Assembly (NCBI RefSeq): GCF_032823475.1
Contig: NZ_CP127915.1
Coordinates: forward strand, 1,488,001 to 1,552,000
Reading direction: 5' to 3'
Length of the DNA: 64,000 nucleotides
Source: Acinetobacter sp. SAAs474
GTDB taxonomy: Bacteria > Pseudomonadota > Gammaproteobacteria > Pseudomonadales > Moraxellaceae
Below, piece by piece: positions 1 to 64,000 of this stretch (the first letter of the stretch is position 1; each line of letters opens with the position of its first letter). The notes below the pieces were generated by a model. That model searched no databases, was not told the DNA's origin, and was given only the letters and a program-made list of their open reading frames with translations. The translations under genes were made by a program, and so were the position numbers.

Positions 1-31
1 CTTTTCTATCAACGATTAAATAGGTGGTCAA

Positions 32-235
32 ATGCGTCTCGTCATTTGCTGCATGGGTCTTATACTTTGCAGTAGCTTACTTGTGGCATGTGGTCAAACC
101 GGAGCTTTACAGCTACCGAATGATCCGAATTATGATAAACGTGCAAAATATTTGTTATATCCAGATGCTAAACCTCAGCAACAGCAGCAAATTGCAGTAC
201 AACAAGAGGCATCAGCAGCTGTAGCCACTGAATGA
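32..235 (+). CDS. lptM: LptM-type small outer-membrane lipoprotein
   Basis: This 67-residue protein has a lipoprotein signal peptide ending in LVAC, with the lipidated Cys at residue 20. It is followed by GQTGALQLP, which matches the CGxxGxLxxP start of LptM (YifL). In enterobacteria LptM associates with the LptD/LptE LPS translocon and helps LptD disulfide maturation. The tail is Gln/Ala-rich and probably disordered. The gene sits directly upstream of lysA, the usual place for lptM in many Proteobacteria. A GGTGG ribosome-binding site lies at 23-27. The family call rests on the lipobox, the short motif and gene order; the exact role in this organism is inferred. Confidence 0.8.
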   Translation: MRLVICCMGLILCSSLLVACGQTGALQLPNDPNYDKRAKYLLYPDAKPQQQQQIAVQQEASAAVATE

Positions 236-260
236 GTCTCGTTGAGCTGACTCATTTTTT
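231..260 (+). terminator. Rho-independent terminator of lptM
   Basis: AATGAGTC (231-238) pairs perfectly with GACTCATT (249-256) and is followed by a T run. The stem overlaps the lptM stop codon. It separates lptM from lysA, so lysA probably has its own promoter or depends on read-through. Confidence 0.75.
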
Positions 261-300
261 AATTACGACACCATTCTCGCTTTAACGAAAGGATACATTC

Positions 301-1545
301 ATGAGTTTCACCCGCATTAATGGGGTATTGCATGCCGAGCAATGTTCATTACAGCAGCTTGCAGAGCAATTTGGCACGCCACTTTATGTTTATTCAAAGG
401 CAAGCTTTGAAAAACATTATTTAGATATGGATCGTGCATTTAGCTTTATCGATCATCAAATTTGTTTTGCGGTAAAGTCTAATTCTAACCTTGCGGTATT
501 GAATGTATTAGCCAAACTGGGTGCGGGTTTTGATATTGTCACTGGCGGGGAATTAGCACGTGTACTAAAAGCTGGTGGTGATCCTGCTAAAATCGTATTT
601 TCTGGTTTAGGTAAAACCGAAAGCGATATTGAACAGGCTTTAAATGTTGGCATTGCTTGTTTTAATGTGGAATCTTATGCCGAGTTAGACCGTATTCAGC
701 GTGTTGCAAAGCGTTTGGATCGAAAAGCACCGATTTCTTTACGTGTAAATCCTGATGTCGATGCAAAAACACATCCTTATATTTCAACCGGATTAAAAGA
801 AAATAAATTTGGTATTCCATCAGATGTTGTTTTTGAAACCTACCAATATGCGGCATCTTTATCTCATTTAGACATTGTTGGTATAGATTGTCATATCGGC
901 TCTCAGTTAACGGAAACACAACCTTTCGTTGATGCACTTGATCGTGTCGTGGTGATGATTGAGCAACTTAAATCATTAGGTATTCACTTAAAGCATATCG
1001 ATATTGGTGGTGGGCTTGGAGTAACCTATAAAGATGAAACCCCACCTAGTGTTGAAGCGTATGCTCATGCACTAGAACCAGCACTAGAAAAACTGGCTTT
1101 AAAAGTCTATATGGAACCAGGCCGTAGTATTTCTGCCAATGCAGGTGTGTTATTAACCAAAGTAGATTTACTTAAGCCGACCAATCATCGTAATTTTGCC
1201 ATTGTTGATGCAGCAATGAATGACTTGATTCGCCCAGCGCTCTATGAGGCATGGATGGATATTCAAGCAGTTACACCGCGGACAGATGCTCAAACACAGC
1301 TATGGGATATTGTAGGTGCGATTTGTGAAACGGGTGACTTTTTAGGTAAACAACGTTCACTGGCATTGCAGGACAATGATGTTTTGGCGGTATTGGGTGC
1401 GGGTGCATATGGCTTTGTGATGAGTTCAAATTATAATAGTCGTGGTCGTGCAGCAGAAGTCATGGTAGATGGCCATGAATCATATTTAATTCGTGAACGC
1501 GAAACACTAGAATCGCTTTGGGAACGTGAGCATTTATTGCCTTAA
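301..1545 (+). CDS. lysA: Diaminopimelate decarboxylase
   Basis: This PLP enzyme converts meso-diaminopimelate to L-lysine, the last step of lysine synthesis. The 414-residue length is typical for LysA. Visible motifs of the fold-III decarboxylase family are FAVKSN with the PLP lysine at residue 59, HIGSQ, DIGGGLG (phosphate binding), EPGRS, and CETGD carrying the active-site Cys contributed by the second subunit. [12 protein letters not shown] closes the C-terminal barrel. The ATG has an AAAGGA ribosome-binding site at about 287-292. dapF follows after 13 bp, so the two genes probably form an operon that both makes and consumes meso-diaminopimelate. The identification is secure. Confidence 0.97.
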
Positions 1546-1558
1546 GGAGTCATTTAAA

Positions 1559-2404
1559 ATGCTATTAGAATTTGCAAAAATGCATGGCTTGGGTAATGAC
1601 TTTATGGTTGTTGACTTAATTAGCCAGAAAGCATGTTTTGATACCTTAACGATTCAGCGTCTTGCAGATCGACATTTTGGTATTGGTTTTGATCAGTTAT
1701 TGATTGTTGAACCACCCGATGTACCCAATGCAGATTTTAAATACCGGATTTTTAATGCTGATGGTTCTGAGGTAGAACAGTGTGGTAACGGTGTGCGTTG
1801 TTTTGCCCGTTTTGTACATGATCGTCAACTGACGACAAAAACTAAAATAAAGGTACAAACTAAATCTGGAATGGTTGAGCCAGAACTCGGACAAAATGGT
1901 TGGGTGCGTGTCAATATGGGCTACCCTAAATTTCTTCCAGCAGAAATTCCGTTTATTGCAGCAGAACCAGATAATTTATACGCTATTGATTTGCCTGATC
2001 AGCAACAATTGATCATTGATGTGGTCAATATGGGCAATCCTCATGCCGTGACGATTGTAGCAAATGTATTGACCGCAGATGTGGCAGGTATTGGTCCACA
2101 AGTCGAGTCGCATTCTCGTTTTCCACAACGTGTCAATGTTGGCTTTATGCAAATTGTTGATGAAAAACATACACGGTTACGTGTTTTTGAGCGCGGTGTT
2201 GGGGAAACCTTAGCCTGTGGTACTGGTGCATGTGCAGCAGCAGTCTCTGGTATACGCCGTGGTTTATTAGCCAATGCGGTTGAAGTAGAACTGGCTGGTG
2301 GTAAGCTGTTAATTGAATGGTGTGAAGGGGATGTGGTCTGGATGACTGGGCCAACAGCACTGGTTTATAATGGTCAATTAGATTTAAGCTATTTTCAAGT
2401 TTAG
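1559..2404 (+). CDS. dapF: Diaminopimelate epimerase
   Basis: DapF interconverts LL- and meso-diaminopimelate by a two-cysteine, cofactor-free mechanism, feeding peptidoglycan and lysine synthesis. Both catalytic cysteines are visible: Cys75 in QCGNGVRC and Cys220 in ACGTGAC. The start was placed at ATG 1559 because AAGGAGT (1544-1550) sits just upstream and [15 protein letters not shown] is the usual DapF N-terminus; an upstream in-frame TTG at 1526 lies inside lysA. The product is 281 residues, close to the family norm. It is co-oriented with lysA and followed by xerC, as in several gammaproteobacteria. Confidence 0.97.
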
Positions 2405-2439
2405 TTAGCGCAGTTTTAATCTTAAAGTGTTTAAAATCA

Positions 2440-2471
2440 AAGTATCCTTGTCTGTCAGGATGAGGATACTT
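2440..2471 (+). other. Inverted repeat after dapF with two alternative pairings
   Basis: AAGTATCC (2440-2447) is perfectly complementary to GGATACTT (2464-2471). The inner ATCCT can instead pair with AGGAT at 2457-2461. No T run follows, so this is not a standard terminator; it could act in mRNA processing or attenuation between dapF and xerC. Further downstream, a TATAAT at 2515-2520 has a TTGCCA 20 bp before it, a weak promoter candidate for xerC. Confidence 0.4.
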
Positions 2472-2662
2472 GAATGATCAATCAGATTTTGCCAAATGGT
2501 GCATGATGGATCGATATAATCTCGAATATGATGCTGATTATACTTAAAATAAACTTGCTATTGATTTGGATGATCATTGATCATCATCGATTGGGTCGGG
2601 ATGTATTTTAATATGATCGATTGTTGATAACGCCATCACTGTGATGATTTAGGAACAGTAAA

Positions 2663-3592
2663 ATGCAACAAAATACTATGCAATTACTTTCCATGTGGTT
2701 AAAAGAACGAGAAATACAGCATCATTCTCAACATACTTTGATTGCTTATGAGCGTGATGTTGCTGATTTTTTAAACTATTGTGACCGTCAGAAATTGGCG
2801 TTAAACCACTTGGAAACCTCTGATTTACGTCGTTATTTAGCAGCCAAAGTGGAGATTGATCAATTAAGTTCAAGTACCATGCAGCGTATGCTTTCTGCAA
2901 TTCGTCAATTTATGAAATGGGCTGAACAAGGACATTATCTTGTATTTAATCCAAGTGATGATTTTCAGTTAAGACGACAGCCACGACCCTTACCGGGAAT
3001 GATTGATGTTGAGATTATTACTCAGATTTTAGATCAGCCACCACCATCATCAGCATTACAAAAACAGCTTTGGATACGAGACAAGGCGATTTTAGAATTA
3101 TTATATTCCAGTGGATTGCGATTATCTGAAGTACAAGGCTTACGCATTAAAGATATTGATTTTCAGCGCCAATTGCTTAGAGTAACAGGTAAGGGGAATA
3201 AGACCAGAATTATTCCTTTTGGGACTAAAGCCAAAGATGCATTATTCGTATGGTTAGAATGCTATGCAACGTGGCAGCCTAATATTGTGGCTGAGGCACA
3301 GGTTTTTATTACCCAAAAAGGTCAGCCTTTGGGAGTAAGGCAAATTGAAAATCGAGTGAAATTACAGGCACAAAGAGCAGGCGTCAGTGTTGATTTACAC
3401 CCACATTTACTCCGTCATTGTTTTGCCAGTCATATGTTATCAAATAGTGGTGATCTTCGAGTTGTACAAGAGATGTTAGGTCATAGTAATTTAACCACCA
3501 CACAGATTTATACCCATGTGGACTTTAATCATCTTGCCAAGGTGTATGATCAAGCACATCCTCGTGCTCAAATAAAGAAGTCTACGCTTTGA
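2663..3592 (+). CDS. xerC: Tyrosine recombinase XerC
   Basis: XerC, with XerD, resolves chromosome dimers at dif. The 309-residue protein has an N-terminal SAM-like core-binding domain (about residues 5-95) and a catalytic domain with the expected residues: Arg in SSGLRLSE, Lys in VTGKGNK, HLLRH, GH in MLGHSNL, and the nucleophilic Tyr in TTQIYTHVD. The ATG is preceded by TTTAGGA. Position after dapF is the classic context for xerC rather than for a mobile-element integrase, and no att sites or phage genes are nearby. XerC versus XerD is decided mainly by this context. Confidence 0.92.
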   Translation: MQQNTMQLLSMWLKEREIQHHSQHTLIAYERDVADFLNYCDRQKLALNHLETSDLRRYLAAKVEIDQLSSSTMQRMLSAIRQFMKWAEQGHYLVFNPSDDFQLRRQPRPLPGMIDVEIITQILDQPPPSSALQKQLWIRDKAILELLYSSGLRLSEVQGLRIKDIDFQRQLLRVTGKGNKTRIIPFGTKAKDALFVWLECYATWQPNIVAEAQVFITQKGQPLGVRQIENRVKLQAQRAGVSVDLHPHLLRHCFASHMLSNSGDLRVVQEMLGHSNLTTTQIYTHVDFNHLAKVYDQAHPRAQIKKSTL

Positions 3593-3843
3593 TAAATCTC
3601 TATTGAGTGTAGGGCGAGTAGTATAATATGGGATAAAACACCTATTTTCCCCCAATGAAGATAGATGTGCGGCTTTATAGCGCAATATTGTTAAATTTTG
3701 AACTAACGTCTTATCACAAAAACAAAAGATTTTAGATACAGTAATGGATCATTAAAAACTCAATTTTATACCTGAATTGTGCTGGATAAAAAAGTTTTAG
3801 TGTTCCATAGTTCGAGAGACAAATTAAAAAATAAGGCTTTAAG

Positions 3844-4227
3844 ATGATAACAGACATTCAGCAAAAATATGATCAGCTTACTGAAGTACAAAAAGAAATT
3901 TTCGCAGGTTATGGCTTAAGACAGATCAAACATTTTGTCGAAGTCAGTTTGCCTACAATCAAGGCGTTATTGCCTTGTGGTGCCGATGTACAAGGGATTA
4001 ATTCACAAGGCAAGTTACAAGCTTTTAATCCAGAAACGCAGCAAACATACCTGTGGATTTCTGATTTAAAGTGGCAAGCTACACCAGTAACTGACAAAAA
4101 CTTAGATACAGCAGAAAATTTTATTGCAATTTGGCAGACTTTTAATTTGCAAGCATATCCAATGATTGATTTAAGCCATATCCATCGTGATTTTTTGGCA
4201 GGAAAAATGAGTGAGACTAATTTTTAA
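3844..4227 (+). CDS. Conserved hypothetical protein, 127 residues
   Basis: I do not recognise this protein. It has no signal peptide or membrane segment. It begins with a helical stretch (about residues 1-45), followed by a segment rich in turn and strand residues (GADVQGINSQG, TYLWISDLKW). Codon use resembles the neighbours and the frame is open for its whole length. The upstream ribosome-binding site is weak (AAGG about 10 bp before the ATG). Gaps of roughly 250 and 520 bp on either side suggest a single-gene transcription unit. A small cytoplasmic protein specific to Acinetobacter and relatives is the most I can infer. Confidence 0.6.
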   Translation: MITDIQQKYDQLTEVQKEIFAGYGLRQIKHFVEVSLPTIKALLPCGADVQGINSQGKLQAFNPETQQTYLWISDLKWQATPVTDKNLDTAENFIAIWQTFNLQAYPMIDLSHIHRDFLAGKMSETNF

Positions 4228-4744
4228 TCATCTGTTTTTTGCTGACCCAGTAAAAAATACATCATGATTTTAAGACTAAAGCCACATTGGGTTTTTAGGT
4301 TGAATATCAGGAATGTTTAAGATTGTTAAAAAAGCACATTTTACCTTTTGATCTTGTTTAGGTCGTATAGACTTTTTTCTAAACTGTGCGTTATTGTGGA
4401 TCAGTTGACAGAACGGCCATGCAATGATCGGTGCGAATAGGTATAAAATTTTAGTGATGGTCACTATTTTAAATTAAGTTATCAGAACTTCTGATGAGCT
4501 AAATAAGATAAAAAGTAATATAAATCAATGTTTAAAAAGTGATCCATTACTATGGTCAAATGGAAAATATAAAAATGTGAACGCATCGTTCAGTGAATTT
4601 TACGCTTTTTTACAGGTCTTTAGCCAATTGTGACTTGACCGAAATACCATACACATTGCAAGATAGGGCACCTAAAAAAATTTAAGTGAAGAGTTGTCAT
4701 AACTTTTCTCAATTTCTATATTTGCTAAAACAGCCGAGGATTAC
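4228..4744. other. Non-coding stretch upstream of etfBA
   Basis: About 517 bp, very AT-rich. A GTG-initiated 62-codon frame on the minus strand (4276-4464) has one hydrophobic segment but no ribosome-binding site, so it was not called. A TTGACC at 4635-4640 could be a -35 element for etfB, but the -10 candidates 17-19 bp later (CAAGAT, AAGATA) are poor. GCCGAGGATTAC just before 4745 supplies the ribosome-binding site of etfB. Confidence 0.4.
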
Positions 4745-5497
4745 ATGAAGGCTCTTGTTGCTGTAAAACGTGTGGTTGATGCCAACGTTAAAGTTCGCGT
4801 TAAACCAGACCATAGTGGGGTCGAACTTACTAACGTAAAAATGTCAATAAACCCATTCTGTGAAATCGCAGTGGAAGAAGCGGTTCGTTTGAAAGAAAAA
4901 GGAATCGTTTCAGAAATTGTTGTTGTTTCTATTGGTCCTAAAGAAGCTCAAGAACAAATTCGTTCAGCGATGGCACTTGGTGCTGATCGTGGTATTTTGG
5001 TTGAAGCTGACGACAATCAAATTGGTGCACTTGAAGTTGCAAAAATCTTAAAAGCGATTGTTGAGGCTGAACAGGCACAACTGATTCTTTTGGGTAAACA
5101 AGCGATTGATGATGACTCTAATCAAGTGGGTCAAATGCTTGCTGCTTTACTTGGCGCAGGTCAAGGTACATTTGCATCAGAAGTTAAAGTTGATGGTGAT
5201 AAAGTTGTCGTGACCCGTGAAATTGATGGCGGATTACAAACTGTTGAGCTTGGACTTCCTGCGGTGATTACTACTGATTTACGTTTGAATGAGCCACGTT
5301 ATGCGGCATTACCAAACATTATGAAAGCACGTAAAAAGCCATTAGATATTAAGTCTGCAGCAGATTATGGTATAACTTCTAGCACTCAATTGAAGACAGT
5401 TAAAGTTGAACCACCTGCAGAACGTAAAGCTGGCGTACAAGTGAAATCTGTGGATGAGCTTGTAGATAAGTTAAAAAATGAAGCGAAAGTGATCTAA
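4745..5497 (+). CDS. etfB: Electron transfer flavoprotein beta subunit
   Basis: EtfB binds AMP and forms the ETF heterodimer with EtfA. ETF passes electrons from acyl-CoA and related dehydrogenases to ETF-ubiquinone oxidoreductase. The 250-residue protein starts [12 protein letters not shown] and carries the family segments [19 protein letters not shown], the AMP-binding region with [16 protein letters not shown], and the recognition-loop area with [21 protein letters not shown]. The GAGGA ribosome-binding site is clear. etfA follows after 17 bp and both precede one strong terminator, so this is a two-gene operon. Confidence is high from the alignable motifs and the pairing. Confidence 0.96.
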
Positions 5498-5514
5498 TAC
5501 AGAAGGATAAAATC

Positions 5515-6447
5515 ATGAGTATTTTAGTTATCGCTGAGCACGACAACAAAGCACTGAATGGTGCAACATTAAACGTTGTTGCTGCGGCTGAAAAAATTGG
5601 TGGTGATATCACTGTATTGGTTGCTGGTTCTGGCGTACAGGCTGTTGCTGAGCAAGCGGCTAAAATTGCAGGAATTAGCAAGGTTTTATTGGCTGATGAT
5701 GCAATTTATGCCAATCAGTTGGCTGAAAATGTTGCTAAATTAATTGCAGCATTAGGTCAAGGCTATAGTCATATTTTGGCTGCTGCAACTACGACAGGGA
5801 AGAATATTCTTCCTCGCGCGGCTGCACTTTTAGATGTCAGCATGATTACTGACATTATTGCGGTTGAAGGTCCTAAAACTTTTAAACGTCCAATTTATGC
5901 AGGTAACGCGATTGCAACTGTAGAGTCGAGTGAGGCGATTGTGGTTGCAACTGTACGTGGTACAGCATTTGATCCAGTGGGTGCCAACAGTGGTCCTGTT
6001 GCTATTGAAACGATTGCAGCACAAGGTGATGCCGGTGTTTCAAAATTTGTTTCAGAAGAAATTGTTAAATCTGAACGCCCAGAACTGACTGCTGCACGTA
6101 TTGTTGTTTCTGGTGGACGTGGTGTGGGTTCTGGTGAAAACTACCATAAAGTATTAGATCCATTAGCGGATAAATTAGGTGCAGCTCAAGGCGCTTCACG
6201 TGCTGCAGTTGATGCCGGCTTTGTTCCGAATGATATGCAAGTGGGGCAAACAGGTAAAATTGTTGCACCAGACCTATATGTCGCAGTCGGAATTTCAGGT
6301 GCGATTCAGCATTTGGCAGGAATGAAAGACTCTAAGGTGATTGTTGCTATCAACAAAGATGAAGAAGCACCTATTAACGCTGTTGCAGACTATTGGCTTG
6401 TTGGCGACCTGAATACGGTAGTGCCAGAGTTGGTGTCAAAACTTTAA
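5515..6447 (+). CDS. etfA: Electron transfer flavoprotein alpha subunit
   Basis: EtfA carries the FAD of the ETF heterodimer. The 310-residue protein has an N-terminal alpha/beta domain ([11 protein letters not shown]) and the C-terminal FAD domain. The FAD domain shows [32 protein letters not shown] and [26 protein letters not shown], all classic EtfA signatures. AGAAGGATAAAATC gives a good ribosome-binding site. It follows etfB in the same operon and is ended by the hairpin at 6480-6509. Confidence 0.97.
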
Positions 6448-6479
6448 TTGAGTGAATGGTTAAATCTAACCATAACACC

Positions 6480-6509
6480 ATGCCAGTCTATTATAGACTG
6501 GCATTTTTT
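6480..6509 (+). terminator. Terminator of the etfBA operon
   Basis: Perfect 11-bp stem (ATGCCAGTCTA, 6480-6490; TAGACTGGCAT, 6494-6504) with a TTA loop, followed by a run of T. Confidence 0.92.
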
Positions 6510-6814
6510 ATGCAACAAGGTTTTGGCTTATATTAGGCCAATCAACGATGATTAAAACTATTCTAATAGCCTGAATAATCATGATAAATTCTTGAGCGAA
6601 TATTCACATTATTGAGTTGAAAATTGAAAATCCTATCGAATTAATATCATCTTTTAAAATAGAATAATCAAGATACTGAGTACATTTATTTTGCGATATC
6701 TCTAATTTAAAGTGCTGCTTTAAAATTGAGTTTAATACGCAATTGACTTTTCAATATGCATAGAATAAATCATCATGATGTTCGTGATGAAACAGACCAA
6801 TTTAGACTGAAATA

Positions 6815-6823
6815 TGCTATACT
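6815..6823 (+). promoter_or_regulatory. Extended -10 promoter candidate for gyrA
   Basis: TGCTATACT (TGn plus TATACT, 5 of 6 to consensus) lies about 107 bp upstream of the gyrA start, with no good -35, as expected for an extended -10 promoter. The rest of the gap 6510-6929 is AT-rich and shows no gene. AAGGAG just before 6930 is the gyrA ribosome-binding site. Confidence 0.4.
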
Positions 6824-6929
6824 ATCCGACTGAATTTTTAATATTAGTTCAGCTTTTTTGAACTGATTTATGGCTGAATTTACGACATATAAATACAGGT
6901 AAATATTGCTTGTAGAATAAGGAGTATGC

Positions 6930-9908
6930 ATGAGCGTATCGGAAATTAGACCGATTGCCATTGAGGATGAACTCAAACACTCGTATTTAGACTATGCGAT
7001 GAGCGTTATTGTATCGCGAGCATTGCCAGATGTACGAGATGGTCTTAAACCAGTTCATCGTCGTGTGCTTTTCGCAATGCACGAACTGGGCAATGACTAT
7101 AATAAAGCGTATAAAAAGTCTGCTCGTGTCGTGGGTGACGTAATTGGTAAATATCATCCTCACGGTGATTCTGCTGTCTATGAAACCATTGTTCGTATGG
7201 CGCAGGACTTTAGTTTGCGTTACCAATTGGTCGATGGTCAAGGTAACTTTGGTTCTGTCGATGGCGATAGTGCTGCTGCAATGCGTTATACTGAAGTACG
7301 TATGCGTAAGCTTACTCATGAGCTATTAGCCGATCTAGAAAAAGATACGGTAGAGTGGGAAGATAACTACGATGGCTCTGAGCGTATTCCGCAAGTGATG
7401 CCAACACGTGTACCCAATTTATTGATTAATGGTGTAACAGGTATTGCGGTCGGTATGGCCACCAATATGGCACCGCATAATATGACCGAAGTGATTCATG
7501 CATGTTTGGCATATGCTGAAAATCCACATATTAGTATTGAAGGTTTGATGGCGCATATTACGGGACCAGATTTTCCGACAGGTGGTATCATCTATGGTAA
7601 GTCTGGTATTGTTGATGCATATCGTACTGGTAAGGGACGTCTTTATTTACGTGGTAAATATCATTTTGAGGAAGATGCCAAAACTGGACGTATCACGATT
7701 GTCTTTACAGAAATTCCTTATCAGGTCAATAAAGCCAAAACCATTGAACGTATTGCGGAATTAGTAAAAGAGAAAAAACTGGAAGGGATTTCAGAGTTAC
7801 GTGATGAATCTGATAAAGAGGGCATGCGTATTGCTATTGACTTAAAGCGTGGTGAAAATGCTGAAGTCATTGTCAATAACTTATTCTTAAATACACAATT
7901 AGAAAACTCTTTTAGCATTAATATGGTTTGCCTCGATAATGGCCAACCTAAGCTAATGAATTTAAAAGATATTATTGCTGCGTTTATTCGTCACCGTCAA
8001 GAAGTTGTGACACGCCGCACCATGTTTGAATTGCGTAAAGCACGTGAACGTGGCCATATTTTAGAAGGTCTTACGGTTGCGTTAGCCAATATTGATGCCA
8101 TTATTGAGACCATTAAATCTTCTGCAAATCCAGCCGAAGCGCGTGAACGACTTCAATCTGGTGAATGGTCCGCAGGTGGTGTGATTTCATTACTGGAAAA
8201 AGCAGGATCGATTTCTATACGTCCCGAGGTGATTGATGGTGAAGATTTAACTCGACCTTATGGGTTAGATGCGCAAATTTATCGTCTTTCACCGACTCAA
8301 GTTGCAGCAATTCTAGAATTACGTTTGCATCGTCTAACGGGTTTAGAGCAAGATAAATTACATGCTGAATATGCTGAAATTTTAGGCCAAATCGCTGAAT
8401 ATACTGCTATTTTAAATGACTTTAATCTATTGATGAATGTCATTAAAGAAGAATTGGCTCTGATTCTGCAGCAATATGGTGATGCACGTCGTACAGATAT
8501 TGTGGAATCTCGTATTGATTTTTCACGTGAGGACTTGATTCCTGAAGAGCAAGTGGTACTCACGGTTTCAAAAACAGGATATGCCAAAACTCAGCCGTTA
8601 TCTGATTATGCGGCACAGCGTCGTGGTGGACGTGGTAAGTCTGCAACATCGATGAAAGAAGATGATTATATTCAGCATCTTATCGTGACTTCAAATCATG
8701 CAACGGTATTGTGTTTTACCAATGTGGGTAAAGTGTATCGTTTAAAAGTATTTGAAGTACCACAAGCATCACGTGGTTCCAAAGGCCGTCCAATGGTAAA
8801 TTTATTACCACTTGATGCCGATGAAACTATTACAGCAATTTTACCTGTCGTGGATGCACCAAAGAAATTTAAAGAGCGATTGATTGATTTTCAAGCCTTT
8901 GTTAAAGCAAATGCCGTTAAATTACAAGAGAATGAAATTATTCATACGCACTATGCTGAATTGACTGCTGCTTTAGCAGCGCTTGAGCCAGATGCTGAAG
9001 ATCTTTCGGATGCCTTGCGTGTGCAATTAAAACAACTCGGCGTAGAACTTACTGCAAGTGATTTAGATGATGAAATCATTCAAGATTTTGCGCAACAAGC
9101 GGAAGCTGTACGTAAAAACTTCTATGTCTTTATGGCAACAGCCGCAGGTACGGTAAAACGCGTTGAACTTGAGCAGTTTAGTAACGTACGTTCCAATGGT
9201 TTACGTGCGATTGAACTGAATGATGAAGATACTTTGATCGGTGTTGCAATTACCGATGGTGAACAGCAAATTATGTTGTTCTCGAACGAAGGTAAAGCAA
9301 TTCGTTTTGCTGAAACTGATGTTCGTGCTATGGGGCGCTCTGCCAAAGGTGTACGTGGTATGCGTGTCACGATTGGCGCGAGTTTAGTCGATGAGCTGGA
9401 AGAAAGCGATATTGATCCAGAGGACGAAGATACACCAGAAGTAAGTATGACCAGTCGTATTGTTTCATTGGTGGTGGTACCAGAAACAGGTGAAGTGCTT
9501 TGTGCTTGTGCCAATGGTTATGGTAAACGTACTCCAGTGGGTGATTTCCCAACTAAAAAACGTGGCGGTAAAGGTGTAATCGCCATTAAGACCTCTGAGC
9601 GTAATGGGGAGCTGGTTGGTGCTGTGTCTATTGATGAAAGCAAAGAACTGATGTTGATTTCTGATGGGGGTACTTTGGTACGTACCCGCGCTTCAGAAGT
9701 TGCCACTACTGGACGTAATGCACAAGGTGTGCGTTTGATTCGTCTCGGTAATGATGAAATTCTAGTTGGTGTCGTTTCGGTTGAATCTGTAGAAGAAGCT
9801 GACGAGATTGTATTGGATTCACTTGAAACTGAAGTGGTTACAGATGATGAAACCATTCTGGATGAAACTGAAAATGAATCAGATTTAAGAGAGTCGGAAC
9901 AGGACTAA
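6930..9908 (+). CDS. gyrA: DNA gyrase subunit A, with a large C-terminal-domain insertion
   Basis: GyrA breaks and rejoins DNA in the A2B2 gyrase that introduces negative supercoils. The breakage-reunion domain is intact: the catalytic Tyr is residue 120 (AMRYTEVR), and the quinolone region [12 protein letters not shown] has Ser81 and Glu85, the residues I know from susceptible acinetobacters. The GyrA box QRRGGRG lies near residue 562 and starts the DNA-wrapping beta-pinwheel. At 992 residues it is far longer than E. coli GyrA (875). The excess is mainly about 85 helical, charged residues (roughly 643-729) inserted in one pinwheel blade, between ITAILPV and [13 protein letters not shown]. 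There is also an acidic loop near 825-835 and an acidic tail. The frame is continuous. Confidence 0.97.
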
Positions 9909-9920
9909 ATTCGCATAATT

Positions 9921-9946
9921 AAAAAGGACGCTTAGGCGTCCTTTTT
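9921..9946 (+). terminator. Terminator of gyrA
   Basis: AAAAAGGACGC (9921-9931) and GCGTCCTTTTT (9936-9946) form a perfect 11-bp stem with a TTAG loop. It has the A-run/T-run layout of a factor-independent terminator. Confidence 0.93.
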
Positions 9947-10012
9947 CTCACAGTAGCCTCTCAATGATGGTCTCTGTAATTGTAAGATTGATGTTATAGA
10001 TGAGCATTAACT

Positions 10013-10447
10013 ATGAAATTCAAATTATTACTGACGACAGCTACAGGCGCAGTATTATTGACTGCCTGTGATCAAATCAATCAGTATACACAAAGCGTAC
10101 CAGATCCAAGTCCTGAGCAAGCACGTGTTGCACAAATTGCCTATGATCATTTAACACGGGCTGAGTTTGAGCAATTGACTGAAAATTTTGCACCAGAGCT
10201 TAAAACCAAGTTTGCACAAAACAATAAAGTATTGAAAAAATTTGCGCAAGATTTACCTCAACAGGCATATCAATCCAAAAAAATTGTGGCTAAACATTTA
10301 GATCATTCTAAAACGCATCCAGCACGATATACGGTGAGCTATGAATATGCCTATCCAAAAAACTTAGTACAATATGATGTAAGTTTTGATCCAGCTGATC
10401 ATCAAAATAAAATTCGTGATATTAATATACAAATTTTTGGTGAGTGA
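10013..10447 (+). CDS. Putative lipoprotein, 144 residues
   Basis: The N-terminus MKFKLLLTTATGAVLLTACD is a lipoprotein signal with the lipidated Cys at residue 19 (LTAC). Asp follows at +2, which in enterobacteria would favour inner-membrane retention; this rule is uncertain in Acinetobacter. The mature part has a helical segment (about 35-85) and an alternating strand pattern near the C-terminus (ARYTVSYEYAYPKNLVQYDVSF), reminiscent of small periplasmic domains that accumulate mutations freely. I do not recognise a named family. It lies alone between gyrA and the convergent metH. Confidence 0.7.
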   Translation: MKFKLLLTTATGAVLLTACDQINQYTQSVPDPSPEQARVAQIAYDHLTRAEFEQLTENFAPELKTKFAQNNKVLKKFAQDLPQQAYQSKKIVAKHLDHSKTHPARYTVSYEYAYPKNLVQYDVSFDPADHQNKIRDINIQIFGE

Positions 10448-10526
10448 TTTCGATAATCGTCGGTTATCAGTGATCCGGCAATGATATCGCTTATCGAGAT
10501 TTATCAGATGATATAACCCATCACAG

Positions 10527-10564
10527 AATCACAAACAGAACCTGTGAAGTTGCTGTTTGTGATT
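10527..10564. other. Inverted repeat between convergent genes
   Basis: AATCACAAACAG (10527-10538) is a perfect 12-bp complement of CTGTTTGTGATT (10553-10564), with a 14-nt loop. It lies between the 3' ends of the lipoprotein gene and metH. There is no T run on either strand, so it may be a 3'-end stabiliser or Rho-linked end rather than an intrinsic terminator. Confidence 0.5.
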
Positions 10565-10577
10565 GAGTGGTTAATAT

Positions 10578-13500
10578 TTAAACAATCGAATCGTCAAGAT
10601 TTGGTGCTAACCAGCGTTTTGCTTCATCTAAGCTCCAGCCTTTACGCTGTGCATAATCTGCCAACTGATCAGCAGAAATTTTACCGACATTAAAATATTC
10701 GGTCTGTGGATGAGCATAATAAAAACCACTGACACTAGAAGGTGGCCACATTGCAAAACTCGAAGTTAGATACGTTCCAATTTTATCGGTAGAGCCTAAC
10801 CAATCAAATAAAGCTGCTTTTTCTGTATGTTCTGGACATGCTGGATAGCCTGGTGCTGGACGAATACCGACGTATTGTTCTTTAATTAACGCTTCATTAT
10901 CTAAGCTTTCATCGGCCTGATAACCCCAAAATTCTTTACGAATCCGTTGATGCAAATGTTCTGCAAAAGCCTCAGCAAAACGATCGCCCAGTGCCTGTAC
11001 CATAATAGCATTATAGTCATCACCTTTAGCTTTATAGGCTTGAGACAATTCTTCAGCACCAAAAATAGAAACGGTAAAACCACCCAAATAATCTGTTGCA
11101 ATATCTTGAGGTGCAATAAAGTCAGCCAATGAATAGTTGGCTTTACCCGTCACTTTGTCGGATTGTTGGCGTAAATGTTCAAAGGTATGTGTGACCTTAC
11201 CCATTTCATCATAGGTAGAAACGGTATCAGCAGCGGTACGATTAGCAGGATAGATGCTAAATGTTGCACGAGCATCAAAACGCTGATTGACAATAATATC
11301 ATCAAGCATTTCTTGTGCTTGTTGATATAGGTCACGTGCAGCTTCACCGACTATTTCATCTTGTAAAATTTTAGGAAATTTACCTGCTAAACTCCATGAA
11401 ATAAAGAATGGCGTCCAGTCAAAATATTCCACTAATTTTTCTAAAGGATAGTGGGTAAAGGTTTGTGTACCAATAAAGTTCGGCTTGACCGGTGCCTGTT
11501 GAACAAAGTCAATTTTAAAACCATTCTCGATTGATTCTTGATAAGAGAGTTTGGCTGCTTTAGGTTGTTTATTGGCTAGACGAGTACGAATCTTGTCATA
11601 ATCTGCTGCATAGTCTGCCAACAGCTGCGGTTTCATTTCTGCAGAGAGCAATTGTGTTGCCACGCCCACTGCACGAGATGCATCTGCAGTATAAAGCACA
11701 CCATCATTATGATACTGAGGTGCAATTTTTACCGCAGTGTGTGCTTTAGAGGTTGTTGCACCACCAATCATTAAGGGAATATTAAATCCTTTACGTTGCA
11801 TTTCTTTGGCAACAAAAACCATTTCATCTAAAGAAGGGGTAATTAGACCTGATAAACCAATAATATCTACTTGTTCATCAATGGCAGTTTGTAAGATTTT
11901 TTCACAAGGGACCATGACGCCCAAGTCAATAATGTCATAGCCATTACAACCTAAAACGACACCCACAATATTTTTACCAATATCATGTACATCACCTTTG
12001 ACTGTCGCCAACAAAATTTTACCTTTGGATTGACCTTGTGTTTTTTCAGCTTCAATAAATGGGTTTAGCCAAGCAACGGCTTGTTTCATTACCCGTGCAG
12101 ATTTGACGACTTGAGGCAAGAACATTTTACCGGCACCAAATAAATCACCGACAACATTCATGCCTGCCATTAATGGCCCTTCAATGACATCCAGTGGTCG
12201 CGTTGCTTGTAGACGTGCTTCTTCGGTATCTTGATTAATATAGGTAGTAATCCCTTTAACTAGAGCATATTCTAGACGTTTTGCTACAGGTTCGTTACGC
12301 CATTCAAGATTTTCTTCAACTTTTTGAGAGCCACCTTGGCCACGGAACTTTTCTGCAATTTCGAGTAGTTTTTCTGTTGCATCATGACCGCTTTCACCTT
12401 GATTTTGGTTTAAGATTACATCTTCAACGGCGGCTTTAAGCTCTTGCGGAATATCGTCATAAATTGCCATTTGACCAGCATTGACAATTCCCATGGTCAT
12501 CCCTTGTTGGATGGCATGATAGAGAAATACCGAATGAATTGCTTCTCGAACAGGCTCATTACCACGGAAAGAGAAAGAAACGTTAGATACACCGCCTGAA
12601 ATCATGGCATGAGGTAGATTTTGTTTAATCCAGCCAGTTGCTTCAATAAAATCAACAGCATAGTTATTGTGCTCTTCAATACCTGTTGCGACAGCAAATA
12701 CGTTTGGATCAAAAATAATATCTTCAGCAGGATAACCAACTTCATTGACCAATATATTATAAGAGCGTTGACAGATTTCTTTTTTACGTGCAGCCGTATC
12801 TGCTTGTCCATCCTCATCAAAAGCCATCACAATAATAGCAGCACCATATTGACGGCAAAGACGTGCTTTATGAACAAACTCATCATAACCTTCTTTTAAG
12901 GAAATGGAGTTTACAATAGCTTTACCTTGTACACATTTTAAGCCTGCTTCAATGATTTCCCATTTAGAGGAGTCAATCATGATCGGAACACGTGAAATAT
13001 CGGGTTCAGAAGCCACCAAGTTTAAGAAATGCACCATAGCACCCTCTGAATCGAGCATGCCTTCATCCATATTAATATCGATGACTTGCGCGCCAGCTTC
13101 AACTTGCTGACGTGCCACATCAAGTGCTTCAGCAAAATTTTCTTCTTTAATTAAGCGTAAGAATTTTTTAGAACCTGTGACGTTGGTTCGTTCTCCCACA
13201 TTAACGAATAAAGAATCTTGCTTAATATTAAATGCTTCTAAACCACTTAAGCGACATGCTGCTTCAATATCCGGAATACGTCGTGGACTAATGTCTTTCA
13301 CTGCTTGGTAAATTGCACGGATATGATCTGGTGTTGTACCACAACAGCCGCCAGTGATATTAATTAAGCCACTTTCAGCAAATTCTTTAAGAAATGCTGC
13401 TGTTTGTTCTGGTGTTTCATCATAACCGCCAAATGCATTTGGCAAACCCGCATTTGGATGAGCAGAGACAAAGGTATTGGCTACATCTGCAATGGTTTTC

Positions 13501-14264
13501 ACATGAGGGCGCATCGCATCTGCACCTAAAGCACAGTTAAAACCAATTGAAATAGGTTCAGCATGGCGTACTGAATTCCAAAAAGCCTCTGCTGTTTGGC
13601 CTGTCAATGTTCGCCCAGAAGCATCAGTAATTGTCCCTGAAATCATGATAGGTAATTCAATCGACAATGTTTGAAATACTTCTTTAACAGCAAAAATAGC
13701 CGCTTTTGCATTGAGCGTATCGAAGACCGTTTCGATGAGAATAATATCCGCACCACCTTCAATCAGTGCTTTGGTTGCTTCAATATAGTTAACTTTAAGT
13801 TCGTCAAAAGTAATATTACGAAAAGCAGGATCATTGACATTGGGTGAAATTGACGTGGTACGAGAGGTTGGCCCAAGCACCCCAGCAACGAAACGTGGTT
13901 TATCTGGTGTCGAATATTTTTCACATGCTGCTTTGGCAATTCGTGCCGCCTCACGATTAATCTCAACCACTAAATCTTCCATATGGTAATCTGACATGGA
14001 AACACGTGTGGCATTAAACGAGTTTGTTTCAATAATATCTGCACCAGCAGCTAAATAAGCTTCATGGATATTTTGAATAATCTGGGGTTGGCTGAGGACT
14101 AAAAGATCATTATTACCTTTTAAATCATGTGCCCAATCTGTAAAACGCTCACCACGATAATCAGCTTCTTCCAATTTATGGCGTTGGATCATGGTACCCA
14201 TTGCGCCATCAATAATTAAAATTCTTTTAGAAAGAAGCTCTTTAAGGGTGGTCAGTGTGGACAT
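10578..14264 (-). CDS. metH: Cobalamin-dependent methionine synthase
   Basis: MetH transfers a methyl group from methyltetrahydrofolate through cobalamin to homocysteine. All four modules are present in 1228 residues (E. coli 1227): a homocysteine barrel with zinc ligands Cys244, Cys307 and Cys308 ([15 protein letters not shown]); a pterin barrel starting [11 protein letters not shown]; a B12 domain with DVHDIGKN, whose His is the lower axial ligand; and the AdoMet reactivation domain with [12 protein letters not shown]. The start was set at ATG 14264, matching the E. coli N-terminus; the frame extends 19 codons further upstream without family support. The leader contains competing hairpins (see 14274-14335). 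A folate-independent synthase is encoded elsewhere in the window. Confidence 0.97.
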
Positions 14265-14273
14265 TGAAACTTT

Positions 14274-14335
14274 CTCAGCAGATATTAAAAAAACGCCTAT
14301 AATGTTAGCAGATTCATACATTGATTTCTGCTGAG
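14274..14335 (-). promoter_or_regulatory. metH leader with mutually exclusive hairpins
   Basis: On the minus strand, CTCAGCAGA (14335-14327) can pair perfectly over 9 bp with TCTGCTGAG (14282-14274), which touches the GAGAAAG ribosome-binding region of metH. The same AGCAGA can instead pair with TCTGCT at 14312-14307. A run of seven T lies between the two possible right arms. The layout resembles an attenuator or ribosome-binding-site switch. The remainder of the gap to 14581 shows no cobalamin-riboswitch box I can recognise and no gene. Confidence 0.4.
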
Positions 14336-14581
14336 ATTCGTCAAAATGATGGATATAGGTGATTTATAAAAGTGATAAAGCCTTGATCAGATTGATGTCT
14401 GACTTTTTAAGCTATTTTTTAGCATAATTTGGCTTGCTGTTTTAGCACGCATTAAATGATTGATATCACATTTGATCTTGATCACCAACAGGCTGGCTTA
14501 TATTCGCAAAAGGTTTTAGTACTTTAAGCAAAGCTGTAACATATTGTTGTGTTATGTACACGCAACCAGTCATAAGGTCTA

Positions 14582-14956
14582 TCATCGAATTAAAATAATC
14601 GACCATGTTGCAATAATAATGATTAAAGACACAAATTGAGCAGCACTGCCCATATCTTTGGCATTTTTGGACAACGGATGTTGCTCTAAGGAAACCCGAT
14701 CAACGACAGCTTCAATGGCGGAATTAAACAGTTCAACAATAACGGATAGTAAGCATACGATAATCATCAGGGCTTGTTCTACAGCACTGACTGCTAAAAA
14801 AAATGAAACAGGAATTAAGATTAAGTTCAGAATAATAATTTGACGAAATGCCGCCTCATGATGAAAGGCAGATTTAAATCCTGATAAAGAATACTGTGTA
14901 GCATTAATTACACGTTTAAAACCAGTCTTACCTTTAAAAGGAGAATATTGATTCAT
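14582..14956 (-). CDS. dgkA: Diacylglycerol kinase, prokaryotic type
   Basis: DgkA is a small integral membrane kinase that phosphorylates diacylglycerol, recycling lipid from membrane-derived oligosaccharide or LPS modification. The call rests on the conserved E-x-x-N-S-A-I-E segment (VELFNSAIEAVVDR), KNAKDMGSAAQ near the C-terminus, and three hydrophobic helices (about 44-60, 62-82 and 102-124). I chose ATG 14956 (124 residues; E. coli 122) with GGATAA upstream. A TTG five codons earlier would give 129 residues. The gene stands alone between metH and a divergent RND gene. Confidence 0.93.
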   Translation of the reverse strand: MNQYSPFKGKTGFKRVINATQYSLSGFKSAFHHEAAFRQIIILNLILIPVSFFLAVSAVEQALMIIVCLLSVIVELFNSAIEAVVDRVSLEQHPLSKNAKDMGSAAQFVSLIIIIATWSIILIR

Positions 14957-15363
14957 AATGAGATTATCCAAAACTTTGCAAAATATTAAAATATGGTTCT
15001 TAAATAAAGCTTAAAAAATATCTGTGGCAGTGATGGATTGATCCTTTTGTTTACATCACAACCATTTCGCTGTTCCTAAAAATAATAGCGACCGATACTA
15101 TGGTGGGACAAAAAATGCTACAACAGCATATCATTGATTATTGACTATTTAATGACATCTTATTGATGATAGTTAAAAAAACAGAAGGCAATAAAAAAAC
15201 TCTTCATAGTTCCTCCATATTTAAAATAAAAAGAGATTTTTCTGTAAGCTATTCTTGTATTTTTAATCTGAGTCACAGATCATCGTGATGAACTTACTAT
15301 CGGTAAATATAGTATTTATCTGTAATCCAGCCACTTTAATAATGGAAATGTGAATCAGACATT
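14957..15363. other. Divergent intergenic region, dgkA / RND gene
   Basis: About 407 bp, AT-rich, with no open frame worth calling. It must hold the promoters for dgkA (leftward) and the RND transporter (rightward). No recognisable operator or clean promoter pair was found. Confidence 0.4.
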
Positions 15364-18300
15364 ATGTTGTCTAAATATTTTATTGAGCGCCCAATTTTTG
15401 CTGGTGTTTTAGCCATTATGTTGATGGCTTTAGGTATTTTTTCGATTTTAAATTTACCTGTGGAGCGCTATCCAGATATTGCACCACCTAGAATTGTCGT
15501 CAGTACGACCTATTCAGGCGCAGATGCGACAACAGTAGAAGAAAGTGTTACACAAATATTAGAACAACAAATGAAAGGATTGGATCATTTACTTTATTTT
15601 AGCTCAAGTAGTGATAGTAATGGTCGCAGTCGAATTAACTTAAGTTTTGAAAATGGCACCAATCCAGACACAGCACAAGTTCAAGTACAAAATGCGTTGA
15701 ATAGTGTGCTGACACGTTTACCTGCAGATGTACAGCGACAGGGGATTAACGTTTATAAGTCTCTTGGTGATACGCATATGGTGATTGGTCTATTTGATCA
15801 GACCAAACGCAGTAATAATATTGAGCTATCTGACTATTTATTAACTTATTTAGAATCAGAAATTGCACGGATTGATGGCGTTGGTGAGGTTGATGTATTT
15901 GGCGCACAATTTGCCATGCGTATTTGGTTAGATGCCAACAAGTTAAAAGAATATAAACTGATGCCAAGTGATATTCAAAAGGCAGTGGAAGCACAAAATA
16001 CCCAAGTTGCTGCAGGGGGTATTGGGCAATTACCGGTCGCGACAACACAATACTTAAATGCCAAGGTGACTGCTGGTACACGTTTAAGAAGCGTAGATGA
16101 TTTTAATAAAATTATTGTGAAATCAGCTCAGGATGGTAGTTATGTGTATTTAAAAGATGTGGCACGAGTTGAAATTGGTGCAGAAAATTATCAGGGATAT
16201 AACACCATTAATGGTTATCCTTCTGCAGCGATGGCCATTTCTCTGGCATCCGGTGCTAATGCGGTAGAAACCACACAGCGTATTCAAGAAAAAATTAATC
16301 ATATTTCACGTTTACTACCCAAAGGATATCAACTGGTTTATCCAAGGGACAATACACCATTTATTCAAGAATCACTTAAAGAGGTGGTTAAGACACTAAT
16401 TGAAGCTATTGTTTTGGTTGTGATTGTCATCTTTATCTTTTTACAAAATTGGCGTGCAACCTTAATTCCAACACTGACTGTACCGGTGGTGATTCTGGGA
16501 ACAATGGCGGTATTATTTGGCTTGGGAATGAGCATCAATACCTTAACATTATTTGCACTGGTTTTAGCCATTGGTTTGTTGGTGGATGATGCGATTGTGG
16601 TGGTTGAAAATGTTGAGCGTTTAATGCATGAACATGCTTTAGATGCAAAGCAAGCATCTATCGTTTCGATGCAAGAAATTAGTGGGGCATTAGTTGGCAT
16701 TACCTTGGTTTTAACGGCTGTTTTTGTGCCGATGGCTTTTTTTGGTGGTTCAACAGGAGTGATTTATCGACAGTTTTCTATCACCTTGATTACTGCAATG
16801 TCGATTTCTTTATTGGTGGCCTTGGTATTAACCCCTGCATTATGCGGCCTCATTTTAAAACCTAATATTCAACCATATCGCTGGGCAACATGGTTTAATC
16901 AGCAATTAGACAAAATGAAGCAAGCTTATTTAAAGCTGTTTCATTTAAGCATACAACATCGTTTAATCACTGTCGTGATTGCTTTAGCTTTGGTTGTCGT
17001 ATTTAGTTTATTTTACCGAATATTGCCGACGAGTTTTTTACCGAGTGAGGATCAAGGTAGCTTAGGTATTCAAATTACTTTGCAAGAAAATGCGCCAATG
17101 AGTAAAACCATTGAGGTAGGGGAAGATGTTCGTCGTTACTTTTTGCAGCATGAAAAAAATAATGTTGAATTGGTCATGTTGCGTTACGGTAATAATCGTT
17201 CAGGTACAGGCCAGAATTTGGCACAAGGTTTTATTAAACTTAAACACTGGGATGATCGACCTGGCAAGAAAAACAGTGCCGATGCTATTCGCACACGTGC
17301 GATGCAATATTTAGCACATCATGCCAATGCACAAATCAGTATGACCATGCCTCCTGTGGTCAATGGTTTGGGAGATACCAATGGTATTAATTTGTGGTTA
17401 CGAGATATTGATGGCCAAGGACGTCAGCATCTTGCAGAACAGTTTAATCTCATGCAACAGCAAGCGAAAAATTATACGTCATTTGAAAAACTTGAAAAGA
17501 AATCAGCGCCAGAAAAAGCCAACTTACATGTCGATATTGATCAAAAAGCAGCATTAGCTGCTGGCGTTGCCATTAGTGATATTAATAGTACTTTATCCGC
17601 AGCTTTAGGCGGTAAATATATTAATGACTATATTGATCGTGGCCGAATTAAAAAAGTCATTATGCAAAGCGATGCTATTTTTAGATCACAACCTACAGAC
17701 CTACAATTTTGGCATGTCCGTAATAGTGCCAATGAAATGGTACCCTTTAGTAACTTCTCTCAGGTCAGTTGGTCGGGAGGGCCAGAAGTGGTAAATCGAT
17801 TTAATGGTTATACTGCTATTGAGCTAGAAGCAATGAAAGCTGAAAATGCCAGTTCTGGTCAGGCGATGAAAGAGTTAGAACAATTAGTCAATCAACAGAC
17901 TGGCGTAGACTTAGCTTGGAGCGGTTTATCTTTTGAAGAAAATAAGTCCAGTCAGCAAGCCATTTGGCTATATCTGATTTCGATTGCATTTATTTTCTTA
18001 TGTCTGGCAGCCCTTTATGAAAGCTGGTCTATACCGACTGCGGTGATGGCGGCAATTCCTTTAGGTATTGGTGGTAATATTCTATTTAGTTATTTTGCTG
18101 GTTTCCCCAATGATATCTATTTTCAAATTGCTTTGCTGACCACCATTGGTTTGTCATGTAAAAATGCGATTTTAATTGTCGAATTTGCTGCATTATCACA
18201 GCAACAAGGACATACTGCGATTGAGGCGGCACTACAGGCTGCAAGTTTACGTCTACGCCCTATTTTAATGACGTCTTTGGCTTTTGGTGCAGGTATTATT

Positions 18301-18453
18301 CCATTGGTTTTTGCCTTTGGTGCTGGCGCAGCAAGTCGTCAAGAAATTGGTATAAGTGTTTTAGGCGGGGTAATTTTCGGGACACTATTGGTTCTGGTTT
18401 TTATTCCTTTTATGTATGTAGCGATTCGTCAATTTTTTAAACAAAAATCGTGA
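15364..18453 (+). CDS. Orphan HAE1-type RND efflux transporter
   Basis: This 1029-residue inner-membrane proton/drug antiporter is of the AcrB/MexB class. It has twelve predicted membrane helices and two large periplasmic loops. Proton-relay residues are visible: the Asp pair in TM4 (GLLVDDAIVVVENVER) and the Lys in TM10 (SCKNAILIVEFA). ERPIFAGVLAIMLMALG and PVERYPDIAPP are typical N-terminal HAE1 segments. No membrane-fusion protein or outer-membrane channel gene is adjacent, so it must borrow partners or work alone; stand-alone RND genes have been described in Acinetobacter. Substrate cannot be read from the sequence. An AT-rich hairpin follows the gene. Confidence 0.9.
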   Translation: MLSKYFIERPIFAGVLAIMLMALGIFSILNLPVERYPDIAPPRIVVSTTYSGADATTVEESVTQILEQQMKGLDHLLYFSSSSDSNGRSRINLSFENGTNPDTAQVQVQNALNSVLTRLPADVQRQGINVYKSLGDTHMVIGLFDQTKRSNNIELSDYLLTYLESEIARIDGVGEVDVFGAQFAMRIWLDANKLKEYKLMPSDIQKAVEAQNTQVAAGGIGQLPVATTQYLNAKVTAGTRLRSVDDFNKIIVKSAQDGSYVYLKDVARVEIGAENYQGYNTINGYPSAAMAISLASGANAVETTQRIQEKINHISRLLPKGYQLVYPRDNTPFIQESLKEVVKTLIEAIVLVVIVIFIFLQNWRATLIPTLTVPVVILGTMAVLFGLGMSINTLTLFALVLAIGLLVDDAIVVVENVERLMHEHALDAKQASIVSMQEISGALVGITLVLTAVFVPMAFFGGSTGVIYRQFSITLITAMSISLLVALVLTPALCGLILKPNIQPYRWATWFNQQLDKMKQAYLKLFHLSIQHRLITVVIALALVVVFSLFYRILPTSFLPSEDQGSLGIQITLQENAPMSKTIEVGEDVRRYFLQHEKNNVELVMLRYGNNRSGTGQNLAQGFIKLKHWDDRPGKKNSADAIRTRAMQYLAHHANAQISMTMPPVVNGLGDTNGINLWLRDIDGQGRQHLAEQFNLMQQQAKNYTSFEKLEKKSAPEKANLHVDIDQKAALAAGVAISDINSTLSAALGGKYINDYIDRGRIKKVIMQSDAIFRSQPTDLQFWHVRNSANEMVPFSNFSQVSWSGGPEVVNRFNGYTAIELEAMKAENASSGQAMKELEQLVNQQTGVDLAWSGLSFEENKSSQQAIWLYLISIAFIFLCLAALYESWSIPTAVMAAIPLGIGGNILFSYFAGFPNDIYFQIALLTTIGLSCKNAILIVEFAALSQQQGHTAIEAALQAASLRLRPILMTSLAFGAGIIPLVFAFGAGAASRQEIGISVLGGVIFGTLLVLVFIPFMYVAIRQFFKQKS

Positions 18454-18458
18454 TGAAT

Positions 18459-18489
18459 ATTAAACTGAGTTGTAATGAAGTTTAATTTT
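18459..18489 (+). terminator. Probable terminator of the RND gene
   Basis: ATTAAACT (18459-18466) pairs with AGTTTAAT (18479-18486), followed by T's. The stem is AT-rich and therefore weak. Confidence 0.45.
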
Positions 18490-18837
18490 GCTAAATGTTA
18501 CATCTACCTGTTGATTGATGTTTATATCGAATGTCTCGTATAGCAGATTAAAATCGTAATGGTATGATTTTGCAAATATTAAATAATTATTCAACCTACT
18601 TTGAGCGATACTTCTATTGCATTGTGTTTAGGGTGAAGGAGTGAGTAAGTCCTAAACGATATATGTATAGCGCATATCGTTGTTGAGTTATGATTTTTAT
18701 ATGGTTTTAAGCTTGATTTAGTTTGCTCACTCTAGATCAAATCTATGGAGATGATGGATAAATCTCGGTATGGAATTTGTGTCATTATTAAATGTCAATG
18801 TTTTATTGTATGATTTGTAATTTTTTTGTGTGATGGC

Positions 18838-18866
18838 TTGAGCTGATGATAAGTTATCGGTACTAT
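18838..18866 (+). promoter_or_regulatory. Candidate promoter and structured leader of mgtE
   Basis: TTGAGC (18838-18843) and TACTAT (18861-18866) are spaced by 17 bp. A transcript from here would have a leader of about 175 nt that begins with a nested GC-rich stem (CCTC 18869-18872 with GAGG 18892-18895; CCG 18874-18876 with CGG 18883-18885). Upstream, GTTTAGG/CCTAAAC (18626-18632/18651-18657) and ACGATAT/ATATCGT (18656-18662/18674-18680) are two further inverted repeats. The whole gap 18490-19047 has no gene. A Mg-sensing leader is conceivable, but no known riboswitch is recognised. Confidence 0.35.
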
Positions 18867-19047
18867 GGCCTCGCCGTATAAGCGGTATATAGAGGAATTA
18901 TTTTTTAAATGGACAGGTGTAGTTGTCATTCATTTTATTTTTCAAAAACTTATATATATATTATTCAGCATAAAGGCTGTTTTTTGACATCGTATTAATT
19001 TGTCTTGTTGCCTTTATTGCTGTGTTAATTCGCATGCAGGGGCCAAC

Positions 19048-20385
19048 ATGAGCTATAACAATTTCTTATATTTATTAAATGATGCATTAGAAAAAAATCA
19101 TATTTCACTTGCACTAGAATCAGTAAAAACATTTCATGCTGAAGATTTGTCTGATCTTTTAACCCAGCTTCCGTTACAAAATAGTCAGACTTTACTGATC
19201 CATTTAACCAATCGTGTTGATGTTTTTTCATGCTTTTCTCCCGAATATCAGGCCACTTTAGCCAAGGTAATGCCACGGAATGTTTTGGCCGAAATTATTG
19301 GAGAAATGTCTTCAGATAAACGTGTTGATGTTTATAAACGTTTAGACACCAGTCAACAAAATGCATTATTACCCGCTTTAGCTCAGGCAGAACGAGAAGA
19401 TATCCGTCAATTGGCTTCTTATGTTGAAGGCACAGCAGGCGCCATTATGAGCTCTGAATATGCCACATTAAAACCCAATATGTCGGTTGAAGATGCAATT
19501 AAAATGCTGCGGACTGAAGCACCTGATACAGAAACCATTTATTGCTCTTATGTCCTTGATGAAACCCGAAAATTATTGGGGGTAATTTCGTTAAAAGAAT
19601 TAATTTTAGCGCAGGAACATCAAGTTATTAGTGAATTAATGACGACCAATATTGTTTCTGCTGCTGTAAATGCCGATCAGGATGAAGTGGCAAAAATTAT
19701 TGCACGTTATGACTTATTGGCTTTACCTATTGTTGATGATCATGGTGTTATGGTGGGTATTGTAACGTATGATGATGCTATGGATGTGGCCAGTGAAGAA
19801 GCAACCGAAGATTTTTTAAAAGTGGGGGCTGTCAATGGATCATCTAAATTTAGTCTTAAATCTGCACCATTATTTCAACTCTATACCAAACGCGTCTATT
19901 GGCTAGTGATTCTGGTTTTTGGTAGTTTATTGTCGGGTATTGGTATTGCGCATTATGAAGATATTATTGCTGAACATATCGTCTTGGTATTTTTCCTGCC
20001 ACTGTTGGTTGGCAGTGGCGGAAATGCTGGTTCGCAGTCTTCGACTTTAATGGTGCGAGCTTTGGCGACAGGGGATGTGCAGTTTAAAGATTGGTTTTAT
20101 TTACTTGGCCGTGAATGTTTGGTCGCCTTGGGATTGGGATTAACCATGGCAGTTGCCGTTTCTTTGCTTGGATTTTATCGTGGTGATGAATTTGTTGCAT
20201 TGGTTTTAGCCTTAAGTATGACCGGTATTGTACTGTTGGGCTGCTTGATTGGTATGAGTTTGCCTTTTTTATTAAATAAGATGGGGTTAGATCCTGCGAG
20301 TGCATCAGCACCTTTGGTGACATCGATTTGTGACGCAATGGGCGTGTTGGTGTATTTATTTATTGCATCGATCATTTTATTTTAA
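19048..20385 (+). CDS. mgtE: MgtE-family magnesium transporter
   Basis: MgtE is a dimeric Mg2+ channel gated by cytosolic Mg2+ through its N and CBS domains. The 445-residue protein shows the acidic helical N domain (HAEDLSDLLTQLP, residues about 30-130), the paired CBS domains (TAGAIMSSEYATL onward, about 135-265), and a five-helix membrane domain with VFFLPLLVGSGGNAGSQSSTLMVR, the family's pore signature. The start is ATG 19048 because CAGGGG lies 6-10 bp upstream; a TTG 16 codons earlier has no ribosome-binding site. It is a single-gene unit convergent with htpX. Confidence 0.95.
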   Translation: MSYNNFLYLLNDALEKNHISLALESVKTFHAEDLSDLLTQLPLQNSQTLLIHLTNRVDVFSCFSPEYQATLAKVMPRNVLAEIIGEMSSDKRVDVYKRLDTSQQNALLPALAQAEREDIRQLASYVEGTAGAIMSSEYATLKPNMSVEDAIKMLRTEAPDTETIYCSYVLDETRKLLGVISLKELILAQEHQVISELMTTNIVSAAVNADQDEVAKIIARYDLLALPIVDDHGVMVGIVTYDDAMDVASEEATEDFLKVGAVNGSSKFSLKSAPLFQLYTKRVYWLVILVFGSLLSGIGIAHYEDIIAEHIVLVFFLPLLVGSGGNAGSQSSTLMVRALATGDVQFKDWFYLLGRECLVALGLGLTMAVAVSLLGFYRGDEFVALVLALSMTGIVLLGCLIGMSLPFLLNKMGLDPASASAPLVTSICDAMGVLVYLFIASIILF

Positions 20386-20470
20386 TAGATGATTGTTTGA
20401 ATTTCATATACGTTGAGCGCATTAGTCTGCTGGTTACTGCAGTAATGAAATAAGGAAAAGTCAGTTTGAG

Positions 20471-20511
20471 GTTTCACCCCATGACAACTTCAAAGTCGCA
20501 TGAGGTGAAAC
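20471..20511. other. Inverted repeat between convergent mgtE and htpX
   Basis: GTTTCACCCCAT (20471-20482) pairs with ATGAGGTGAAAC (20500-20511) with one mismatch in 12, enclosing a 17-nt loop. No T run follows on either strand. It probably marks the 3' ends of the two convergent transcripts. Confidence 0.5.
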
Positions 20512-20548
20512 GATTATGGATAGTTTGATTAAAGCGTAATCAAATATA

Positions 20549-21454
20549 TCAAGGTAGATTTAACTGTTGTAATGCTGCAACACGTTGTTCAATACTTGGA
20601 TGAGTGTGGAACAGTGCTGCTAAGCTAAATCCTTGTTCTTTACCTTCAGCAATTGCAAAAGCTTTCATTTCTTTTGGCATTGCATCTGGCATTTCTGATT
20701 CGGCTTGTAAACGTAATAATGCTGAAATCATGGCTTGTTTACCTGCCAAACGTGCACCTGCTTCGTCTGCACGGTATTCACGATGACGTGAGAACCACAT
20801 CACGATGGTAGAGGCTAAAATACCAAAGACGATATCCAGTACAATGGTAATGATAAAATAACTTAAACCTGGTGCTTCACCTTCTTCACGTCCGAAGACA
20901 TTACGATCAATAAAGTCACCTACAACGCGGGCAAAGAACATGACAAAAGCGTTTACCACACCTTGAATTAATGCCAGTGTTACCATATCACCATTGGCAA
21001 CATGGCCAATTTCATGGGCAAGAACAGCACGTAATTCATCTTTATTCATACGCTCAAGTAGGCCTGTCGAAACAGCGACCAAGGCATCATTCTTATTCCA
21101 ACCCGTTGCAAATGCATTAGATTGATAAGAAGGGAAAATACCTACTTCTGGCATTTGAATGCCTGCACGTTGAGAAAGTTGCGCGACTTCTTGTAATAAC
21201 CATGCTTCAGCTTGATTACGAGGAGCGCTCGGGTCAATGAGTTCAGTACCTGTAGTTTTCTTTGCCATCCACTTCGACATGAATAGTGAAATTAAAGAAC
21301 CAACCATACCGAAGACAAGACAGATAACCAAAAGATTGCCTAAATTTAAGCCACCCGCGCCATGGTAACTACCGACACCGAAGAGTGACAAAATTATGCC
21401 AGCTACAACCAGTACCGCGAGGTTGGTTAGCAAGAACAAACCAATCCGCATCAT
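20549..21454 (-). CDS. htpX: Heat-shock membrane zinc protease HtpX
   Basis: HtpX is an inner-membrane M48 metalloprotease that degrades misfolded membrane proteins alongside FtsH. In 301 residues it has two N-terminal helices ([19 protein letters not shown] resembles the E. coli start), the zinc site [12 protein letters not shown] (HExxH), two more central helices, and EYRADEAGA supplying the third ligand Glu. The start ATG has AAGAGGA upstream. A sigma-32-like promoter lies 63 bp upstream (21517-21545), matching the known heat-shock control of htpX. Confidence 0.96.
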
Positions 21455-21516
21455 TGAAAAAATCCTCTTATAATAAAAAATTAAACTAATTTATGAATCA
21501 TAAATCATGTGCTTAA

Positions 21517-21545
21517 ATATGAGGTGAAAATATTAAAAATTCAAG
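21517..21545 (-). promoter_or_regulatory. Sigma-32-type heat-shock promoter for htpX
   Basis: Read on the minus strand, CTTGAA (21545-21540), a 15-bp spacer and CCTCATAT (21524-21517) match the RpoH consensus CTTGAA / CCCCATNT in 13 of the 14 listed positions. The element lies at the right distance and orientation for htpX. Confidence 0.65.
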
Positions 21546-21800
21546 AAATAAAACAAAAAACTCAACTAAAAATCTTAAGTTACTGTCAAGAATTGTTGCG
21601 GTGATGCAAATAAATTATAGATTTTATTTAATATTTAATTTTTATCGTTAAACACATCAAAAACACTATAGTGACTGAGCATTTACAGTTTGCTAGCCAG
21701 ATTGCTTTTTATATCGCATCAACCAAGCACAATTTGATGACATGTAAATATATTCGGATATTTTACGCTTAGGCTGGCATTTGATTGAACAGAGAAAATA

Positions 21801-21826
21801 AAATTAAATGCAGCATTTTTATGCTG
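21801..21826 (-). terminator. Possible terminator of the lytic transglycosylase gene
   Basis: On the minus strand, CAGCAT and ATGCTG form a 6-bp stem with an AAAA loop, followed by CATTTAATTTTATTTT. The stem is short, so termination may be partial. The rest of the 21546-21895 gap shows no gene. Confidence 0.45.
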
Positions 21827-21895
21827 TATTTCAGGATAAATGGGCACTATTTTCACTACAATATCCCGAAAAAATTTAATCTGTATCGATTCAAG

Positions 21896-22696
21896 CTAAT
21901 CTAAAACCGTAATTGATGCAGATGCTGTTGCATGTTGTGTGGCATAGGTTCGTATAGATGGATCACGCTGCGCTGACTGCTGGTAGACAATTTTAGAGGC
22001 GAGGTTTAATGCGGGTAATGCAGACTGAGATGAGAATGATGATAGATCAGTTTGGCTATATAAATTTTTAAAACGACTCATGACGCGTTGCACATAGTCT
22101 TGTGTTTCTTTAAATGGTGGAATACCGCCATATTTGCTTACATTACCTTCACCTGCATTATATCCAGCCAGTGCCAGCGGTATATTGCCATTAAAGCGGC
22201 GTAACAGCCAAGATAAATATTGTGCACCAGCCATAATATTCTGATAGGGATCATAGGGCTGTGTAACATTAAAGCGTTTAGCTGTTGCTGGCATCAGTTG
22301 CATTAATCCTTGTGCACCCACAGGTGAGCGAGCATAAATATTAAACCCTGATTCGGTATGCATCACTGCTTTGATTAAACCTTCAGCTATTTTATGCTGC
22401 TGCGCAGCTTGTTGAATAATCGCATCGAATGCATTTTTATTGCCATGAAAACTGGGCAGAACTGATGCTTCAGATTTCCCCCAATTTTGATAGTGATGGA
22501 TATTACTGTCAGGATAATAAGTTACTTTTACACGTGTTAGCGTCCGTTGCTGATGTTTTTTATTGGTTAATAAGGTGCTACCTGTGACCGTATCTTTATA
22601 TTGATAAATATTTTCTGCATAGCTATGTGCTGCGATGAATACTATATTTGGGCTTATCAAAAGATAAAATAAGCAATTGAATAATTTTTTTATCAT
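21896..22696 (-). CDS. Lytic transglycosylase, SLT domain
   Basis: This is a secreted peptidoglycan lytic transglycosylase of the Slt/MltC fold. The frame extends to 22810, but ATG 22696 puts a signal peptide at the N-terminus (MIKKLFNCLFYLLISPNI...AHSYA), giving 266 residues. A short DUF4124-like segment (NIYQYKDTVTGSTLLTN) comes first. The SLT domain (about residues 88-215) follows, with the catalytic Glu in MHTESGFN and the motifs SPVGAQGLMQLMPATA and LALAGYNAGEGNV. The substrate is periplasmic murein; no lipobox is visible. The exact start is uncertain because no strong ribosome-binding site precedes either candidate. Confidence 0.85.
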   Translation of the reverse strand: MIKKLFNCLFYLLISPNIVFIAAHSYAENIYQYKDTVTGSTLLTNKKHQQRTLTRVKVTYYPDSNIHHYQNWGKSEASVLPSFHGNKNAFDAIIQQAAQQHKIAEGLIKAVMHTESGFNIYARSPVGAQGLMQLMPATAKRFNVTQPYDPYQNIMAGAQYLSWLLRRFNGNIPLALAGYNAGEGNVSKYGGIPPFKETQDYVQRVMSRFKNLYSQTDLSSFSSQSALPALNLASKIVYQQSAQRDPSIRTYATQHATASASITVLD

Positions 22697-23028
22697 TGTT
22701 CTAAGGTCAACATATTTTTTCCCAATGGGGACAATTTTGATAGAGTGAAAAATAGGCCTGCTGATTATCATTAAAGTATTGGATTGATTCTCATTCAAGA
22801 TATGCTTCAATTTAGCATCATTGAAAGATTGATATCTTGAAGATCATACTTTTAGAAAAGCAAGTCAAATCGATTAATCATCGAGCAAAAAAATATTTAT
22901 TTTTTTTCAATACGAATGACTTGACAGGACTAACTACTTGAAAATAAAAGCTATTTAAATTGATTAAAAAACATACAATTTAAATAAAAGCCTTAACTTT
23001 GGGGGGCAGAAGATTGTCAAGTCTTTCT

Positions 23029-23063
23029 TCATCCACAAAGTTATCCACAGCTTTTGTGGACAA
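23029..23063. promoter_or_regulatory. Cluster of three DnaA-box-like 9-mers
   Basis: TCATCCACA (23029-23037) and TTATCCACA (23041-23049, a perfect DnaA box) lie on the plus strand, and TTGTCCACA lies on the minus strand (23063-23055). All fall within 35 bp, and the last two face each other around GCTTT. The site lies about 175 bp upstream of ttcA, far from any dnaA gene in this window. The rest of 22697-23237 is AT-rich and has no gene. Confidence 0.55.
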
Positions 23064-23237
23064 CTGTAGAAAAGTATAAAAGATAAGCAATTTTACTCAA
23101 TGTTGCATCTTAATGTTGAATATAAGTGAAAAAAATGACAAAACAATGAAGAATTTTTTAATTACATTCTTTTGATGCGTCCGGTGTGTATTTCAGCTAA
23201 AATTGCGCGGTATTTTTTTTATGGGTCAATCTCGTCT

Positions 23238-24161
23238 ATGTACTCGCCAGTTGAGTTCGATCAAGGATTTAATTTTAAGCCAGAACTACCAACAAGCTCT
23301 GCGTATTATCGTTTGTTGAAAAAGCTCCGTCGCCAAGTTGGACATGCCATTCGTGATTTTAAAATGATCGAAGAGGGTGATAAGGTCATGGTGTGTATTT
23401 CTGGTGGTAAAGACAGTTATACCTTGCTTGATATTTTGTTGCAATTTAAACGCATTGCGCCGATCAACTTTGAGGTGATAGCAGTTAATCTTGACCAGAA
23501 ACAGCCTGGTTTCCCAGAAGATGTCTTACCACGTTATCTAGAAGAAAATAAAATTCCATATTATATTCTCGAGAAAGATACCTATAGTATTACCAAACGT
23601 CTCACGCCTGAAGGAAAAACCTACTGTGCAGTATGTTCACGTTTGCGCCGTGGTTCATTGTATGGTTTTGCACAAGAAATTGGCGCAACTAAAGTTGCCT
23701 TAGGTCACCATCGTGATGATATTTTAGCGACATTTTTCTTAAACTTATTTCATGGTGGTAGCTTAAAAGCCATGCCACCTAAATTACTATCGTCAGATAA
23801 AAAAAATATCTTGATTCGTCCACTGGCTTATGTCGAAGAAAAAGATATTATTAAGTATGCAGAAATGCGTAAATTTCCGATTATTCCATGTAATTTATGT
23901 GGTTCTCAGGAAAACTTACAACGTGCCATATTAAATGATATGTTACGTAGCTGGGATAAAGACTATCCAAAACGGTTGCATAGTATTTTTGGTGCATTAC
24001 AAAATGTATCACCATCACAACTGGCAGATCGTGAGTTATTTGATTTTGAAGCATTAGATGCACAGCGTGAATTTGACTTTAAAGGCTCATCCACAATTAA
24101 TGATGAAGAAGAGGCCAGCAAACGTATTAATATGGTCAATTTAGGTTTTGTTGCTGATTAA
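23238..24161 (+). CDS. ttcA: tRNA 2-thiocytidine synthetase
   Basis: TtcA thiolates cytidine 32 of certain tRNAs using ATP and a [4Fe-4S] cluster. The PP-loop SGGKDS is at about residue 57, followed by the cluster ligands in two CxxC motifs, CAVCSR and [15 protein letters not shown] is also family-typical. I chose ATG 23238 (307 residues, [11 protein letters not shown]); a TTG 22 codons earlier adds residues with no family support and neither start has a strong ribosome-binding site. The gene is monocistronic, ended by the hairpin at 24172-24205. Confidence 0.95.
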
Positions 24162-24171
24162 GCACTTTTAA

Positions 24172-24205
24172 GACACCATACTGTTGGCGTATGGTGTCAT
24201 TTTTC
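24172..24205 (+). terminator. Terminator of ttcA
   Basis: GACACCATAC (24172-24181) pairs perfectly with GTATGGTGTC (24189-24198); a T run follows. Confidence 0.92.
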
Positions 24206-24432
24206 GATGCGATGATATACCACAGATATTATAACTGTGTGGCTGTTTTATGCTGGAACTTATTAAAAAGTAAAGTAAATATAATTAAAATAACAATTTT
24301 TGAACGATGCGATTAAATTTTATTAGCCCAAAGCAAAAATTACGTGCTATAACAACTGACGAGCTAAAAGCTTCATCAAGATGTCATCTGGATGGATGAT
24401 ACACAAATGAACAAATAAATAGAGGAAACATC

Positions 24433-24816
24433 ATGCCTGCTTTTTTATCTGAAGATTGGTTTGCAACAGTTGATGCCTTAACGGCTGAAGTCGGTGAGTT
24501 AAACTTACCACCTGCATTGGCAAACCTTGCAATTAATTTAGTGGTTACAGATGCTTCAGGTAATATTGAGTTAGCATTAGATGGCGGTAAAATTAAAAAA
24601 GGCTTGTCTCCAAATGCCAAAACAACACTAAATATGGATGCAGAAACTTTACGTAAAGTATTCTTAGAGTTTGATATGGCAGCCGCAATGCAAGCATTTA
24701 TGACAGGCAAAATCAAAGTACAAGGCGATATGTCACAATTAATGGCATTACAAACTGCAAAGCCAAGTCCAGAACAAAAAGGATTGTTTAAGCGCATTCT
24801 TGAACAAACGGTTTAA
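24433..24816 (+). CDS. SCP-2 sterol-transfer-family protein
   Basis: The 127-residue protein matches the small bacterial SCP-2 fold. Alternating strands INLVVTDASGNIELALDGGKIKKGL are followed by TTLNMDAETLRKVFLEFDMAAAMQAFMTGKIKVQGDMSQLMAL. The last part is the diagnostic MxGKIKVxGDM segment of lipid-binding SCP-2 domains. It has no signal peptide, so it is probably a cytoplasmic lipid or acyl-CoA binding protein; the ligand is unknown. GAGGAAACATC gives a good ribosome-binding site. It stands alone, convergent with a transglycosylase gene. Confidence 0.85.
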   Translation: MPAFLSEDWFATVDALTAEVGELNLPPALANLAINLVVTDASGNIELALDGGKIKKGLSPNAKTTLNMDAETLRKVFLEFDMAAAMQAFMTGKIKVQGDMSQLMALQTAKPSPEQKGLFKRILEQTV

Positions 24817-24842
24817 TGGTGATTTGTAGCATTATGGCATTG

Positions 24843-24955
24843 TTATCATCTCAGTATATTGTCTCGTGTAGGCTGAGGTGATAAAGGCTATGATTGATAT
24901 ACGATCAATCCAATCAGCACCCAGTCTAATCAATGACTGAGGTGCATGCTGATTG
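24843..24955. other. Two stacked inverted repeats between convergent genes
   Basis: TTATCATCTCAG (24843-24854) pairs with CTGAGGTGATAA (24873-24884), with one T-G wobble in 12. A second, bulged hairpin joins CAATCAGCA (24911-24919) to TGCTGATTG (24947-24955), with AGTC/GACT inside. Together they fill the gap between the SCP-2 gene and the convergent transglycosylase gene and probably serve as 3'-end structures for both. Confidence 0.5.
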
Positions 24956-24956
24956 A

Positions 24957-26072
24957 TTAAATACTCACCAATTGTGGTGTGGTCTTGATATGTTCTAAGT
25001 ACGCACGAATACGAGTCACATATTGAACTGCTTGACCATAACGACTATTGGCTCTTTTATTTTGCTCTAAATAAGAATATAAGTTTACCCAATTATTAGG
25101 GTTTTTACCTTGACCTTTTAAACGCTGCTGAATTTGGCCTACGGCACCAGGTCCCATGTTATATGCAACCAGAGCATACCAATTGCGATCTGGATAAGGA
25201 ATACTGGCATAGCGTGTGAGCAGTTGATCATAATATTTTGCTCCACCTTCAATACTCTGTGATGGATTTGTACGATCATTTACGCCCATAGCTTTTGCTG
25301 TACCATTGGTGAGCATCATAATACCACGTACACCTGTGGGAGAAACAGAGTTTGGTTTTAAATATGATTCTTGATAACCAATCGCAGCCAATAAATGCCA
25401 GTCGATATCATATGTTGCTGCAGTCTTTTTAAAACTGGCTTTATATATCGGCATGCGTTTACTGAGATCACGTTGAATGATATTCCATGATTCATCTTTG
25501 ACAATATTACGATTATAAAATGACGCAAGCTGCTGGATAGAACCATTTTGCTTATTACGACAAATATATGCACTGGCATTTTGACTTAATGGATCATTGG
25601 CAAACTTAAATACCCAATTGAGTTCTGGATTAAAGCCATTTTTAGTCAGTGTATTTAAATCACCACATGTTGCAGAAAAGGAGGTGAGATTCCTTTTTTC
25701 TACAGCATAAATGTTTGCTGTGGTCATGGCAAAATTAGCTTGACCGACATCCACCATTTTGAGTGCTGTTGCATTATCTTTAACGGTTTTAAACTCTAGT
25801 TTAACATTTAAACTATTGGCATAATTACGAACTAAATCATAACCAAAGCCATGGCGATGGGTACCTTTATCAAAAATGGTACTTGGATTTTCAACAGCAA
25901 CGACAATCAATTTATTTTGATTGATGACAGTGTTGAATTGCTGTGCTGTCTTACTGGCATTAATACTGTGAAATGGAAAAATAACCGTACTGAGTATTAA
26001 AGCTTTTGCTGGGAGTGAATGGATAATTGAGTTAAGGCTAAGCCTCGACCCAGAGGTTGAACTACTACGCAT
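24957..26072 (-). CDS. MltF-like lytic transglycosylase with substrate-binding domain
   Basis: The 371-residue protein has the MltF architecture: an N-terminal export signal (hydrophobic AKALILSTVIFPF), a shortened periplasmic binding-protein domain (about residues 52-200), then an SLT catalytic domain. The catalytic Glu is in GYQESYLKP, followed by SPTGVRGIMMLT and ALVAYNMGPGAVGQI. In MltF the first domain senses muropeptides and regulates the enzyme. E. coli MltF is about 518 residues; this protein is much shorter, mostly in the binding domain. No lipobox Cys is visible, so it may be soluble in the periplasm. The function as a murein lyase is secure; the regulatory role is inferred. Confidence 0.85.
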   Translation of the reverse strand: MRSSSTSGSRLSLNSIIHSLPAKALILSTVIFPFHSINASKTAQQFNTVINQNKLIVVAVENPSTIFDKGTHRHGFGYDLVRNYANSLNVKLEFKTVKDNATALKMVDVGQANFAMTTANIYAVEKRNLTSFSATCGDLNTLTKNGFNPELNWVFKFANDPLSQNASAYICRNKQNGSIQQLASFYNRNIVKDESWNIIQRDLSKRMPIYKASFKKTAATYDIDWHLLAAIGYQESYLKPNSVSPTGVRGIMMLTNGTAKAMGVNDRTNPSQSIEGGAKYYDQLLTRYASIPYPDRNWYALVAYNMGPGAVGQIQQRLKGQGKNPNNWVNLYSYLEQNKRANSRYGQAVQYVTRIRAYLEHIKTTPQLVSI

Positions 26073-27054
26073 GTTGTCTCCGCTACAAGTAATTTACTCC
26101 CCAAAAAGCTCTAAGAAATGTGCTTCGAACTTTCTTAAGTTTGATAAATTCAATTCAAGGGGTGGCAGTCATGACGTCATTCAAGATGACATAAGGTGGA
26201 TGAAAATTTGTAGAAAAACTACAATGGTTAAAAATCGATCTGCATGGAAGATGTGCGAATAATAAAGTCGAAAAAAAAATATGTCAAATTTTGTCGTAAA
26301 AAAAAAGAATACTATTGGTTTAAGTTATTGTTTATTAGTTGATTATTTTTTTAGTTTTTGCTTTTGTTTAATGTTTATACTGTATTAACAAATTTAAGTT
26401 ATTTTTTAACACAATAAAACACAAAGAATAATCAGGATATTGTTAAGTTTTTATTGGTAATTGATCGACAATCATAGTGTTTTAACTGATGAATAGTCAC
26501 TATTGTGAAGGTTGGTTTTTAAATCGATTTAAAGGAAATAAAGGGTGAAATAGGGTTTATTTTGAGTGGATGATCAAATTAGAACATGATAAAAAAGCGT
26601 ATAAAAATGCCGATGGTATGATAGGGTTTTTACCCTATTTTTGTTAATTTCTAGCTTTGTTAATACAGATATTAAGACTTATTTAATTACGATTTAAGGC
26701 TGTGACGAGAGTCCATTTTTCTTTAAAGTAGATCGATATTCGCTGGGATACTTTGTTGGTTGCTTAAATAATAAGCATGTATAATATACTTAACAATATA
26801 CAATGTAGTTCACAATATAGTTAATCGAAATTTTAGAGAAAAATTTTCCTTTAATTTTGAATGTGTGTGAGTTGGGCGGGGGAGTATCTGAGAATTTTTG
26901 GGTGATCAATCACAAGAATTAAATATTGATGATTGATTAATTTTATTTTATATCATTTTCAATATTTCAGAAATTTTCTTTCTTTATCAATCGCTGTATA
27001 GTTAAGTTTTAGCGTGCAATAAGATGCTTAAGCGTCATCTTTGGGGTATTGATT
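26073..27054. other. Long non-coding, AT-rich stretch before greB
   Basis: Nearly 1 kb without a supportable gene. It holds a 10-bp palindrome ATGACGTCAT (26171-26180), a TGCTTA/TAAGCA hairpin (26761-26777) next to a consensus TATAAT (26780-26785), and a G-rich tract (26875-26881). It also holds an imperfect 10-bp inverted repeat with TGATCAATCA at the left and TGATTGATTA at the right (about 26901-26940), followed by T-rich sequence. AAGATG/CATCTT flanks the greB ribosome-binding site. A 63-codon frame at 26071-26262 has no ribosome-binding site and was not called. An sRNA or a long greB leader is possible. Confidence 0.4.
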
Positions 27055-27528
27055 TTGAATCGTAAATTATTAACTTCAGAAGGTTATCAACGTTTACAAG
27101 ATGAATTAAATGACTTGGTTCGTAGAGAACGACCCGAGATTACTAAAATTGTTGCATGGGCTGCCAGTCTTGGTGATCGATCTGAAAATGCTGATTATCA
27201 CTATAATAAAAGAAAATTACGCGAAATTGATCGTAGAATTAGATATTTAACAAAGCTGTTTGAAGTCGCTCGTAAGGTTGATTATAGTCCTGAACAAGAG
27301 GGTAAAGCTTATTTTGGTGCATGGATTGAATTAGAAAATGATGCGGGCGATACCATTAAATTTCGCATTGTGGGTGATGAAGAAATTTACCTACGTAAAG
27401 ATTATATTTCCCTGCAATCACCTATGGCCAAAGCATGTCTAGGTAAGTCTGTTGATGATGAAGTACAGGTGATCACACCAACAGGTCGAAAAAACTGGTA
27501 TATCTGTAATATTGTTTATGAAAGTTAA
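27055..27528 (+). CDS. greB: Transcript cleavage factor GreB
   Basis: GreB rescues backtracked RNA polymerase by stimulating transcript cleavage. The 157-residue protein has the N-terminal coiled coil with the tip acidic residues in AASLGDRSENADYHYNKRKLREIDRRIRYL, nearly identical to the enterobacterial GreB signature. The C-terminal FKBP-like domain has VDYSPEQEGKAYFGAW and RKDYISLQSPMAKA. I placed the start at TTG 27055, 8 bp after GGGG; TTG 27049, two codons earlier, is too close to it. The WAASLGDRSENADY form and the VDYSP segment point to GreB rather than GreA. Confidence 0.93.
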   Translation: MNRKLLTSEGYQRLQDELNDLVRRERPEITKIVAWAASLGDRSENADYHYNKRKLREIDRRIRYLTKLFEVARKVDYSPEQEGKAYFGAWIELENDAGDTIKFRIVGDEEIYLRKDYISLQSPMAKACLGKSVDDEVQVITPTGRKNWYICNIVYES

Positions 27529-27642
27529 AAGCATCTATATAGATAGCAATACAGGATTAACTGATCGATATCCGTGTGCAATTAAGCCATATATTTGATT
27601 TTAATCGGTATTTATAATGATTGATATGATAAGTTTTGATTT

Positions 27643-27673
27643 AAAACGATCATGAGTGAGCATGATCGTTTTT
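27643..27673. terminator. Bidirectional terminator between greB and the TonB receptor
   Basis: AAAACGATCATG (27643-27654) pairs perfectly with CATGATCGTTTT (27661-27672) with a 6-nt loop. A-rich and T-rich flanks allow it to act for both convergent genes. Confidence 0.88.
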
Positions 27674-27685
27674 CTGTGGGCAAAA

Positions 27686-29878
27686 TTAGAAGAAATAGTT
27701 GATTCTAAATAAGTAATTCCGTGGTGTACCTGGCATAGCAGATGAGCGCCAATATGTTTTATTGGCAACATTGGTTACTGCAAATGTTGCGCCCCAATGA
27801 TTATCTTTATAGCCAATCGCCGTATCTATGCGTGTCCAGTGAGGCATTTTCAAGTTATTGTTATCGGTTGTATAATATGAACCTGTATAGGTTACCCCAA
27901 CTTCACTATATAGTTTTTCATAAGGCAAATAGCGTATAAATAAATTTCCTGTATTTTTTGATACATTTCTTAGATCATTACCCACTAAACTTTCATCGCG
28001 TTTATTTTTAGAGATTGTAGCATCTGTGTAGCCATAGCCTCCCCTAAGATATAGCTGGTCGAAAATTTGCCCAATAAAGCTAAATTCAGCACCTTTTGAT
28101 ATGTTTTCGCCAATAATAATATAAGGAGAATTATCATCATCAGGATCTTCATGACCTTTAATATTATGCTTTTTAATATGGTAAGCAGAAAATTGTGTGC
28201 TGAATTTTTCATTTAACCAGTCACTTTTTATACCCACTTCATATTGATCTAAATATTGTGGATCCTGATTAAAAGCATCTAAATCTGTCGTTGCTGAAAC
28301 AACATTGACAGACATATTACCTCCAAAAGGTACAAAACTACGGCTATAGGATGCATATAGACTATGTGCTGGTATAGGTTGCCAAATAAAGCCAATATTA
28401 GGACTAACCGTATGACTTTTGATTTGTTTGGATGCACCGTAATCTGCTGAACTTTCTAATTTATTTGTTGTTTTGGTCTGATAGGTATCATATCGTAAGC
28501 CCAACATTAACTTATATTTATCATTTAAGCTGATGAGATCTTGTAAAAATATACCGTAATTAGTGCCCTCATTGTAATTATGAGACGTTATTAAATGTCC
28601 AGTGCCTCGATGATTAAATCTGTCTCCTGTTAATGGATGAACAAAACCATAAATTAAAGAACCGTCGCTATTTTTATTTGAAAGCAAAGGTTCTCTTTGC
28701 TCATAAGACCAATCTAGTCCTATTAATACGTTATGTTTAAGTACCTTGGTATAAAATTCAGCCGTGATATCAAAAGTACTTGCTGTGGTTTTATTGGTTG
28801 TTTGTTGCCAATAATAAACTTGATTAATATAACCTTTATAACAACCTTTATTGGTTTTTGTTGGTGTTACATCGCTCGTACAGATTGAGCCCAAATAAAA
28901 GTGATCAAAATTTTGTTGTGCTTCTCTATGACTTAAACTCCAATGTGCTTTCCAATTGGGGAAGAATTCGTATTTAATATCTGTTCTTGCTGTTTTTAGA
29001 AGATCATCTACATAATCATTATCTTGTGCAAAGCCCATTTTAATCGATGTTTCTGCAGGTAGATTATCATAAGAGGGTCCACGATCAGGTATTCGATTGA
29101 GCCTGTCATCGGTATATTCTGTCGTCCATATTAATGTTTGATCATCACTACGATATGTCATGCTGGGTGATAGCATGTCTTGATTTGATCCAATACCCGA
29201 TCGAAAACTATTTGTATCTGATTTTTCTCCTACTAAACGAATAGCCCAGTTATTATTTAAAATTTGATTGATATCAATTGTTCCACCTACATTATTATCA
29301 CTTCCAACATAGGCACCAATAGAACTTTTTGAATCAAAATTGGCATACTTTGTGACCATATTAATCACACCACCTCCAGCACTACGCCCATATAGTACAG
29401 AAGCAGGACCTTTAAGTATTTCAATCCGTTCAACATTCGCCGTACTACGACGAACTTGCCCGCTTTCACGAACACCATCTCTGTAGATATCTCCAGAATC
29501 AGCACTAAATCCACGAAGCATAATACCATCGCCACGCATATCATAGCTGGTTGAAACACCTGGTGTTCCTTGTAGCATGACACTTAAATCATTTTCACCA
29601 TAAATTTTGTATTTTGAAACATCAATAGTATCAATTGTTTGAGGAACATCCTTTTTGTCTAGACCATTTCGAGTCACATTTGCTTGTTTATAATCGACAT
29701 AAGTTTTTATGGGGTCACCGTCATCCATAGCTTCGATTGTCATGGTTGGTAAGCTGGCGGAGACAATTTGAGAAGTGTTGATAATATCTGCGGCTTGAGT
29801 GTCTTGAATGGCCATGACAATCATAAAACTGAGAAGACTTACACGAAAATTGTGAACAATAGTCATTGATGAATACAT
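27686..29878 (-). CDS. TonB-dependent siderophore receptor, catecholate type
   Basis: The 730-residue outer-membrane receptor has a signal peptide ending near DTQAAD, a TonB-box-like LPTMTIEA, and a plug domain with MLQGTPGVSTSYDMRGDGIMLRGF and VERIEILKGPASVLYGRSAGGGVINMVTK. A 22-strand barrel ends in the C-terminal aromatic NYFF. These features match the Fiu/CirA/BfrD group of ferric catecholate receptors; the true ligand cannot be told. No STN domain is present, in contrast to the receptor at 52-54 kb. A Fur box 25 bp upstream of the start indicates iron repression. It stands alone, convergent with greB. Confidence 0.88.
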   Translation of the reverse strand: MYSSMTIVHNFRVSLLSFMIVMAIQDTQAADIINTSQIVSASLPTMTIEAMDDGDPIKTYVDYKQANVTRNGLDKKDVPQTIDTIDVSKYKIYGENDLSVMLQGTPGVSTSYDMRGDGIMLRGFSADSGDIYRDGVRESGQVRRSTANVERIEILKGPASVLYGRSAGGGVINMVTKYANFDSKSSIGAYVGSDNNVGGTIDINQILNNNWAIRLVGEKSDTNSFRSGIGSNQDMLSPSMTYRSDDQTLIWTTEYTDDRLNRIPDRGPSYDNLPAETSIKMGFAQDNDYVDDLLKTARTDIKYEFFPNWKAHWSLSHREAQQNFDHFYLGSICTSDVTPTKTNKGCYKGYINQVYYWQQTTNKTTASTFDITAEFYTKVLKHNVLIGLDWSYEQREPLLSNKNSDGSLIYGFVHPLTGDRFNHRGTGHLITSHNYNEGTNYGIFLQDLISLNDKYKLMLGLRYDTYQTKTTNKLESSADYGASKQIKSHTVSPNIGFIWQPIPAHSLYASYSRSFVPFGGNMSVNVVSATTDLDAFNQDPQYLDQYEVGIKSDWLNEKFSTQFSAYHIKKHNIKGHEDPDDDNSPYIIIGENISKGAEFSFIGQIFDQLYLRGGYGYTDATISKNKRDESLVGNDLRNVSKNTGNLFIRYLPYEKLYSEVGVTYTGSYYTTDNNNLKMPHWTRIDTAIGYKDNHWGATFAVTNVANKTYWRSSAMPGTPRNYLFRINYFF

Positions 29879-29902
29879 AAATGTGTCTAGATTATGGATA
29901 TT

Positions 29903-29921
29903 GTAAATGATAATTGTTATA
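29903..29921 (-). promoter_or_regulatory. Fur box upstream of the TonB receptor
   Basis: The 19 bp at this position, centred on AATGATAATTGTTAT, match the canonical Fur box in 14 of 19 positions. The site ends 25 bp upstream of the receptor start. Confidence 0.65.
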
Positions 29922-30237
29922 TTTTACGTTATTATTATAATTTATTTCTAGTGCTTTGTTACTTTTAGATGAGCTTGGAAAAATGATTTGTATAAACGTT
30001 ATGCTGTTGGAGATAGACGGACAGTGTATGATTTGGATAATCTGACGTTTAAAATCAGACTGAAATATATTAAAAAGCCTTGACGATAATCATAGAAATA
30101 TTTCATGATTGAGCATGAGAAATATTAAATAAAGTTAGTTTAAGTCGGCTTAATATAATGTGTGAATTTTAGGCTATATCCTAAGATATCATGATTTTTT
30201 AGAGTTGATGGGTTGTTGATTATTATGGGTTAAATTT

Positions 30238-30256
30238 AAATATGATAATTATTGCT
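30238..30256 (+). promoter_or_regulatory. Second Fur-box-like site, upstream of the Ada-like gene
   Basis: The 19 bp centred on TATGATAATTATTGC match the Fur consensus in 12 of 19 positions, about 105 bp before the Ada-like start. It could serve that gene or be a distal site of the divergent receptor. Between the two Fur sites (29922-30237) no gene is visible. Confidence 0.35.
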
Positions 30257-30360
30257 AGAATGATATAGCCTGACGTTATTTATAGATGAAAGAGCAAGAA
30301 TCGGATTTTTAGTTTTTATATGATTTGTTAATGTGGCCATTAGTTTGAAAATTTCGGTAA

Positions 30361-31209
30361 ATGATCATGTCAGAAAATATCAACTATATTCGCATTGCCA
30401 AAGCGATTGAATATATTCATCAGAATTTTAAACAACAACCGAGTTTATCTGAAATCGCCCAACATGTTCATCTTAGTCAAGCTCATTTTCAAAGAATTTT
30501 TACAGAGTGGGCAGGGGTTAGTCCTAAAAAATTCTTACAATATATTAGTGTGGAATACGCTAAATCGATATTAAAGCAAAACCCAAAAAATAGTCTGCTG
30601 GATGCGACTTTTGCAACAGGCTTTTCAAGTCCTAGTCGTTTACATGATCTATTTATACAAATAGAAGGAATGACACCTGCTGAATATAAAAATGGTGGGG
30701 CGTCTTTGCAGATTAATTATCAGTTTGCAGTAACCGTTTTTGGCTGTATTTTAGTTGCCACAACCGTAAAAGGTATTTGTTATATGGTATTTACTGAAGA
30801 TGATGATCAGGCTTTATTACAATTAAAACAACAGTTTCCCAAAGCAAAATTTAACCATCAAATAGATGAATTACAACGTAAAGCAATTGGTGTTTTACAA
30901 TCAGATGATCAAAACTTATCTGAAATCAAATTACATTTAAAAGGTAGCGCATTTCAACTTAAGGTTTGGGAAAGTTTACTTAAAATTCCTATGGGACAAT
31001 TAACGACTTATGCAGCAATTGCGACAGAGATTGGTCAGCATAATGCCTCACGTGCGGTTGGAACAGCAATAGGCCGTAATCCTGTGGCATTTCTTATCCC
31101 ATGTCATCGTGTGATTCAATCTAGTGGACATTTGGGGGGGTATCGCTGGGGAACAACGCGAAAAACAGCGATGATTGGTTGGGAAGGAGCAAAAACAGAT
31201 CGAGTTTAA
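30361..31209 (+). CDS. Ada-like AraC regulator / methylguanine-DNA methyltransferase
   Basis: The 282-residue protein joins an AraC-type double helix-turn-helix (about residues 10-112, LSEIAQHVHLSQAHFQRIF and DATFATGFSSPSRLHDLF) to an O6-alkylguanine-DNA alkyltransferase domain (about 120-278). The acceptor Cys248 lies in IPCHRV, with the Asn hinge region in GRNPVAF. It lacks the N-terminal zinc/methyl-phosphotriester domain of E. coli Ada, so the classic switch is missing. It thus repairs O6-alkylguanine and may regulate. An AlkB-like gene follows, supporting an alkylation-damage role. A second ATG (30367) is an equally good start. Confidence 0.88.
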   Translation: MIMSENINYIRIAKAIEYIHQNFKQQPSLSEIAQHVHLSQAHFQRIFTEWAGVSPKKFLQYISVEYAKSILKQNPKNSLLDATFATGFSSPSRLHDLFIQIEGMTPAEYKNGGASLQINYQFAVTVFGCILVATTVKGICYMVFTEDDDQALLQLKQQFPKAKFNHQIDELQRKAIGVLQSDDQNLSEIKLHLKGSAFQLKVWESLLKIPMGQLTTYAAIATEIGQHNASRAVGTAIGRNPVAFLIPCHRVIQSSGHLGGYRWGTTRKTAMIGWEGAKTDRV

Positions 31210-31340
31210 AATAATGATTGATGTATAAGTCAGTTTAATAAAAAACGGTATTTGATCATGCTTTTCTCATTACCTTAAAGTATGGCTTAAGTTTCACGAT
31301 CTTAATCAATAGTAAATATCATCATATAGGCTTTAGAAAT

Positions 31341-31967
31341 ATGGATCTATTTAAGCAACACAATCAACTTGAAAATTTGTTACCTGATGATGGTCACGCT
31401 CTATATTTCGGCCCAATTTTGTCAGGATTGCAAGCTGATCGTTATTTTCAGTCATTATTACAGTCAATTGCTTGGCAACATGATGAAGCGATTATTTATG
31501 GAAAGCATATTATTACCAAACGTCAAGTTGCTTGGTATGGTGATCAGCCATTTGGCTATACCTATTCAAGAATAACCAAACATGCGCTGGCTTGGACTCC
31601 AGCATTACTTGAATTGAAGCATATCGTCGAACAAGTGACCCATGAAAAATTTAATTCCTGTTTACTCAACCTATATCATGATGGCCAACAAGCGATGTCG
31701 TGGCATAGTGATGCAGAAATTGATTTAAGAAAAAATGGTACAATTGCATCACTGAGTTTAGGTGCTGAAAGAAAATTTGTTTTTAAACATAAAGTCAGTA
31801 AAGAAAAGATTGAATTATGGCTAGCGCATGGCAGCTTATTGGTGATGAAAGGTTTAACACAAACACACTGGTTACATTGTTTAGCGCCCAGTAAACGAAT
31901 TACGACAGCACGAATTAACTTAACGTTTCGACAAATGAATAATAAAAATTCGCTATCACATCAATAA
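31341..31967 (+). CDS. alkB: AlkB-like 2-oxoglutarate/Fe(II) dioxygenase
   Basis: AlkB enzymes oxidatively remove methyl groups from 1-methyladenine and 3-methylcytosine in DNA. The 208-residue protein has the complete iron site His122, Asp124 (SWHSDAE) and His179 (HWLHCLAP). The 2-oxoglutarate arginines are Arg191 and Arg197 in RINLTFR, the RxxxxxR pattern of the family. Its organisation (FNSCLLNLYHDGQQAMSWHSDAE) resembles the ALKBH2/3-like bacterial group more than E. coli AlkB. It follows the Ada-like gene in the same direction after 131 bp, so the pair may be co-regulated. The DNA-repair role is inferred from family and neighbour. Confidence 0.87.
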   Translation: MDLFKQHNQLENLLPDDGHALYFGPILSGLQADRYFQSLLQSIAWQHDEAIIYGKHIITKRQVAWYGDQPFGYTYSRITKHALAWTPALLELKHIVEQVTHEKFNSCLLNLYHDGQQAMSWHSDAEIDLRKNGTIASLSLGAERKFVFKHKVSKEKIELWLAHGSLLVMKGLTQTHWLHCLAPSKRITTARINLTFRQMNNKNSLSHQ

Positions 31968-32195
31968 AACGGTTTTATTTAATAGCGTTAAAAATGATTT
32001 GAGGTTCTAAATCATGATTGAATACATTGTAAAAATAGATTGGTTAAAATAATCACATGCTGTAACCACTGAAGCATATGATCAGCTTGAATAGCGCATT
32101 TTAGTTATTTTTCTGTTCTTATTATTTTTTAAGTTCACCTTTTAGCGGTGATGCCAGTTAAAATAATTTATAATAAACTGTTTGAGGTATTCAAA

Positions 32196-32903
32196 TTGAA
32201 ATTAAAGAAATCTATTTATATCGGATTGTTATCATCGATTTTATCTTGTTATTCAATGAGTGGTTTTGCAAAAACAACCGAACAGTCGATTAACTTTGCA
32301 AAAGCAACTAATCAAAAAACTCAAAAAGGGCAATTTAAGGGCTATGACGATATACAGTATAAAATTTATGCTAAAAAAGGACAGGTTTTTAAATTTAAAA
32401 TAAAAAGCGATCATAATTTAGCAAACATCAATATTTTTTCGCCGGGACAAAAACCTGGCAAAAATGAAGCAATTTTTATTGGTAGTATTAAAGGACAAGA
32501 TGGAGAAATTATTTTACCTGCAACAGGTGAATATACCTTACAAATTTATCAAATGCGAAACAGTGCTCGCCAAAATAAACTGGTTAATTTTCAACTTTAC
32601 CTTCAAATCACAGATCCAGAGACCCAGTTAACGCAAAAATTTGATGCTGTCGGTGAGTTACCTTGTTCTTTAACTCTAGGGCAGCCTACTCAACAATGTC
32701 AATTTGGCGTAGTGCGTCAAGGCAATGGAAATGCATTGGTCACTGTATTCTCTAAAGAAAATCAAGCCTATTTATTGCAGTTTAATCAAGGTCAATTAAG
32801 CTCTCCATCCGGTAAAACTCAAAAAAGAGCAGATTTGTCTTTAATTGAACTAAATACTCATGAACGTTTTGAGATTCCAGATGCTGTCATTTATGGTGGA
32901 TAA
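32196..32903 (+). CDS. Secreted protein with PliG-type g-lysozyme inhibitor domain
   Basis: The start is TTG 32196, with GAGG 8 bp upstream. It gives a clean signal peptide (MKLKKSIYIGLLSSILS...GFAK) and 235 residues; the frame opens 16 codons earlier. Residues about 35-130 strongly resemble E. coli PliG, a periplasmic inhibitor of goose-type lysozyme. Shared segments include FKGYD, YAKKGQ, LPATGEYTLQIYQMRN and ARQNK. The C-terminal third (GELPCSLTLGQ, CQFGVVRQGNG, RFEIPDAVIYGG) is a separate domain seen in other proteobacterial secreted proteins as I recall, with two Cys likely forming a disulfide. E. coli PliG lacks this extension. The inhibitor role is inferred. Confidence 0.7.
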   Translation: MKLKKSIYIGLLSSILSCYSMSGFAKTTEQSINFAKATNQKTQKGQFKGYDDIQYKIYAKKGQVFKFKIKSDHNLANINIFSPGQKPGKNEAIFIGSIKGQDGEIILPATGEYTLQIYQMRNSARQNKLVNFQLYLQITDPETQLTQKFDAVGELPCSLTLGQPTQQCQFGVVRQGNGNALVTVFSKENQAYLLQFNQGQLSSPSGKTQKRADLSLIELNTHERFEIPDAVIYGG

Positions 32904-33179
32904 ATACTGCTGATTTGATGATGATATAACTAAGTATTTAATATTTATCTTATCAAACCCCGAATAAAGAGCATTGAATAGCGTGTTTCATCAACTGAGT
33001 TTTGTCATCATTGAGCGATAACGCGTATTCTTGTTCTCCTGCAGATTGGTGATATGCTGAACAATGAGTATGTAAAATAGCGCTAAAATATTTTATTTTT
33101 CCCAGCAATATCGCCAATTGATACGCATTTTATGGTTCTAGATGAGCATCAATCAATGCCTTTATTTAAATGATAAAGA

Positions 33180-33192
33180 TGAATAAAGTTCA
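33180..33192 (+). promoter_or_regulatory. MetR-type palindrome, distal
   Basis: TGAATAAAGTTCA fits the MetR consensus TGAA-N5-TTCA exactly, 390 bp upstream of mesX. Confidence 0.45.
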
Positions 33193-33468
33193 GTTTTGCT
33201 AGATATGGCTTCATATTATTGATCTTATTAAATTGATATTTTTTAATTTTAAGATGAGTTTTATTCACTTTGCCATATATATGTGAAATAAAAAATAGCT
33301 TCCACTTTAAATCAATTATTTGTTTTTGATGATGAGATATACTTAATAATTTTTTATAAATATTTGATATTTAATGTTAAATAGATTTGTGATTAGTGCT
33401 CGTAAAAATGATACGGATGATATAAGTTGGTTGTTAATGACAAGAAATAAGGTCTTGATTTGTTAATG

Positions 33469-33481
33469 TGAATATTATTCA
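33469..33481 (+). promoter_or_regulatory. MetR-type palindrome, proximal
   Basis: TGAATATTATTCA fits TGAA-N5-TTCA exactly, about 100 bp upstream of the mesX start, a plausible activator position. metR itself is encoded at 37569-38486. Confidence 0.6.
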
Positions 33482-33581
33482 TTTTTAGGTGAAGTTAAAT
33501 CATTTTTATTCACTTTAATCTTCGCGTATAACTAACCCCAGTTCAGAAATTTTTATTTTTAAATTTGGGTAGCGGATCATC

Positions 33582-34583
33582 ATGAATAATAAATTTGCAT
33601 GTTCAATTAAGCGTATTCGTTTTGACGAAAACTATGAACCAGCGGATAACACACGTTTGACAACTAACTTTGCCAATTTAGCACGTGGTGAAAGTCGTCA
33701 GGAGAATCTTCGCAGAACTTTAGCGATGATCAATAATCGTTTTAATTCTTTAGCAACTTGTGATAATGCTAAGGCTGATCGTTATTCACTTGAAATCGAT
33801 ATTATTTCTGCAGAGCTGGATATTGAAGGTAATGGTCAAACATTTCCGTTTATTGAAATGTTAAAAAGCACCATTATAGATCATCATACTCATGAACGTA
33901 TTGAAGGTATGATTGGCAATAGTTTTTCTTCTTATGTACGTGATTATGACTTTAGTGTACTGCTGTTGGCACAGGGTTATCAAGGCAGTGAAAAACCAGA
34001 AAATTTTGGTGATTTACATGGCAAACTGTATCAACATTTGGTTCACTCAGCAGCTTTTAAGGCTGAGTTTAAAAAACAGCCTGTTATTTGTTTAAGTGTT
34101 TCAACGACAAAAACCTACTATCGTACAGCAAATATACATCCTGTATTGGGCGTAGAATATAAACAAGATGAATATTCACGTACAGATGATTATTTTAAAA
34201 AAATGGGATTAACTGTTCGATATTTTAAACCTGAAAATGGTAATGCACCATTAGCGTTTTATTTCTCAGGTGATTTATTACGTGATTACACCGATTTTGA
34301 ATTGATCAGTGCAATTAGTACCATGGAAAGTTTTCAAAAAATTTATCGTCCTGAAATTTACAATACCAATGCAACGGCCGGTTTGGTGTATCAACCAAGT
34401 TTACAATACCAAGATTATTCATTGACTCAGATTGTGTATGACCGTGTTGAACGTGGTCAACTTGCTGTTAAACAGGGACAATGGACAGAAGAAAACTTTA
34501 TCAAACCTTATCACGATATTCTTGAGCAATGGGCTGCTGAATTTACAATTAACAATAATGCTGATCAAGAACAAGCTGCGTAA
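33582..34583 (+). CDS. mesX: DUF1852 protein MesX, partner of MesD
   Basis: The 333-residue protein starts with KFACSIKRIRFDENYEPADNTRLTTNFANLARGE, the DUF1852 signature. No signal peptide or membrane segment is seen, so it is cytoplasmic. In work on Acinetobacter baylyi, MesX was shown to be needed with MesD for folate-independent, oxygen-dependent methionine synthesis; its chemistry is unclear. The gene is followed after 30 bp by mesD, the conserved arrangement. Candidate MetR boxes lie upstream. Family assignment comes from remembered sequence and the diagnostic neighbour. Confidence 0.88.
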   Translation: MNNKFACSIKRIRFDENYEPADNTRLTTNFANLARGESRQENLRRTLAMINNRFNSLATCDNAKADRYSLEIDIISAELDIEGNGQTFPFIEMLKSTIIDHHTHERIEGMIGNSFSSYVRDYDFSVLLLAQGYQGSEKPENFGDLHGKLYQHLVHSAAFKAEFKKQPVICLSVSTTKTYYRTANIHPVLGVEYKQDEYSRTDDYFKKMGLTVRYFKPENGNAPLAFYFSGDLLRDYTDFELISAISTMESFQKIYRPEIYNTNATAGLVYQPSLQYQDYSLTQIVYDRVERGQLAVKQGQWTEENFIKPYHDILEQWAAEFTINNNADQEQAA

Positions 34584-34613
34584 TTTATTGAAAATAGAGA
34601 TAGAAGATTAAAT

Positions 34614-35642
34614 ATGGCGATTTTATTACCGACCTCAACTGCTGGCAGCTTACCTAAACCATCGTGGTTGGCAGAACCTGAAAAGCTTTGGTCACCATGG
34701 AAATTACAGGATCAAGAATTACGTGATGCTAAGCTGGATGCTTTACGTTTATCATTACATGAGCAACAGCAAGCGGGTATTGATATTGTCAGTGATGGTG
34801 AACAAACACGTCAGCATTTTGTGACCACATTTATTGAGCATCTCGATGGTGTTGATTTTTCAAAACGTGAGACAGTAAAAATTCGTGATCGTTATGAAGC
34901 GAGTGTTCCTTCTGTGGTTGGTGAAGTGTCTCGTCAAAAACCAGTCTTTATTGAGGATGCACGGTTTTTACGTTCATTGACTGATCAACCGATAAAATGG
35001 GCATTACCGGGTCCAATGACCATGATTGATACCTTATATGATGGTCACTATAAAAGCCGTGAAAAATTAGCGTGGGAATTTGCTAAAATTCTAAATCAGG
35101 AAGCACGTGAATTAGAAGCTGCTGGTGTTGATATTATCCAATTTGATGAACCTGCATTTAATGTGTTTTTTGACGAAGTTAATGATTGGGGTGTAGCTAC
35201 TTTAGAGCGTGCACTTGAAGGCTTAAAATGTGAAACTGCGGTTCATATCTGCTATGGTTATGGTATCAAGGCAAATACGGACTGGAAAAAGACCTTAGGT
35301 TCAGAATGGCGTCAATACGAAGAAGCTTTTCCAAAATTACAGCAATCTAAACTCGATATTATTTCACTTGAATGTCACAATTCACGAGTACCGATGGATT
35401 TGATTGAACTGATTCGCGGTAAAAAAGTCATGGTTGGCGCAATTGATGTGGCCAGTAATAGCATAGAAACAGCTGAAGAAGTTGCCAATACGTTACGTAA
35501 AGCACTTCAATTTGTCGATGCCGATAAACTTTATCCATCAACCAACTGTGGTATGGCACCATTGGGTCGTGAAGTTGCACGTGGTAAATTAAATGCCTTA
35601 AGTGCAGGTGCAGAAATTATTCGCCAAGAGTTATCTCGATAA
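34614..35642 (+). CDS. mesD: Core methionine synthase MesD (MetE C-terminal type)
   Basis: The 342-residue protein corresponds to only the catalytic barrel of MetE and lacks MetE's N-terminal folate-binding half. Zinc ligands expected from MetE are visible as His211 and Cys213 (HICYG), Glu253 (SLEC) and Cys312 (NCGMAPL). GSLPKPSWL and QFDEPAFN are further family motifs. MesD-type enzymes make methionine from homocysteine without methyltetrahydrofolate and need MesX and oxygen; the methyl donor is not settled to my knowledge. It is co-transcribed with mesX. The long hairpin after the gene (35653-35688) separates it from a flavin reductase. Confidence 0.9.
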   Translation: MAILLPTSTAGSLPKPSWLAEPEKLWSPWKLQDQELRDAKLDALRLSLHEQQQAGIDIVSDGEQTRQHFVTTFIEHLDGVDFSKRETVKIRDRYEASVPSVVGEVSRQKPVFIEDARFLRSLTDQPIKWALPGPMTMIDTLYDGHYKSREKLAWEFAKILNQEARELEAAGVDIIQFDEPAFNVFFDEVNDWGVATLERALEGLKCETAVHICYGYGIKANTDWKKTLGSEWRQYEEAFPKLQQSKLDIISLECHNSRVPMDLIELIRGKKVMVGAIDVASNSIETAEEVANTLRKALQFVDADKLYPSTNCGMAPLGREVARGKLNALSAGAEIIRQELSR

Positions 35643-35652
35643 TTCTGGTCAG

Positions 35653-35688
35653 CAAATAATGTTTTCAATGTATTGAAAGCATTATTTG
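35653..35688 (+). other. Long intercistronic stem-loop after mesD
   Basis: A 17-bp stem (left arm 35653-35669, right arm 35672-35688, one T-G wobble, GT loop) lies between mesD and the flavin reductase gene. No T run follows, so it more likely stabilises the mesXD mRNA 3' end or tunes downstream expression than terminates fully. Confidence 0.6.
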
Positions 35689-35733
35689 TGTGATGTAATG
35701 CGTGTGGTAAAAGTTTAATGTTGGAATATGGTA

Positions 35734-36228
35734 ATGGTTGAAGCGATAGACTTTAAAAATGCAATGTCTTTATTAACAAGTGCAGTGAATGTTGTCACCA
35801 CGATGGGAGAGTCTGGTCGTCATGGTTTTACTGCATCTGCAGTATGTAGTGTGACGGATACACCACCAACCTTACTGGTTTGTATGAATAAATCATCACG
35901 TTCTCATCACAGCTTTGTTGAAAATAAAGTGTTGTGTGTCAATGTTCTCAGTTCACAACATCAACATCTTTCTAATACATTTGCATCATCTAAACTCAGT
36001 TCTGATACCCGTTTTGAGCAAGGGGAATGGACGACTTTAGCAACGGGTTCTCCTGTACTTAATAATGCACTGGTGAGTTTCGACTGTCAGATTGAACATA
36101 TTCAAGAGGTCGGCACACATACGATTTTTATTTGCCCGATTATTGCCATTCAAAAAAATAAACAAGATCAAGCATTGGCCTATTTTAATCGTGCTTATCA
36201 TCAAATTGGTGAAATAGAAACGGTTTAA
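35734..36228 (+). CDS. Flavin reductase-like FMN-binding protein
   Basis: The 164-residue protein belongs to the flavin reductase (HpaC/RutF) split-barrel family. Features are a short N-terminal helix, VNVVTTMGESGRHGFTASAVCSVTDTPPTLLVCMNKSSRSH (the flavin-binding strand-loop region), FVENKVLCVNVLSSQHQHLSN, and FDCQIEHIQEVGTHTIFI. Such proteins supply reduced FMN to a partner oxygenase. The location just after mesXD, whose activity needs oxygen, suggests it feeds reduced flavin to that system. That is an inference from position. ATG 35734, 8 bp after GGA, is preferred over ATG 35728. Confidence 0.85.
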   Translation: MVEAIDFKNAMSLLTSAVNVVTTMGESGRHGFTASAVCSVTDTPPTLLVCMNKSSRSHHSFVENKVLCVNVLSSQHQHLSNTFASSKLSSDTRFEQGEWTTLATGSPVLNNALVSFDCQIEHIQEVGTHTIFICPIIAIQKNKQDQALAYFNRAYHQIGEIETV

Positions 36229-36283
36229 ATCTGTTTTTAAATAATTTATTGCAAGCTCATTCAATTTATAACGTTGGTATTTA

Positions 36284-37084
36284 GTGGAACTGATTATTTT
36301 TTTAGCCATTGGCGCGTTTGCAGGATTTGCAGCGGGATTATTTGGTGTGGGTGGAGGGACGATTATTGTACCTTTATTATTCATCGTCTTCAGTCAAATG
36401 GGCTATAATCCTACAGTGGTCATGCATTTAGCATTAGGTACATCGCTAGCCACAATTATTGTCACCTCAATAAGTTCATGTATGGCACATAATAAGAAAG
36501 GTGGCGTTATTTGGCCAGTCTTTAAGCATTTAGCACCGGGTATGGTGCTCGGATGCTTCTTTGGTGCAGGAATTGCCGGTTGGCTTTCGGGCTTTTATTT
36601 GCAAATTATTGTGGGTTTATTTTTAATTTGGGTTGCCTATACCATGTTTGCAGGTGCAAACAAGACCATCGATCAAGGAAAAAGCCTGCCATCAACACCT
36701 GCACAAATGGTTGCTGGTACTGGAATTGGTTTTGCTTCAGCGATTTTTGGTATCGGTGGTGGTAGTTTAACCGTGCCTTATCTGACACGTTATGGCGTTG
36801 TTATGCAAAAGGCAGTAGGTACTTCTGCCGCATGCGGTTTACCCATTGCGATTGCAGGTGCTTTGGGTTTTATTTATTTTGGAATGCAACAACAGGTTAA
36901 AATTCCAAATACGCTAGGATATATTCATATTTATGCTTTTTTAGGGATTAGCATTATGAGTTTTTTTACTGCAAAACTGGGTGCAAAAGTAGCGCATGCT
37001 TTATCGCCAAGTATACTTAAAAAGTGTTTTGCAGTTTTATTGATCGTAACGGGATGCTTCTTTATATTTAAGAGTTTGGCATAA
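36284..37084 (+). CDS. TauE/SafE-family membrane transporter
   Basis: The 266-residue protein has about eight hydrophobic helices and the two repeated glycine motifs of the family: GLFGVGGGTIIVPLL near residue 20 and AIFGIGGGSLTVPYL near 155. TauE/SafE proteins move sulfite, sulfonates or related sulfur anions, mostly outward. The start is GTG 36284. Its position between the mesXD module and metR suggests a part in sulfur or methionine metabolism, but the substrate is not known. Confidence 0.88.
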   Translation: MELIIFLAIGAFAGFAAGLFGVGGGTIIVPLLFIVFSQMGYNPTVVMHLALGTSLATIIVTSISSCMAHNKKGGVIWPVFKHLAPGMVLGCFFGAGIAGWLSGFYLQIIVGLFLIWVAYTMFAGANKTIDQGKSLPSTPAQMVAGTGIGFASAIFGIGGGSLTVPYLTRYGVVMQKAVGTSAACGLPIAIAGALGFIYFGMQQQVKIPNTLGYIHIYAFLGISIMSFFTAKLGAKVAHALSPSILKKCFAVLLIVTGCFFIFKSLA

Positions 37085-37568
37085 CGTCGTTTAATTTTTT
37101 AATCGCTGAGCTAAAATTTTATTGCAAAAATAAAGCAATAATGTGATATCTCATACTGGTTACACAGCGTAAAATTATCATTTGGTTTATTGAATATCGT
37201 TTAAGATCACGTAATATCCATGATTTGCTATATGGGTAAGATCTATCAGCATGAGATATTCAATTAACCTCGGTTTAATCATGATATTCTACTGCTGAAC
37301 TGAACATTCGGTCTCTGATTTTAAAAAAATATACCACTTCGATAGGATGATGGTGAAGAGGATTTGAGACTGGATAATCAAAGCAAAGATGAAACTCTAT
37401 TCTGTGTATTTAATTTCTAGATGATTATATTCTAGTTCACAATATTAGTGCTGTTTAAGCTATAAACAGGTTGCTACCTTCAGTGAGCATTTTTTCATTT
37501 CTGATAAGGGTCTGCGCTATACCAGATCCATGCTATTACTGATCAATAAAATTTAGGTGTAGAGATAG
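37085..37568. other. Non-coding region upstream of metR
   Basis: About 484 bp, AT-rich, with no open frame worth calling. No perfect TGAA-N5-TTCA site was found here, in contrast to the mesX upstream region. GTAGAGATAG before 37569 gives a weak ribosome-binding site. Confidence 0.4.
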
Positions 37569-38486
37569 ATGATTGAACTGCGACATTTAAAAACACTGGT
37601 AGCACTACGTGAACATGGTTCATTGGTCGCTGCTGCAAGTGATTTATGTTTAACCCCATCCGCATTATCGCATCAGCTTAAAGAGCTTGATCAATTTTTG
37701 GGAACGGAAGTGGTTTATCGTCGAACACGTCCAGTCAGTTTTTCTAATGTAGGACAGCGCCTGTTGAAATTGGCAGATGAGATTTTGCCACAAGTACAAA
37801 TCGCACACATGGATATTACGCGAATTTTACATGGTCAAACAGGACGAATTATATTCTCTTCAGAATGTCATAGCTGCTTTGACTGGTTGATGCCTTTACT
37901 CAATCTTTATCGTCAACAGTATCCTGATGTAGATCTTGATTTTGCTTCAGGTTTTGAAGCAAATCCACATGAACTTTTACAAAATGGTGAATTTGATTTG
38001 CTGATTACTGCGGATCCAATTGCATTAAAAGGTATTGAGTACTTTCCGATTTTTGAATATGAGTCGCGTTTGGTACTTTCCAATACACATCCTTTAGCAC
38101 GTGTAGCCAATATTACGGTACAAGAACTGGCAGAAGAAACCTTGATTACTTATCCTGTAGATAAGCATCGTTTAGATATTATGTCGCGTTTATTTATTCC
38201 AGCCAATATTCAACCCAAGCAAATTCGAACCACAGACTTAACACAAATGCTTATTCAACTGATTGCAAGTGGCAGGGGGATTGGTGCCTTACCCGATTGG
38301 GTGGTAAATGAATATGAGCAAAAAGGTTGGGTGATATCACGACGATTAAATTGTGTTGCTCCACAAGGTTTACGTCGAACACTTTATGCTGGTTATCGTC
38401 GTGAAGATCAACAAAAAGATTATTTTGATGGTTTTTTAAAACAATTAGATCGTTTTTCTAAAAAACGTCATCGTTATTACGACTAG
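37569..38486 (+). CDS. metR: LysR-type methionine regulator MetR
   Basis: The 305-residue protein has an N-terminal winged helix (MIELRHLKTLVALREHGSLVAAASDLCLTPSALSHQLKELD) and a LysR effector domain. It aligns well with E. coli MetR as I recall it: IxHLKTL, ECHSCFDWLMP, DFxSG, RLVLSNTHPLA, ETLITYPVDKHRLD and GIGALPDWVV. The ECHSC segment is typical of MetR, which uses homocysteine as coinducer. It likely controls mesXD (two consensus sites upstream) and perhaps metH. Its position 3 kb from mesX supports that. Confidence 0.9.
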   Translation: MIELRHLKTLVALREHGSLVAAASDLCLTPSALSHQLKELDQFLGTEVVYRRTRPVSFSNVGQRLLKLADEILPQVQIAHMDITRILHGQTGRIIFSSECHSCFDWLMPLLNLYRQQYPDVDLDFASGFEANPHELLQNGEFDLLITADPIALKGIEYFPIFEYESRLVLSNTHPLARVANITVQELAEETLITYPVDKHRLDIMSRLFIPANIQPKQIRTTDLTQMLIQLIASGRGIGALPDWVVNEYEQKGWVISRRLNCVAPQGLRRTLYAGYRREDQQKDYFDGFLKQLDRFSKKRHRYYD

Positions 38487-38645
38487 AGCAGAAGTTCGTA
38501 CTGTAATGAATTTTAATAACAAAACCTTTAAAAGGTTGAAAATCGTATCAAATCAAGCAAAATTGATTTTATTTTATGCATTTGGTTGGTTTTTTATAGA
38601 AAAGTATTTGCCAAATCGACATTTTATTTATATTATAGCGGCCAT

Positions 38646-38736
38646 GGAAGCGTGGCAGAGCGGTTTAATGCACCGGTCTTGAAAACCGACGAGGGTTTAT
38701 AGCCCTCCGTGAGTTCGAATCTCACCGCTTCCGCCA
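38646..38736 (+). tRNA. tRNA-Ser (UGA)
   Basis: A complete type II tRNA. The acceptor stem is GGAAGCG/CGCTTCC, the D-arm begins GTGGCAGAGCGG, and the anticodon loop CTTGAAA carries TGA in a CCGGT/ACCGA-flanked stem. A long variable arm (CGAGGGTTTATAGCCCTCC) is present, with GTTCGAATC in the T-arm, discriminator G and an encoded CCA. The UGA anticodon and long variable arm give tRNA-Ser reading UCA/UCG/UCU codons. Confidence 0.97.
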
Positions 38737-38743
38737 AATTCTG

Positions 38744-38781
38744 AAAAGGAATCAAATCATAAATTTGATTCCTTTTTTTTT
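38744..38781 (+). terminator. Terminator of the tRNA-Ser gene
   Basis: A 14-bp stem (left arm 38744-38757; right arm from 38763) with a CATAA loop ends in nine T's. Confidence 0.93.
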
Positions 38782-39092
38782 GTCAAAATTTTTTACGTTT
38801 CGAAATTGCAGTGATTGTTTTTTTATTGCTATTCAAGTGAATTGACGATACATCATGTTTAATGATCATCCTGCCACGATACCTCAGCATATTTAGGCTA
38901 AGGCGCCATAAAATAATACTCAATCGCTATAGCTGAATAGATCTAATTTTATTCTGAGTTAGATGTTGATGGTGCATTACATCATCTCTTGCAATTGAAC
39001 CAAATCATCATATTTCCATGATGAATTACAGCTTGATAATAACAACTGCAACGCTGTATATGATCCATTTTTTTCATTTTGCACAAACATTT

Positions 39093-39155
39093 CGCAGAAG
39101 CTGGATAATCCTCGCAGATTTTGGACAGACGACAATCGCTATTCACAGACATGAT
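39093..39155 (+). promoter_or_regulatory. iif promoter with XylS-type direct repeats
   Basis: CGCAGAAGCTGGATA (39093-39107) and CGCAGATTTTGGACA (39113-39127) are direct repeats, 11 of 15 identical, offset by 20 bp. They follow the CGCA/TGCA-N6-GGATA pattern bound by XylS-family activators. The proximal repeat would overlap the -35, and CATGAT (39150-39155) is a possible -10. Transcription would then start about 25 nt before the iifA ATG at 39187. Upstream, 38782-39092 shows no gene. Confidence 0.55.
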
Positions 39156-39186
39156 AGCTGTCAGAGTTAGGTCTGGAGTTGGTGAA

Positions 39187-40434
39187 ATGGCAGGTCAATA
39201 TATTGAAGTAAAAACACAAACAGGGAAGTCATTTGCTGCGTATTTAGCGATTGCAGAAGGTGGTAAAGGACCGGGTATTGTATTGTGTCAGGAAATTTTT
39301 GGTGTCAATGCAGCAATGCGTGCCAAAGCAGATTTTCTAGCAGAAGAAGGTTATACGGTCATTGTTCCAGATTTGTTCTGGCGCACCGCAGCAGGTATTG
39401 AGCTGGATTATACCGAGCAAGATTTTAAAAAAGCTTTTGAGCTTTACCAAAATTACGATGAAAATCTAGGTGTTGAAGATATTCAAGATACTTTGAATTA
39501 TCTAAAAACACTTGCAAGCTGTGATACTGCAGCTGGCTTAGGGGTAGTGGGATATTGTCTCGGTGGTAAAGTTGCTTACTTAGCAGGTTGTCGTATTGCA
39601 GAAGTGGCTTGTACAGTCAGTTATTACGGTGTCGGCATCGAAAAAGCTTTACATGAGCTTGCCGATGTTAAAGGCCGTATGGTTTTACATATTGCAGAAT
39701 TAGATAAATTTACCCCGCCAGAAGCACGGCAACAGATTTTAAATGCTGCTGCACAATATAACAATATCTATGCCTATGTTTATGAAGGTGTAGATCATGC
39801 CTTTGCTCGTCCAAATAGCGAGCACTATCATAAGCCATCGGCACGATTTGCGCATGAACGAAGTATTACTGCATTGCATCAAACGATAGGCCCTGTTTAT
39901 GACCTCGTTGCGCTTTGGGAAGAACACATTCGTCATGAATTTGATACGCGTGATGTGCCTGCGACGATGGCGACGATGGTAGCTCAACCTTATGTCAATC
40001 ATATTCCAACACTTACAGGTGGTGTTGGTTATAGCCAGCTTGCGCGTTTCTATCAATATCATTTTGTGCATCAAAATCCTCAAGATATGAAAATCACTTC
40101 GATCTCACGTACTGTTGGTTCAACACAGGTAGTGGATGAGTTCATTATGAGCTTTACCCATGATCGTGAGATTGACTGGTTACTACCGGGTGTTGCTGCA
40201 ACAGGAAAATATGTCGAAATTCCGATGTTAGGTGTAATTCAGTTTCGTGGTGCCAAATTGTGTCATGAGCATATTTATTGGGATCAAGCGTCTGTTCTGG
40301 TGCAAATTGGTTTGCTTAATCCTGAAGGTTTACCGGTTGCAGGGGTTGAAACTGCCCAAAAACTGTTAGATGAAGACATACCATCCAATACTTTAATGCC
40401 ATCTTGGCCAAGCAGTGAAGGCAAGTCAGTTTAA
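39187..40434 (+). CDS. iifA: IifA: dienelactone-hydrolase-like cofactor-free oxygenase fused to a SnoaL-like domain
   Basis: The 415-residue protein has an alpha/beta-hydrolase domain of dienelactone-hydrolase type (about residues 1-225). Its triad is Cys124 (GYCLGG), Asp173 and His204 (GVDHAFARP), with Glu36 in CQEIFG. A second domain (about 232-400) looks like a SnoaL/NTF2 fold. In Acinetobacter sp. O153, as I recall, IifA converts 3-hydroxyindolin-2-one to anthranilate without cofactor. ATG 39187 is chosen because upstream in-frame codons overlap the predicted promoter. First gene of the iif operon; the next starts 29 bp downstream. Confidence 0.85.
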   Translation: MAGQYIEVKTQTGKSFAAYLAIAEGGKGPGIVLCQEIFGVNAAMRAKADFLAEEGYTVIVPDLFWRTAAGIELDYTEQDFKKAFELYQNYDENLGVEDIQDTLNYLKTLASCDTAAGLGVVGYCLGGKVAYLAGCRIAEVACTVSYYGVGIEKALHELADVKGRMVLHIAELDKFTPPEARQQILNAAAQYNNIYAYVYEGVDHAFARPNSEHYHKPSARFAHERSITALHQTIGPVYDLVALWEEHIRHEFDTRDVPATMATMVAQPYVNHIPTLTGGVGYSQLARFYQYHFVHQNPQDMKITSISRTVGSTQVVDEFIMSFTHDREIDWLLPGVAATGKYVEIPMLGVIQFRGAKLCHEHIYWDQASVLVQIGLLNPEGLPVAGVETAQKLLDEDIPSNTLMPSWPSSEGKSV

Positions 40435-40463
40435 CGACTGAAATCAACCATCAGGAGTAGAAT

Positions 40464-41255
40464 ATGAATATTGAATTACATCAGAAAATTGCTGTGGTGA
40501 GTGGTGGTGCAACGTTGATTGGTCAGGCCGTAGTACAGGTATTGGCCGATGCAGGTGCCAAAGTTGTTATTCTGGATATTGCCGAGCATGGGCAGCAAAT
40601 TGCTGATGCCATCAAGGGGCAGGTGAAATTTATTCAAACCGATTTAACTAGTGATATCGCAATTGCACATGCAGTTAGCACCATTCATGCAACATTTGGA
40701 ACAGTTGATTATTTAGTCAATCTGGCCTGTACTTATCTGGATGATGGATTCAAATCCTCACGTGGCGATTGGTTGCAGGCGTTAGATGTCAATCTGGTTT
40801 CGGCAGTCGAATTAACCCGTGCTTTTTATGAAGATTTAAAAACTCATCAAGGGGCGATCGTAAATTTCACATCGATCTCTGCCAAATTCGCCCAAACAGG
40901 CCGTTGGTTATATCCAGTTTCAAAAGCGGCGATGCGTCAACTTACTCAATCGATGGCTATGGATTTTGCACCTGACGGCATCCGTGTCAATTCAGTATCA
41001 CCAGGCTGGACATGGTCGCGTGTTATTGCAGAAGTGAGTGGTCATGATCGCGCTAAAGCAGATCGCGTGGCAGCGGATTATCATGTATTGGGTCGCTTGG
41101 GCAATCCAGAAGAAGTTGGCAAGGTTGTCCTATTTTTACTTTCATCTGCCGCAAGTTTTGTGACAGGTGCTGATTATGCCGTCGATGGAGGTTACTCCAT
41201 CATGGGGCCAGAAAGGAATCAACCCGCTATTTCACGTTTAGCCGATGAAGCGTAA
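40464..41255 (+). CDS. iifB: IifB: short-chain dehydrogenase of indole oxidation
   Basis: The 263-residue SDR has the nucleotide site SGGATLIGQ (a variant of TGxxxGxG) and NLAC in place of NNAG. The catalytic Ser is in TSIS, the YPVSK motif supplies Tyr and Lys, and the C-terminal part has VSPGWTWSRV and TGADYAVDGGYS. In the described iif pathway this enzyme oxidises the indole-2,3-dihydrodiol formed by IifC to 3-hydroxyindolin-2-one. AGGAG precedes the ATG. It lies between iifA and iifC in the operon. SDR family membership is certain; the substrate follows from context. Confidence 0.85.
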   Translation: MNIELHQKIAVVSGGATLIGQAVVQVLADAGAKVVILDIAEHGQQIADAIKGQVKFIQTDLTSDIAIAHAVSTIHATFGTVDYLVNLACTYLDDGFKSSRGDWLQALDVNLVSAVELTRAFYEDLKTHQGAIVNFTSISAKFAQTGRWLYPVSKAAMRQLTQSMAMDFAPDGIRVNSVSPGWTWSRVIAEVSGHDRAKADRVAADYHVLGRLGNPEEVGKVVLFLLSSAASFVTGADYAVDGGYSIMGPERNQPAISRLADEA

Positions 41256-41308
41256 TAGCAGATCAATATTTAAACCTTAAATAATTGAAAAAATATGGGA
41301 GAACCATG

Positions 41309-42547
41309 ATGCGTCGTATCGCAATTGTTGGAGCGGGTCAATCTGGATTACAGCTCGGTTTAAGCCTGTTAGATACAGGTTATGATGTCACAATTTTAAC
41401 CAACCGTACCGCAGATGAAATTCGGCAGGGTAAGGTGATGTCAAGCCAATGTATGTTTCATAGTGCCTTACAAACTGAGCGTGATGTTGGACTGAATTTC
41501 TGGGAAGAACAATGTCCTGCTGTTGAAGGAATAGGATTTACATTGGTTAGTCCTGAAACTGGAAAACCTGCATTTTCGTGGAGCGCTCGACTGGAGCGTT
41601 ATGGTCAATCGGTTGATCAGCGCGTGAAAATGCCTTATTGGATTGAAGTATTTGAACGTCGTGGTGGCAAACTGATTATTCAGGATGTTGGCATTGATGA
41701 GTTAGAACAACTAACTGCCGAGTATGAACTGGTGTTGTTGGCGGCAGGTAAGGGCGAAGTGGTTAAACAGTTTGTACGTGATGACGAACGCAGCACATTC
41801 GATAAGCCACAGCGTGCGCTTGCTTTGACTTATGTCACCGGTATGCAACCAATGTCGCCGTATTCACGTGTTAATTTTAATGTTATTCCCGGTGTTGGTG
41901 AATATTTTTGCTTTCCTGCATTAACTGTTACAGGTCCTTGCGAAATTATGGTGTTTGAAGGTATTCCGGGTGGTCCAATGGATTGCTGGCAAGATGCCAA
42001 AACATCTGAACAGCATTTGCAAATGAGCAAAGATATTCTCAATAAATATCTGCCTTGGGAAGCTGCACGGTGTGAAAATATTCAACTCACCGATGCTGGT
42101 GGTTACCTTGCAGGACGCTTCGCACCAAGCGTACGTAAGCCCGTACTCACTTTACCATCAGGTCGTCAAGTATTTGGTATGGCTGATGCATTGGTGGTGA
42201 ATGATCCTATCACTGGCCAAGGTTCTAACAATGCAGCCAAATGTAGCAAGATTTATTTTGATGCCATTTTAGCGCATGACACCGAAGTATTTACAGCTGA
42301 ATGGATGCAGCAAACCTTTGAACGTTACTGGTCTTATGCCGAAAAAGTTGTGGCTTGGACCAATAGCTTACTGGTTCCACCTCAGCCACAAATGATTGAA
42401 GTATTAGCCGCAGCAAGTCAAAACCAAGCCATTGCATCCGTGATTGCCAATAACTTTGACGATCCACGTCACTTTTCTCCATGGTGGTTTGATCCAGAGC
42501 AAGCGCAGCATTTTATTGAAGCCAAAAGCTGTCAGAAAGTTGCTTAA
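41309..42547 (+). CDS. iifC: IifC: FAD-dependent indole monooxygenase
   Basis: The 412-residue flavoprotein resembles styrene monooxygenase StyA (group E, two-component). It has the N-terminal dinucleotide motif GAGQSG, the central DKPQRALALTYV segment, and NDPITGQGSNNAAK near residue 310 that binds FAD. It epoxidises or hydroxylates the indole C2-C3 bond using reduced flavin supplied by a partner. The reductase is encoded immediately downstream. GGGAGA lies 6-7 bp before ATG 41309; ATG 41306 is possible. Indole rather than styrene is inferred from the surrounding iif and ant genes, since no styrene-pathway gene is present. Confidence 0.87.
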   Translation: MRRIAIVGAGQSGLQLGLSLLDTGYDVTILTNRTADEIRQGKVMSSQCMFHSALQTERDVGLNFWEEQCPAVEGIGFTLVSPETGKPAFSWSARLERYGQSVDQRVKMPYWIEVFERRGGKLIIQDVGIDELEQLTAEYELVLLAAGKGEVVKQFVRDDERSTFDKPQRALALTYVTGMQPMSPYSRVNFNVIPGVGEYFCFPALTVTGPCEIMVFEGIPGGPMDCWQDAKTSEQHLQMSKDILNKYLPWEAARCENIQLTDAGGYLAGRFAPSVRKPVLTLPSGRQVFGMADALVVNDPITGQGSNNAAKCSKIYFDAILAHDTEVFTAEWMQQTFERYWSYAEKVVAWTNSLLVPPQPQMIEVLAAASQNQAIASVIANNFDDPRHFSPWWFDPEQAQHFIEAKSCQKVA

Positions 42548-42565
42548 AACACTAGGAAAGAAGAA

Positions 42566-43111
42566 GTGAATGTCATGAATATTAATACATCTTATGAGCT
42601 CGGTTTAAAACCGATTGATATTGAAAACCCAAGAGAAATTCGTAACTTACTTGGGCAGTTTGCAACAGGCGTGACAGTAATTACAACACGTGGTCGGGAT
42701 GGAGGTAAAATTGGAATGACCGCCAATTCATTTTCATCATTGTCACTTGATCCACCTTTGATTCTGTGGAGTTTATCGAAAACTGCACCGAGTCTACCCG
42801 ATTTTACAGCAGCTGAATATTTCGCGATTCACATGCTGGCTCAGGAGCATCATTCACTTTCTGGACATTTCGCACGGGGATCAGAAGATAAATTCGCCAG
42901 TATTGCACATCGTGAATGTGCGCATGGTCTACCTCTACTTGAGGATGTACTTGCGACATTGGTCTGTAAAAATATTAACCAATATGAAGGTGGTGATCAT
43001 CTCATTTTTATTGGTGAAATTGAGCATTATCAACAACGTATTGGTGAACCTTTAGTGTTTCATGCAGGTAAATATCGTATTGCTGCAGAACATCCAGAAC
43101 TCAGTATTTAA
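42566..43111 (+). CDS. iifD: IifD: NADH:flavin reductase of the indole oxygenase
   Basis: The 181-residue protein is a split-barrel flavin reductase of the HpaC/StyB family. Motifs are FATGVTVITTRG, GMTANSFSSLSLDPPLILWSL (flavin binding), FAIHMLAQEH, and the C-terminal GDHLIFIGEIEHY. It supplies reduced flavin to IifC. GTG 42566 is preferred because AGGAAAGAAG lies just before it; the ATG three codons later is 14 nt from that site. It is the fourth gene of the operon. A second, divergent flavin reductase is encoded at 35734-36228 next to mesD. Confidence 0.87.
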   Translation: MNVMNINTSYELGLKPIDIENPREIRNLLGQFATGVTVITTRGRDGGKIGMTANSFSSLSLDPPLILWSLSKTAPSLPDFTAAEYFAIHMLAQEHHSLSGHFARGSEDKFASIAHRECAHGLPLLEDVLATLVCKNINQYEGGDHLIFIGEIEHYQQRIGEPLVFHAGKYRIAAEHPELSI

Positions 43112-43160
43112 TGATATCCATCACGATCAATTCCGGTCGTGATTTTTTCAGGGATAGAAT

Positions 43161-44108
43161 ATGAAGAACCATGTGATAAAAAGAGGTTTTCTTGCTGGAA
43201 CAGTGGTCTTGACTGCGGTTACAGCCCATGCTTATGACTTACCAACGGTAAATCTGGGTATGACCAGTTTTCTGGATGGTGGATTACCTGCCGGACCGGG
43301 TTGGTATTCACAAACTTATTTTCAGAATTATGATTCAAATAAACTTATGGATCATCAAGGTAATCAACTGCCTTTACCTAAAACTGATTTAAACTATCAG
43401 GTGCTTGTTGAACAAGTTAGTTATATGTCCAATATACGCATTGGTGATCATGCCGCATTGGGGCTTAATGTTCTTATTCCATTTGTCAGTAAAATGGCGA
43501 TGAATGATGGATTGAATAATGCAGCCATCAAGGCACAGGGTGGTTTTGGTGATCTGATGATTGGGCCATTTATTCAGTTTGATCCAGTGATGGGTCAACA
43601 CGGTCCTAAATTTGTACAGCGTATTGAGTTGCAGGTGAATTTACCAACAGGCAATTACGATCGGCAAAAAAATATCAATCCTGGAAACAATGCTGTTTCT
43701 TTGGATCCATATTGGGCAGCAACGTACTGGTTTAATCCAAAATGGACAGCTTCTACGCGTATTCATTATTTATATAATTTTAAAAATGATGATCCTAACT
43801 ATAGCTATGCCACAGCAGATGATATTCAAGCAGGGCAGGCAATTCATGCTAACTTTGCAACAGATTATGCAATTACGCCACAATTACGTTTGGGTTTAAA
43901 TGGCTATTGGCTGAAGCAAATCACAGATAACAAAGTGAATGATGAAAAAATGAAAGATACACGTGAGCAAGTTTGGGCCATTGGTCCGGGTGCAATGTAT
44001 AGCTTTTCAAAAAATGACCATGTGGTTGCCAATGCATATTTTGAGCAGAATGCCAAGAATCGACCTGAAGGTACGCGTTTACAGCTACGTTATATTCATC
44101 ATTTTTGA
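43161..44108 (+). CDS. iifE: IifE: outer-membrane protein of the phenol-MetA-degradation family
   Basis: The 315-residue protein has a signal peptide (MKNHVIKRGFLAGTVVLTAVTAHA) and a run of amphipathic strands ending in Phe (LRYIHHF). It resembles the MetA-pathway phenol-degradation proteins of COG4313. Motifs include PAGPGWYSQTYFQNY, ALGLNVLIPF, QGGFGDLMIGPFIQF and PTGNYDRQKNINPGNN. These are thought to help hydrophobic aromatic substrates cross the outer membrane. It is the last gene of the iif operon and is followed by a strong terminator. Indole uptake is inferred from position. Confidence 0.8.
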   Translation: MKNHVIKRGFLAGTVVLTAVTAHAYDLPTVNLGMTSFLDGGLPAGPGWYSQTYFQNYDSNKLMDHQGNQLPLPKTDLNYQVLVEQVSYMSNIRIGDHAALGLNVLIPFVSKMAMNDGLNNAAIKAQGGFGDLMIGPFIQFDPVMGQHGPKFVQRIELQVNLPTGNYDRQKNINPGNNAVSLDPYWAATYWFNPKWTASTRIHYLYNFKNDDPNYSYATADDIQAGQAIHANFATDYAITPQLRLGLNGYWLKQITDNKVNDEKMKDTREQVWAIGPGAMYSFSKNDHVVANAYFEQNAKNRPEGTRLQLRYIHHF

Positions 44109-44144
44109 TGGGTATATTGAAAAATTTAAACATCAATACCTTGG

Positions 44145-44175
44145 CTTATTTAGAACATTCTAGATAAGTTTTTTT
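44145..44175 (+). terminator. Terminator of the iif operon
   Basis: CTTATTTAGAA (44145-44155) pairs with TTCTAGATAAG (44158-44168), with one wobble, and is followed by seven T's. The rest of 44109-44340 shows no gene. Confidence 0.85.
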
Positions 44176-44340
44176 AATTAATCAGATACAGATTAAAATA
44201 CAATTATTTTAATGATTCAATTTTAAAATAACGTAGCAGTGAAGTAATTAAGTTTTTAAATACAGTCACTTTAATATCAAAATTGATTTCATAGACGATG
44301 ATTTAAATCTCTTTTGATTGGTGCAAAAATCATAGCTTGA

Positions 44341-45399
44341 TTATGAATATGCTTTAAATCCAGAATTTTGATGATCCATCGTAGATCTGCGTGTAGACGA
44401 AGGTAATTCACCATAACGGCGTTTATATTCCTGAGAAAAACGACCAAGATGTGTAAAGCCCCATTTGAATGCGACATCAGTGACAGAAATATGCTCGTTA
44501 CGCAATAATTCGATATGTGCTTGTTCAAAACGCAGCGCTTTTAAATAAGACATTGGTGACGTATTTAAAAAGCTTTTAAATCCTGCAAATAGCGTTCGTA
44601 CACTCACACCCGCATGTTCGGCCAGTTGTTCAATACTTAGTGATGCATGTAAATTTTCACGCATAAAAGCTTCGGTACGTTTGATAAAATAAGGAGAAAT
44701 CGCGTGTGTTTTGCTGTGTTCAATACCTTTTAATAAAGTATTTTGCTGACCATAAATCAGTGCGTTAAACAGGCTAGATTCAAATTGTTTAAAAGCCATT
44801 GGATGATGTAATGGATGATGTTCACAAGCCAAAGTATCCATGAGGGTACGCATGAGTTGTAAGAAATAACCACCACCTTGCGTCGAAAAATCAAGTTTTG
44901 GTTCAAATAAAGGCAAATGATGAGGTGCATCTGGCAGATGCTGGCGACAATGTTGTAACAGGTCTTCTTTATCAATTTTCAAGATGAGCTGTGGAGAGTT
45001 TGCATGCCAACGCATTTTTAAAGATTGATTTGGAGAAATGAGTGAGGCAACTTGTGTATACGAAATAAACTTTTGCTGATTAATTTCAATTTCAGCATAA
45101 CCCTGTGTTGGAATTTGAATCAAATAAAATTTTTCTAAATGATCAGGTTCAATATAAACGTCAGCGCCGTATTCAAGGCGACTAATGGATAAGCGACCTG
45201 CCTTGAGATGGTGCATGGATGAGTGAAAATCATTACGCTGCTGTACTACTTTTAAAAGATGTGGCTTAAAAATTTTTCCAACACTTTTGCAAGTTTCGCT
45301 TAAATCTTGATGCTGAAATACCAAGTTTTGTGATGAAAAAATAGCGCATTGTTGTAGATGGCGTCCATTTAATTCCATAGTGGCATTGATCTGACTCAT
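44341..45399 (-). CDS. iifR: IifR: AraC/XylS-family activator
   Basis: The 352-residue regulator has an N-terminal AraC-binding-like sensory domain (about residues 1-210) and a C-terminal double helix-turn-helix (LSIEQLAEHAGVSVRTLFAGFKSF and VTDVAFKWGFTHLGRFSQEYKRRYG). This places it with XylS, BenR and AntR type aromatic-acid activators. It is encoded convergent with iifE and co-oriented with antABC upstream. AAGGA lies 7 bp before the ATG. In the Acinetobacter iif system, as I recall, an AraC-type regulator controls the operon. The XylS-like sites before iifA and antA are its likely targets; this is an inference. Confidence 0.82.
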   Translation of the reverse strand: MSQINATMELNGRHLQQCAIFSSQNLVFQHQDLSETCKSVGKIFKPHLLKVVQQRNDFHSSMHHLKAGRLSISRLEYGADVYIEPDHLEKFYLIQIPTQGYAEIEINQQKFISYTQVASLISPNQSLKMRWHANSPQLILKIDKEDLLQHCRQHLPDAPHHLPLFEPKLDFSTQGGGYFLQLMRTLMDTLACEHHPLHHPMAFKQFESSLFNALIYGQQNTLLKGIEHSKTHAISPYFIKRTEAFMRENLHASLSIEQLAEHAGVSVRTLFAGFKSFLNTSPMSYLKALRFEQAHIELLRNEHISVTDVAFKWGFTHLGRFSQEYKRRYGELPSSTRRSTMDHQNSGFKAYS

Positions 45400-45950
45400 G
45401 CATATTCCTTTTTAGCTGGCTTATTGGTCACATCACATCTGAGTCAAAAAAGTCATCAGATTGCTATGTTACCCACAATACTTAAATATTTAAGTGGCTC
45501 GCAATGACATAAAGAATTAAGCAAAAAATAGACCAATCCAAACACTGAGCATACTATTTTTAAACTTATTGGAGCATGATCAAAGGGCTAAAAAATTGAC
45601 AAGGATGACGTTAAATCAGAGCATAAAAATTGATCATGTCCTAAACTCTTTATAGGATCTTATTCCTTAAGATCTATGCTTATATATAACAAATCTGACC
45701 AAAATGATCAATTTATTTTAGTGATATGGTTTTATTTTAAGTTTATGAAATATAATGATTATTTTAATTAAATTGTAAATTTTTTAATAAAATTAGACTG
45801 TATAAAACTCAGCAGATAAAAAAGCGCTAAGCTGGAGTCAATTTCAGTAAAAAAGTCTGTCCTATTTGATGATTTATTTATAGATCACTTGAATAACTAG
45901 AAGCGCAGCAATGTCATATCTTTTGATATGACATGCATACAAGGACAGCA
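45400..45950. other. Non-coding region between antC and iifR
   Basis: About 551 bp, AT-rich. Just after antC a perfect 10-bp hairpin (ATGTCATATC 45911-45920, GATATGACAT 45925-45934) lacks a T run on the antC strand. Mid-region, GATCTTA/TAAGATC (45656-45662/45668-45674) forms another perfect inverted repeat. No gene was found. The iifR promoter must lie here; no clear element is seen. Confidence 0.45.
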
Positions 45951-46982
45951 TTAAATTTTTGCGCTATTGCTTTGCAAAAATTTTTCACTATAAATATGGC
46001 AATCTGCAATGGCATGTTCATCCAACCATGTTTTAACCGCTTCAATCATGGGGGGTGGACCACATAAGTACATATCAAATGTTTGCGCTTGGAGTTGGTT
46101 TTTATCCAAATGTTCATGAATATAACCAGACTTGCCATGCCATTGTGCTGAAGCTTTTGCAACAATTGGATGATAACTAAAGTCTTTAATACGTTCAGCA
46201 TAGGCAGTTAAGCGATTTTGTTCGCAAAGATCTGCCTCAGTATTTACACCATAATATAGATGAATTGGCGGTTGATTGGCTTGTTCTGCAATATTATCGA
46301 GCATACCTAAAAATGCAGATAAACCTGTACCACCTGCAATAAAGACCAAAGGACGCTCTATTTCACGAAGATAAAAGCTGCCTAAAGGTGCTTCCATCAT
46401 TAAGGTTTGACCAACTTGACAGCGTTCTCTCAAATAATTGCTCATCACACCATGCGGCAGTAGGCGAATCAGAAATTGAAGTTGATTGTTGCTATTTGGA
46501 CGATTGGCAAAAGAATAAGAACGCCAGTGATCTGTATCTGTAATTTGCAAACGAGCGTATTGACCAGGTAAAAAATCAAGTTGCTTAGCGTGGCTACTGG
46601 CATCTAAATGTAAAATGGCAGTGGTTTCTGAAACCAGTTCTATGCCAGTAACGACAGTTGCAATTTTGAGCGTTTCACCTGCATGACAAATATTTGAATG
46701 ATGATCAAAATAGAAAGCTGCATTGGATTTAACACGCGTTTGGCAAGCCAATATTTTACGATCAGCCAAATCACGTTCACTTAATGCATCTTCATCAACA
46801 TATTCTTGTTCATAACTACCTGTTTCACATTTGCCTTGACAGGTGCCGCACACACCTTCACGGCAATCTAAGGGGAGATAAATACCTTGACGAACTGCTG
46901 CATCAAGCAACAACTCATCGTCCTGTACAGCAATAAAAAAAGTTTTACCATCGGCAAAATTAAGTGCAACAGAATGATTCAT
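45951..46982 (-). CDS. antC: Anthranilate dioxygenase reductase component
   Basis: AntC moves electrons from NADH to the oxygenase. The 343-residue protein has an N-terminal plant-type [2Fe-2S] ferredoxin domain with Cys40, Cys45 and Cys48 (DCREGVCGTC) and the fourth Cys in LACQTRV. It then has a ferredoxin-NADP-reductase-like FAD domain (RSYSFANRPNS) and a NADH domain (FIAGGTGLSAFLGM, YLCGPPPMIEA). Length equals the A. baylyi AntC as I recall. antB lies 11 bp upstream. BenC is similar, but the antA/antB sequences decide the name. Confidence 0.92.
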   Translation of the reverse strand: MNHSVALNFADGKTFFIAVQDDELLLDAAVRQGIYLPLDCREGVCGTCQGKCETGSYEQEYVDEDALSERDLADRKILACQTRVKSNAAFYFDHHSNICHAGETLKIATVVTGIELVSETTAILHLDASSHAKQLDFLPGQYARLQITDTDHWRSYSFANRPNSNNQLQFLIRLLPHGVMSNYLRERCQVGQTLMMEAPLGSFYLREIERPLVFIAGGTGLSAFLGMLDNIAEQANQPPIHLYYGVNTEADLCEQNRLTAYAERIKDFSYHPIVAKASAQWHGKSGYIHEHLDKNQLQAQTFDMYLCGPPPMIEAVKTWLDEHAIADCHIYSEKFLQSNSAKI

Positions 46983-46993
46983 GCTGATACTCC

Positions 46994-47485
46994 TTAGACG
47001 TGATAAAAGTCGAGCACTGAATCGATCTTATCATTCAGTAACACACTGTGCTGACGACGGATACGGAAGCTATCTGCTGTTGGGCGCAATAAATAGGTTG
47101 CACGTCCATAAAAACAACCCTCAAGTCCTTGACGATTGTATAAGGTTCTCCAGTTGACGCTGGCTTCAATTAAACCATCATCCAGTGTTTTTACCTGTAT
47201 GTTATGAATATTATGTTGCGTACGCGGTAGTGGCGTTGCTGAAGCGGCTTTACCTGTGCGAATACGAAACACACGGTCTTCAAGACCAGAACGATCTTCA
47301 TAATAAATATATGACAAACCTTGGTTTGGATCTTGTACGTAGTGATGATCATCAATCCATTGAGGGATGTGATATTCACTGTCTTCATCATATAGGTTGA
47401 TATAAGCATCCCAATCGTAGTGATCGCATAATTCAGCTTTTTTATAGAGGAATTGCGAAACTGCAAAATGAAGTTCAATAGACAT
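46994..47485 (-). CDS. antB: Anthranilate dioxygenase small (beta) subunit
   Basis: The 163-residue protein is the structural beta subunit of a Rieske non-heme iron oxygenase, an NTF2-like cone fold. FLYKKAELCDHYDWDAYINLYDEDSEYHIPQWIDD is the conserved N-terminal helix-strand region, and DPNQGLSYIYYEDRSGLEDRVFRIRTGKA the middle. It pairs with AntA to form the oxygenase hexamer. The gene begins 2 bp after the antA stop and ends 11 bp before antC. Length matches AntB of Acinetobacter. Confidence 0.93.
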   Translation of the reverse strand: MSIELHFAVSQFLYKKAELCDHYDWDAYINLYDEDSEYHIPQWIDDHHYVQDPNQGLSYIYYEDRSGLEDRVFRIRTGKAASATPLPRTQHNIHNIQVKTLDDGLIEASVNWRTLYNRQGLEGCFYGRATYLLRPTADSFRIRRQHSVLLNDKIDSVLDFYHV

Positions 47486-47487
47486 GA

Positions 47488-48903
47488 TTACACCTCATCC
47501 GTAACGGGTTGATGATCAAAAGTAATGTCGTGCATTTTCAGTGCTTTTTTGTTAAGTCCATCCAGTAGCAATCGTTGCCAGTGCCCATGTTGGTTGACAT
47601 ATAGACCTTCGTGTGTAAATTCACACCCAGTAATGACTGGCTTAATGCCTAGATCTTGCGCGTTTTGTGTTGAACCATAGATCCATTGATGGTGCCCACG
47701 AGAAATATCACTCCAACGCTCTATACGCCCTTGAAAGCCTTTTTGTTGTTCACGGAATTCGACCAGATCATCGGGTGTGCCTAGACCAGAGACATTAAAG
47801 AAATCTTCAAACTGACGAATACGATTACGACGTGCTTCTTTTGATTCACCTTTGACGCCAATACATTGGCTAATGACCTCAGTTTTATTCCAAGCCACTG
47901 GACGTACAATACGTAACTGTGAACTGATCTGATCCATAAAGAAGAGACTTGGATATAGGTTGAGGTTACGTAAGCGATGCATTGCCCATTCAGCGTGTTT
48001 TTCACCAAATCTTTCTAGCAAATAAGGCATAACGCTATCATAGCCAGGACGTACTGTTGGATTGGGCATGTCACTAAATAGCACGCTATGACCATTATTA
48101 AAGCTAAACCAACCATCATCGGTTTCGGCATCACCTGCGCCCAGTTTGCTATAATCGAGTGTATCGAGTTCATCACCTTTTGCTGCATTGACTTGCTGGC
48201 GGTGTTGTACGGTAGAGACATAGTTATAATGCACAGTACTGACGTGGTAGCCATCTAAACCATTTTCATTTTGTAGTTTCCAGTTCCCTGCAAAGGTATA
48301 TGCAGATTTACCCGGTAAAACCTCAAGTTCACCTGTAGGTGATTGGTCAACCATCAGATCGAGAAATATTTTGGCATCACCCAAAAAGTCCTCAAGTGCA
48401 TCTGTAGCCTGAGTATCTAAACTTACAAAGACAAATCCACGATAGCTTGCAATACGACCTTGTTTTAAACCACGGCTTGATTTATCAAAATCTTCACAGT
48501 ATTCACTTGGCGCTTTAACTTTGACCAGACGTCCATCAGATTTGTAGCACCATGCATGAAATGGACAGGTAAATACAGACTGGTTTCCTTTAGCAACACG
48601 GGTCAGTGTCGCACCACGATGTTCACAAGCATTGACCATCGCATGCAATTGACCTTGAGCATCACGACTGATAATGATCGGTTGACGACCAATCTGTACG
48701 GTAACGAAGTCGTTATTGTTCGGGATTTCACTTTCATGGCAGGCATAAATCCATACTTTTTCAAAAATGAGTTCCATTTCAAGTTCAAATAGCTCGGGCT
48801 CGGTAAACATATCGCGAGCAATTCGATAGACACCATCATTGGGGCGAAAATCGATACAACCCTGTACAAAATTTTGCCATTCGGCGAGGTTACGTGCAGT
48901 CAT
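47488..48903 (-). CDS. antA: Anthranilate 1,2-dioxygenase large (alpha) subunit
   Basis: AntA oxidises anthranilate to catechol, releasing CO2 and ammonia. ATG 48903 (MTARNLAEWQ) gives 471 residues, the length I recall for A. baylyi AntA, and the sequence matches it closely. AGAGGAAGAG precedes this start. The frame extends 30 codons upstream with no family support. The Rieske cluster ligands are Cys93, His95, Cys113 and His116 (CEHRG, CPFHAW). The mononuclear iron site lies in GLDGYHVSTVH. The gene heads the antABC operon and has an XylS-type site upstream. Confidence 0.95.
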   Translation of the reverse strand: MTARNLAEWQNFVQGCIDFRPNDGVYRIARDMFTEPELFELEMELIFEKVWIYACHESEIPNNNDFVTVQIGRQPIIISRDAQGQLHAMVNACEHRGATLTRVAKGNQSVFTCPFHAWCYKSDGRLVKVKAPSEYCEDFDKSSRGLKQGRIASYRGFVFVSLDTQATDALEDFLGDAKIFLDLMVDQSPTGELEVLPGKSAYTFAGNWKLQNENGLDGYHVSTVHYNYVSTVQHRQQVNAAKGDELDTLDYSKLGAGDAETDDGWFSFNNGHSVLFSDMPNPTVRPGYDSVMPYLLERFGEKHAEWAMHRLRNLNLYPSLFFMDQISSQLRIVRPVAWNKTEVISQCIGVKGESKEARRNRIRQFEDFFNVSGLGTPDDLVEFREQQKGFQGRIERWSDISRGHHQWIYGSTQNAQDLGIKPVITGCEFTHEGLYVNQHGHWQRLLLDGLNKKALKMHDITFDHQPVTDEV

Positions 48904-48938
48904 GGGCTCTTCCTCTATCCAATCAATGCTTTGATATG

Positions 48939-49001
48939 ATTGAACCGCGAATTTAAGCCATGCTCTATCCAGATTTTCCTTGTTTTTATCCACTTTATGC
49001 A
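48939..49001 (-). promoter_or_regulatory. ant promoter with XylS-type repeat
   Basis: On the minus strand, TGCATAAAGTGGATA (49001-48987) is an exact TGCA-N6-GGATA site. A second GGATA, in AGGAAAATCTGGATA (48980-48966), follows at a 21-bp offset, the period of XylS operators. TAGAGC (48967-48962) as -35 and TTCAAT (48944-48939) as -10, 17 bp apart, would start antA transcription. Confidence 0.55.
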
Positions 49002-49557
49002 GTTTGTTATATGCTGAATTTAAAAAAGGTCATTATTTTTCTAGAATTTAATTTATTGTTAATTTTATTTTTGATATAAATATGGAATTGCATATATACG
49101 AATATTCATATATAAGTATATTGGCGAATTTAATTGAGCTTGAGCAAATGACTGTTACTCTAAAAATAGAAATGGATCATCATCCTGAATCTGCGTTATC
49201 AGATTCGACATCGATGCGAATCCGTCATGCCAAGACTAAAGCTGAGCGGATGGTGTATCTTAAAACATCCCTCGCTCAAAATAAGCTGATTCAAATGATT
49301 ATATTTACAGGTTAAAAAAGAAATATGTTTCCTTATTATATTTGGCGTTAGAGCTTGACCTTTACATGGATAAAAATGGCTTAACCTGATGCTTTTATTT
49401 GATTTTGATTAATCCTTATTTGGGGTGATTGAATGGGAAACAGCTTTAAATCACCGATGAAATTGGTGTTAGAAATTTTGCCATAGTCAGATAAAAGCAT
49501 TTTATTCAATAAGATGGGAAAAATACTGAATATCTGTAGTGATTATAATCAAAATAT
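49002..49557. other. Non-coding region between antA and the ars operon
   Basis: About 556 bp between divergent transcription units. A 77-codon plus-strand frame (49082-49315) lacks a convincing ribosome-binding site, and its protein resembles nothing I know, so it was not called. Nothing else is supportable here. Confidence 0.35.
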
Positions 49558-49587
49558 TATGGATAGATGAATATTGATATATCCATA
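49558..49587 (+). promoter_or_regulatory. Probable ArsR operator
   Basis: TATGGATA (49558-49565) and TATCCATA (49580-49587) form an 8-bp perfect inverted repeat about 20 bp upstream of the arsR start, where an autorepressor would block transcription. Confidence 0.5.
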
Positions 49588-49606
49588 GATTAAAGTGAGT
49601 AAAAAT

Positions 49607-49927
49607 ATGGACCAAATTGATTTTTTTAAATGTTTGGCGGATGAAACTCGATTTAAGATCGTGATGTTAGTTGTTAAAAATAATGAGCAGTGTGTTTGTG
49701 ATTTGACGGAAAAATTACAACTCAGCCAACCCAAGATTTCACGGCACTTAGCCTTGTTGCGTGCTTTAGGCCTGTTACGAGATCGACGTCAAGGACAATG
49801 GGTCTATTACAGTCTTAATCCAAATTTACCCACTTGCTATTTAGATATATTGAACATCCTTAAAAATGCAGATTTACAACCAAAAGTCGCAGCATTACTG
49901 CAGCAAATTAATCGTGATTGCGAGTAG
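49607..49927 (+). CDS. arsR: ArsR arsenite-responsive repressor
   Basis: The 106-residue winged-helix repressor has DFFKCLADETRFKIVMLVV and LSQPKISRHLALLRALGLLRDRRQGQWVYYSLNP. The arsenic-binding pair is in EQCVCDL, the ELCVCDL motif of E. coli ArsR. It releases DNA when As(III) or Sb(III) binds. ATG 49607 is preferred, with GTGAG about 8 bp upstream; a GTG four codons earlier is possible. It heads the arsR-arsC-acr3-arsH operon and likely binds the inverted repeat at 49558-49587. Confidence 0.92.
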   Translation: MDQIDFFKCLADETRFKIVMLVVKNNEQCVCDLTEKLQLSQPKISRHLALLRALGLLRDRRQGQWVYYSLNPNLPTCYLDILNILKNADLQPKVAALLQQINRDCE

Positions 49928-49933
49928 AACACT

Positions 49934-50407
49934 ATGAATTTTCTTTTTTTATGTACGGGAAATAGCTGTCGCAGTATTTTATCCGAAGTGCTTTTTAATC
50001 ATCGCGCTCCAGCAGGCTGCAAAGCCTATAGTGCAGGTAGCAAACCCACTGGACAGGTACATCCATTGACCATTGAAACACTGCAAAACTTAGCTTTTTC
50101 AACTCAAGGTTTATGGAGTAAAACGATTGATGACTGTAAACAATACCAACCAGATGTGGTGATTACGGTTTGTGATGCAGCCGCTCAGGAAGCTTGCCCG
50201 CTGTATTTAGGTGAGGCCATTAAAGCACATTGGGGATTGGCTGACCCATCACACTTGGATTTACCACAACAACAAAAACTACAAGCATTTCAAGTCACCG
50301 TTGATCATATCAACCGCCGTTTAGATGCATTATTGGCACTTGATATAGCGCATATATCACGTTCTGAGTTGATTGCGGCGATCAATCAAATTTCGCACAT
50401 TGAATGA
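49934..50407 (+). CDS. arsC: Arsenate reductase, thioredoxin-linked LMW-phosphatase type
   Basis: The 157-residue protein reduces arsenate to arsenite. The P-loop CTGNSCRS supplies the first catalytic Cys (about residue 7) and Arg. Two more cysteines appear in [12 protein letters not shown], forming the disulfide relay recycled by thioredoxin, as in S. aureus ArsC. WGLADPSH is the usual Asp-containing loop. The gene begins 6 bp after arsR, and its stop lies just upstream of the acr3 start. Confidence 0.92.
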
Positions 50408-50417
50408 GATCACCATA

Positions 50418-51458
50418 GTGCAACACAGATTATCTTTTTTAGATCGTAACCTTACGCTATGGATTTTTATGGCAATGGCGTTAGGAATTGCGATGGGTAT
50501 ATTTTTTCCACAGGTCTCAGTAGCTTTGGATAAAACCAGTGTCGGCTCAGTTAATCTCCCGATTGCGATCGGTTTGATTTTGATGATGTATCCACCTTTG
50601 GCAAAAGTGGACTATGCGGCTTTGCCACAGGTATTTAAAGATAAGAAAACACTGGCATTATCCTTAGTACAAAACTGGCTTATCGCACCTGTTTTGATGT
50701 TTAGCTTAGCCATTATTTTTTTACATAACGATCCTGAATATATGACAGGCTTGATCCTCATTGGCTTAGCACGCTGTATTGCAATGGTTTTGATTTGGAA
50801 TGGTTTAGCCTGTGGTGATAACCAATATGTTGCTGCATTGGTTGCCTTTAATAGTATCTTTCAAATTTTATTCTTCAGTACCTATGCATGGTTATTTCTG
50901 ACTTTGTTACCTCCTTATTTTGGTATTGCAGGACAAGTAATCGATATTGATTTCTGGACAATTACTCATACAGTATTGATATATTTAGGGATCCCATTTT
51001 TTCTGGGTTTTATGACCCGATTTATGTTGGTGCGTGCTAAAGGTTTGGTCTGGTATCGAGAGAGTTTTTTACCAAAGATAAGTCCGCTGAGTTTACTGGC
51101 TTTATTGTTCACGATTGTGGCGATGTTTAGCCTTAAAGGACATGAAGTACTGAGTTTGCCTTTGGATGTCTTGCGGATTGCAGTTCCATTGACGATTTAT
51201 TTTATCATGATGTTTTTCATTAGTTTCTTTATGAGTAAATGGATGGGAAACAATTATGCTAAAACCACCGCCATTTCATTTACTGCTGCAGGAAATAATT
51301 TTGAATTGGCACTGGCTGTTGCGATTGCAACCTTTGGTTTGGCTTCACCAGTCGCATTTACCACGGTGATTGGCCCACTGGTTGAAGTGCCGGTACTGAT
51401 TGCTTTAGTCAGCGTTTCCTTGTGGCTTAGAAAAAAAATTTTTAAAACAGAGATATAA
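50418..51458 (+). CDS. acr3: Arsenite efflux transporter, Acr3 type
   Basis: The 346-residue protein has ten hydrophobic helices and the Acr3 motifs [36 protein letters not shown] (with the essential Cys) and [21 protein letters not shown]. It exports As(III) from the cytoplasm. GTG 50418 is chosen because GAGAT lies about 8 bp upstream and [17 protein letters not shown] is the normal N-terminus. The frame opens earlier within arsC. Acr3 is often annotated arsB, but this is a different family from E. coli ArsB. Confidence 0.93.
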
Positions 51459-51463
51459 TTACC

Positions 51464-52168
51464 ATGACTGTTCCAAATATAGAGATGAGTCTTCTTGATC
51501 AACCCACTTTAGAAAAAGTACAGGCCAAACCGTTAAATCATCCACCACGTATTTTACTGTTGTATGGTTCAAACCGTGAACGTTCATATAGTCGGCTGGC
51601 GGTGATGGAGGCAGGACGTATCTTGGCGCAGTTTGGTGCTGAAGTAAAAATTTTTCATCCGAAAGGTCTACCGTTACCTGAAGATGCGGATATCGAACAT
51701 CCAAAAGTCAAAGAGCTACATGAACTGTTAGCGTGGTCGGAAGGCATGGTATGGTGTTCACCAGAACGTCATGGTGCAATGAGTTCAATCTTTAAATCGC
51801 AAATTGACTGGATTCCTTTAGCTGGTGGTGCGATTCGTGCAACACAGGGAAAAACCTTAGCCTTGATGCAGGTTAGTGGTGGTTCGCAGTCTTTTAATAG
51901 CGTTAATCAAATGCGAATTTTAGGACGTTGGATGCGTATGATTACGATTCCAAATCAATCCTCTATTCCTAAAGCTTTTTTAGAGTTTGAAGAGGATGGA
52001 CGAATGAAACCATCCGCTTTCTATGATCGCATTGTGGATGTAATGGAAGAATTATATAAGTTCACCTTATTGACGCGTGGACAGCATCAGTATCTCACAG
52101 ACCGTTATTCTGAACGAAAAGAATCTGCTGAAGCATTGTCTCAGCGCGTCAATCAACGTTGTTTATAG
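51464..52168 (+). CDS. arsH: ArsH NADPH:FMN oxidoreductase
   Basis: ArsH is a flavodoxin-like FMN enzyme that oxidises trivalent methylarsenicals and can reduce quinones or azo dyes. The 234-residue protein has the FMN phosphate loop [35 protein letters not shown], and [24 protein letters not shown], all typical of ArsH. It is the last gene of the ars operon, 5 bp after acr3. Its presence suggests exposure to organoarsenicals as well as inorganic arsenic, an inference. Confidence 0.92.
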
Positions 52169-52187
52169 AGATATTGATTTGACGATC

Positions 52188-52213
52188 AAATGCCGACGAT
52201 CAATTCGGTATTT
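52188..52213. other. Hairpin between arsH and the convergent TonB receptor
   Basis: AAATGCCGA (52188-52196) pairs with TCGGTATTT (52205-52213), one wobble in nine, with an 8-nt loop. The flanks are moderately T-rich on both strands but have no long T run, so termination would be weak. Confidence 0.4.
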
Positions 52214-52245
52214 GTATTGTGTTTCATATCACCCAACTTGAATCA

Positions 52246-54753
52246 CTACCAACTATATTTAACCATGACCTGAAGGTTGGTTGGTGCACCATAATAGCTA
52301 TTTAACGCAGATAAATGATATTTCTTATTAAACAGGTTGTTAATATTTAAGTTCGCTGTGAGATGCTGATTAATTTTATAACGTGCCATTAAATCAAGGA
52401 TCCCATAGCTACCTTGTTCTGATTTAAATGAGTGAGTACGTGTGACATAGGTGTAGATATTACTTTGCCAATTAATTCCAGCGCCGACAGTTAAAGCCTC
52501 ATCGAACTGCGGTAATGTGTATGAAGTAAATACTTTAGCGACGTTATTGGGTATATCGCTATTGAGGCGATCGCCTTTGTTATCTTGCGATAGATTACGT
52601 GCAAAGCTGGCGGAGATTTGCCATAGGTCTGTAAGTTTGCCTGTAGCTTCCAGTTCAAATCCATGACTTTTAGTGCCAGACTCGGCACGATATGGAGATA
52701 CTGTTTGACCATTGGGGAGTGTAATGGGTGCAGCACCGGTGATGAGTACCGCTTTATTGTCTTCTTTGCTTTGATAAATGGCAGCACCAATATTCAACTG
52801 ATGATCAAAAAATTCACCTTTAAGGCCAATTTCAGTACTATTACCCACCACAGGATCGATAAAATTACCATTAATATCATATCGATCCTGTGGAGAGAAG
52901 ATATTGGTATAGCTGGCATAGGCTGTCCAATGTGGTGTGAGATCGTATGTTAATCCAATATACGGAATGATTTTTTTTTCTTGTTGTTTTTTATCTGTGG
53001 GACGGGCTGTTTCCGGATATGTTTTAGAAATTCTTTCCCAATGATCAAATCGGGCACCCATAATGATGGCAAGTGGCTCAGTAAGTTTTAAACGCACTGC
53101 ACTAAAAGCAGAGAGACTTTTTTCATCTGTGCTATACCAGCCATTGGTTTTTAGTTCTGGCTGACTTGGTATATAACCGTTCCAAGTAAAAATATTGTTG
53201 ATTTCCTTAATATCCCAACCTGTTGAACTTGGGCGTTTATTTTTACTTTTTGTATAGGTGCTTCCAATGACAATTTCATGTGTTTGATCAAATAAATCAA
53301 ATGTGCCATTGAGTGTGAGATTAAATAAATCTTGGATCGGTTTATATTGCCAACGTGTTCCGTATAGTACTGCACCAGCGCCAGTATCTTTATTAATACC
53401 TGAACCTGAAAATACATAGCCGACGATTTCATCGGAAGAGGTGATGGTACGAGAAGCGATCCCATTGAGTTTCCAATGGTCATTGATTTGATGTTCAATG
53501 TCGGCAAAATAACCAGTGCTTGAACGATCTGACGTGGACCAATTTGCAGCAGCTGAATCTGAGCGTGACCAATTAATTGCTGTACCATCTGAATAGTAAG
53601 TCGGTAAACCACTGCGGGCAATTCCCTTGATATCAATTTGTTGGTAACTTATTCCTATACTGGCTTTGGTATTATCTGATAAATCTGCTTCAATAATGCC
53701 ATAAGCAACTTTTCGTTCTTCATGATACCGATCAATATAACTATCACCATTTTGATAAGCGAGTATGGTTCTGCCACGAACATGAGCCGATGGTGTCAAA
53801 GGGGTTGAAACATCAATATCTGTACGATAATTATTCCATGATCCAGCACTGGCACTGATCGATGATTTAAAATCTGCTAAGGGTTTCTTACGGACCATAT
53901 TAATGCTTGCACTGGCTGTACCTGCACCCGTCATTAATCCATTTGCACCGCGAACAATTTCAATTCGATCAAAAAGAGCAGTGTCCTGACTTTGGAATAT
54001 ACTTGAATATGAATTCAGTAGTTTTATACCATCGAGTAAATAGTTATCTACAGTTTGTCCTCTTGCATAAATCGGTGAGTTATCCGATCCGATATTTCCG
54101 CCTTGTTTAATGGTTAGGCCTGCGGCTTGATTGACAACATCCATCAATTGTGTCAGGTTTTGATCATCCATTTGTTGTCGTGTAATAACACTGACCAATT
54201 GAGGTGTTTCTTTTAAACTGAGCGTTAAACCAGTAGATGCAGTTGTTGCTTGGGCTGTGTATAAACCAGTTTCTTCGGTTGTTAAGTGTTGCGTATTATT
54301 GGTTTGCATAACAATGGTTGGGAGTTGTGTGATTTTATTTGCTGTTGCTGAGTCTAGCGTTGATGAAAGCATAAAATCTTTGGACTGACTGGCATTATGC
54401 TGATTGATGATTTTATCAAGTGCTTTAATGCCAAACCCACCATTTTCGAGTTTAATGGCTTCAAAATTTGCCGGTTGTAAGAGTTTTCTTAAAGCTTGTT
54501 CTGCCGAGTAATATCCTGTTAAACCATTACTGGGTAGTTTTGAAAAAGTCTGTGAATCGTAACTAATCGTCATGCCTGTCTGAATAGCCAATTGTTTTAA
54601 AACCTGATGGAGTGTTCCTTTGGGGATTGAGAAATTATAGACAGTTGCTGCATAAAGTGTCGTTGATGTTAAGCCACATGTGATCGTTGGAATACCGACT
54701 AGAGCGAGACGAATGGCAATTGCTAGGGTATTTTTTATTCGGTCGTTCATCAT
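52246..54753 (-). CDS. TonB-dependent siderophore receptor with STN signalling domain
   Basis: The 835-residue outer-membrane receptor has a long signal peptide (to about residue 35). An STN secretin/TonB N-terminal domain follows (about 40-110, FSIPKGTLHQVLKQLAIQTGMTISYDSQ), which signals to a FecR partner. The TonB box is in LPTIVMQTN; the plug has MDVVNQAAGLTIKQGGN and FDRIEIVRGANGLMTGAGTASASINMVRKKP. The beta-barrel ends NLQVMVKYSW. It resembles FpvA/FoxA-type hydroxamate or mixed siderophore receptors; the ligand is unknown. fecI and fecR homologues lie directly upstream. Confidence 0.92.
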   Translation of the reverse strand: MMNDRIKNTLAIAIRLALVGIPTITCGLTSTTLYAATVYNFSIPKGTLHQVLKQLAIQTGMTISYDSQTFSKLPSNGLTGYYSAEQALRKLLQPANFEAIKLENGGFGIKALDKIINQHNASQSKDFMLSSTLDSATANKITQLPTIVMQTNNTQHLTTEETGLYTAQATTASTGLTLSLKETPQLVSVITRQQMDDQNLTQLMDVVNQAAGLTIKQGGNIGSDNSPIYARGQTVDNYLLDGIKLLNSYSSIFQSQDTALFDRIEIVRGANGLMTGAGTASASINMVRKKPLADFKSSISASAGSWNNYRTDIDVSTPLTPSAHVRGRTILAYQNGDSYIDRYHEERKVAYGIIEADLSDNTKASIGISYQQIDIKGIARSGLPTYYSDGTAINWSRSDSAAANWSTSDRSSTGYFADIEHQINDHWKLNGIASRTITSSDEIVGYVFSGSGINKDTGAGAVLYGTRWQYKPIQDLFNLTLNGTFDLFDQTHEIVIGSTYTKSKNKRPSSTGWDIKEINNIFTWNGYIPSQPELKTNGWYSTDEKSLSAFSAVRLKLTEPLAIIMGARFDHWERISKTYPETARPTDKKQQEKKIIPYIGLTYDLTPHWTAYASYTNIFSPQDRYDINGNFIDPVVGNSTEIGLKGEFFDHQLNIGAAIYQSKEDNKAVLITGAAPITLPNGQTVSPYRAESGTKSHGFELEATGKLTDLWQISASFARNLSQDNKGDRLNSDIPNNVAKVFTSYTLPQFDEALTVGAGINWQSNIYTYVTRTHSFKSEQGSYGILDLMARYKINQHLTANLNINNLFNKKYHLSALNSYYGAPTNLQVMVKYSW

Positions 54754-54982
54754 ATAAATATTTATCTAAAAGCATGTTATTTATAAGTCGAATCACTTCA
54801 AAAAATAGCTCATTTTTTATGACTTGTGTATCGTATAGATGTTGATGATCATGCATGATGGATCAAAATGATTTTTTAGATTTTATGTGATTGAGCAATA
54901 ATATCTTGATGATTGGTTATTAAAATCATGGTTGATATTGGTGAAAGTTTAAAAAATAATCTGCAGCGCTTGATCATCATGA

Positions 54983-55933
54983 TTATTTTTTTACATAAAG
55001 CATATATGGACTATAAAAATCCAATTTCAGACGATGCGTATACGCTAGACTTTCTAAACTTTGAGGGATGTTTGCCAGTGAAAATACCCCTGATATTGGC
55101 AAGTTTTCAATTCTTGAGTCGATAAAATAATGCCCTTTTTTGTAACGATAAAGTTCATTTAAAACCTTTTTTAATGGCCAGTTTTCCACGACCAGTAAAT
55201 GCTGTGTCCAATACGGACGATCATTTTTCAAGGGAATTGCTTGTGCGATAAAGGTATTGTCAAATACGGTACGATAACCTTGTTGAATCACTTGAGGTGT
55301 TTTTTGATCATGGGTATGTATAGCGACAGCATGCTGATAAACATTGAGTTTTGTCTTATGATTTTCATGTCTAACAGTAAATTCTGTACCCAGTGCTTGC
55401 ATCTGACCATATTCAGTTTTTACAAAAAATGGGCGTTTTTGTTGATCGTGAGCTGTTGCTATATATATTTCACCTTGAACGAGTTCAATCATCCGAGTAT
55501 TTTTTGAAAAATGAATATTAATATAACTATTGCTGGCTAAGGTTAATTGGGAACCATCGTTGAGTTTAAGATTTTTAATTTCGCCTACATCGGTATGATA
55601 ATCTGCTTGCCATTTTGTCCAAGGTAGCTGATACACAATACATGAGATGATAAAAAGGCTTGATAGGCTTAAAATTGTATTGTGTTTTAAGGTTTGATTA
55701 AATTTATGCTTGGAAGAAGTGAAGGATTCGGATTTTAAGCAAGCAGGTAACTCACTTAGACTGGAGATCAATGTGGTGACTTTTTCGATTGCAAGTGCAT
55801 TTTCTGGTTTTTGTTGTTTCCATTGTTCAAATTGCTGATATTGTTCATCACTGACTTCACCAGAGTTTAAAATAACGAGCCAGTCGGTCGCTTCATCTAA
55901 AACTTTTTCATTAAGCTGTTCTTGAATGGTCAT
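54983..55933 (-). CDS. fecR: FecR-type anti-sigma/signal-transfer protein
   Basis: The 316-residue inner-membrane protein has an N-terminal cytoplasmic DUF4880 segment (EATDWLVILNSGEVSDEQYQQFEQW), one membrane helix (about 88-105) and a periplasmic FecR domain (DVGEIKNLKLNDGSQLTLASNSYINIHF). It receives the signal from the STN domain of the receptor and controls the adjacent FecI sigma factor. It lies 20 bp after fecI and upstream of the receptor gene, the usual order. fecI-fecR-receptor form a surface-signalling unit, though a gap of 229 bp before the receptor suggests a second promoter. Confidence 0.9.
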   Translation of the reverse strand: MTIQEQLNEKVLDEATDWLVILNSGEVSDEQYQQFEQWKQQKPENALAIEKVTTLISSLSELPACLKSESFTSSKHKFNQTLKHNTILSLSSLFIISCIVYQLPWTKWQADYHTDVGEIKNLKLNDGSQLTLASNSYINIHFSKNTRMIELVQGEIYIATAHDQQKRPFFVKTEYGQMQALGTEFTVRHENHKTKLNVYQHAVAIHTHDQKTPQVIQQGYRTVFDNTFIAQAIPLKNDRPYWTQHLLVVENWPLKKVLNELYRYKKGHYFIDSRIENLPISGVFSLANIPQSLESLAYTHRLKLDFYSPYMLYVKK

Positions 55934-55953
55934 AAAAATAATTTCAACGAGCT

Positions 55954-56463
55954 TTATTGCTGTAACAGGTGAATACAGGAAAGAAAGGCCAGTTTCATAT
56001 CCCGTTTAACCGTTGCTTCAGAAATATCTAGTTTATGAGCAATTGCTTTATAGGTTAGGCCATCTAATTGAGAAAATAAAAATACTTGTGTGACTCGTGG
56101 TGGTAATTTTTCTAAAATTTTATGTACCTGAAATAAGGTTTCTCTAATACAAATTTCATGCTCGGCTGACGGATGAAATTCTTCTGGCAGTTGAGCCAGC
56201 GCCTCCAAATACAAACGTTCAACATGTTGATGACGCCAGTGATCAATAATGACATGTTTTGCAATACCCAATAACCATGCTTTAGGCTCTTTAATATTGT
56301 GATGATCGTAACTACTTTTTAAGGCACGATAAAATACCTCATGACTTAAATCTTCAGATTGATGATGGTGCTTAAGTTTACTTTTAAACCAAGATAATAA
56401 TGTAGTTTGGTGTGTTTGATAAACAAGACTGAACCATAACTGCTTGTTTACATTTAGATTCAT
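55954..56463 (-). CDS. fecI: FecI-type ECF sigma factor
   Basis: The 169-residue protein has sigma region 2 (about residues 15-75, SEDLSHEVFYRALKSS and KAWLLGIAKHVIIDHWRHQHVERLY) and region 4 (LPPRVTQVFLFSQLDGLTYKAIAHKLDISEATVKRDMKLAF). It is typical of iron-starvation ECF sigma factors. It presumably drives the downstream receptor gene after a signal through FecR. A Fur box 69 bp upstream would keep it silent in iron-replete cells. It is divergent from the PepSY operon. Confidence 0.92.
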   Translation of the reverse strand: MNLNVNKQLWFSLVYQTHQTTLLSWFKSKLKHHHQSEDLSHEVFYRALKSSYDHHNIKEPKAWLLGIAKHVIIDHWRHQHVERLYLEALAQLPEEFHPSAEHEICIRETLFQVHKILEKLPPRVTQVFLFSQLDGLTYKAIAHKLDISEATVKRDMKLAFLSCIHLLQQ

Positions 56464-56531
56464 AATATAGCCTTATAACAAAACCAATAAAAATTTACTT
56501 GAATGGTATTAGATTAAACAATGAGGAGAAT

Positions 56532-56550
56532 AATAATGATTATCATTACT
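56532..56550. promoter_or_regulatory. Fur box between fecI and the PepSY operon
   Basis: AATAATGATTATCATTACT matches the 19-bp Fur consensus in 15 positions. It lies between divergent fecI (start 56463) and the operon starting at 56668, so one site could iron-regulate both directions. Confidence 0.75.
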
Positions 56551-56667
56551 GAAAGCAATAAGCTAAATTACAAACTTTAACATTTATTTTGAGCTGTTTA
56601 TTTTTTTCATCCGTCTAACTAAACATAGCTGTGTAAAAGCAGTGTCGTGTATTGAAGTGATCTAGTC

Positions 56668-56979
56668 ATGAAATCCTATTTTATTCTGTCGAATGCACAA
56701 CAGCATTATCGACTTATTGTATTAATACGTATTTTACTTGCGGCATTTGGTGGTTTTGCTGTGGCAAATTTAAGTGTTGCTGCCATCGCGTTACTTTTTC
56801 CTGATGAACTTGCCATTGCAACTTATGCTGGTTTTCTATTGAGCTTTGTGGTTTGGCTAGTTTTGATATTGGCGATATTCAGTATCAAAAAAACCATACA
56901 TGCTGTTTGGTTATGTATTGGAGTACTTTTTAGTTTGGGGTGCTTGCTCAGCATTTTAAAAATTTGGGGAAATACATGA
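56668..56979 (+). CDS. Small inner-membrane protein of iron-uptake operon (DUF3649-like)
   Basis: The 103-residue protein has three hydrophobic helices (about 18-45, 50-75 and 80-97) and few charged residues. It looks like the small membrane protein (DUF3649 group) that usually precedes a PepSY protein and DUF3325 in siderophore operons. The stop overlaps the start of the PepSY gene as ATGA, indicating translational coupling. Precise function is unknown; with its neighbours it may help reduce or release iron from a siderophore. Confidence 0.75.
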   Translation: MKSYFILSNAQQHYRLIVLIRILLAAFGGFAVANLSVAAIALLFPDELAIATYAGFLLSFVVWLVLILAIFSIKKTIHAVWLCIGVLFSLGCLLSILKIWGNT

Positions 56980-58670
56980 AAGAAGGTTTTCGCCAAAGTA
57001 TGGCATGGTTACATACATGGACTGGTTTAGTGGTGGGCTGGGTTTTATTTTTTGTATTTTTAACGGGTACGGCAGGTTATGTTCAAGTTGAATTAACTCG
57101 ATGGATGCAACCTGAAAAGGCTTTACAGTCAAGTGTTACCGTTTCAGAAAATGAACAAATTGATAAAGCATATCATTATTTAAAACATCATTCAGATGCG
57201 CAAAATGCTGAGCGTTGGGGCATTAATTTGCAAACCAATCAACGTGGATCTGATGATTTTGCTGTCAATTGGACATCGTTATCAAAAGAACCAAATTCGC
57301 AAGGACAATATCATCATAAAATACTGGATACGACATCCGGCCAAGTTATTTCTCAACAAATTCAGCCTCGTGAAACTGGTGGTGGTTTTACACTCTATCG
57401 TATGCATTATGCACTACATTACATTCCGTATGATTGGGGAATTCGCATTGTAGGAATATGCACGATGCTGATGTTTATTGCCATTATTTCAGGGGTAATT
57501 ACCCATAAAAAAATACTTAAAGATTTCTTTACCTTTAGGCCAGCCAAAGGTCAGCGTTCTTGGCTGGATGCCCATAATGTGATAAGCGTCATTGCATTAC
57601 CGTTTTATCTTATGATTACTTATAGTGGTCTGATTTTCTTTGCAAATGCCTATATGCCTTTGGCTGTTCCGATGATCTATGGCGCAGGAGAAAAGCAGAC
57701 AGAACGTTATTATGCTGAACTTTATCCAAACTCCCGTTTTAATCAAGATCATGCTCAACCGACCAAAGCAATCGGTGAGATCAAAGACCAGTTCGTTGCA
57801 ATTCAGCCTTTACTGGCAAAAGTTCAAAATGAATGGGGGGCTAAAGATAAAATTAGTCAGGTTAATTTTTATCCTGAACAAGGGGCAAACCCTGCGAAAA
57901 TTGAATTTTACCAGACAGGTAGCGACACGATTGCCAGAAAGCGCACATCTTTAAGTTTTAATTTATATACAGGTCAAAAGATCGCTCAAGATCAATCTAA
58001 TCAAGAAAAAGCACCAATGATATTTGGGACAACAGTATTGGGATTACATGAGGGATTATTTGCTTCACCTTTGCTACGCATTTTCTATGTTATCACTGGT
58101 TTTCTAGGTACTGCAATGATCGCTACGGGGTTAGTCTTGTGGACGGTTAAACGTCGACCAAAACAATTAAAGGCAGCTCAAATGAGTTTTGGGCATGCAT
58201 TGGTTGAACGCTTAAATATTGCCATGATTGCTGGATTACCACTTGCTATAGCAATTTATTTCTGGGCAAACCGATTGATCCCAGCTAATTTTCCACATCG
58301 TGCTGATTGGGAAGTACATAGTTTATATATCACCTTATTATTGAGTTTTCTATATGGCTTAAGCAGGCCGATAGTTCGTGCTTGGATTGAACTATTAGCG
58401 ATAGCTGCTGTGGCCTATTTATTACTGCCTTTACTTAATGTTGTAACGACAGAACGTCATTTAGGTATATCTCTTCTACATCAGGACTGGGTCTTAGCCA
58501 GTATTGATATTGGTTTTATACTACTCGGTGTCATGCTGGCTTGGGCAAGCTATAGCGTTTGGCGTAAACGCGATCTCATTTTAAAGCCAGTAGTTAAAAA
58601 AACTAAAAAGCATAGCGTATCAAAGCGAGAGGCACCTATTGAATTAGCACATTCAGAGGACGTGTCATGA
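56976..58670 (+). CDS. PepSY-domain inner-membrane protein (PiuB-like)
   Basis: The 564-residue protein starts at ATG 56976 (MKEGFRQSMAWLHTWTGL), overlapping the upstream stop by ATGA. The frame opens 12 codons earlier. It has the PepSY_TM layout: an N-terminal helix with HTWTGLVVGWVLFF, a periplasmic PepSY segment, paired helices with conserved His (RMHYALHYIPYDWGIR, LDAHNVISVIALPFYLM, LGLHEGLFASPLLR), and a further cluster of helices at the C-terminus. Related proteins (PiuB, FoxB, FhuF-independent reductases) reduce ferric siderophores at the inner membrane. The iron link is supported by the Fur box and the fecIR neighbours. Confidence 0.85.
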   Translation: MKEGFRQSMAWLHTWTGLVVGWVLFFVFLTGTAGYVQVELTRWMQPEKALQSSVTVSENEQIDKAYHYLKHHSDAQNAERWGINLQTNQRGSDDFAVNWTSLSKEPNSQGQYHHKILDTTSGQVISQQIQPRETGGGFTLYRMHYALHYIPYDWGIRIVGICTMLMFIAIISGVITHKKILKDFFTFRPAKGQRSWLDAHNVISVIALPFYLMITYSGLIFFANAYMPLAVPMIYGAGEKQTERYYAELYPNSRFNQDHAQPTKAIGEIKDQFVAIQPLLAKVQNEWGAKDKISQVNFYPEQGANPAKIEFYQTGSDTIARKRTSLSFNLYTGQKIAQDQSNQEKAPMIFGTTVLGLHEGLFASPLLRIFYVITGFLGTAMIATGLVLWTVKRRPKQLKAAQMSFGHALVERLNIAMIAGLPLAIAIYFWANRLIPANFPHRADWEVHSLYITLLLSFLYGLSRPIVRAWIELLAIAAVAYLLLPLLNVVTTERHLGISLLHQDWVLASIDIGFILLGVMLAWASYSVWRKRDLILKPVVKKTKKHSVSKREAPIELAHSEDVS

Positions 58671-59014
58671 ATATATTATCGATCCATATTTTAATCGCAC
58701 TATTGTTGAGTTATATCGGATTATTCGCATTAAACCTTACCATGGAGCGAAATGCCAAGCTGATCTTAAAGCAGCCTTTATCTATCAAGAAAAATCAGAT
58801 GATTAAAGTTTTGGGCTGGATGTGTCTCGTATTTTCATTATTCAACAGTATATGGGCATGGGGAGGTCCCATTGGTATTACCGCATGGTTTGGTGTGATT
58901 ACAGTGATTGCTGGAGTCATTGTTTTTATCCAATCCTATCGAGCAAGACTCAATTTAAACTTATCCATCATCGCATTTTTTGTCGTGATTGGATTGCAAG
59001 TTCTGCGATGGTAA
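58667..59014 (+). CDS. DUF3325-type inner-membrane protein
   Basis: The 115-residue protein has three or four hydrophobic helices (about 3-22, 40-58, 65-85, 92-112). It starts by ATGA overlap with the PepSY gene stop. The order small membrane protein, PepSY, DUF3325 is a recurrent siderophore-operon arrangement. No catalytic motif is visible and the function is unknown. The next gene, mdtA-like, begins 13 bp later, so efflux genes may be read through from the iron operon. Confidence 0.75.
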   Translation: MNILSIHILIALLLSYIGLFALNLTMERNAKLILKQPLSIKKNQMIKVLGWMCLVFSLFNSIWAWGGPIGITAWFGVITVIAGVIVFIQSYRARLNLNLSIIAFFVVIGLQVLRW

Positions 59015-59027
59015 ATGAGTAAGTTTT

Positions 59028-60236
59028 ATGAGTAATCAATGTATAGATGTAACAAAAAAACGCACCTTATTCGGTGGAAATTTAAAATATATTCTTGGAT
59101 TTGTTATTTTTATTTTATTGATGGTCGCGGGGATATATTGGAAAAAAATATCAACAAAGCCAGCAGTATCATATAGTCAATGGAATAAACCGGTTCCTGT
59201 ACGTATCACGCCCGTGCAGCGTAATGATTTAGATATTGAAATTAAGGCGATTGGTACGGTTGTTCCAGCGCATATTGTCAATGTACAAAGTCAAGTTTCT
59301 GGTGTATTACAACGGTTGTACTTTAAAGAAGGACAGTGGGTTAAAAAGGGGCAGTTATTGGCTCAAATTGATCCTGCTGCTTTTGAAGTTGCTTTAGCAC
59401 AGGCGGAAGGTCTAAGACAGCAAAACCTTGCACAATTACATCATGCACAAACAGAACTGCTACGTTATCAATTACTGTTTAAACAGGACTCTATTGCAAA
59501 ACAACAAGTTGAACAGCAACAGGCACTTGTAAATCAACTTAAAGGCCAAATGCAATCCCATCGTGCACAAGTACATGCAGCAAAATTACAATTATCGTAT
59601 ACCAAAATTTATTCGCCGATTGATGGCCGTGTTGGTTTTAAGCAAAAAGATACCGGTAATTTGCTCCAAGCCAATGAAAGTACAGGTTTGGTCACCATTA
59701 CCCAAGTTCATCCAATTTATGTACAGTTTGCAGTCGCTGAACATCATTTAATGGGATTACGTGAAAGCTTAACATCAAATCATCAACTGCAAGCCAGTGC
59801 ATGGGATAAAGCAGAGCAAAAACAGTTGGCAATTGGTCATATACAAGCATTAGATAATCAAATTGATCTCAGTACAGGCACAGTCAAGTTAAAGGCCGTA
59901 TTTGATAATCGTGATGATCGGTTATTTCCAAATCAATTTGTCAATATCCGTTTAAGTTCACAGATTATTAAAAATGCCGTCAATATTCCAAGTGATGCAG
60001 TTCAACATGGTGCAAAAGGTTCTTATGTTTATATCATCAATAAAAATAATCGAGCAGAACTTAAAACCGTTAAATTGGGGTTGAGCAGTAAGGGGCAAGT
60101 TGAAGTTTTAGATGGTTTGAATGGCACTGAAAAAGTGGTGCTTGAGGGTATTGATCGTCTATCAGAAGGTAAAGAAGTCAATATTATTTCTGATCAACAA
60201 TCATCTCGCTTTGTCACAGAATCAGCTGCTGGATAA
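59028..60236 (+). CDS. mdtA: MdtA-type RND membrane-fusion protein
   Basis: The 402-residue periplasmic adaptor has an N-terminal membrane anchor (about 20-38), a biotinyl-lipoyl half (VNVQSQVSGVLQRLYFKEGQWVKKGQLLAQIDP), a long helical hairpin (about 125-185), the second lipoyl half (YSPIDGRVGFKQKDTGNLLQ), and beta-barrel and membrane-proximal domains. It links the inner-membrane pumps encoded next to an outer-membrane channel not seen in this window. The stop is 3 bp before mdtB. It sits 13 bp after the DUF3325 gene. Confidence 0.9.
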   Translation: MSNQCIDVTKKRTLFGGNLKYILGFVIFILLMVAGIYWKKISTKPAVSYSQWNKPVPVRITPVQRNDLDIEIKAIGTVVPAHIVNVQSQVSGVLQRLYFKEGQWVKKGQLLAQIDPAAFEVALAQAEGLRQQNLAQLHHAQTELLRYQLLFKQDSIAKQQVEQQQALVNQLKGQMQSHRAQVHAAKLQLSYTKIYSPIDGRVGFKQKDTGNLLQANESTGLVTITQVHPIYVQFAVAEHHLMGLRESLTSNHQLQASAWDKAEQKQLAIGHIQALDNQIDLSTGTVKLKAVFDNRDDRLFPNQFVNIRLSSQIIKNAVNIPSDAVQHGAKGSYVYIINKNNRAELKTVKLGLSSKGQVEVLDGLNGTEKVVLEGIDRLSEGKEVNIISDQQSSRFVTESAAG

Positions 60237-60239
60237 ATC

Positions 60240-63200
60240 ATGAATATTTCACGGTTCTTTATTTTACGTCCAATTGCAACAATATTACTGATGTTGGCAT
60301 TGTTGTTGAGTGGTCTGCTGGTTTGGAGAGTACTTCCAATATCGGCTTTACCACAAGTTGATTATCCTGTTATTCAGATCTATACCTTTCAACCGGGTGC
60401 CAATCCAGACACAGTACAACGAACGATTACTGTGCCACTGGAGCGTGAATTGGGGAAAATTGCCGGTTTAAGGCAAATGTCATCCAGTAGTTCGATTGCA
60501 GCCTCTGTAATTACATTACAATTCGATCTAAATGCTGAGCTGGCTGTAGTGGAACAAGAGGTTCAGTCTGCATTAAGTATTGCAAGCAGTAAATTACCCG
60601 ATGATTTACCAACAGCACCGATTTATCGTAAAGTTAATCCAGCCGATGTTCCTGTAATTACCTTAGCCATTAGTTCAGAAACATTACCTCTAAGTACAGT
60701 CTACGACATGGTCGATACTCGTATTGCACAAAAATTGTCGCAATTGACTGGTGTCGGTATGGTCAGTCTTGCAGGAGGCCAGAGGCCAGCCATCCGAGTA
60801 CAAATCAATCCAACTGCACTCGCAAATTATAAAATAAGTACAGAGGATATTCGATCAAGCATTAATGCCGCAAATGCCAATCAGCCAAAAGGAAGCTTTG
60901 ATGGACCATTTCGGACCACAATGTTGGATGCTAATGATCAGATTCGCTCAATTGCCGATTATGAAACTTTAATTTTACGCTGGAACAATGGCGCACCTAT
61001 TCGTTTAAAAGATGTTGCAACAGTCATTGAAGGCAGTGAAGATCGTTATATGGCCGCATGGGCAGATAGTCAATCTGCAATCTTGGTCAACGTACAACGC
61101 CAACCAGATGCCAATGTCATTCAGGTTGCAGATCAAATTAAACATCTGCTACCTGAGTTACAAAAAAATCTGCCCGAGAACGTTAAAATTCGTATTTTGA
61201 CAGATCGAACTGAAAGTATTCGCAGTTCAATTGATGATGTACAACAAGAATTAGTTTTTGCAGTATGTCTGGTCATGATGGTGACATTGCTGTTTCTAAG
61301 AAATTTATCCGCCACGATTATTCCTGTTATTGCTGTACCATTATCGATTGTTGCTACATTTGTTGTCATGTATTGGCTGGGCTTTTCGATCAATAACTTG
61401 ACTCTGATGGCACTGACGATTGCTACAGGCTTTGTTGTCGATGATGCCATTGTCATGTTGGAAAATATCACCCGGCATCGAGAATCAGGTGAAAATTTAT
61501 TACAGGCTGCATTAAAAGGTTCTCGAGAAATTGGTTTTACCTTGATTTCACTGACTTTTTCTTTAATTGCAGTATTGATTCCCTTGCTATTTATGGGAGA
61601 TGTTGTTGGGCGTTTATTTCATGAATTTGCCGTCACCTTAGCTGCAGCAATCGCATTATCTCTGATTGTTTCTCTAACACTTACCCCGATGATGTGTGCA
61701 TATTTACTTAAAAATAATCGACATACCGCATCAAGAAGTCGCTGGAGTTTGGATTGGATTATTCAACAATATGCGCGTGGTTTACAGTGGGTTTTTAAGC
61801 ACCAAACCTTCACTTTGCTTGTGATGTTAAGCACCATTATATTAGCAGGCGTAATGTACTGGATGATTCCCAAAGGGTTTTTTCCAGTACAAGACAGTGG
61901 GGTCATTCAAGTGATCACAGAAGCACCTGATGATATTTCTTTTCAAGCGATGACTGAACGTCAACAAGCATTAGCACAAAAAATTTTAATAGATCCTGCT
62001 GTTGAGAGTTTATCCTCATTTATTGGGGTTGATGCCAATAATCCAAAGCTGAGTAATGGTCGAATTTTAATTAATTTAAAACCGTATGCTGAACGTGATA
62101 GTGCATCACAGGTCATGATGCGTTTGCGAAAACAATTTGATCAGGTTCAAGGAATTCAAGGTTGGATGCAGCCTGTGCAAGAGTTAAGTCTTGAAGATAT
62201 TATTAGTCGAACCCAGTATCAATTGAGCCTTAGCACGACAAATTATCAAGATTTGCAACATTGGACCAGCATTTTAGTTGATGCTTTGGCTCAACGGCCA
62301 GAGTTGATTGATGTAACCAGTAATGGTCATGGATTGGGCTTACAAGCCTTTATTGATGTCAATCGTGATGCCGCAGCACGCTTGGATTTAAGTCTTGAAG
62401 ACATTAGTCTTGCCTTACAAAACTTGTTTGCACAGCGACAGATTGCAACATTATATACCCAGTCCAATCAATATCGTATTGTATTGGAGCTTGTGCCAGA
62501 ATCGATACAACACGTTGATGATTTGGCACAAGTTTATATTCATAAGCATAGTGGCGAAGCTATTTTGTTGAGTTCAGTCGCCACCATTGTACAAAAACGT
62601 GTTCCAATGCTTTTGCAACAACAATCACAGTTTCCAGTCAATAATGTGTCCTTTAATTTAGCAGAAGGTGTGGCATTGGGGGAGGCAATTCAGGCTATTC
62701 ATCAAGTTGAACAACAATTAAATTTACCGGTTGAGGTCAAAGTTAAATTACAAGGCGCTGCGGCAGCTTATGAACATTCAAAACAACATACCTTCTGGTT
62801 GGTGATTGCTGCGATTGTCACCATGTATATTGTGCTAGGGATATTGTATGAAAGCTTGATTCATCCTATTACTATTCTTTCTACTTTACCTTCGGCTGCA
62901 ATTGGCGCCTTATTCGCTCTATTTATCGTGAATCGTCCATTAGATATGCTAGCATTAATCGGCATTATTCTATTGATTGGCTTAGTCAAAAAAAATGGCA
63001 TTATGATGGTGGATTTTGCTTTAGCTGCCCAACGTCATGAAGGAATGTCACCACAACAGGCCATTTACCAAGCTGCTTTAATGCGTTTTCGCCCAATTTT
63101 AATGACGACTTTGGCTGCATTAGCAGGTGCTATTCCATTGATATTGGCATCGGGTGCAGGAGCGGAGTTAAGACAACCACTGGGAATTGTCATGTTGGGA

Positions 63201-63341
63201 GGATTGTTATTCAGCCAAATTCTTACACTTTTTACAACACCCGCCGTTTATTTGTTTTTTGATCGTTTACAGCAATCTTTGCGGCGATCGGCTTCAAACT
63301 CAGACCAAGTGATTGCAGATGATAACGGGAGAGGGCTTTGA
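60240..63341 (+). CDS. mdtB: MdtB-type RND efflux transporter
   Basis: The 1033-residue pump belongs to the HAE1 RND group. It has the N-terminal MNISRFFILRPIATILLMLALLLSGLLVWRVLPISALPQVDYP, the MdtB/MdtC subtype pattern. The proton-relay Asp in TM4 lies in FVVDDAIVMLENI, and the TM10 Lys in GLVKKNGIMMVDFAL. It forms a heterotrimeric pump with MdtC, the next gene. In E. coli MdtABC exports bile salts, novobiocin and other drugs; substrates here are unknown. The stop codon overlaps the TTG start of mdtC. Confidence 0.92.
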   Translation: MNISRFFILRPIATILLMLALLLSGLLVWRVLPISALPQVDYPVIQIYTFQPGANPDTVQRTITVPLERELGKIAGLRQMSSSSSIAASVITLQFDLNAELAVVEQEVQSALSIASSKLPDDLPTAPIYRKVNPADVPVITLAISSETLPLSTVYDMVDTRIAQKLSQLTGVGMVSLAGGQRPAIRVQINPTALANYKISTEDIRSSINAANANQPKGSFDGPFRTTMLDANDQIRSIADYETLILRWNNGAPIRLKDVATVIEGSEDRYMAAWADSQSAILVNVQRQPDANVIQVADQIKHLLPELQKNLPENVKIRILTDRTESIRSSIDDVQQELVFAVCLVMMVTLLFLRNLSATIIPVIAVPLSIVATFVVMYWLGFSINNLTLMALTIATGFVVDDAIVMLENITRHRESGENLLQAALKGSREIGFTLISLTFSLIAVLIPLLFMGDVVGRLFHEFAVTLAAAIALSLIVSLTLTPMMCAYLLKNNRHTASRSRWSLDWIIQQYARGLQWVFKHQTFTLLVMLSTIILAGVMYWMIPKGFFPVQDSGVIQVITEAPDDISFQAMTERQQALAQKILIDPAVESLSSFIGVDANNPKLSNGRILINLKPYAERDSASQVMMRLRKQFDQVQGIQGWMQPVQELSLEDIISRTQYQLSLSTTNYQDLQHWTSILVDALAQRPELIDVTSNGHGLGLQAFIDVNRDAAARLDLSLEDISLALQNLFAQRQIATLYTQSNQYRIVLELVPESIQHVDDLAQVYIHKHSGEAILLSSVATIVQKRVPMLLQQQSQFPVNNVSFNLAEGVALGEAIQAIHQVEQQLNLPVEVKVKLQGAAAAYEHSKQHTFWLVIAAIVTMYIVLGILYESLIHPITILSTLPSAAIGALFALFIVNRPLDMLALIGIILLIGLVKKNGIMMVDFALAAQRHEGMSPQQAIYQAALMRFRPILMTTLAALAGAIPLILASGAGAELRQPLGIVMLGGLLFSQILTLFTTPAVYLFFDRLQQSLRRSASNSDQVIADDNGRGL

Positions 63342-64000
63342 AACTTCTCTCGACATTTATTGATCGACCAGTGGCCAGTATGTTAATTGCAGTTGCAATT
63401 TTTTTGTTGGGTATCTTGGCGTATTTACGTTTACCTGTTGCCGCTTTACCACAAGCAGATATTCCCACGATTGTCGTGCGTGCTCATTTACCCGGTGCCA
63501 GTCCTGAAAGTATGTCAGCAACAGTAGTAACACCATTAGAACGTGCGATGATGGGTGTTTCTGGTGTAAAGATGATAAATTCATCAAGCAATCAAGGTGC
63601 AGCACAAATTATTTTAAATTTTGATTTGGCGACAGATATTAATGAAGCGGCAAGAGAGGTACAGGCTGCAATTAATGTCGCAATGTCACAATTGCCTTCA
63701 GGTATGCCCAGCCCCCCTAAATATTTTAAGCTCAATCCAAGTCAAAGTCCTATTTTTTACTTAGCATTGAGTTCAGCCAATTTATCTGCAGGTCAATTGT
63801 ATGAAATTGCGAGTGATTTATTACAGCCAAGTTTGGCACAGATCAATGGGGTAGGAGAGGTTTCTATTGATGGAGCATCCATGCCTGCCGTACGGATTAT
63901 CTTTAATGCGAATGCGCTCATTTCACAAAATGTCACTTTAGAGCAAGTACGAGAAGCGATTGTAAAAAGTAACCGTACTCAAGCATTGGGTGTGGTTGAA
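63338..64000 (+). CDS. mdtC: MdtC-type RND efflux transporter, partial (runs off window)
   Basis: The start is TTG 63338, whose TTGA overlaps the mdtB stop. GGGAGAGGG lies immediately upstream, an excellent ribosome-binding site. The 221 codons visible are open to the window edge. They begin MKLLSTFIDRPVASMLIAVAIFLLGILAYLRLPVAALPQADIP, the MdtC N-terminus. PLERAMMGVSGVKMINSSSNQGAAQIILNFDL is the conserved porter-domain start. It pairs with MdtB. The C-terminal four-fifths of the gene lies outside the window. Confidence 0.92.
   Translation, partial: MKLLSTFIDRPVASMLIAVAIFLLGILAYLRLPVAALPQADIPTIVVRAHLPGASPESMSATVVTPLERAMMGVSGVKMINSSSNQGAAQIILNFDLATDINEAAREVQAAINVAMSQLPSGMPSPPKYFKLNPSQSPIFYLALSSANLSAGQLYEIASDLLQPSLAQINGVGEVSIDGASMPAVRIIFNANALISQNVTLEQVREAIVKSNRTQALGVVE

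Follow-up and report, generated by a model that had tools for sequence, protein, structure and literature searches.

How the signal of indole reaches the genes that consume anthranilate is the question raised by an indole-to-catechol gene block in Acinetobacter sp. SAAs474, found in the window analysed here (the whole stretch of 64,000 nucleotides). The block at window positions 39187-48903, from a genome near A. baylyi, consists of iifABCDE on the forward strand and an AraC/XylS-type iifR and antCBA on the reverse strand (Table 1). All nine genes of the preliminary description are open reading frames lying at or next to the positions it assigned to this iifABCDE, iifR and antABC block, and their naming agrees with Pfam and NCBIfam profile matches. 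The layout is corrected in one respect: iifR lies 551 bp downstream of antC in the same direction as the ant genes and is convergent with iifE. The ends of the stretch alignable to A. baylyi are the outer edges of the predicted iif and ant operators. Both iifA and antA start with ATG; an alternative in-frame TTG of iifA (39121) and a GTG of antA (48993) fall within the respective operators. Between window positions 44050 and 46000 no terminators were found, and promoter-like sites showed no excess over shuffles.

Table 1. Genes and predicted operators of the block, in window positions.
Feature	Position	Strand	Remarks
Alignable block	39068..49011		83.95% DNA identity to A. baylyi L003
iif operator (predicted)	39093..39127	+	two 15-bp XylS-type half-sites; 59 bp before iifA ATG
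iifA	39187..40434	+	dienelactone-hydrolase domain; predicted cofactor-independent oxygenase
iifB	40464..41255	+	short-chain dehydrogenase
iifC	41306..42547	+	group E indole monooxygenase
iifD	42566..43111	+	flavin reductase partner
iifE	43161..44108	+	outer-membrane MetA-pathway protein (Phenol_MetA_deg)
iifR	44341..45399	-	AraC/XylS-type regulator
antC	45951..46982	-	anthranilate dioxygenase reductase; NF008822 above cut-off
antB	46994..47485	-	small subunit; TIGR03231 above cut-off
antA	47488..48903	-	Rieske large subunit; TIGR03228 above cut-off
ant operator (predicted)	48966..49001	-	tandem site, 62 bp before antA ATG

Homology supports the earlier proposal that both halves of indole degradation are encoded in this one locus. 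Judged by profiles, antABC is the anthranilate 1,2-dioxygenase, with all subunits passing NCBIfam equivalog cut-offs: AntA scores 961.1 bits (TIGR03228, cut-off 671.9), AntB 300 bits (TIGR03231, 213.5) and AntC 655.8 bits (NF008822, 402), and AntA has the Rieske and iron-site motifs. All the parts that define an iif-type cluster, namely iifA, iifB, iifC, iifD and an AraC-type iifR, are present. IifA shows a weak ketosteroid-isomerase-like match at its C-terminus beside the dienelactone-hydrolase domain, and its residues Cys124, Asp173 and His204 sit in motifs that we take to be those of the hydrolase triad. IifA is predicted to convert 3-hydroxyindolin-2-one to anthranilate, and we infer that IifB, at 88% to its A. 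baylyi counterpart, converts indole-2,3-dihydrodiol to 3-hydroxyindolin-2-one. The IifA-type function comes from work on strain O153, according to the accessible parts of PMC12538310, PMC6221969 and PMC7225977.

The accessible text of PMC13101512 gives the indole monooxygenase fingerprint as S46-Q48-M50-V/I73-I76-A96. IifC has five of these six residues at the numbered positions (S46, Q48, M50, V73 and I76), with Leu at position 96 and Ala at 94. As Ala94 aligns with the Ala of the 7z4x-group chains, we take it as the fingerprint Ala shifted by two residues, and with this shift the fingerprint was counted as present. The possibility that IifC acts on styrene and not on indole, named in the preliminary description as a refutation, is unlikely given these residues, and a styrene monooxygenase role was set aside on this ground together with a score of 212.7 bits against the StyA model NF045732 (cut-off 550). 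In a tree of 11 rows, partly unresolved, IifC was placed with the baylyi/guillouiae/soli species with a support of 98/96. It is highly improbable that the iif enzymes mainly serve another aromatic, such as chloroanilines, with indole being incidental. Such a role would have a parallel in A. soli GFJ2, where the iif-like dcdABC is needed for 3,4-dichloroaniline degradation (accessible part of PMC10974035), but the fingerprint of IifC and its score far under the StyA cut-off argue against it, as does the linkage of iif to ant, since the indole route ends in the compound on which the ant enzymes act. In addition, iifA-D of A. baumannii go up with indole, and its IifC requires IifR, as stated in the accessible part of PMC4577076.

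The physical link between iif and antABC, which had been singled out for attention, proved neither new nor rare: it has been published (PMC12538310, accessible part) and is common in the genus. We surveyed 119 genomes of the genus Acinetobacter; iifA and antA lie at most 12 kb apart in 16 of the 26 sampled genomes having both operons. Of 26 Acinetobacter loci retrieved through iifC, 12 keep the order and orientation iifABCDE, iifR, antCBA, including those of A. baylyi, A. soli, A. guillouiae and the A. calcoaceticus group, and several of the remaining 14 loci end at contig ends; the gene order is therefore not due to chance. Convergent antA and antR flank iif in 15 sampled genomes, and of the 36 Acinetobacter genomes carrying both genes on one contig, 34 have them in convergent orientation. 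The gene block itself is ordinary for the genus. In the window genome the neighbourhood of the block differs from that in A. baylyi, whose fetched flanks have no match anywhere in the 64-kb window, and no antR lies in or beside the block. A low-stringency search of window positions 38301-39300 for what might be left of antR ahead of iifA gave E 0.19 at best, and such a remnant was rejected. The only AntR match found in the genome is a divergent gene 1.18 Mb from antA (C9:2717600), which falls outside the baylyi/guillouiae/soli AntR clade (100/99, in a partly unresolved tree of 11 rows).

Shared control of the two operons, also suggested earlier, was upheld in part: related tandem sites precede both operons, but spacing class and co-occurrence indicate two regulators. 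The predicted iif half-sites read CGCA-N6-GGATA and CGCA-N6-GGACA with a repeat period of 20 bp, whereas the ant operator has a distal half TGCA-N6-GGATA and a proximal half TGGATAG with a period of 21 bp. Against the XylS-type consensus TGCA-N6-GGNTA (accessible parts of PMC1360089 and PMC6449761), the distal ant half is exact and the proximal ant half retains GGATA without GCA; the GGATA box is common to both site classes. In the genus sample, 24 of 28 iifA promoters have period 20 and all 45 antA promoters period 21, including those of all 19 antA genomes without IifR. Among the four off-class iifA promoters, that of G001, a genome without IifR, has no such tandem site; the other three (G104, G072 and the second G068 copy) belong to genomes with IifR. 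That the tandem boxes are a conserved core-promoter sequence rather than regulator sites is very hard to credit: the proximal box lies about at a possible -35 position and TGGATA/TGGACA resemble TTGACA, but two boxes one repeat apart fit the XylS layout, a Markov simulation gives about 6.5e-5 as the probability of a tandem arising by chance in 160 bp of promoter, and the tandem is absent in G001.

The strict ant pattern, with at most one mismatch, gave 46 sites in 43 of the 119 genomes, against one match of the reversed control pattern. Forty of these sites are found no more than 150 bp ahead of antA, each in a genome with AntR. Of the six others, three precede MFS genes (G000, G035 and G103), one is an orphan (G051) and two have no evident sense (G064 and G068). 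The window genome has a further ant-class site before an aromatic-acid transporter gene adjoining AntR, which lies at about C9:2716198. A loose genome pattern found 6 sites (three of them inside reading frames) versus 4 for the reversed control, and is therefore not specific alone. Outside Acinetobacter, the 43 stretches upstream of iifA have period 20 at 19 of 19 Burkholderia/Paraburkholderia loci and one Pseudomonas locus; 22 stretches lack a tandem and one is spaced differently. Control stretches further upstream have period 20 in 0 of 43. The strict iif pattern with GCA boxes has no match in the 19 Burkholderia-type promoters, where period 20 appears just with looser GGATA boxes, and the GCA box is therefore claimed for Acinetobacter only. 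At the Variovorax loci iifA is preceded by another gene. The non-Acinetobacter antA promoters have period 22 in three of three cases.

The survey found antA in 45 genomes, iifA in 27, AntR in 42 and IifR in 26. IifR is matched in 26 of 27 iifA genomes and in none of the 92 genomes without iifA; conversely, iifA is present in all 26 IifR genomes, antA in all 42 AntR genomes, and antA in 26 of 27 iifA genomes (co-occurrence P values ignore shared ancestry). G001 has iifA and no match for IifR, antA or AntR. Against the AndR model NF041686 (cut-off 350 bits), IifR scores 187.8 bits and AntR 110.3 bits in A. baylyi and 122.2 bits in the window genome; the name AntR is given here by position and co-occurrence. 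In-frame stops occur in two of the 42 AntR matches (G017 and G104), and one or two in each of six IifR matches. We set aside the reading of these six as pseudogenes: IifR of the named loci L008 and L010, outside the six, is open across residues 1-340, so the stops could simply mark the usual end of the gene, with the match running past it. In G052 the IifR match reaches no further than residue 288, which may reflect a truncation.

Comparison of gene content, order, operator classes and co-occurrence suggests that IifR probably drives iif and AntR probably drives ant, as two parallel, related activators over the indole-to-catechol block. An alternative that we consider unlikely is a single or dominant switch, in which IifR would activate both operons through the two related operators and indole would induce the whole route directly. 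The position of iifR between iif and ant and the missing local antR in the window genome fit such a switch, and the accessible part of PMC12538310 reports an effect of WhpR, the IifR relative, on ant in P. savastanoi. Acinetobacter sp. MB5, with linked ant, has no AntR match in its genome at E 1e-40 and its antA site has period 20, although this is a single case. Furthermore, the distal ant box has an iif-like GCA in 22 of 26 IifR genomes versus 5 of 19 without IifR (P 1.4e-4, ancestry ignored). However, the spacing classes of iif and ant are consistently different, all antA genomes without IifR keep the period-21 antA site and its proximal box, and this site tracks AntR, except that three genomes with the site (G019, G087 and G100) gave no AntR match at E 1e-60. 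The window genome also retains its AntR gene, beside the further ant-class site. Because the iif-like distal box is commoner where IifR exists, an added IifR input at ant is possible, and given the common GGATA box one protein could bind both site classes. When WhpR was deleted in P. savastanoi, antABC rose and antR fell (PMC12538310, accessible part), so cross-control exists in a relative, as repression.

With two activators, we infer each binding, induction and catalytic step as follows. By homology to characterised enzymes, IifC and IifD would epoxidise indole, IifB would oxidise the dihydrodiol, IifA would open the ring to yield anthranilate, and AntABC would convert anthranilate to catechol. 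Indole-activated IifR would bind the 20-bp-period tandem site before iifA, and AntR, presumably activated by anthranilate, the 21-bp-period site before antA. Indole would thus switch on ant mainly indirectly, via its conversion to anthranilate. In the window genome, the distant divergent AntR is taken to serve ant and would also bind before the aromatic-acid transporter gene beside it. We tentatively propose, as a less probable generalization, that half-site spacing is what mainly separates two related AraC/XylS regulators of successive pathway steps, with 20 bp used by IifR (Acinetobacter and Burkholderia) and 21 or 22 bp by AntR. Under this proposal a lineage in which one regulator is lost, as in A. 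sp. MB5, could bring the orphaned operon under the remaining regulator by altering the spacing by a single base.

What this adds is a testable account of control with two operator classes separable by sequence, which, if true, would explain how the indole signal reaches the anthranilate genes. It also puts forward a candidate AntR for Acinetobacter, whose regulon would be small, comprising antABC plus an aromatic-acid transporter in some genomes. The genomes form a natural series in which either regulator is present, missing or relocated, and the two inducible promoters lend themselves to dissection in A. baylyi.

The iif operon of A. baumannii ATCC 19606 and Acinetobacter sp. O153 has five genes and an AraC-type iifR, as here; the window IifC is 80% identical to fetched A. 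nosocomialis and A. seifertii copies, which stand in for the ATCC 19606 and O153 sequences. The accessible part of PMC4577076 describes no operator for the A. baumannii iif, whereas one is predicted here. According to the accessible part of PMC12538310, WHOP-like clusters unite ipo/dho (equivalent to iif), whpR (iifR) and mostly antABC in one cluster. The WHOP region of P. savastanoi and cluster 11 of Acinetobacter sp. ADP1 hold iif, iifR and antABC together, as the window does. The same text places catBCA in most Acinetobacter WHOP-like clusters and names ADP1 as without it; similarly, no cat gene was seen adjoining the window block. It has antR in most of these clusters, whereas the window block is without antR or a remnant. 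As in P. fluorescens antABC/AntR, an AraC/XylS activator accompanies an anthranilate dioxygenase operon. However, antR is divergent there and adjoins antABC, with no XylS consensus seen in the accessible part of PMC1360089, whereas in most Acinetobacter genomes of the sample it is convergent with antA, and a predicted tandem site resembling the XylS type precedes antA. In XylS/Pm, TGCA and GGTA boxes stand in 15-bp direct repeats arranged in tandem (accessible part of PMC5481539). The partial likeness to XylS/Pm, judged on the sites and not on the regulator proteins, lies in the tandem half-sites; unlike in XylS/Pm, the iif site has a repeat period of 20 bp and GGACA as its proximal box.

All nine genes named in the preliminary description are present as open reading frames in the order it gave, within an assembly of 3.52 Mb in 13 contigs. 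The gene iifR has the orientation of antABC and lies 551 bp downstream of antC. Positions and assignments from domain and family searches are listed in the table.

Features of the block, its surroundings and related loci (C9, a contig of the window genome; L numbers, fetched loci)
Feature	Position	Strand	Assignment or content
iifABCDE, iifR, antCBA	window 39187-48903	+ (iifABCDE); - (iifR, antCBA)	predicted route indole to anthranilate to catechol
IifA		+	dienelactone-hydrolase domain; weak C-terminal ketosteroid-isomerase-like match
IifB		+	short-chain dehydrogenase
IifC		+	styrene monooxygenase A substrate domain
IifD		+	flavin reductase
IifE		+	MetA-pathway protein
IifR		-	AraC-type regulator
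AntA, AntB, AntC		-	anthranilate 1,2-dioxygenase subunits, each above NCBIfam equivalog cut-off
iif operator (predicted)	window 39093-39127		XylS-type, period 20
ant operator (predicted)	window 48966-49001		XylS-type, period 21
Stretch alignable with A. baylyi	window 39068-49011
Genes just left of block	window 34614-38486		MetE-type C-terminal protein, flavin reductase, TauE exporter, LysR regulator (nearest family MetR, score below cut-off)
Arsenic-resistance-like set	window 49595-52168		begins ~600 bp past ant operator; ArsR; others presumably ArsC-like, bile-acid-symporter-family/Acr3-like, ArsH-like FMN reductase
AntR gene, A. baylyi	L003 6600-7601		AraC-type
Only AntR match, window genome	C9:2717600
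Operator and MFS gene, window genome	C9 ~2715523-2718616 (L089 6524-9617)		MFS gene aromatic-acid transporter-like
Site and MFS gene, G035	L193 928-3235
Site and MFS gene, G103	L194 2843-5339
Ant-class site, G051	L195 ~2903
Second monooxygenase set, window genome	C9 ~2736456-2744754 (L090 8456-16754)		StyA-like monooxygenase, flavin reductase, SDR, Rieske oxygenase and reductase, formamidase-family protein, MetA-type porin

The link between iif and antABC, which the preliminary description marked for a check, is already published and frequent in Acinetobacter. The accessible text of PMC12538310 describes WHOP-like clusters from Pseudomonas, Acinetobacter (including Acinetobacter sp. ADP1) and others. 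These clusters hold the dho/ipo (iif) genes together with whpR (iifR), and most of them also include antABC and antR. Our sample of 119 Acinetobacter genomes, window genome included, contained antA in 45 (cut-off E 1e-190), iifA in 27 (E 1e-100) and both in 26, at a distance below 12 kb in 16, below 40 kb in 3 more and on separate contigs in 7. The proposed comparison of gene order found the window order and orientation in 12 of 26 fetched Acinetobacter loci. The catabolic block is real but ordinary.

Window IifC scored 212.7 bits against the StyA model, whose cut-off is 550 bits. Its residues S46, Q48, M50, V73 and I76 match five of the six positions of the indole monooxygenase fingerprint, as given in the available part of PMC13101512, and the sixth residue, an Ala (96 in the fingerprint), stands at 94 in window IifC and aligns with an Ala of the 7z4x-group chains. 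The closest IifC among the 80 loci kept, from A. baylyi, is 94% identical. The roles of IifC/D, IifB and IifA in converting indole to anthranilate were demonstrated in Acinetobacter sp. O153 (excerpts of PMC12538310 and PMC6221969), and we infer that the window block would perform the same conversion. Other substrates are possible, since a related cluster of A. soli GFJ2 is required for 3,4-dichloroaniline breakdown (PMC10974035, text available in part). The solved structure nearest IifC by sequence, PDB 9lrq (775.9 bits), was deposited as alanine-phosphoribitol ligase, a name that seems mistaken. Variovorax loci L055, L057, L059-L065, L067, L068, L070-L072, L074, L075 and L080 carry a tandem pair of iifC copies, with iifA at the cluster end, after iifD, wherever the fetched stretch extends that far. 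The second monooxygenase set of the window genome, whose StyA-like enzyme is 42% identical to IifC, resembles the skatole genes reported for A. piscicola p38 in the accessible portions of PMC11434297 and PMC13101512.

Alignment of upstream regions revealed one conserved stretch ahead of each operon, both with the XylS-type layout of direct repeats in tandem. Within the Acinetobacter sample, a 20-bp repeat with GCA and TGGATA/TGGACA boxes precedes iifA in 24 of 28 promoters, and a 21-bp repeat precedes antA in 30 of 30 promoters and in the remaining 15 of 15. The iifA promoters outside the period-20 class belong to G001, which has no tandem site and lacks IifR, antA and AntR, and to G104, G072 and the second iifA of G068, all three with IifR. 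Outside Acinetobacter, 43 iifA upstream stretches showed period 20 in 20 (one Pseudomonas and all 19 of the loci from Burkholderia/Paraburkholderia), period 19 in 1 and no tandem in 22, among them many Variovorax loci in which other genes precede iifA; control stretches further upstream gave 0 of 43. All three non-Acinetobacter antA promoters read had period 22. The accessible literature on IifR and Acinetobacter AntR, a search mostly outside subscription papers, yielded no description of these operators.

A second AraC-type gene adjoins iifA in A. baylyi. We name it AntR, as in the available text of PMC12538310, given where it lies and that it co-occurs with antA; no family model names AntR above cut-off. 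AntR was found in 42 genomes (in-frame stop in 2 of the 42 matches), all with antA, and IifR in 26, all with iifA. The period-21 class goes with the AntR gene; the repeat is also kept in the three genomes with antA (~70% identical) and no AntR (G019, G087, G100). Since it occurs in all 19 antA genomes without IifR, the antA operator class does not require IifR.

A strict ant-class pattern, allowing at most one mismatch, found 46 sites in 43 of the 119 genomes, versus 1 for the reversed control pattern. Forty lay within 150 bp before antA, in genomes that all have AntR. Of the six elsewhere, the one in the window genome precedes an MFS gene by ~650 bp; this gene converges with the AntR match and, as a candidate gene for anthranilate uptake, may belong to the AntR regulon. 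Sites with one mismatch each stand ahead of MFS genes in G035 (transporter 61% identical) and G103 (32%). In both genomes an alpha/beta-hydrolase gene comes next, the two hydrolases being 27% identical, and these loci are possible further AntR targets. G051, with no antA or AntR detected, has a perfect site followed on the opposite strand by a different aromatic oxygenase gene set, and looks like a relic of lost antABC. The sites in G064 and G068 have no evident meaning.

Both genes, antA and AntR, lie on one contig in 36 genomes, convergent in 34. Their spacing is 1.6-5.8 kb in the 15 without iif, and iifA lies between them in 15 with iif; in the other 6, iif is outside the pair (G000, the window genome; G072; G098) or on a separate contig (G068, G103, G104). 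Because such pairs occur with and without iif between them, iif and iifR appear either to have entered the space between antABC and antR or to have been lost from it. On both sides, the alignment between the window and A. baylyi stops at the outer border of an operator. Nothing in the 64-kb window matched the flanking sequence fetched from A. baylyi, a search at E 1e-30 around iif in 27 loci (L003-L029) gave no match to any of nine window flank proteins, and no antR remnant was found before iifA in the window. The AntR of the window genome, encoded 1.18 Mb from antA, shares 62% identity with A. baylyi AntR and 72-74% with the AntR proteins from the A. calcoaceticus group. In the trees it falls outside the baylyi/guillouiae/soli AntR clade (support 100/99), and window IifC groups with these species (98/96). 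The unmatched flanks, the missing remnant and a distant AntR of another clade argue that the block either moved or was acquired without its local antR.

The preliminary description raised shared control as a point to check. Related tandem repeats do precede both operons, but spacing classes and co-occurrence suggest two regulators, so that the block is probably controlled by two switches, not one. Comparison established gene content, gene order, the two operator classes and co-occurrence; in the proposed mechanism, IifR would bind the period-20 site before iifA, AntR would bind the period-21 site before antA with anthranilate as its presumed signal, and indole would reach ant via anthranilate. 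Counter to the two-switch reading, IifR may add to ant control, as an iif-like GCA in the distal ant box is commoner in genomes with IifR (22 of 26) than without (5 of 19), although this split, uncorrected for ancestry, may itself reflect ancestry. In A. sp. MB5, iif and ant are linked, no AntR matched at E 1e-40 and the antA site has period 20, as a hand-over of ant to IifR would look in this single case. In A. baumannii, iifA-D expression rises with indole and IifC requires IifR (PMC4577076, accessible part). Cross-control between the regulators may occur in the window genome by analogy, since WhpR, the IifR relative of P. savastanoi, represses ant and affects antR according to the available text of PMC12538310.
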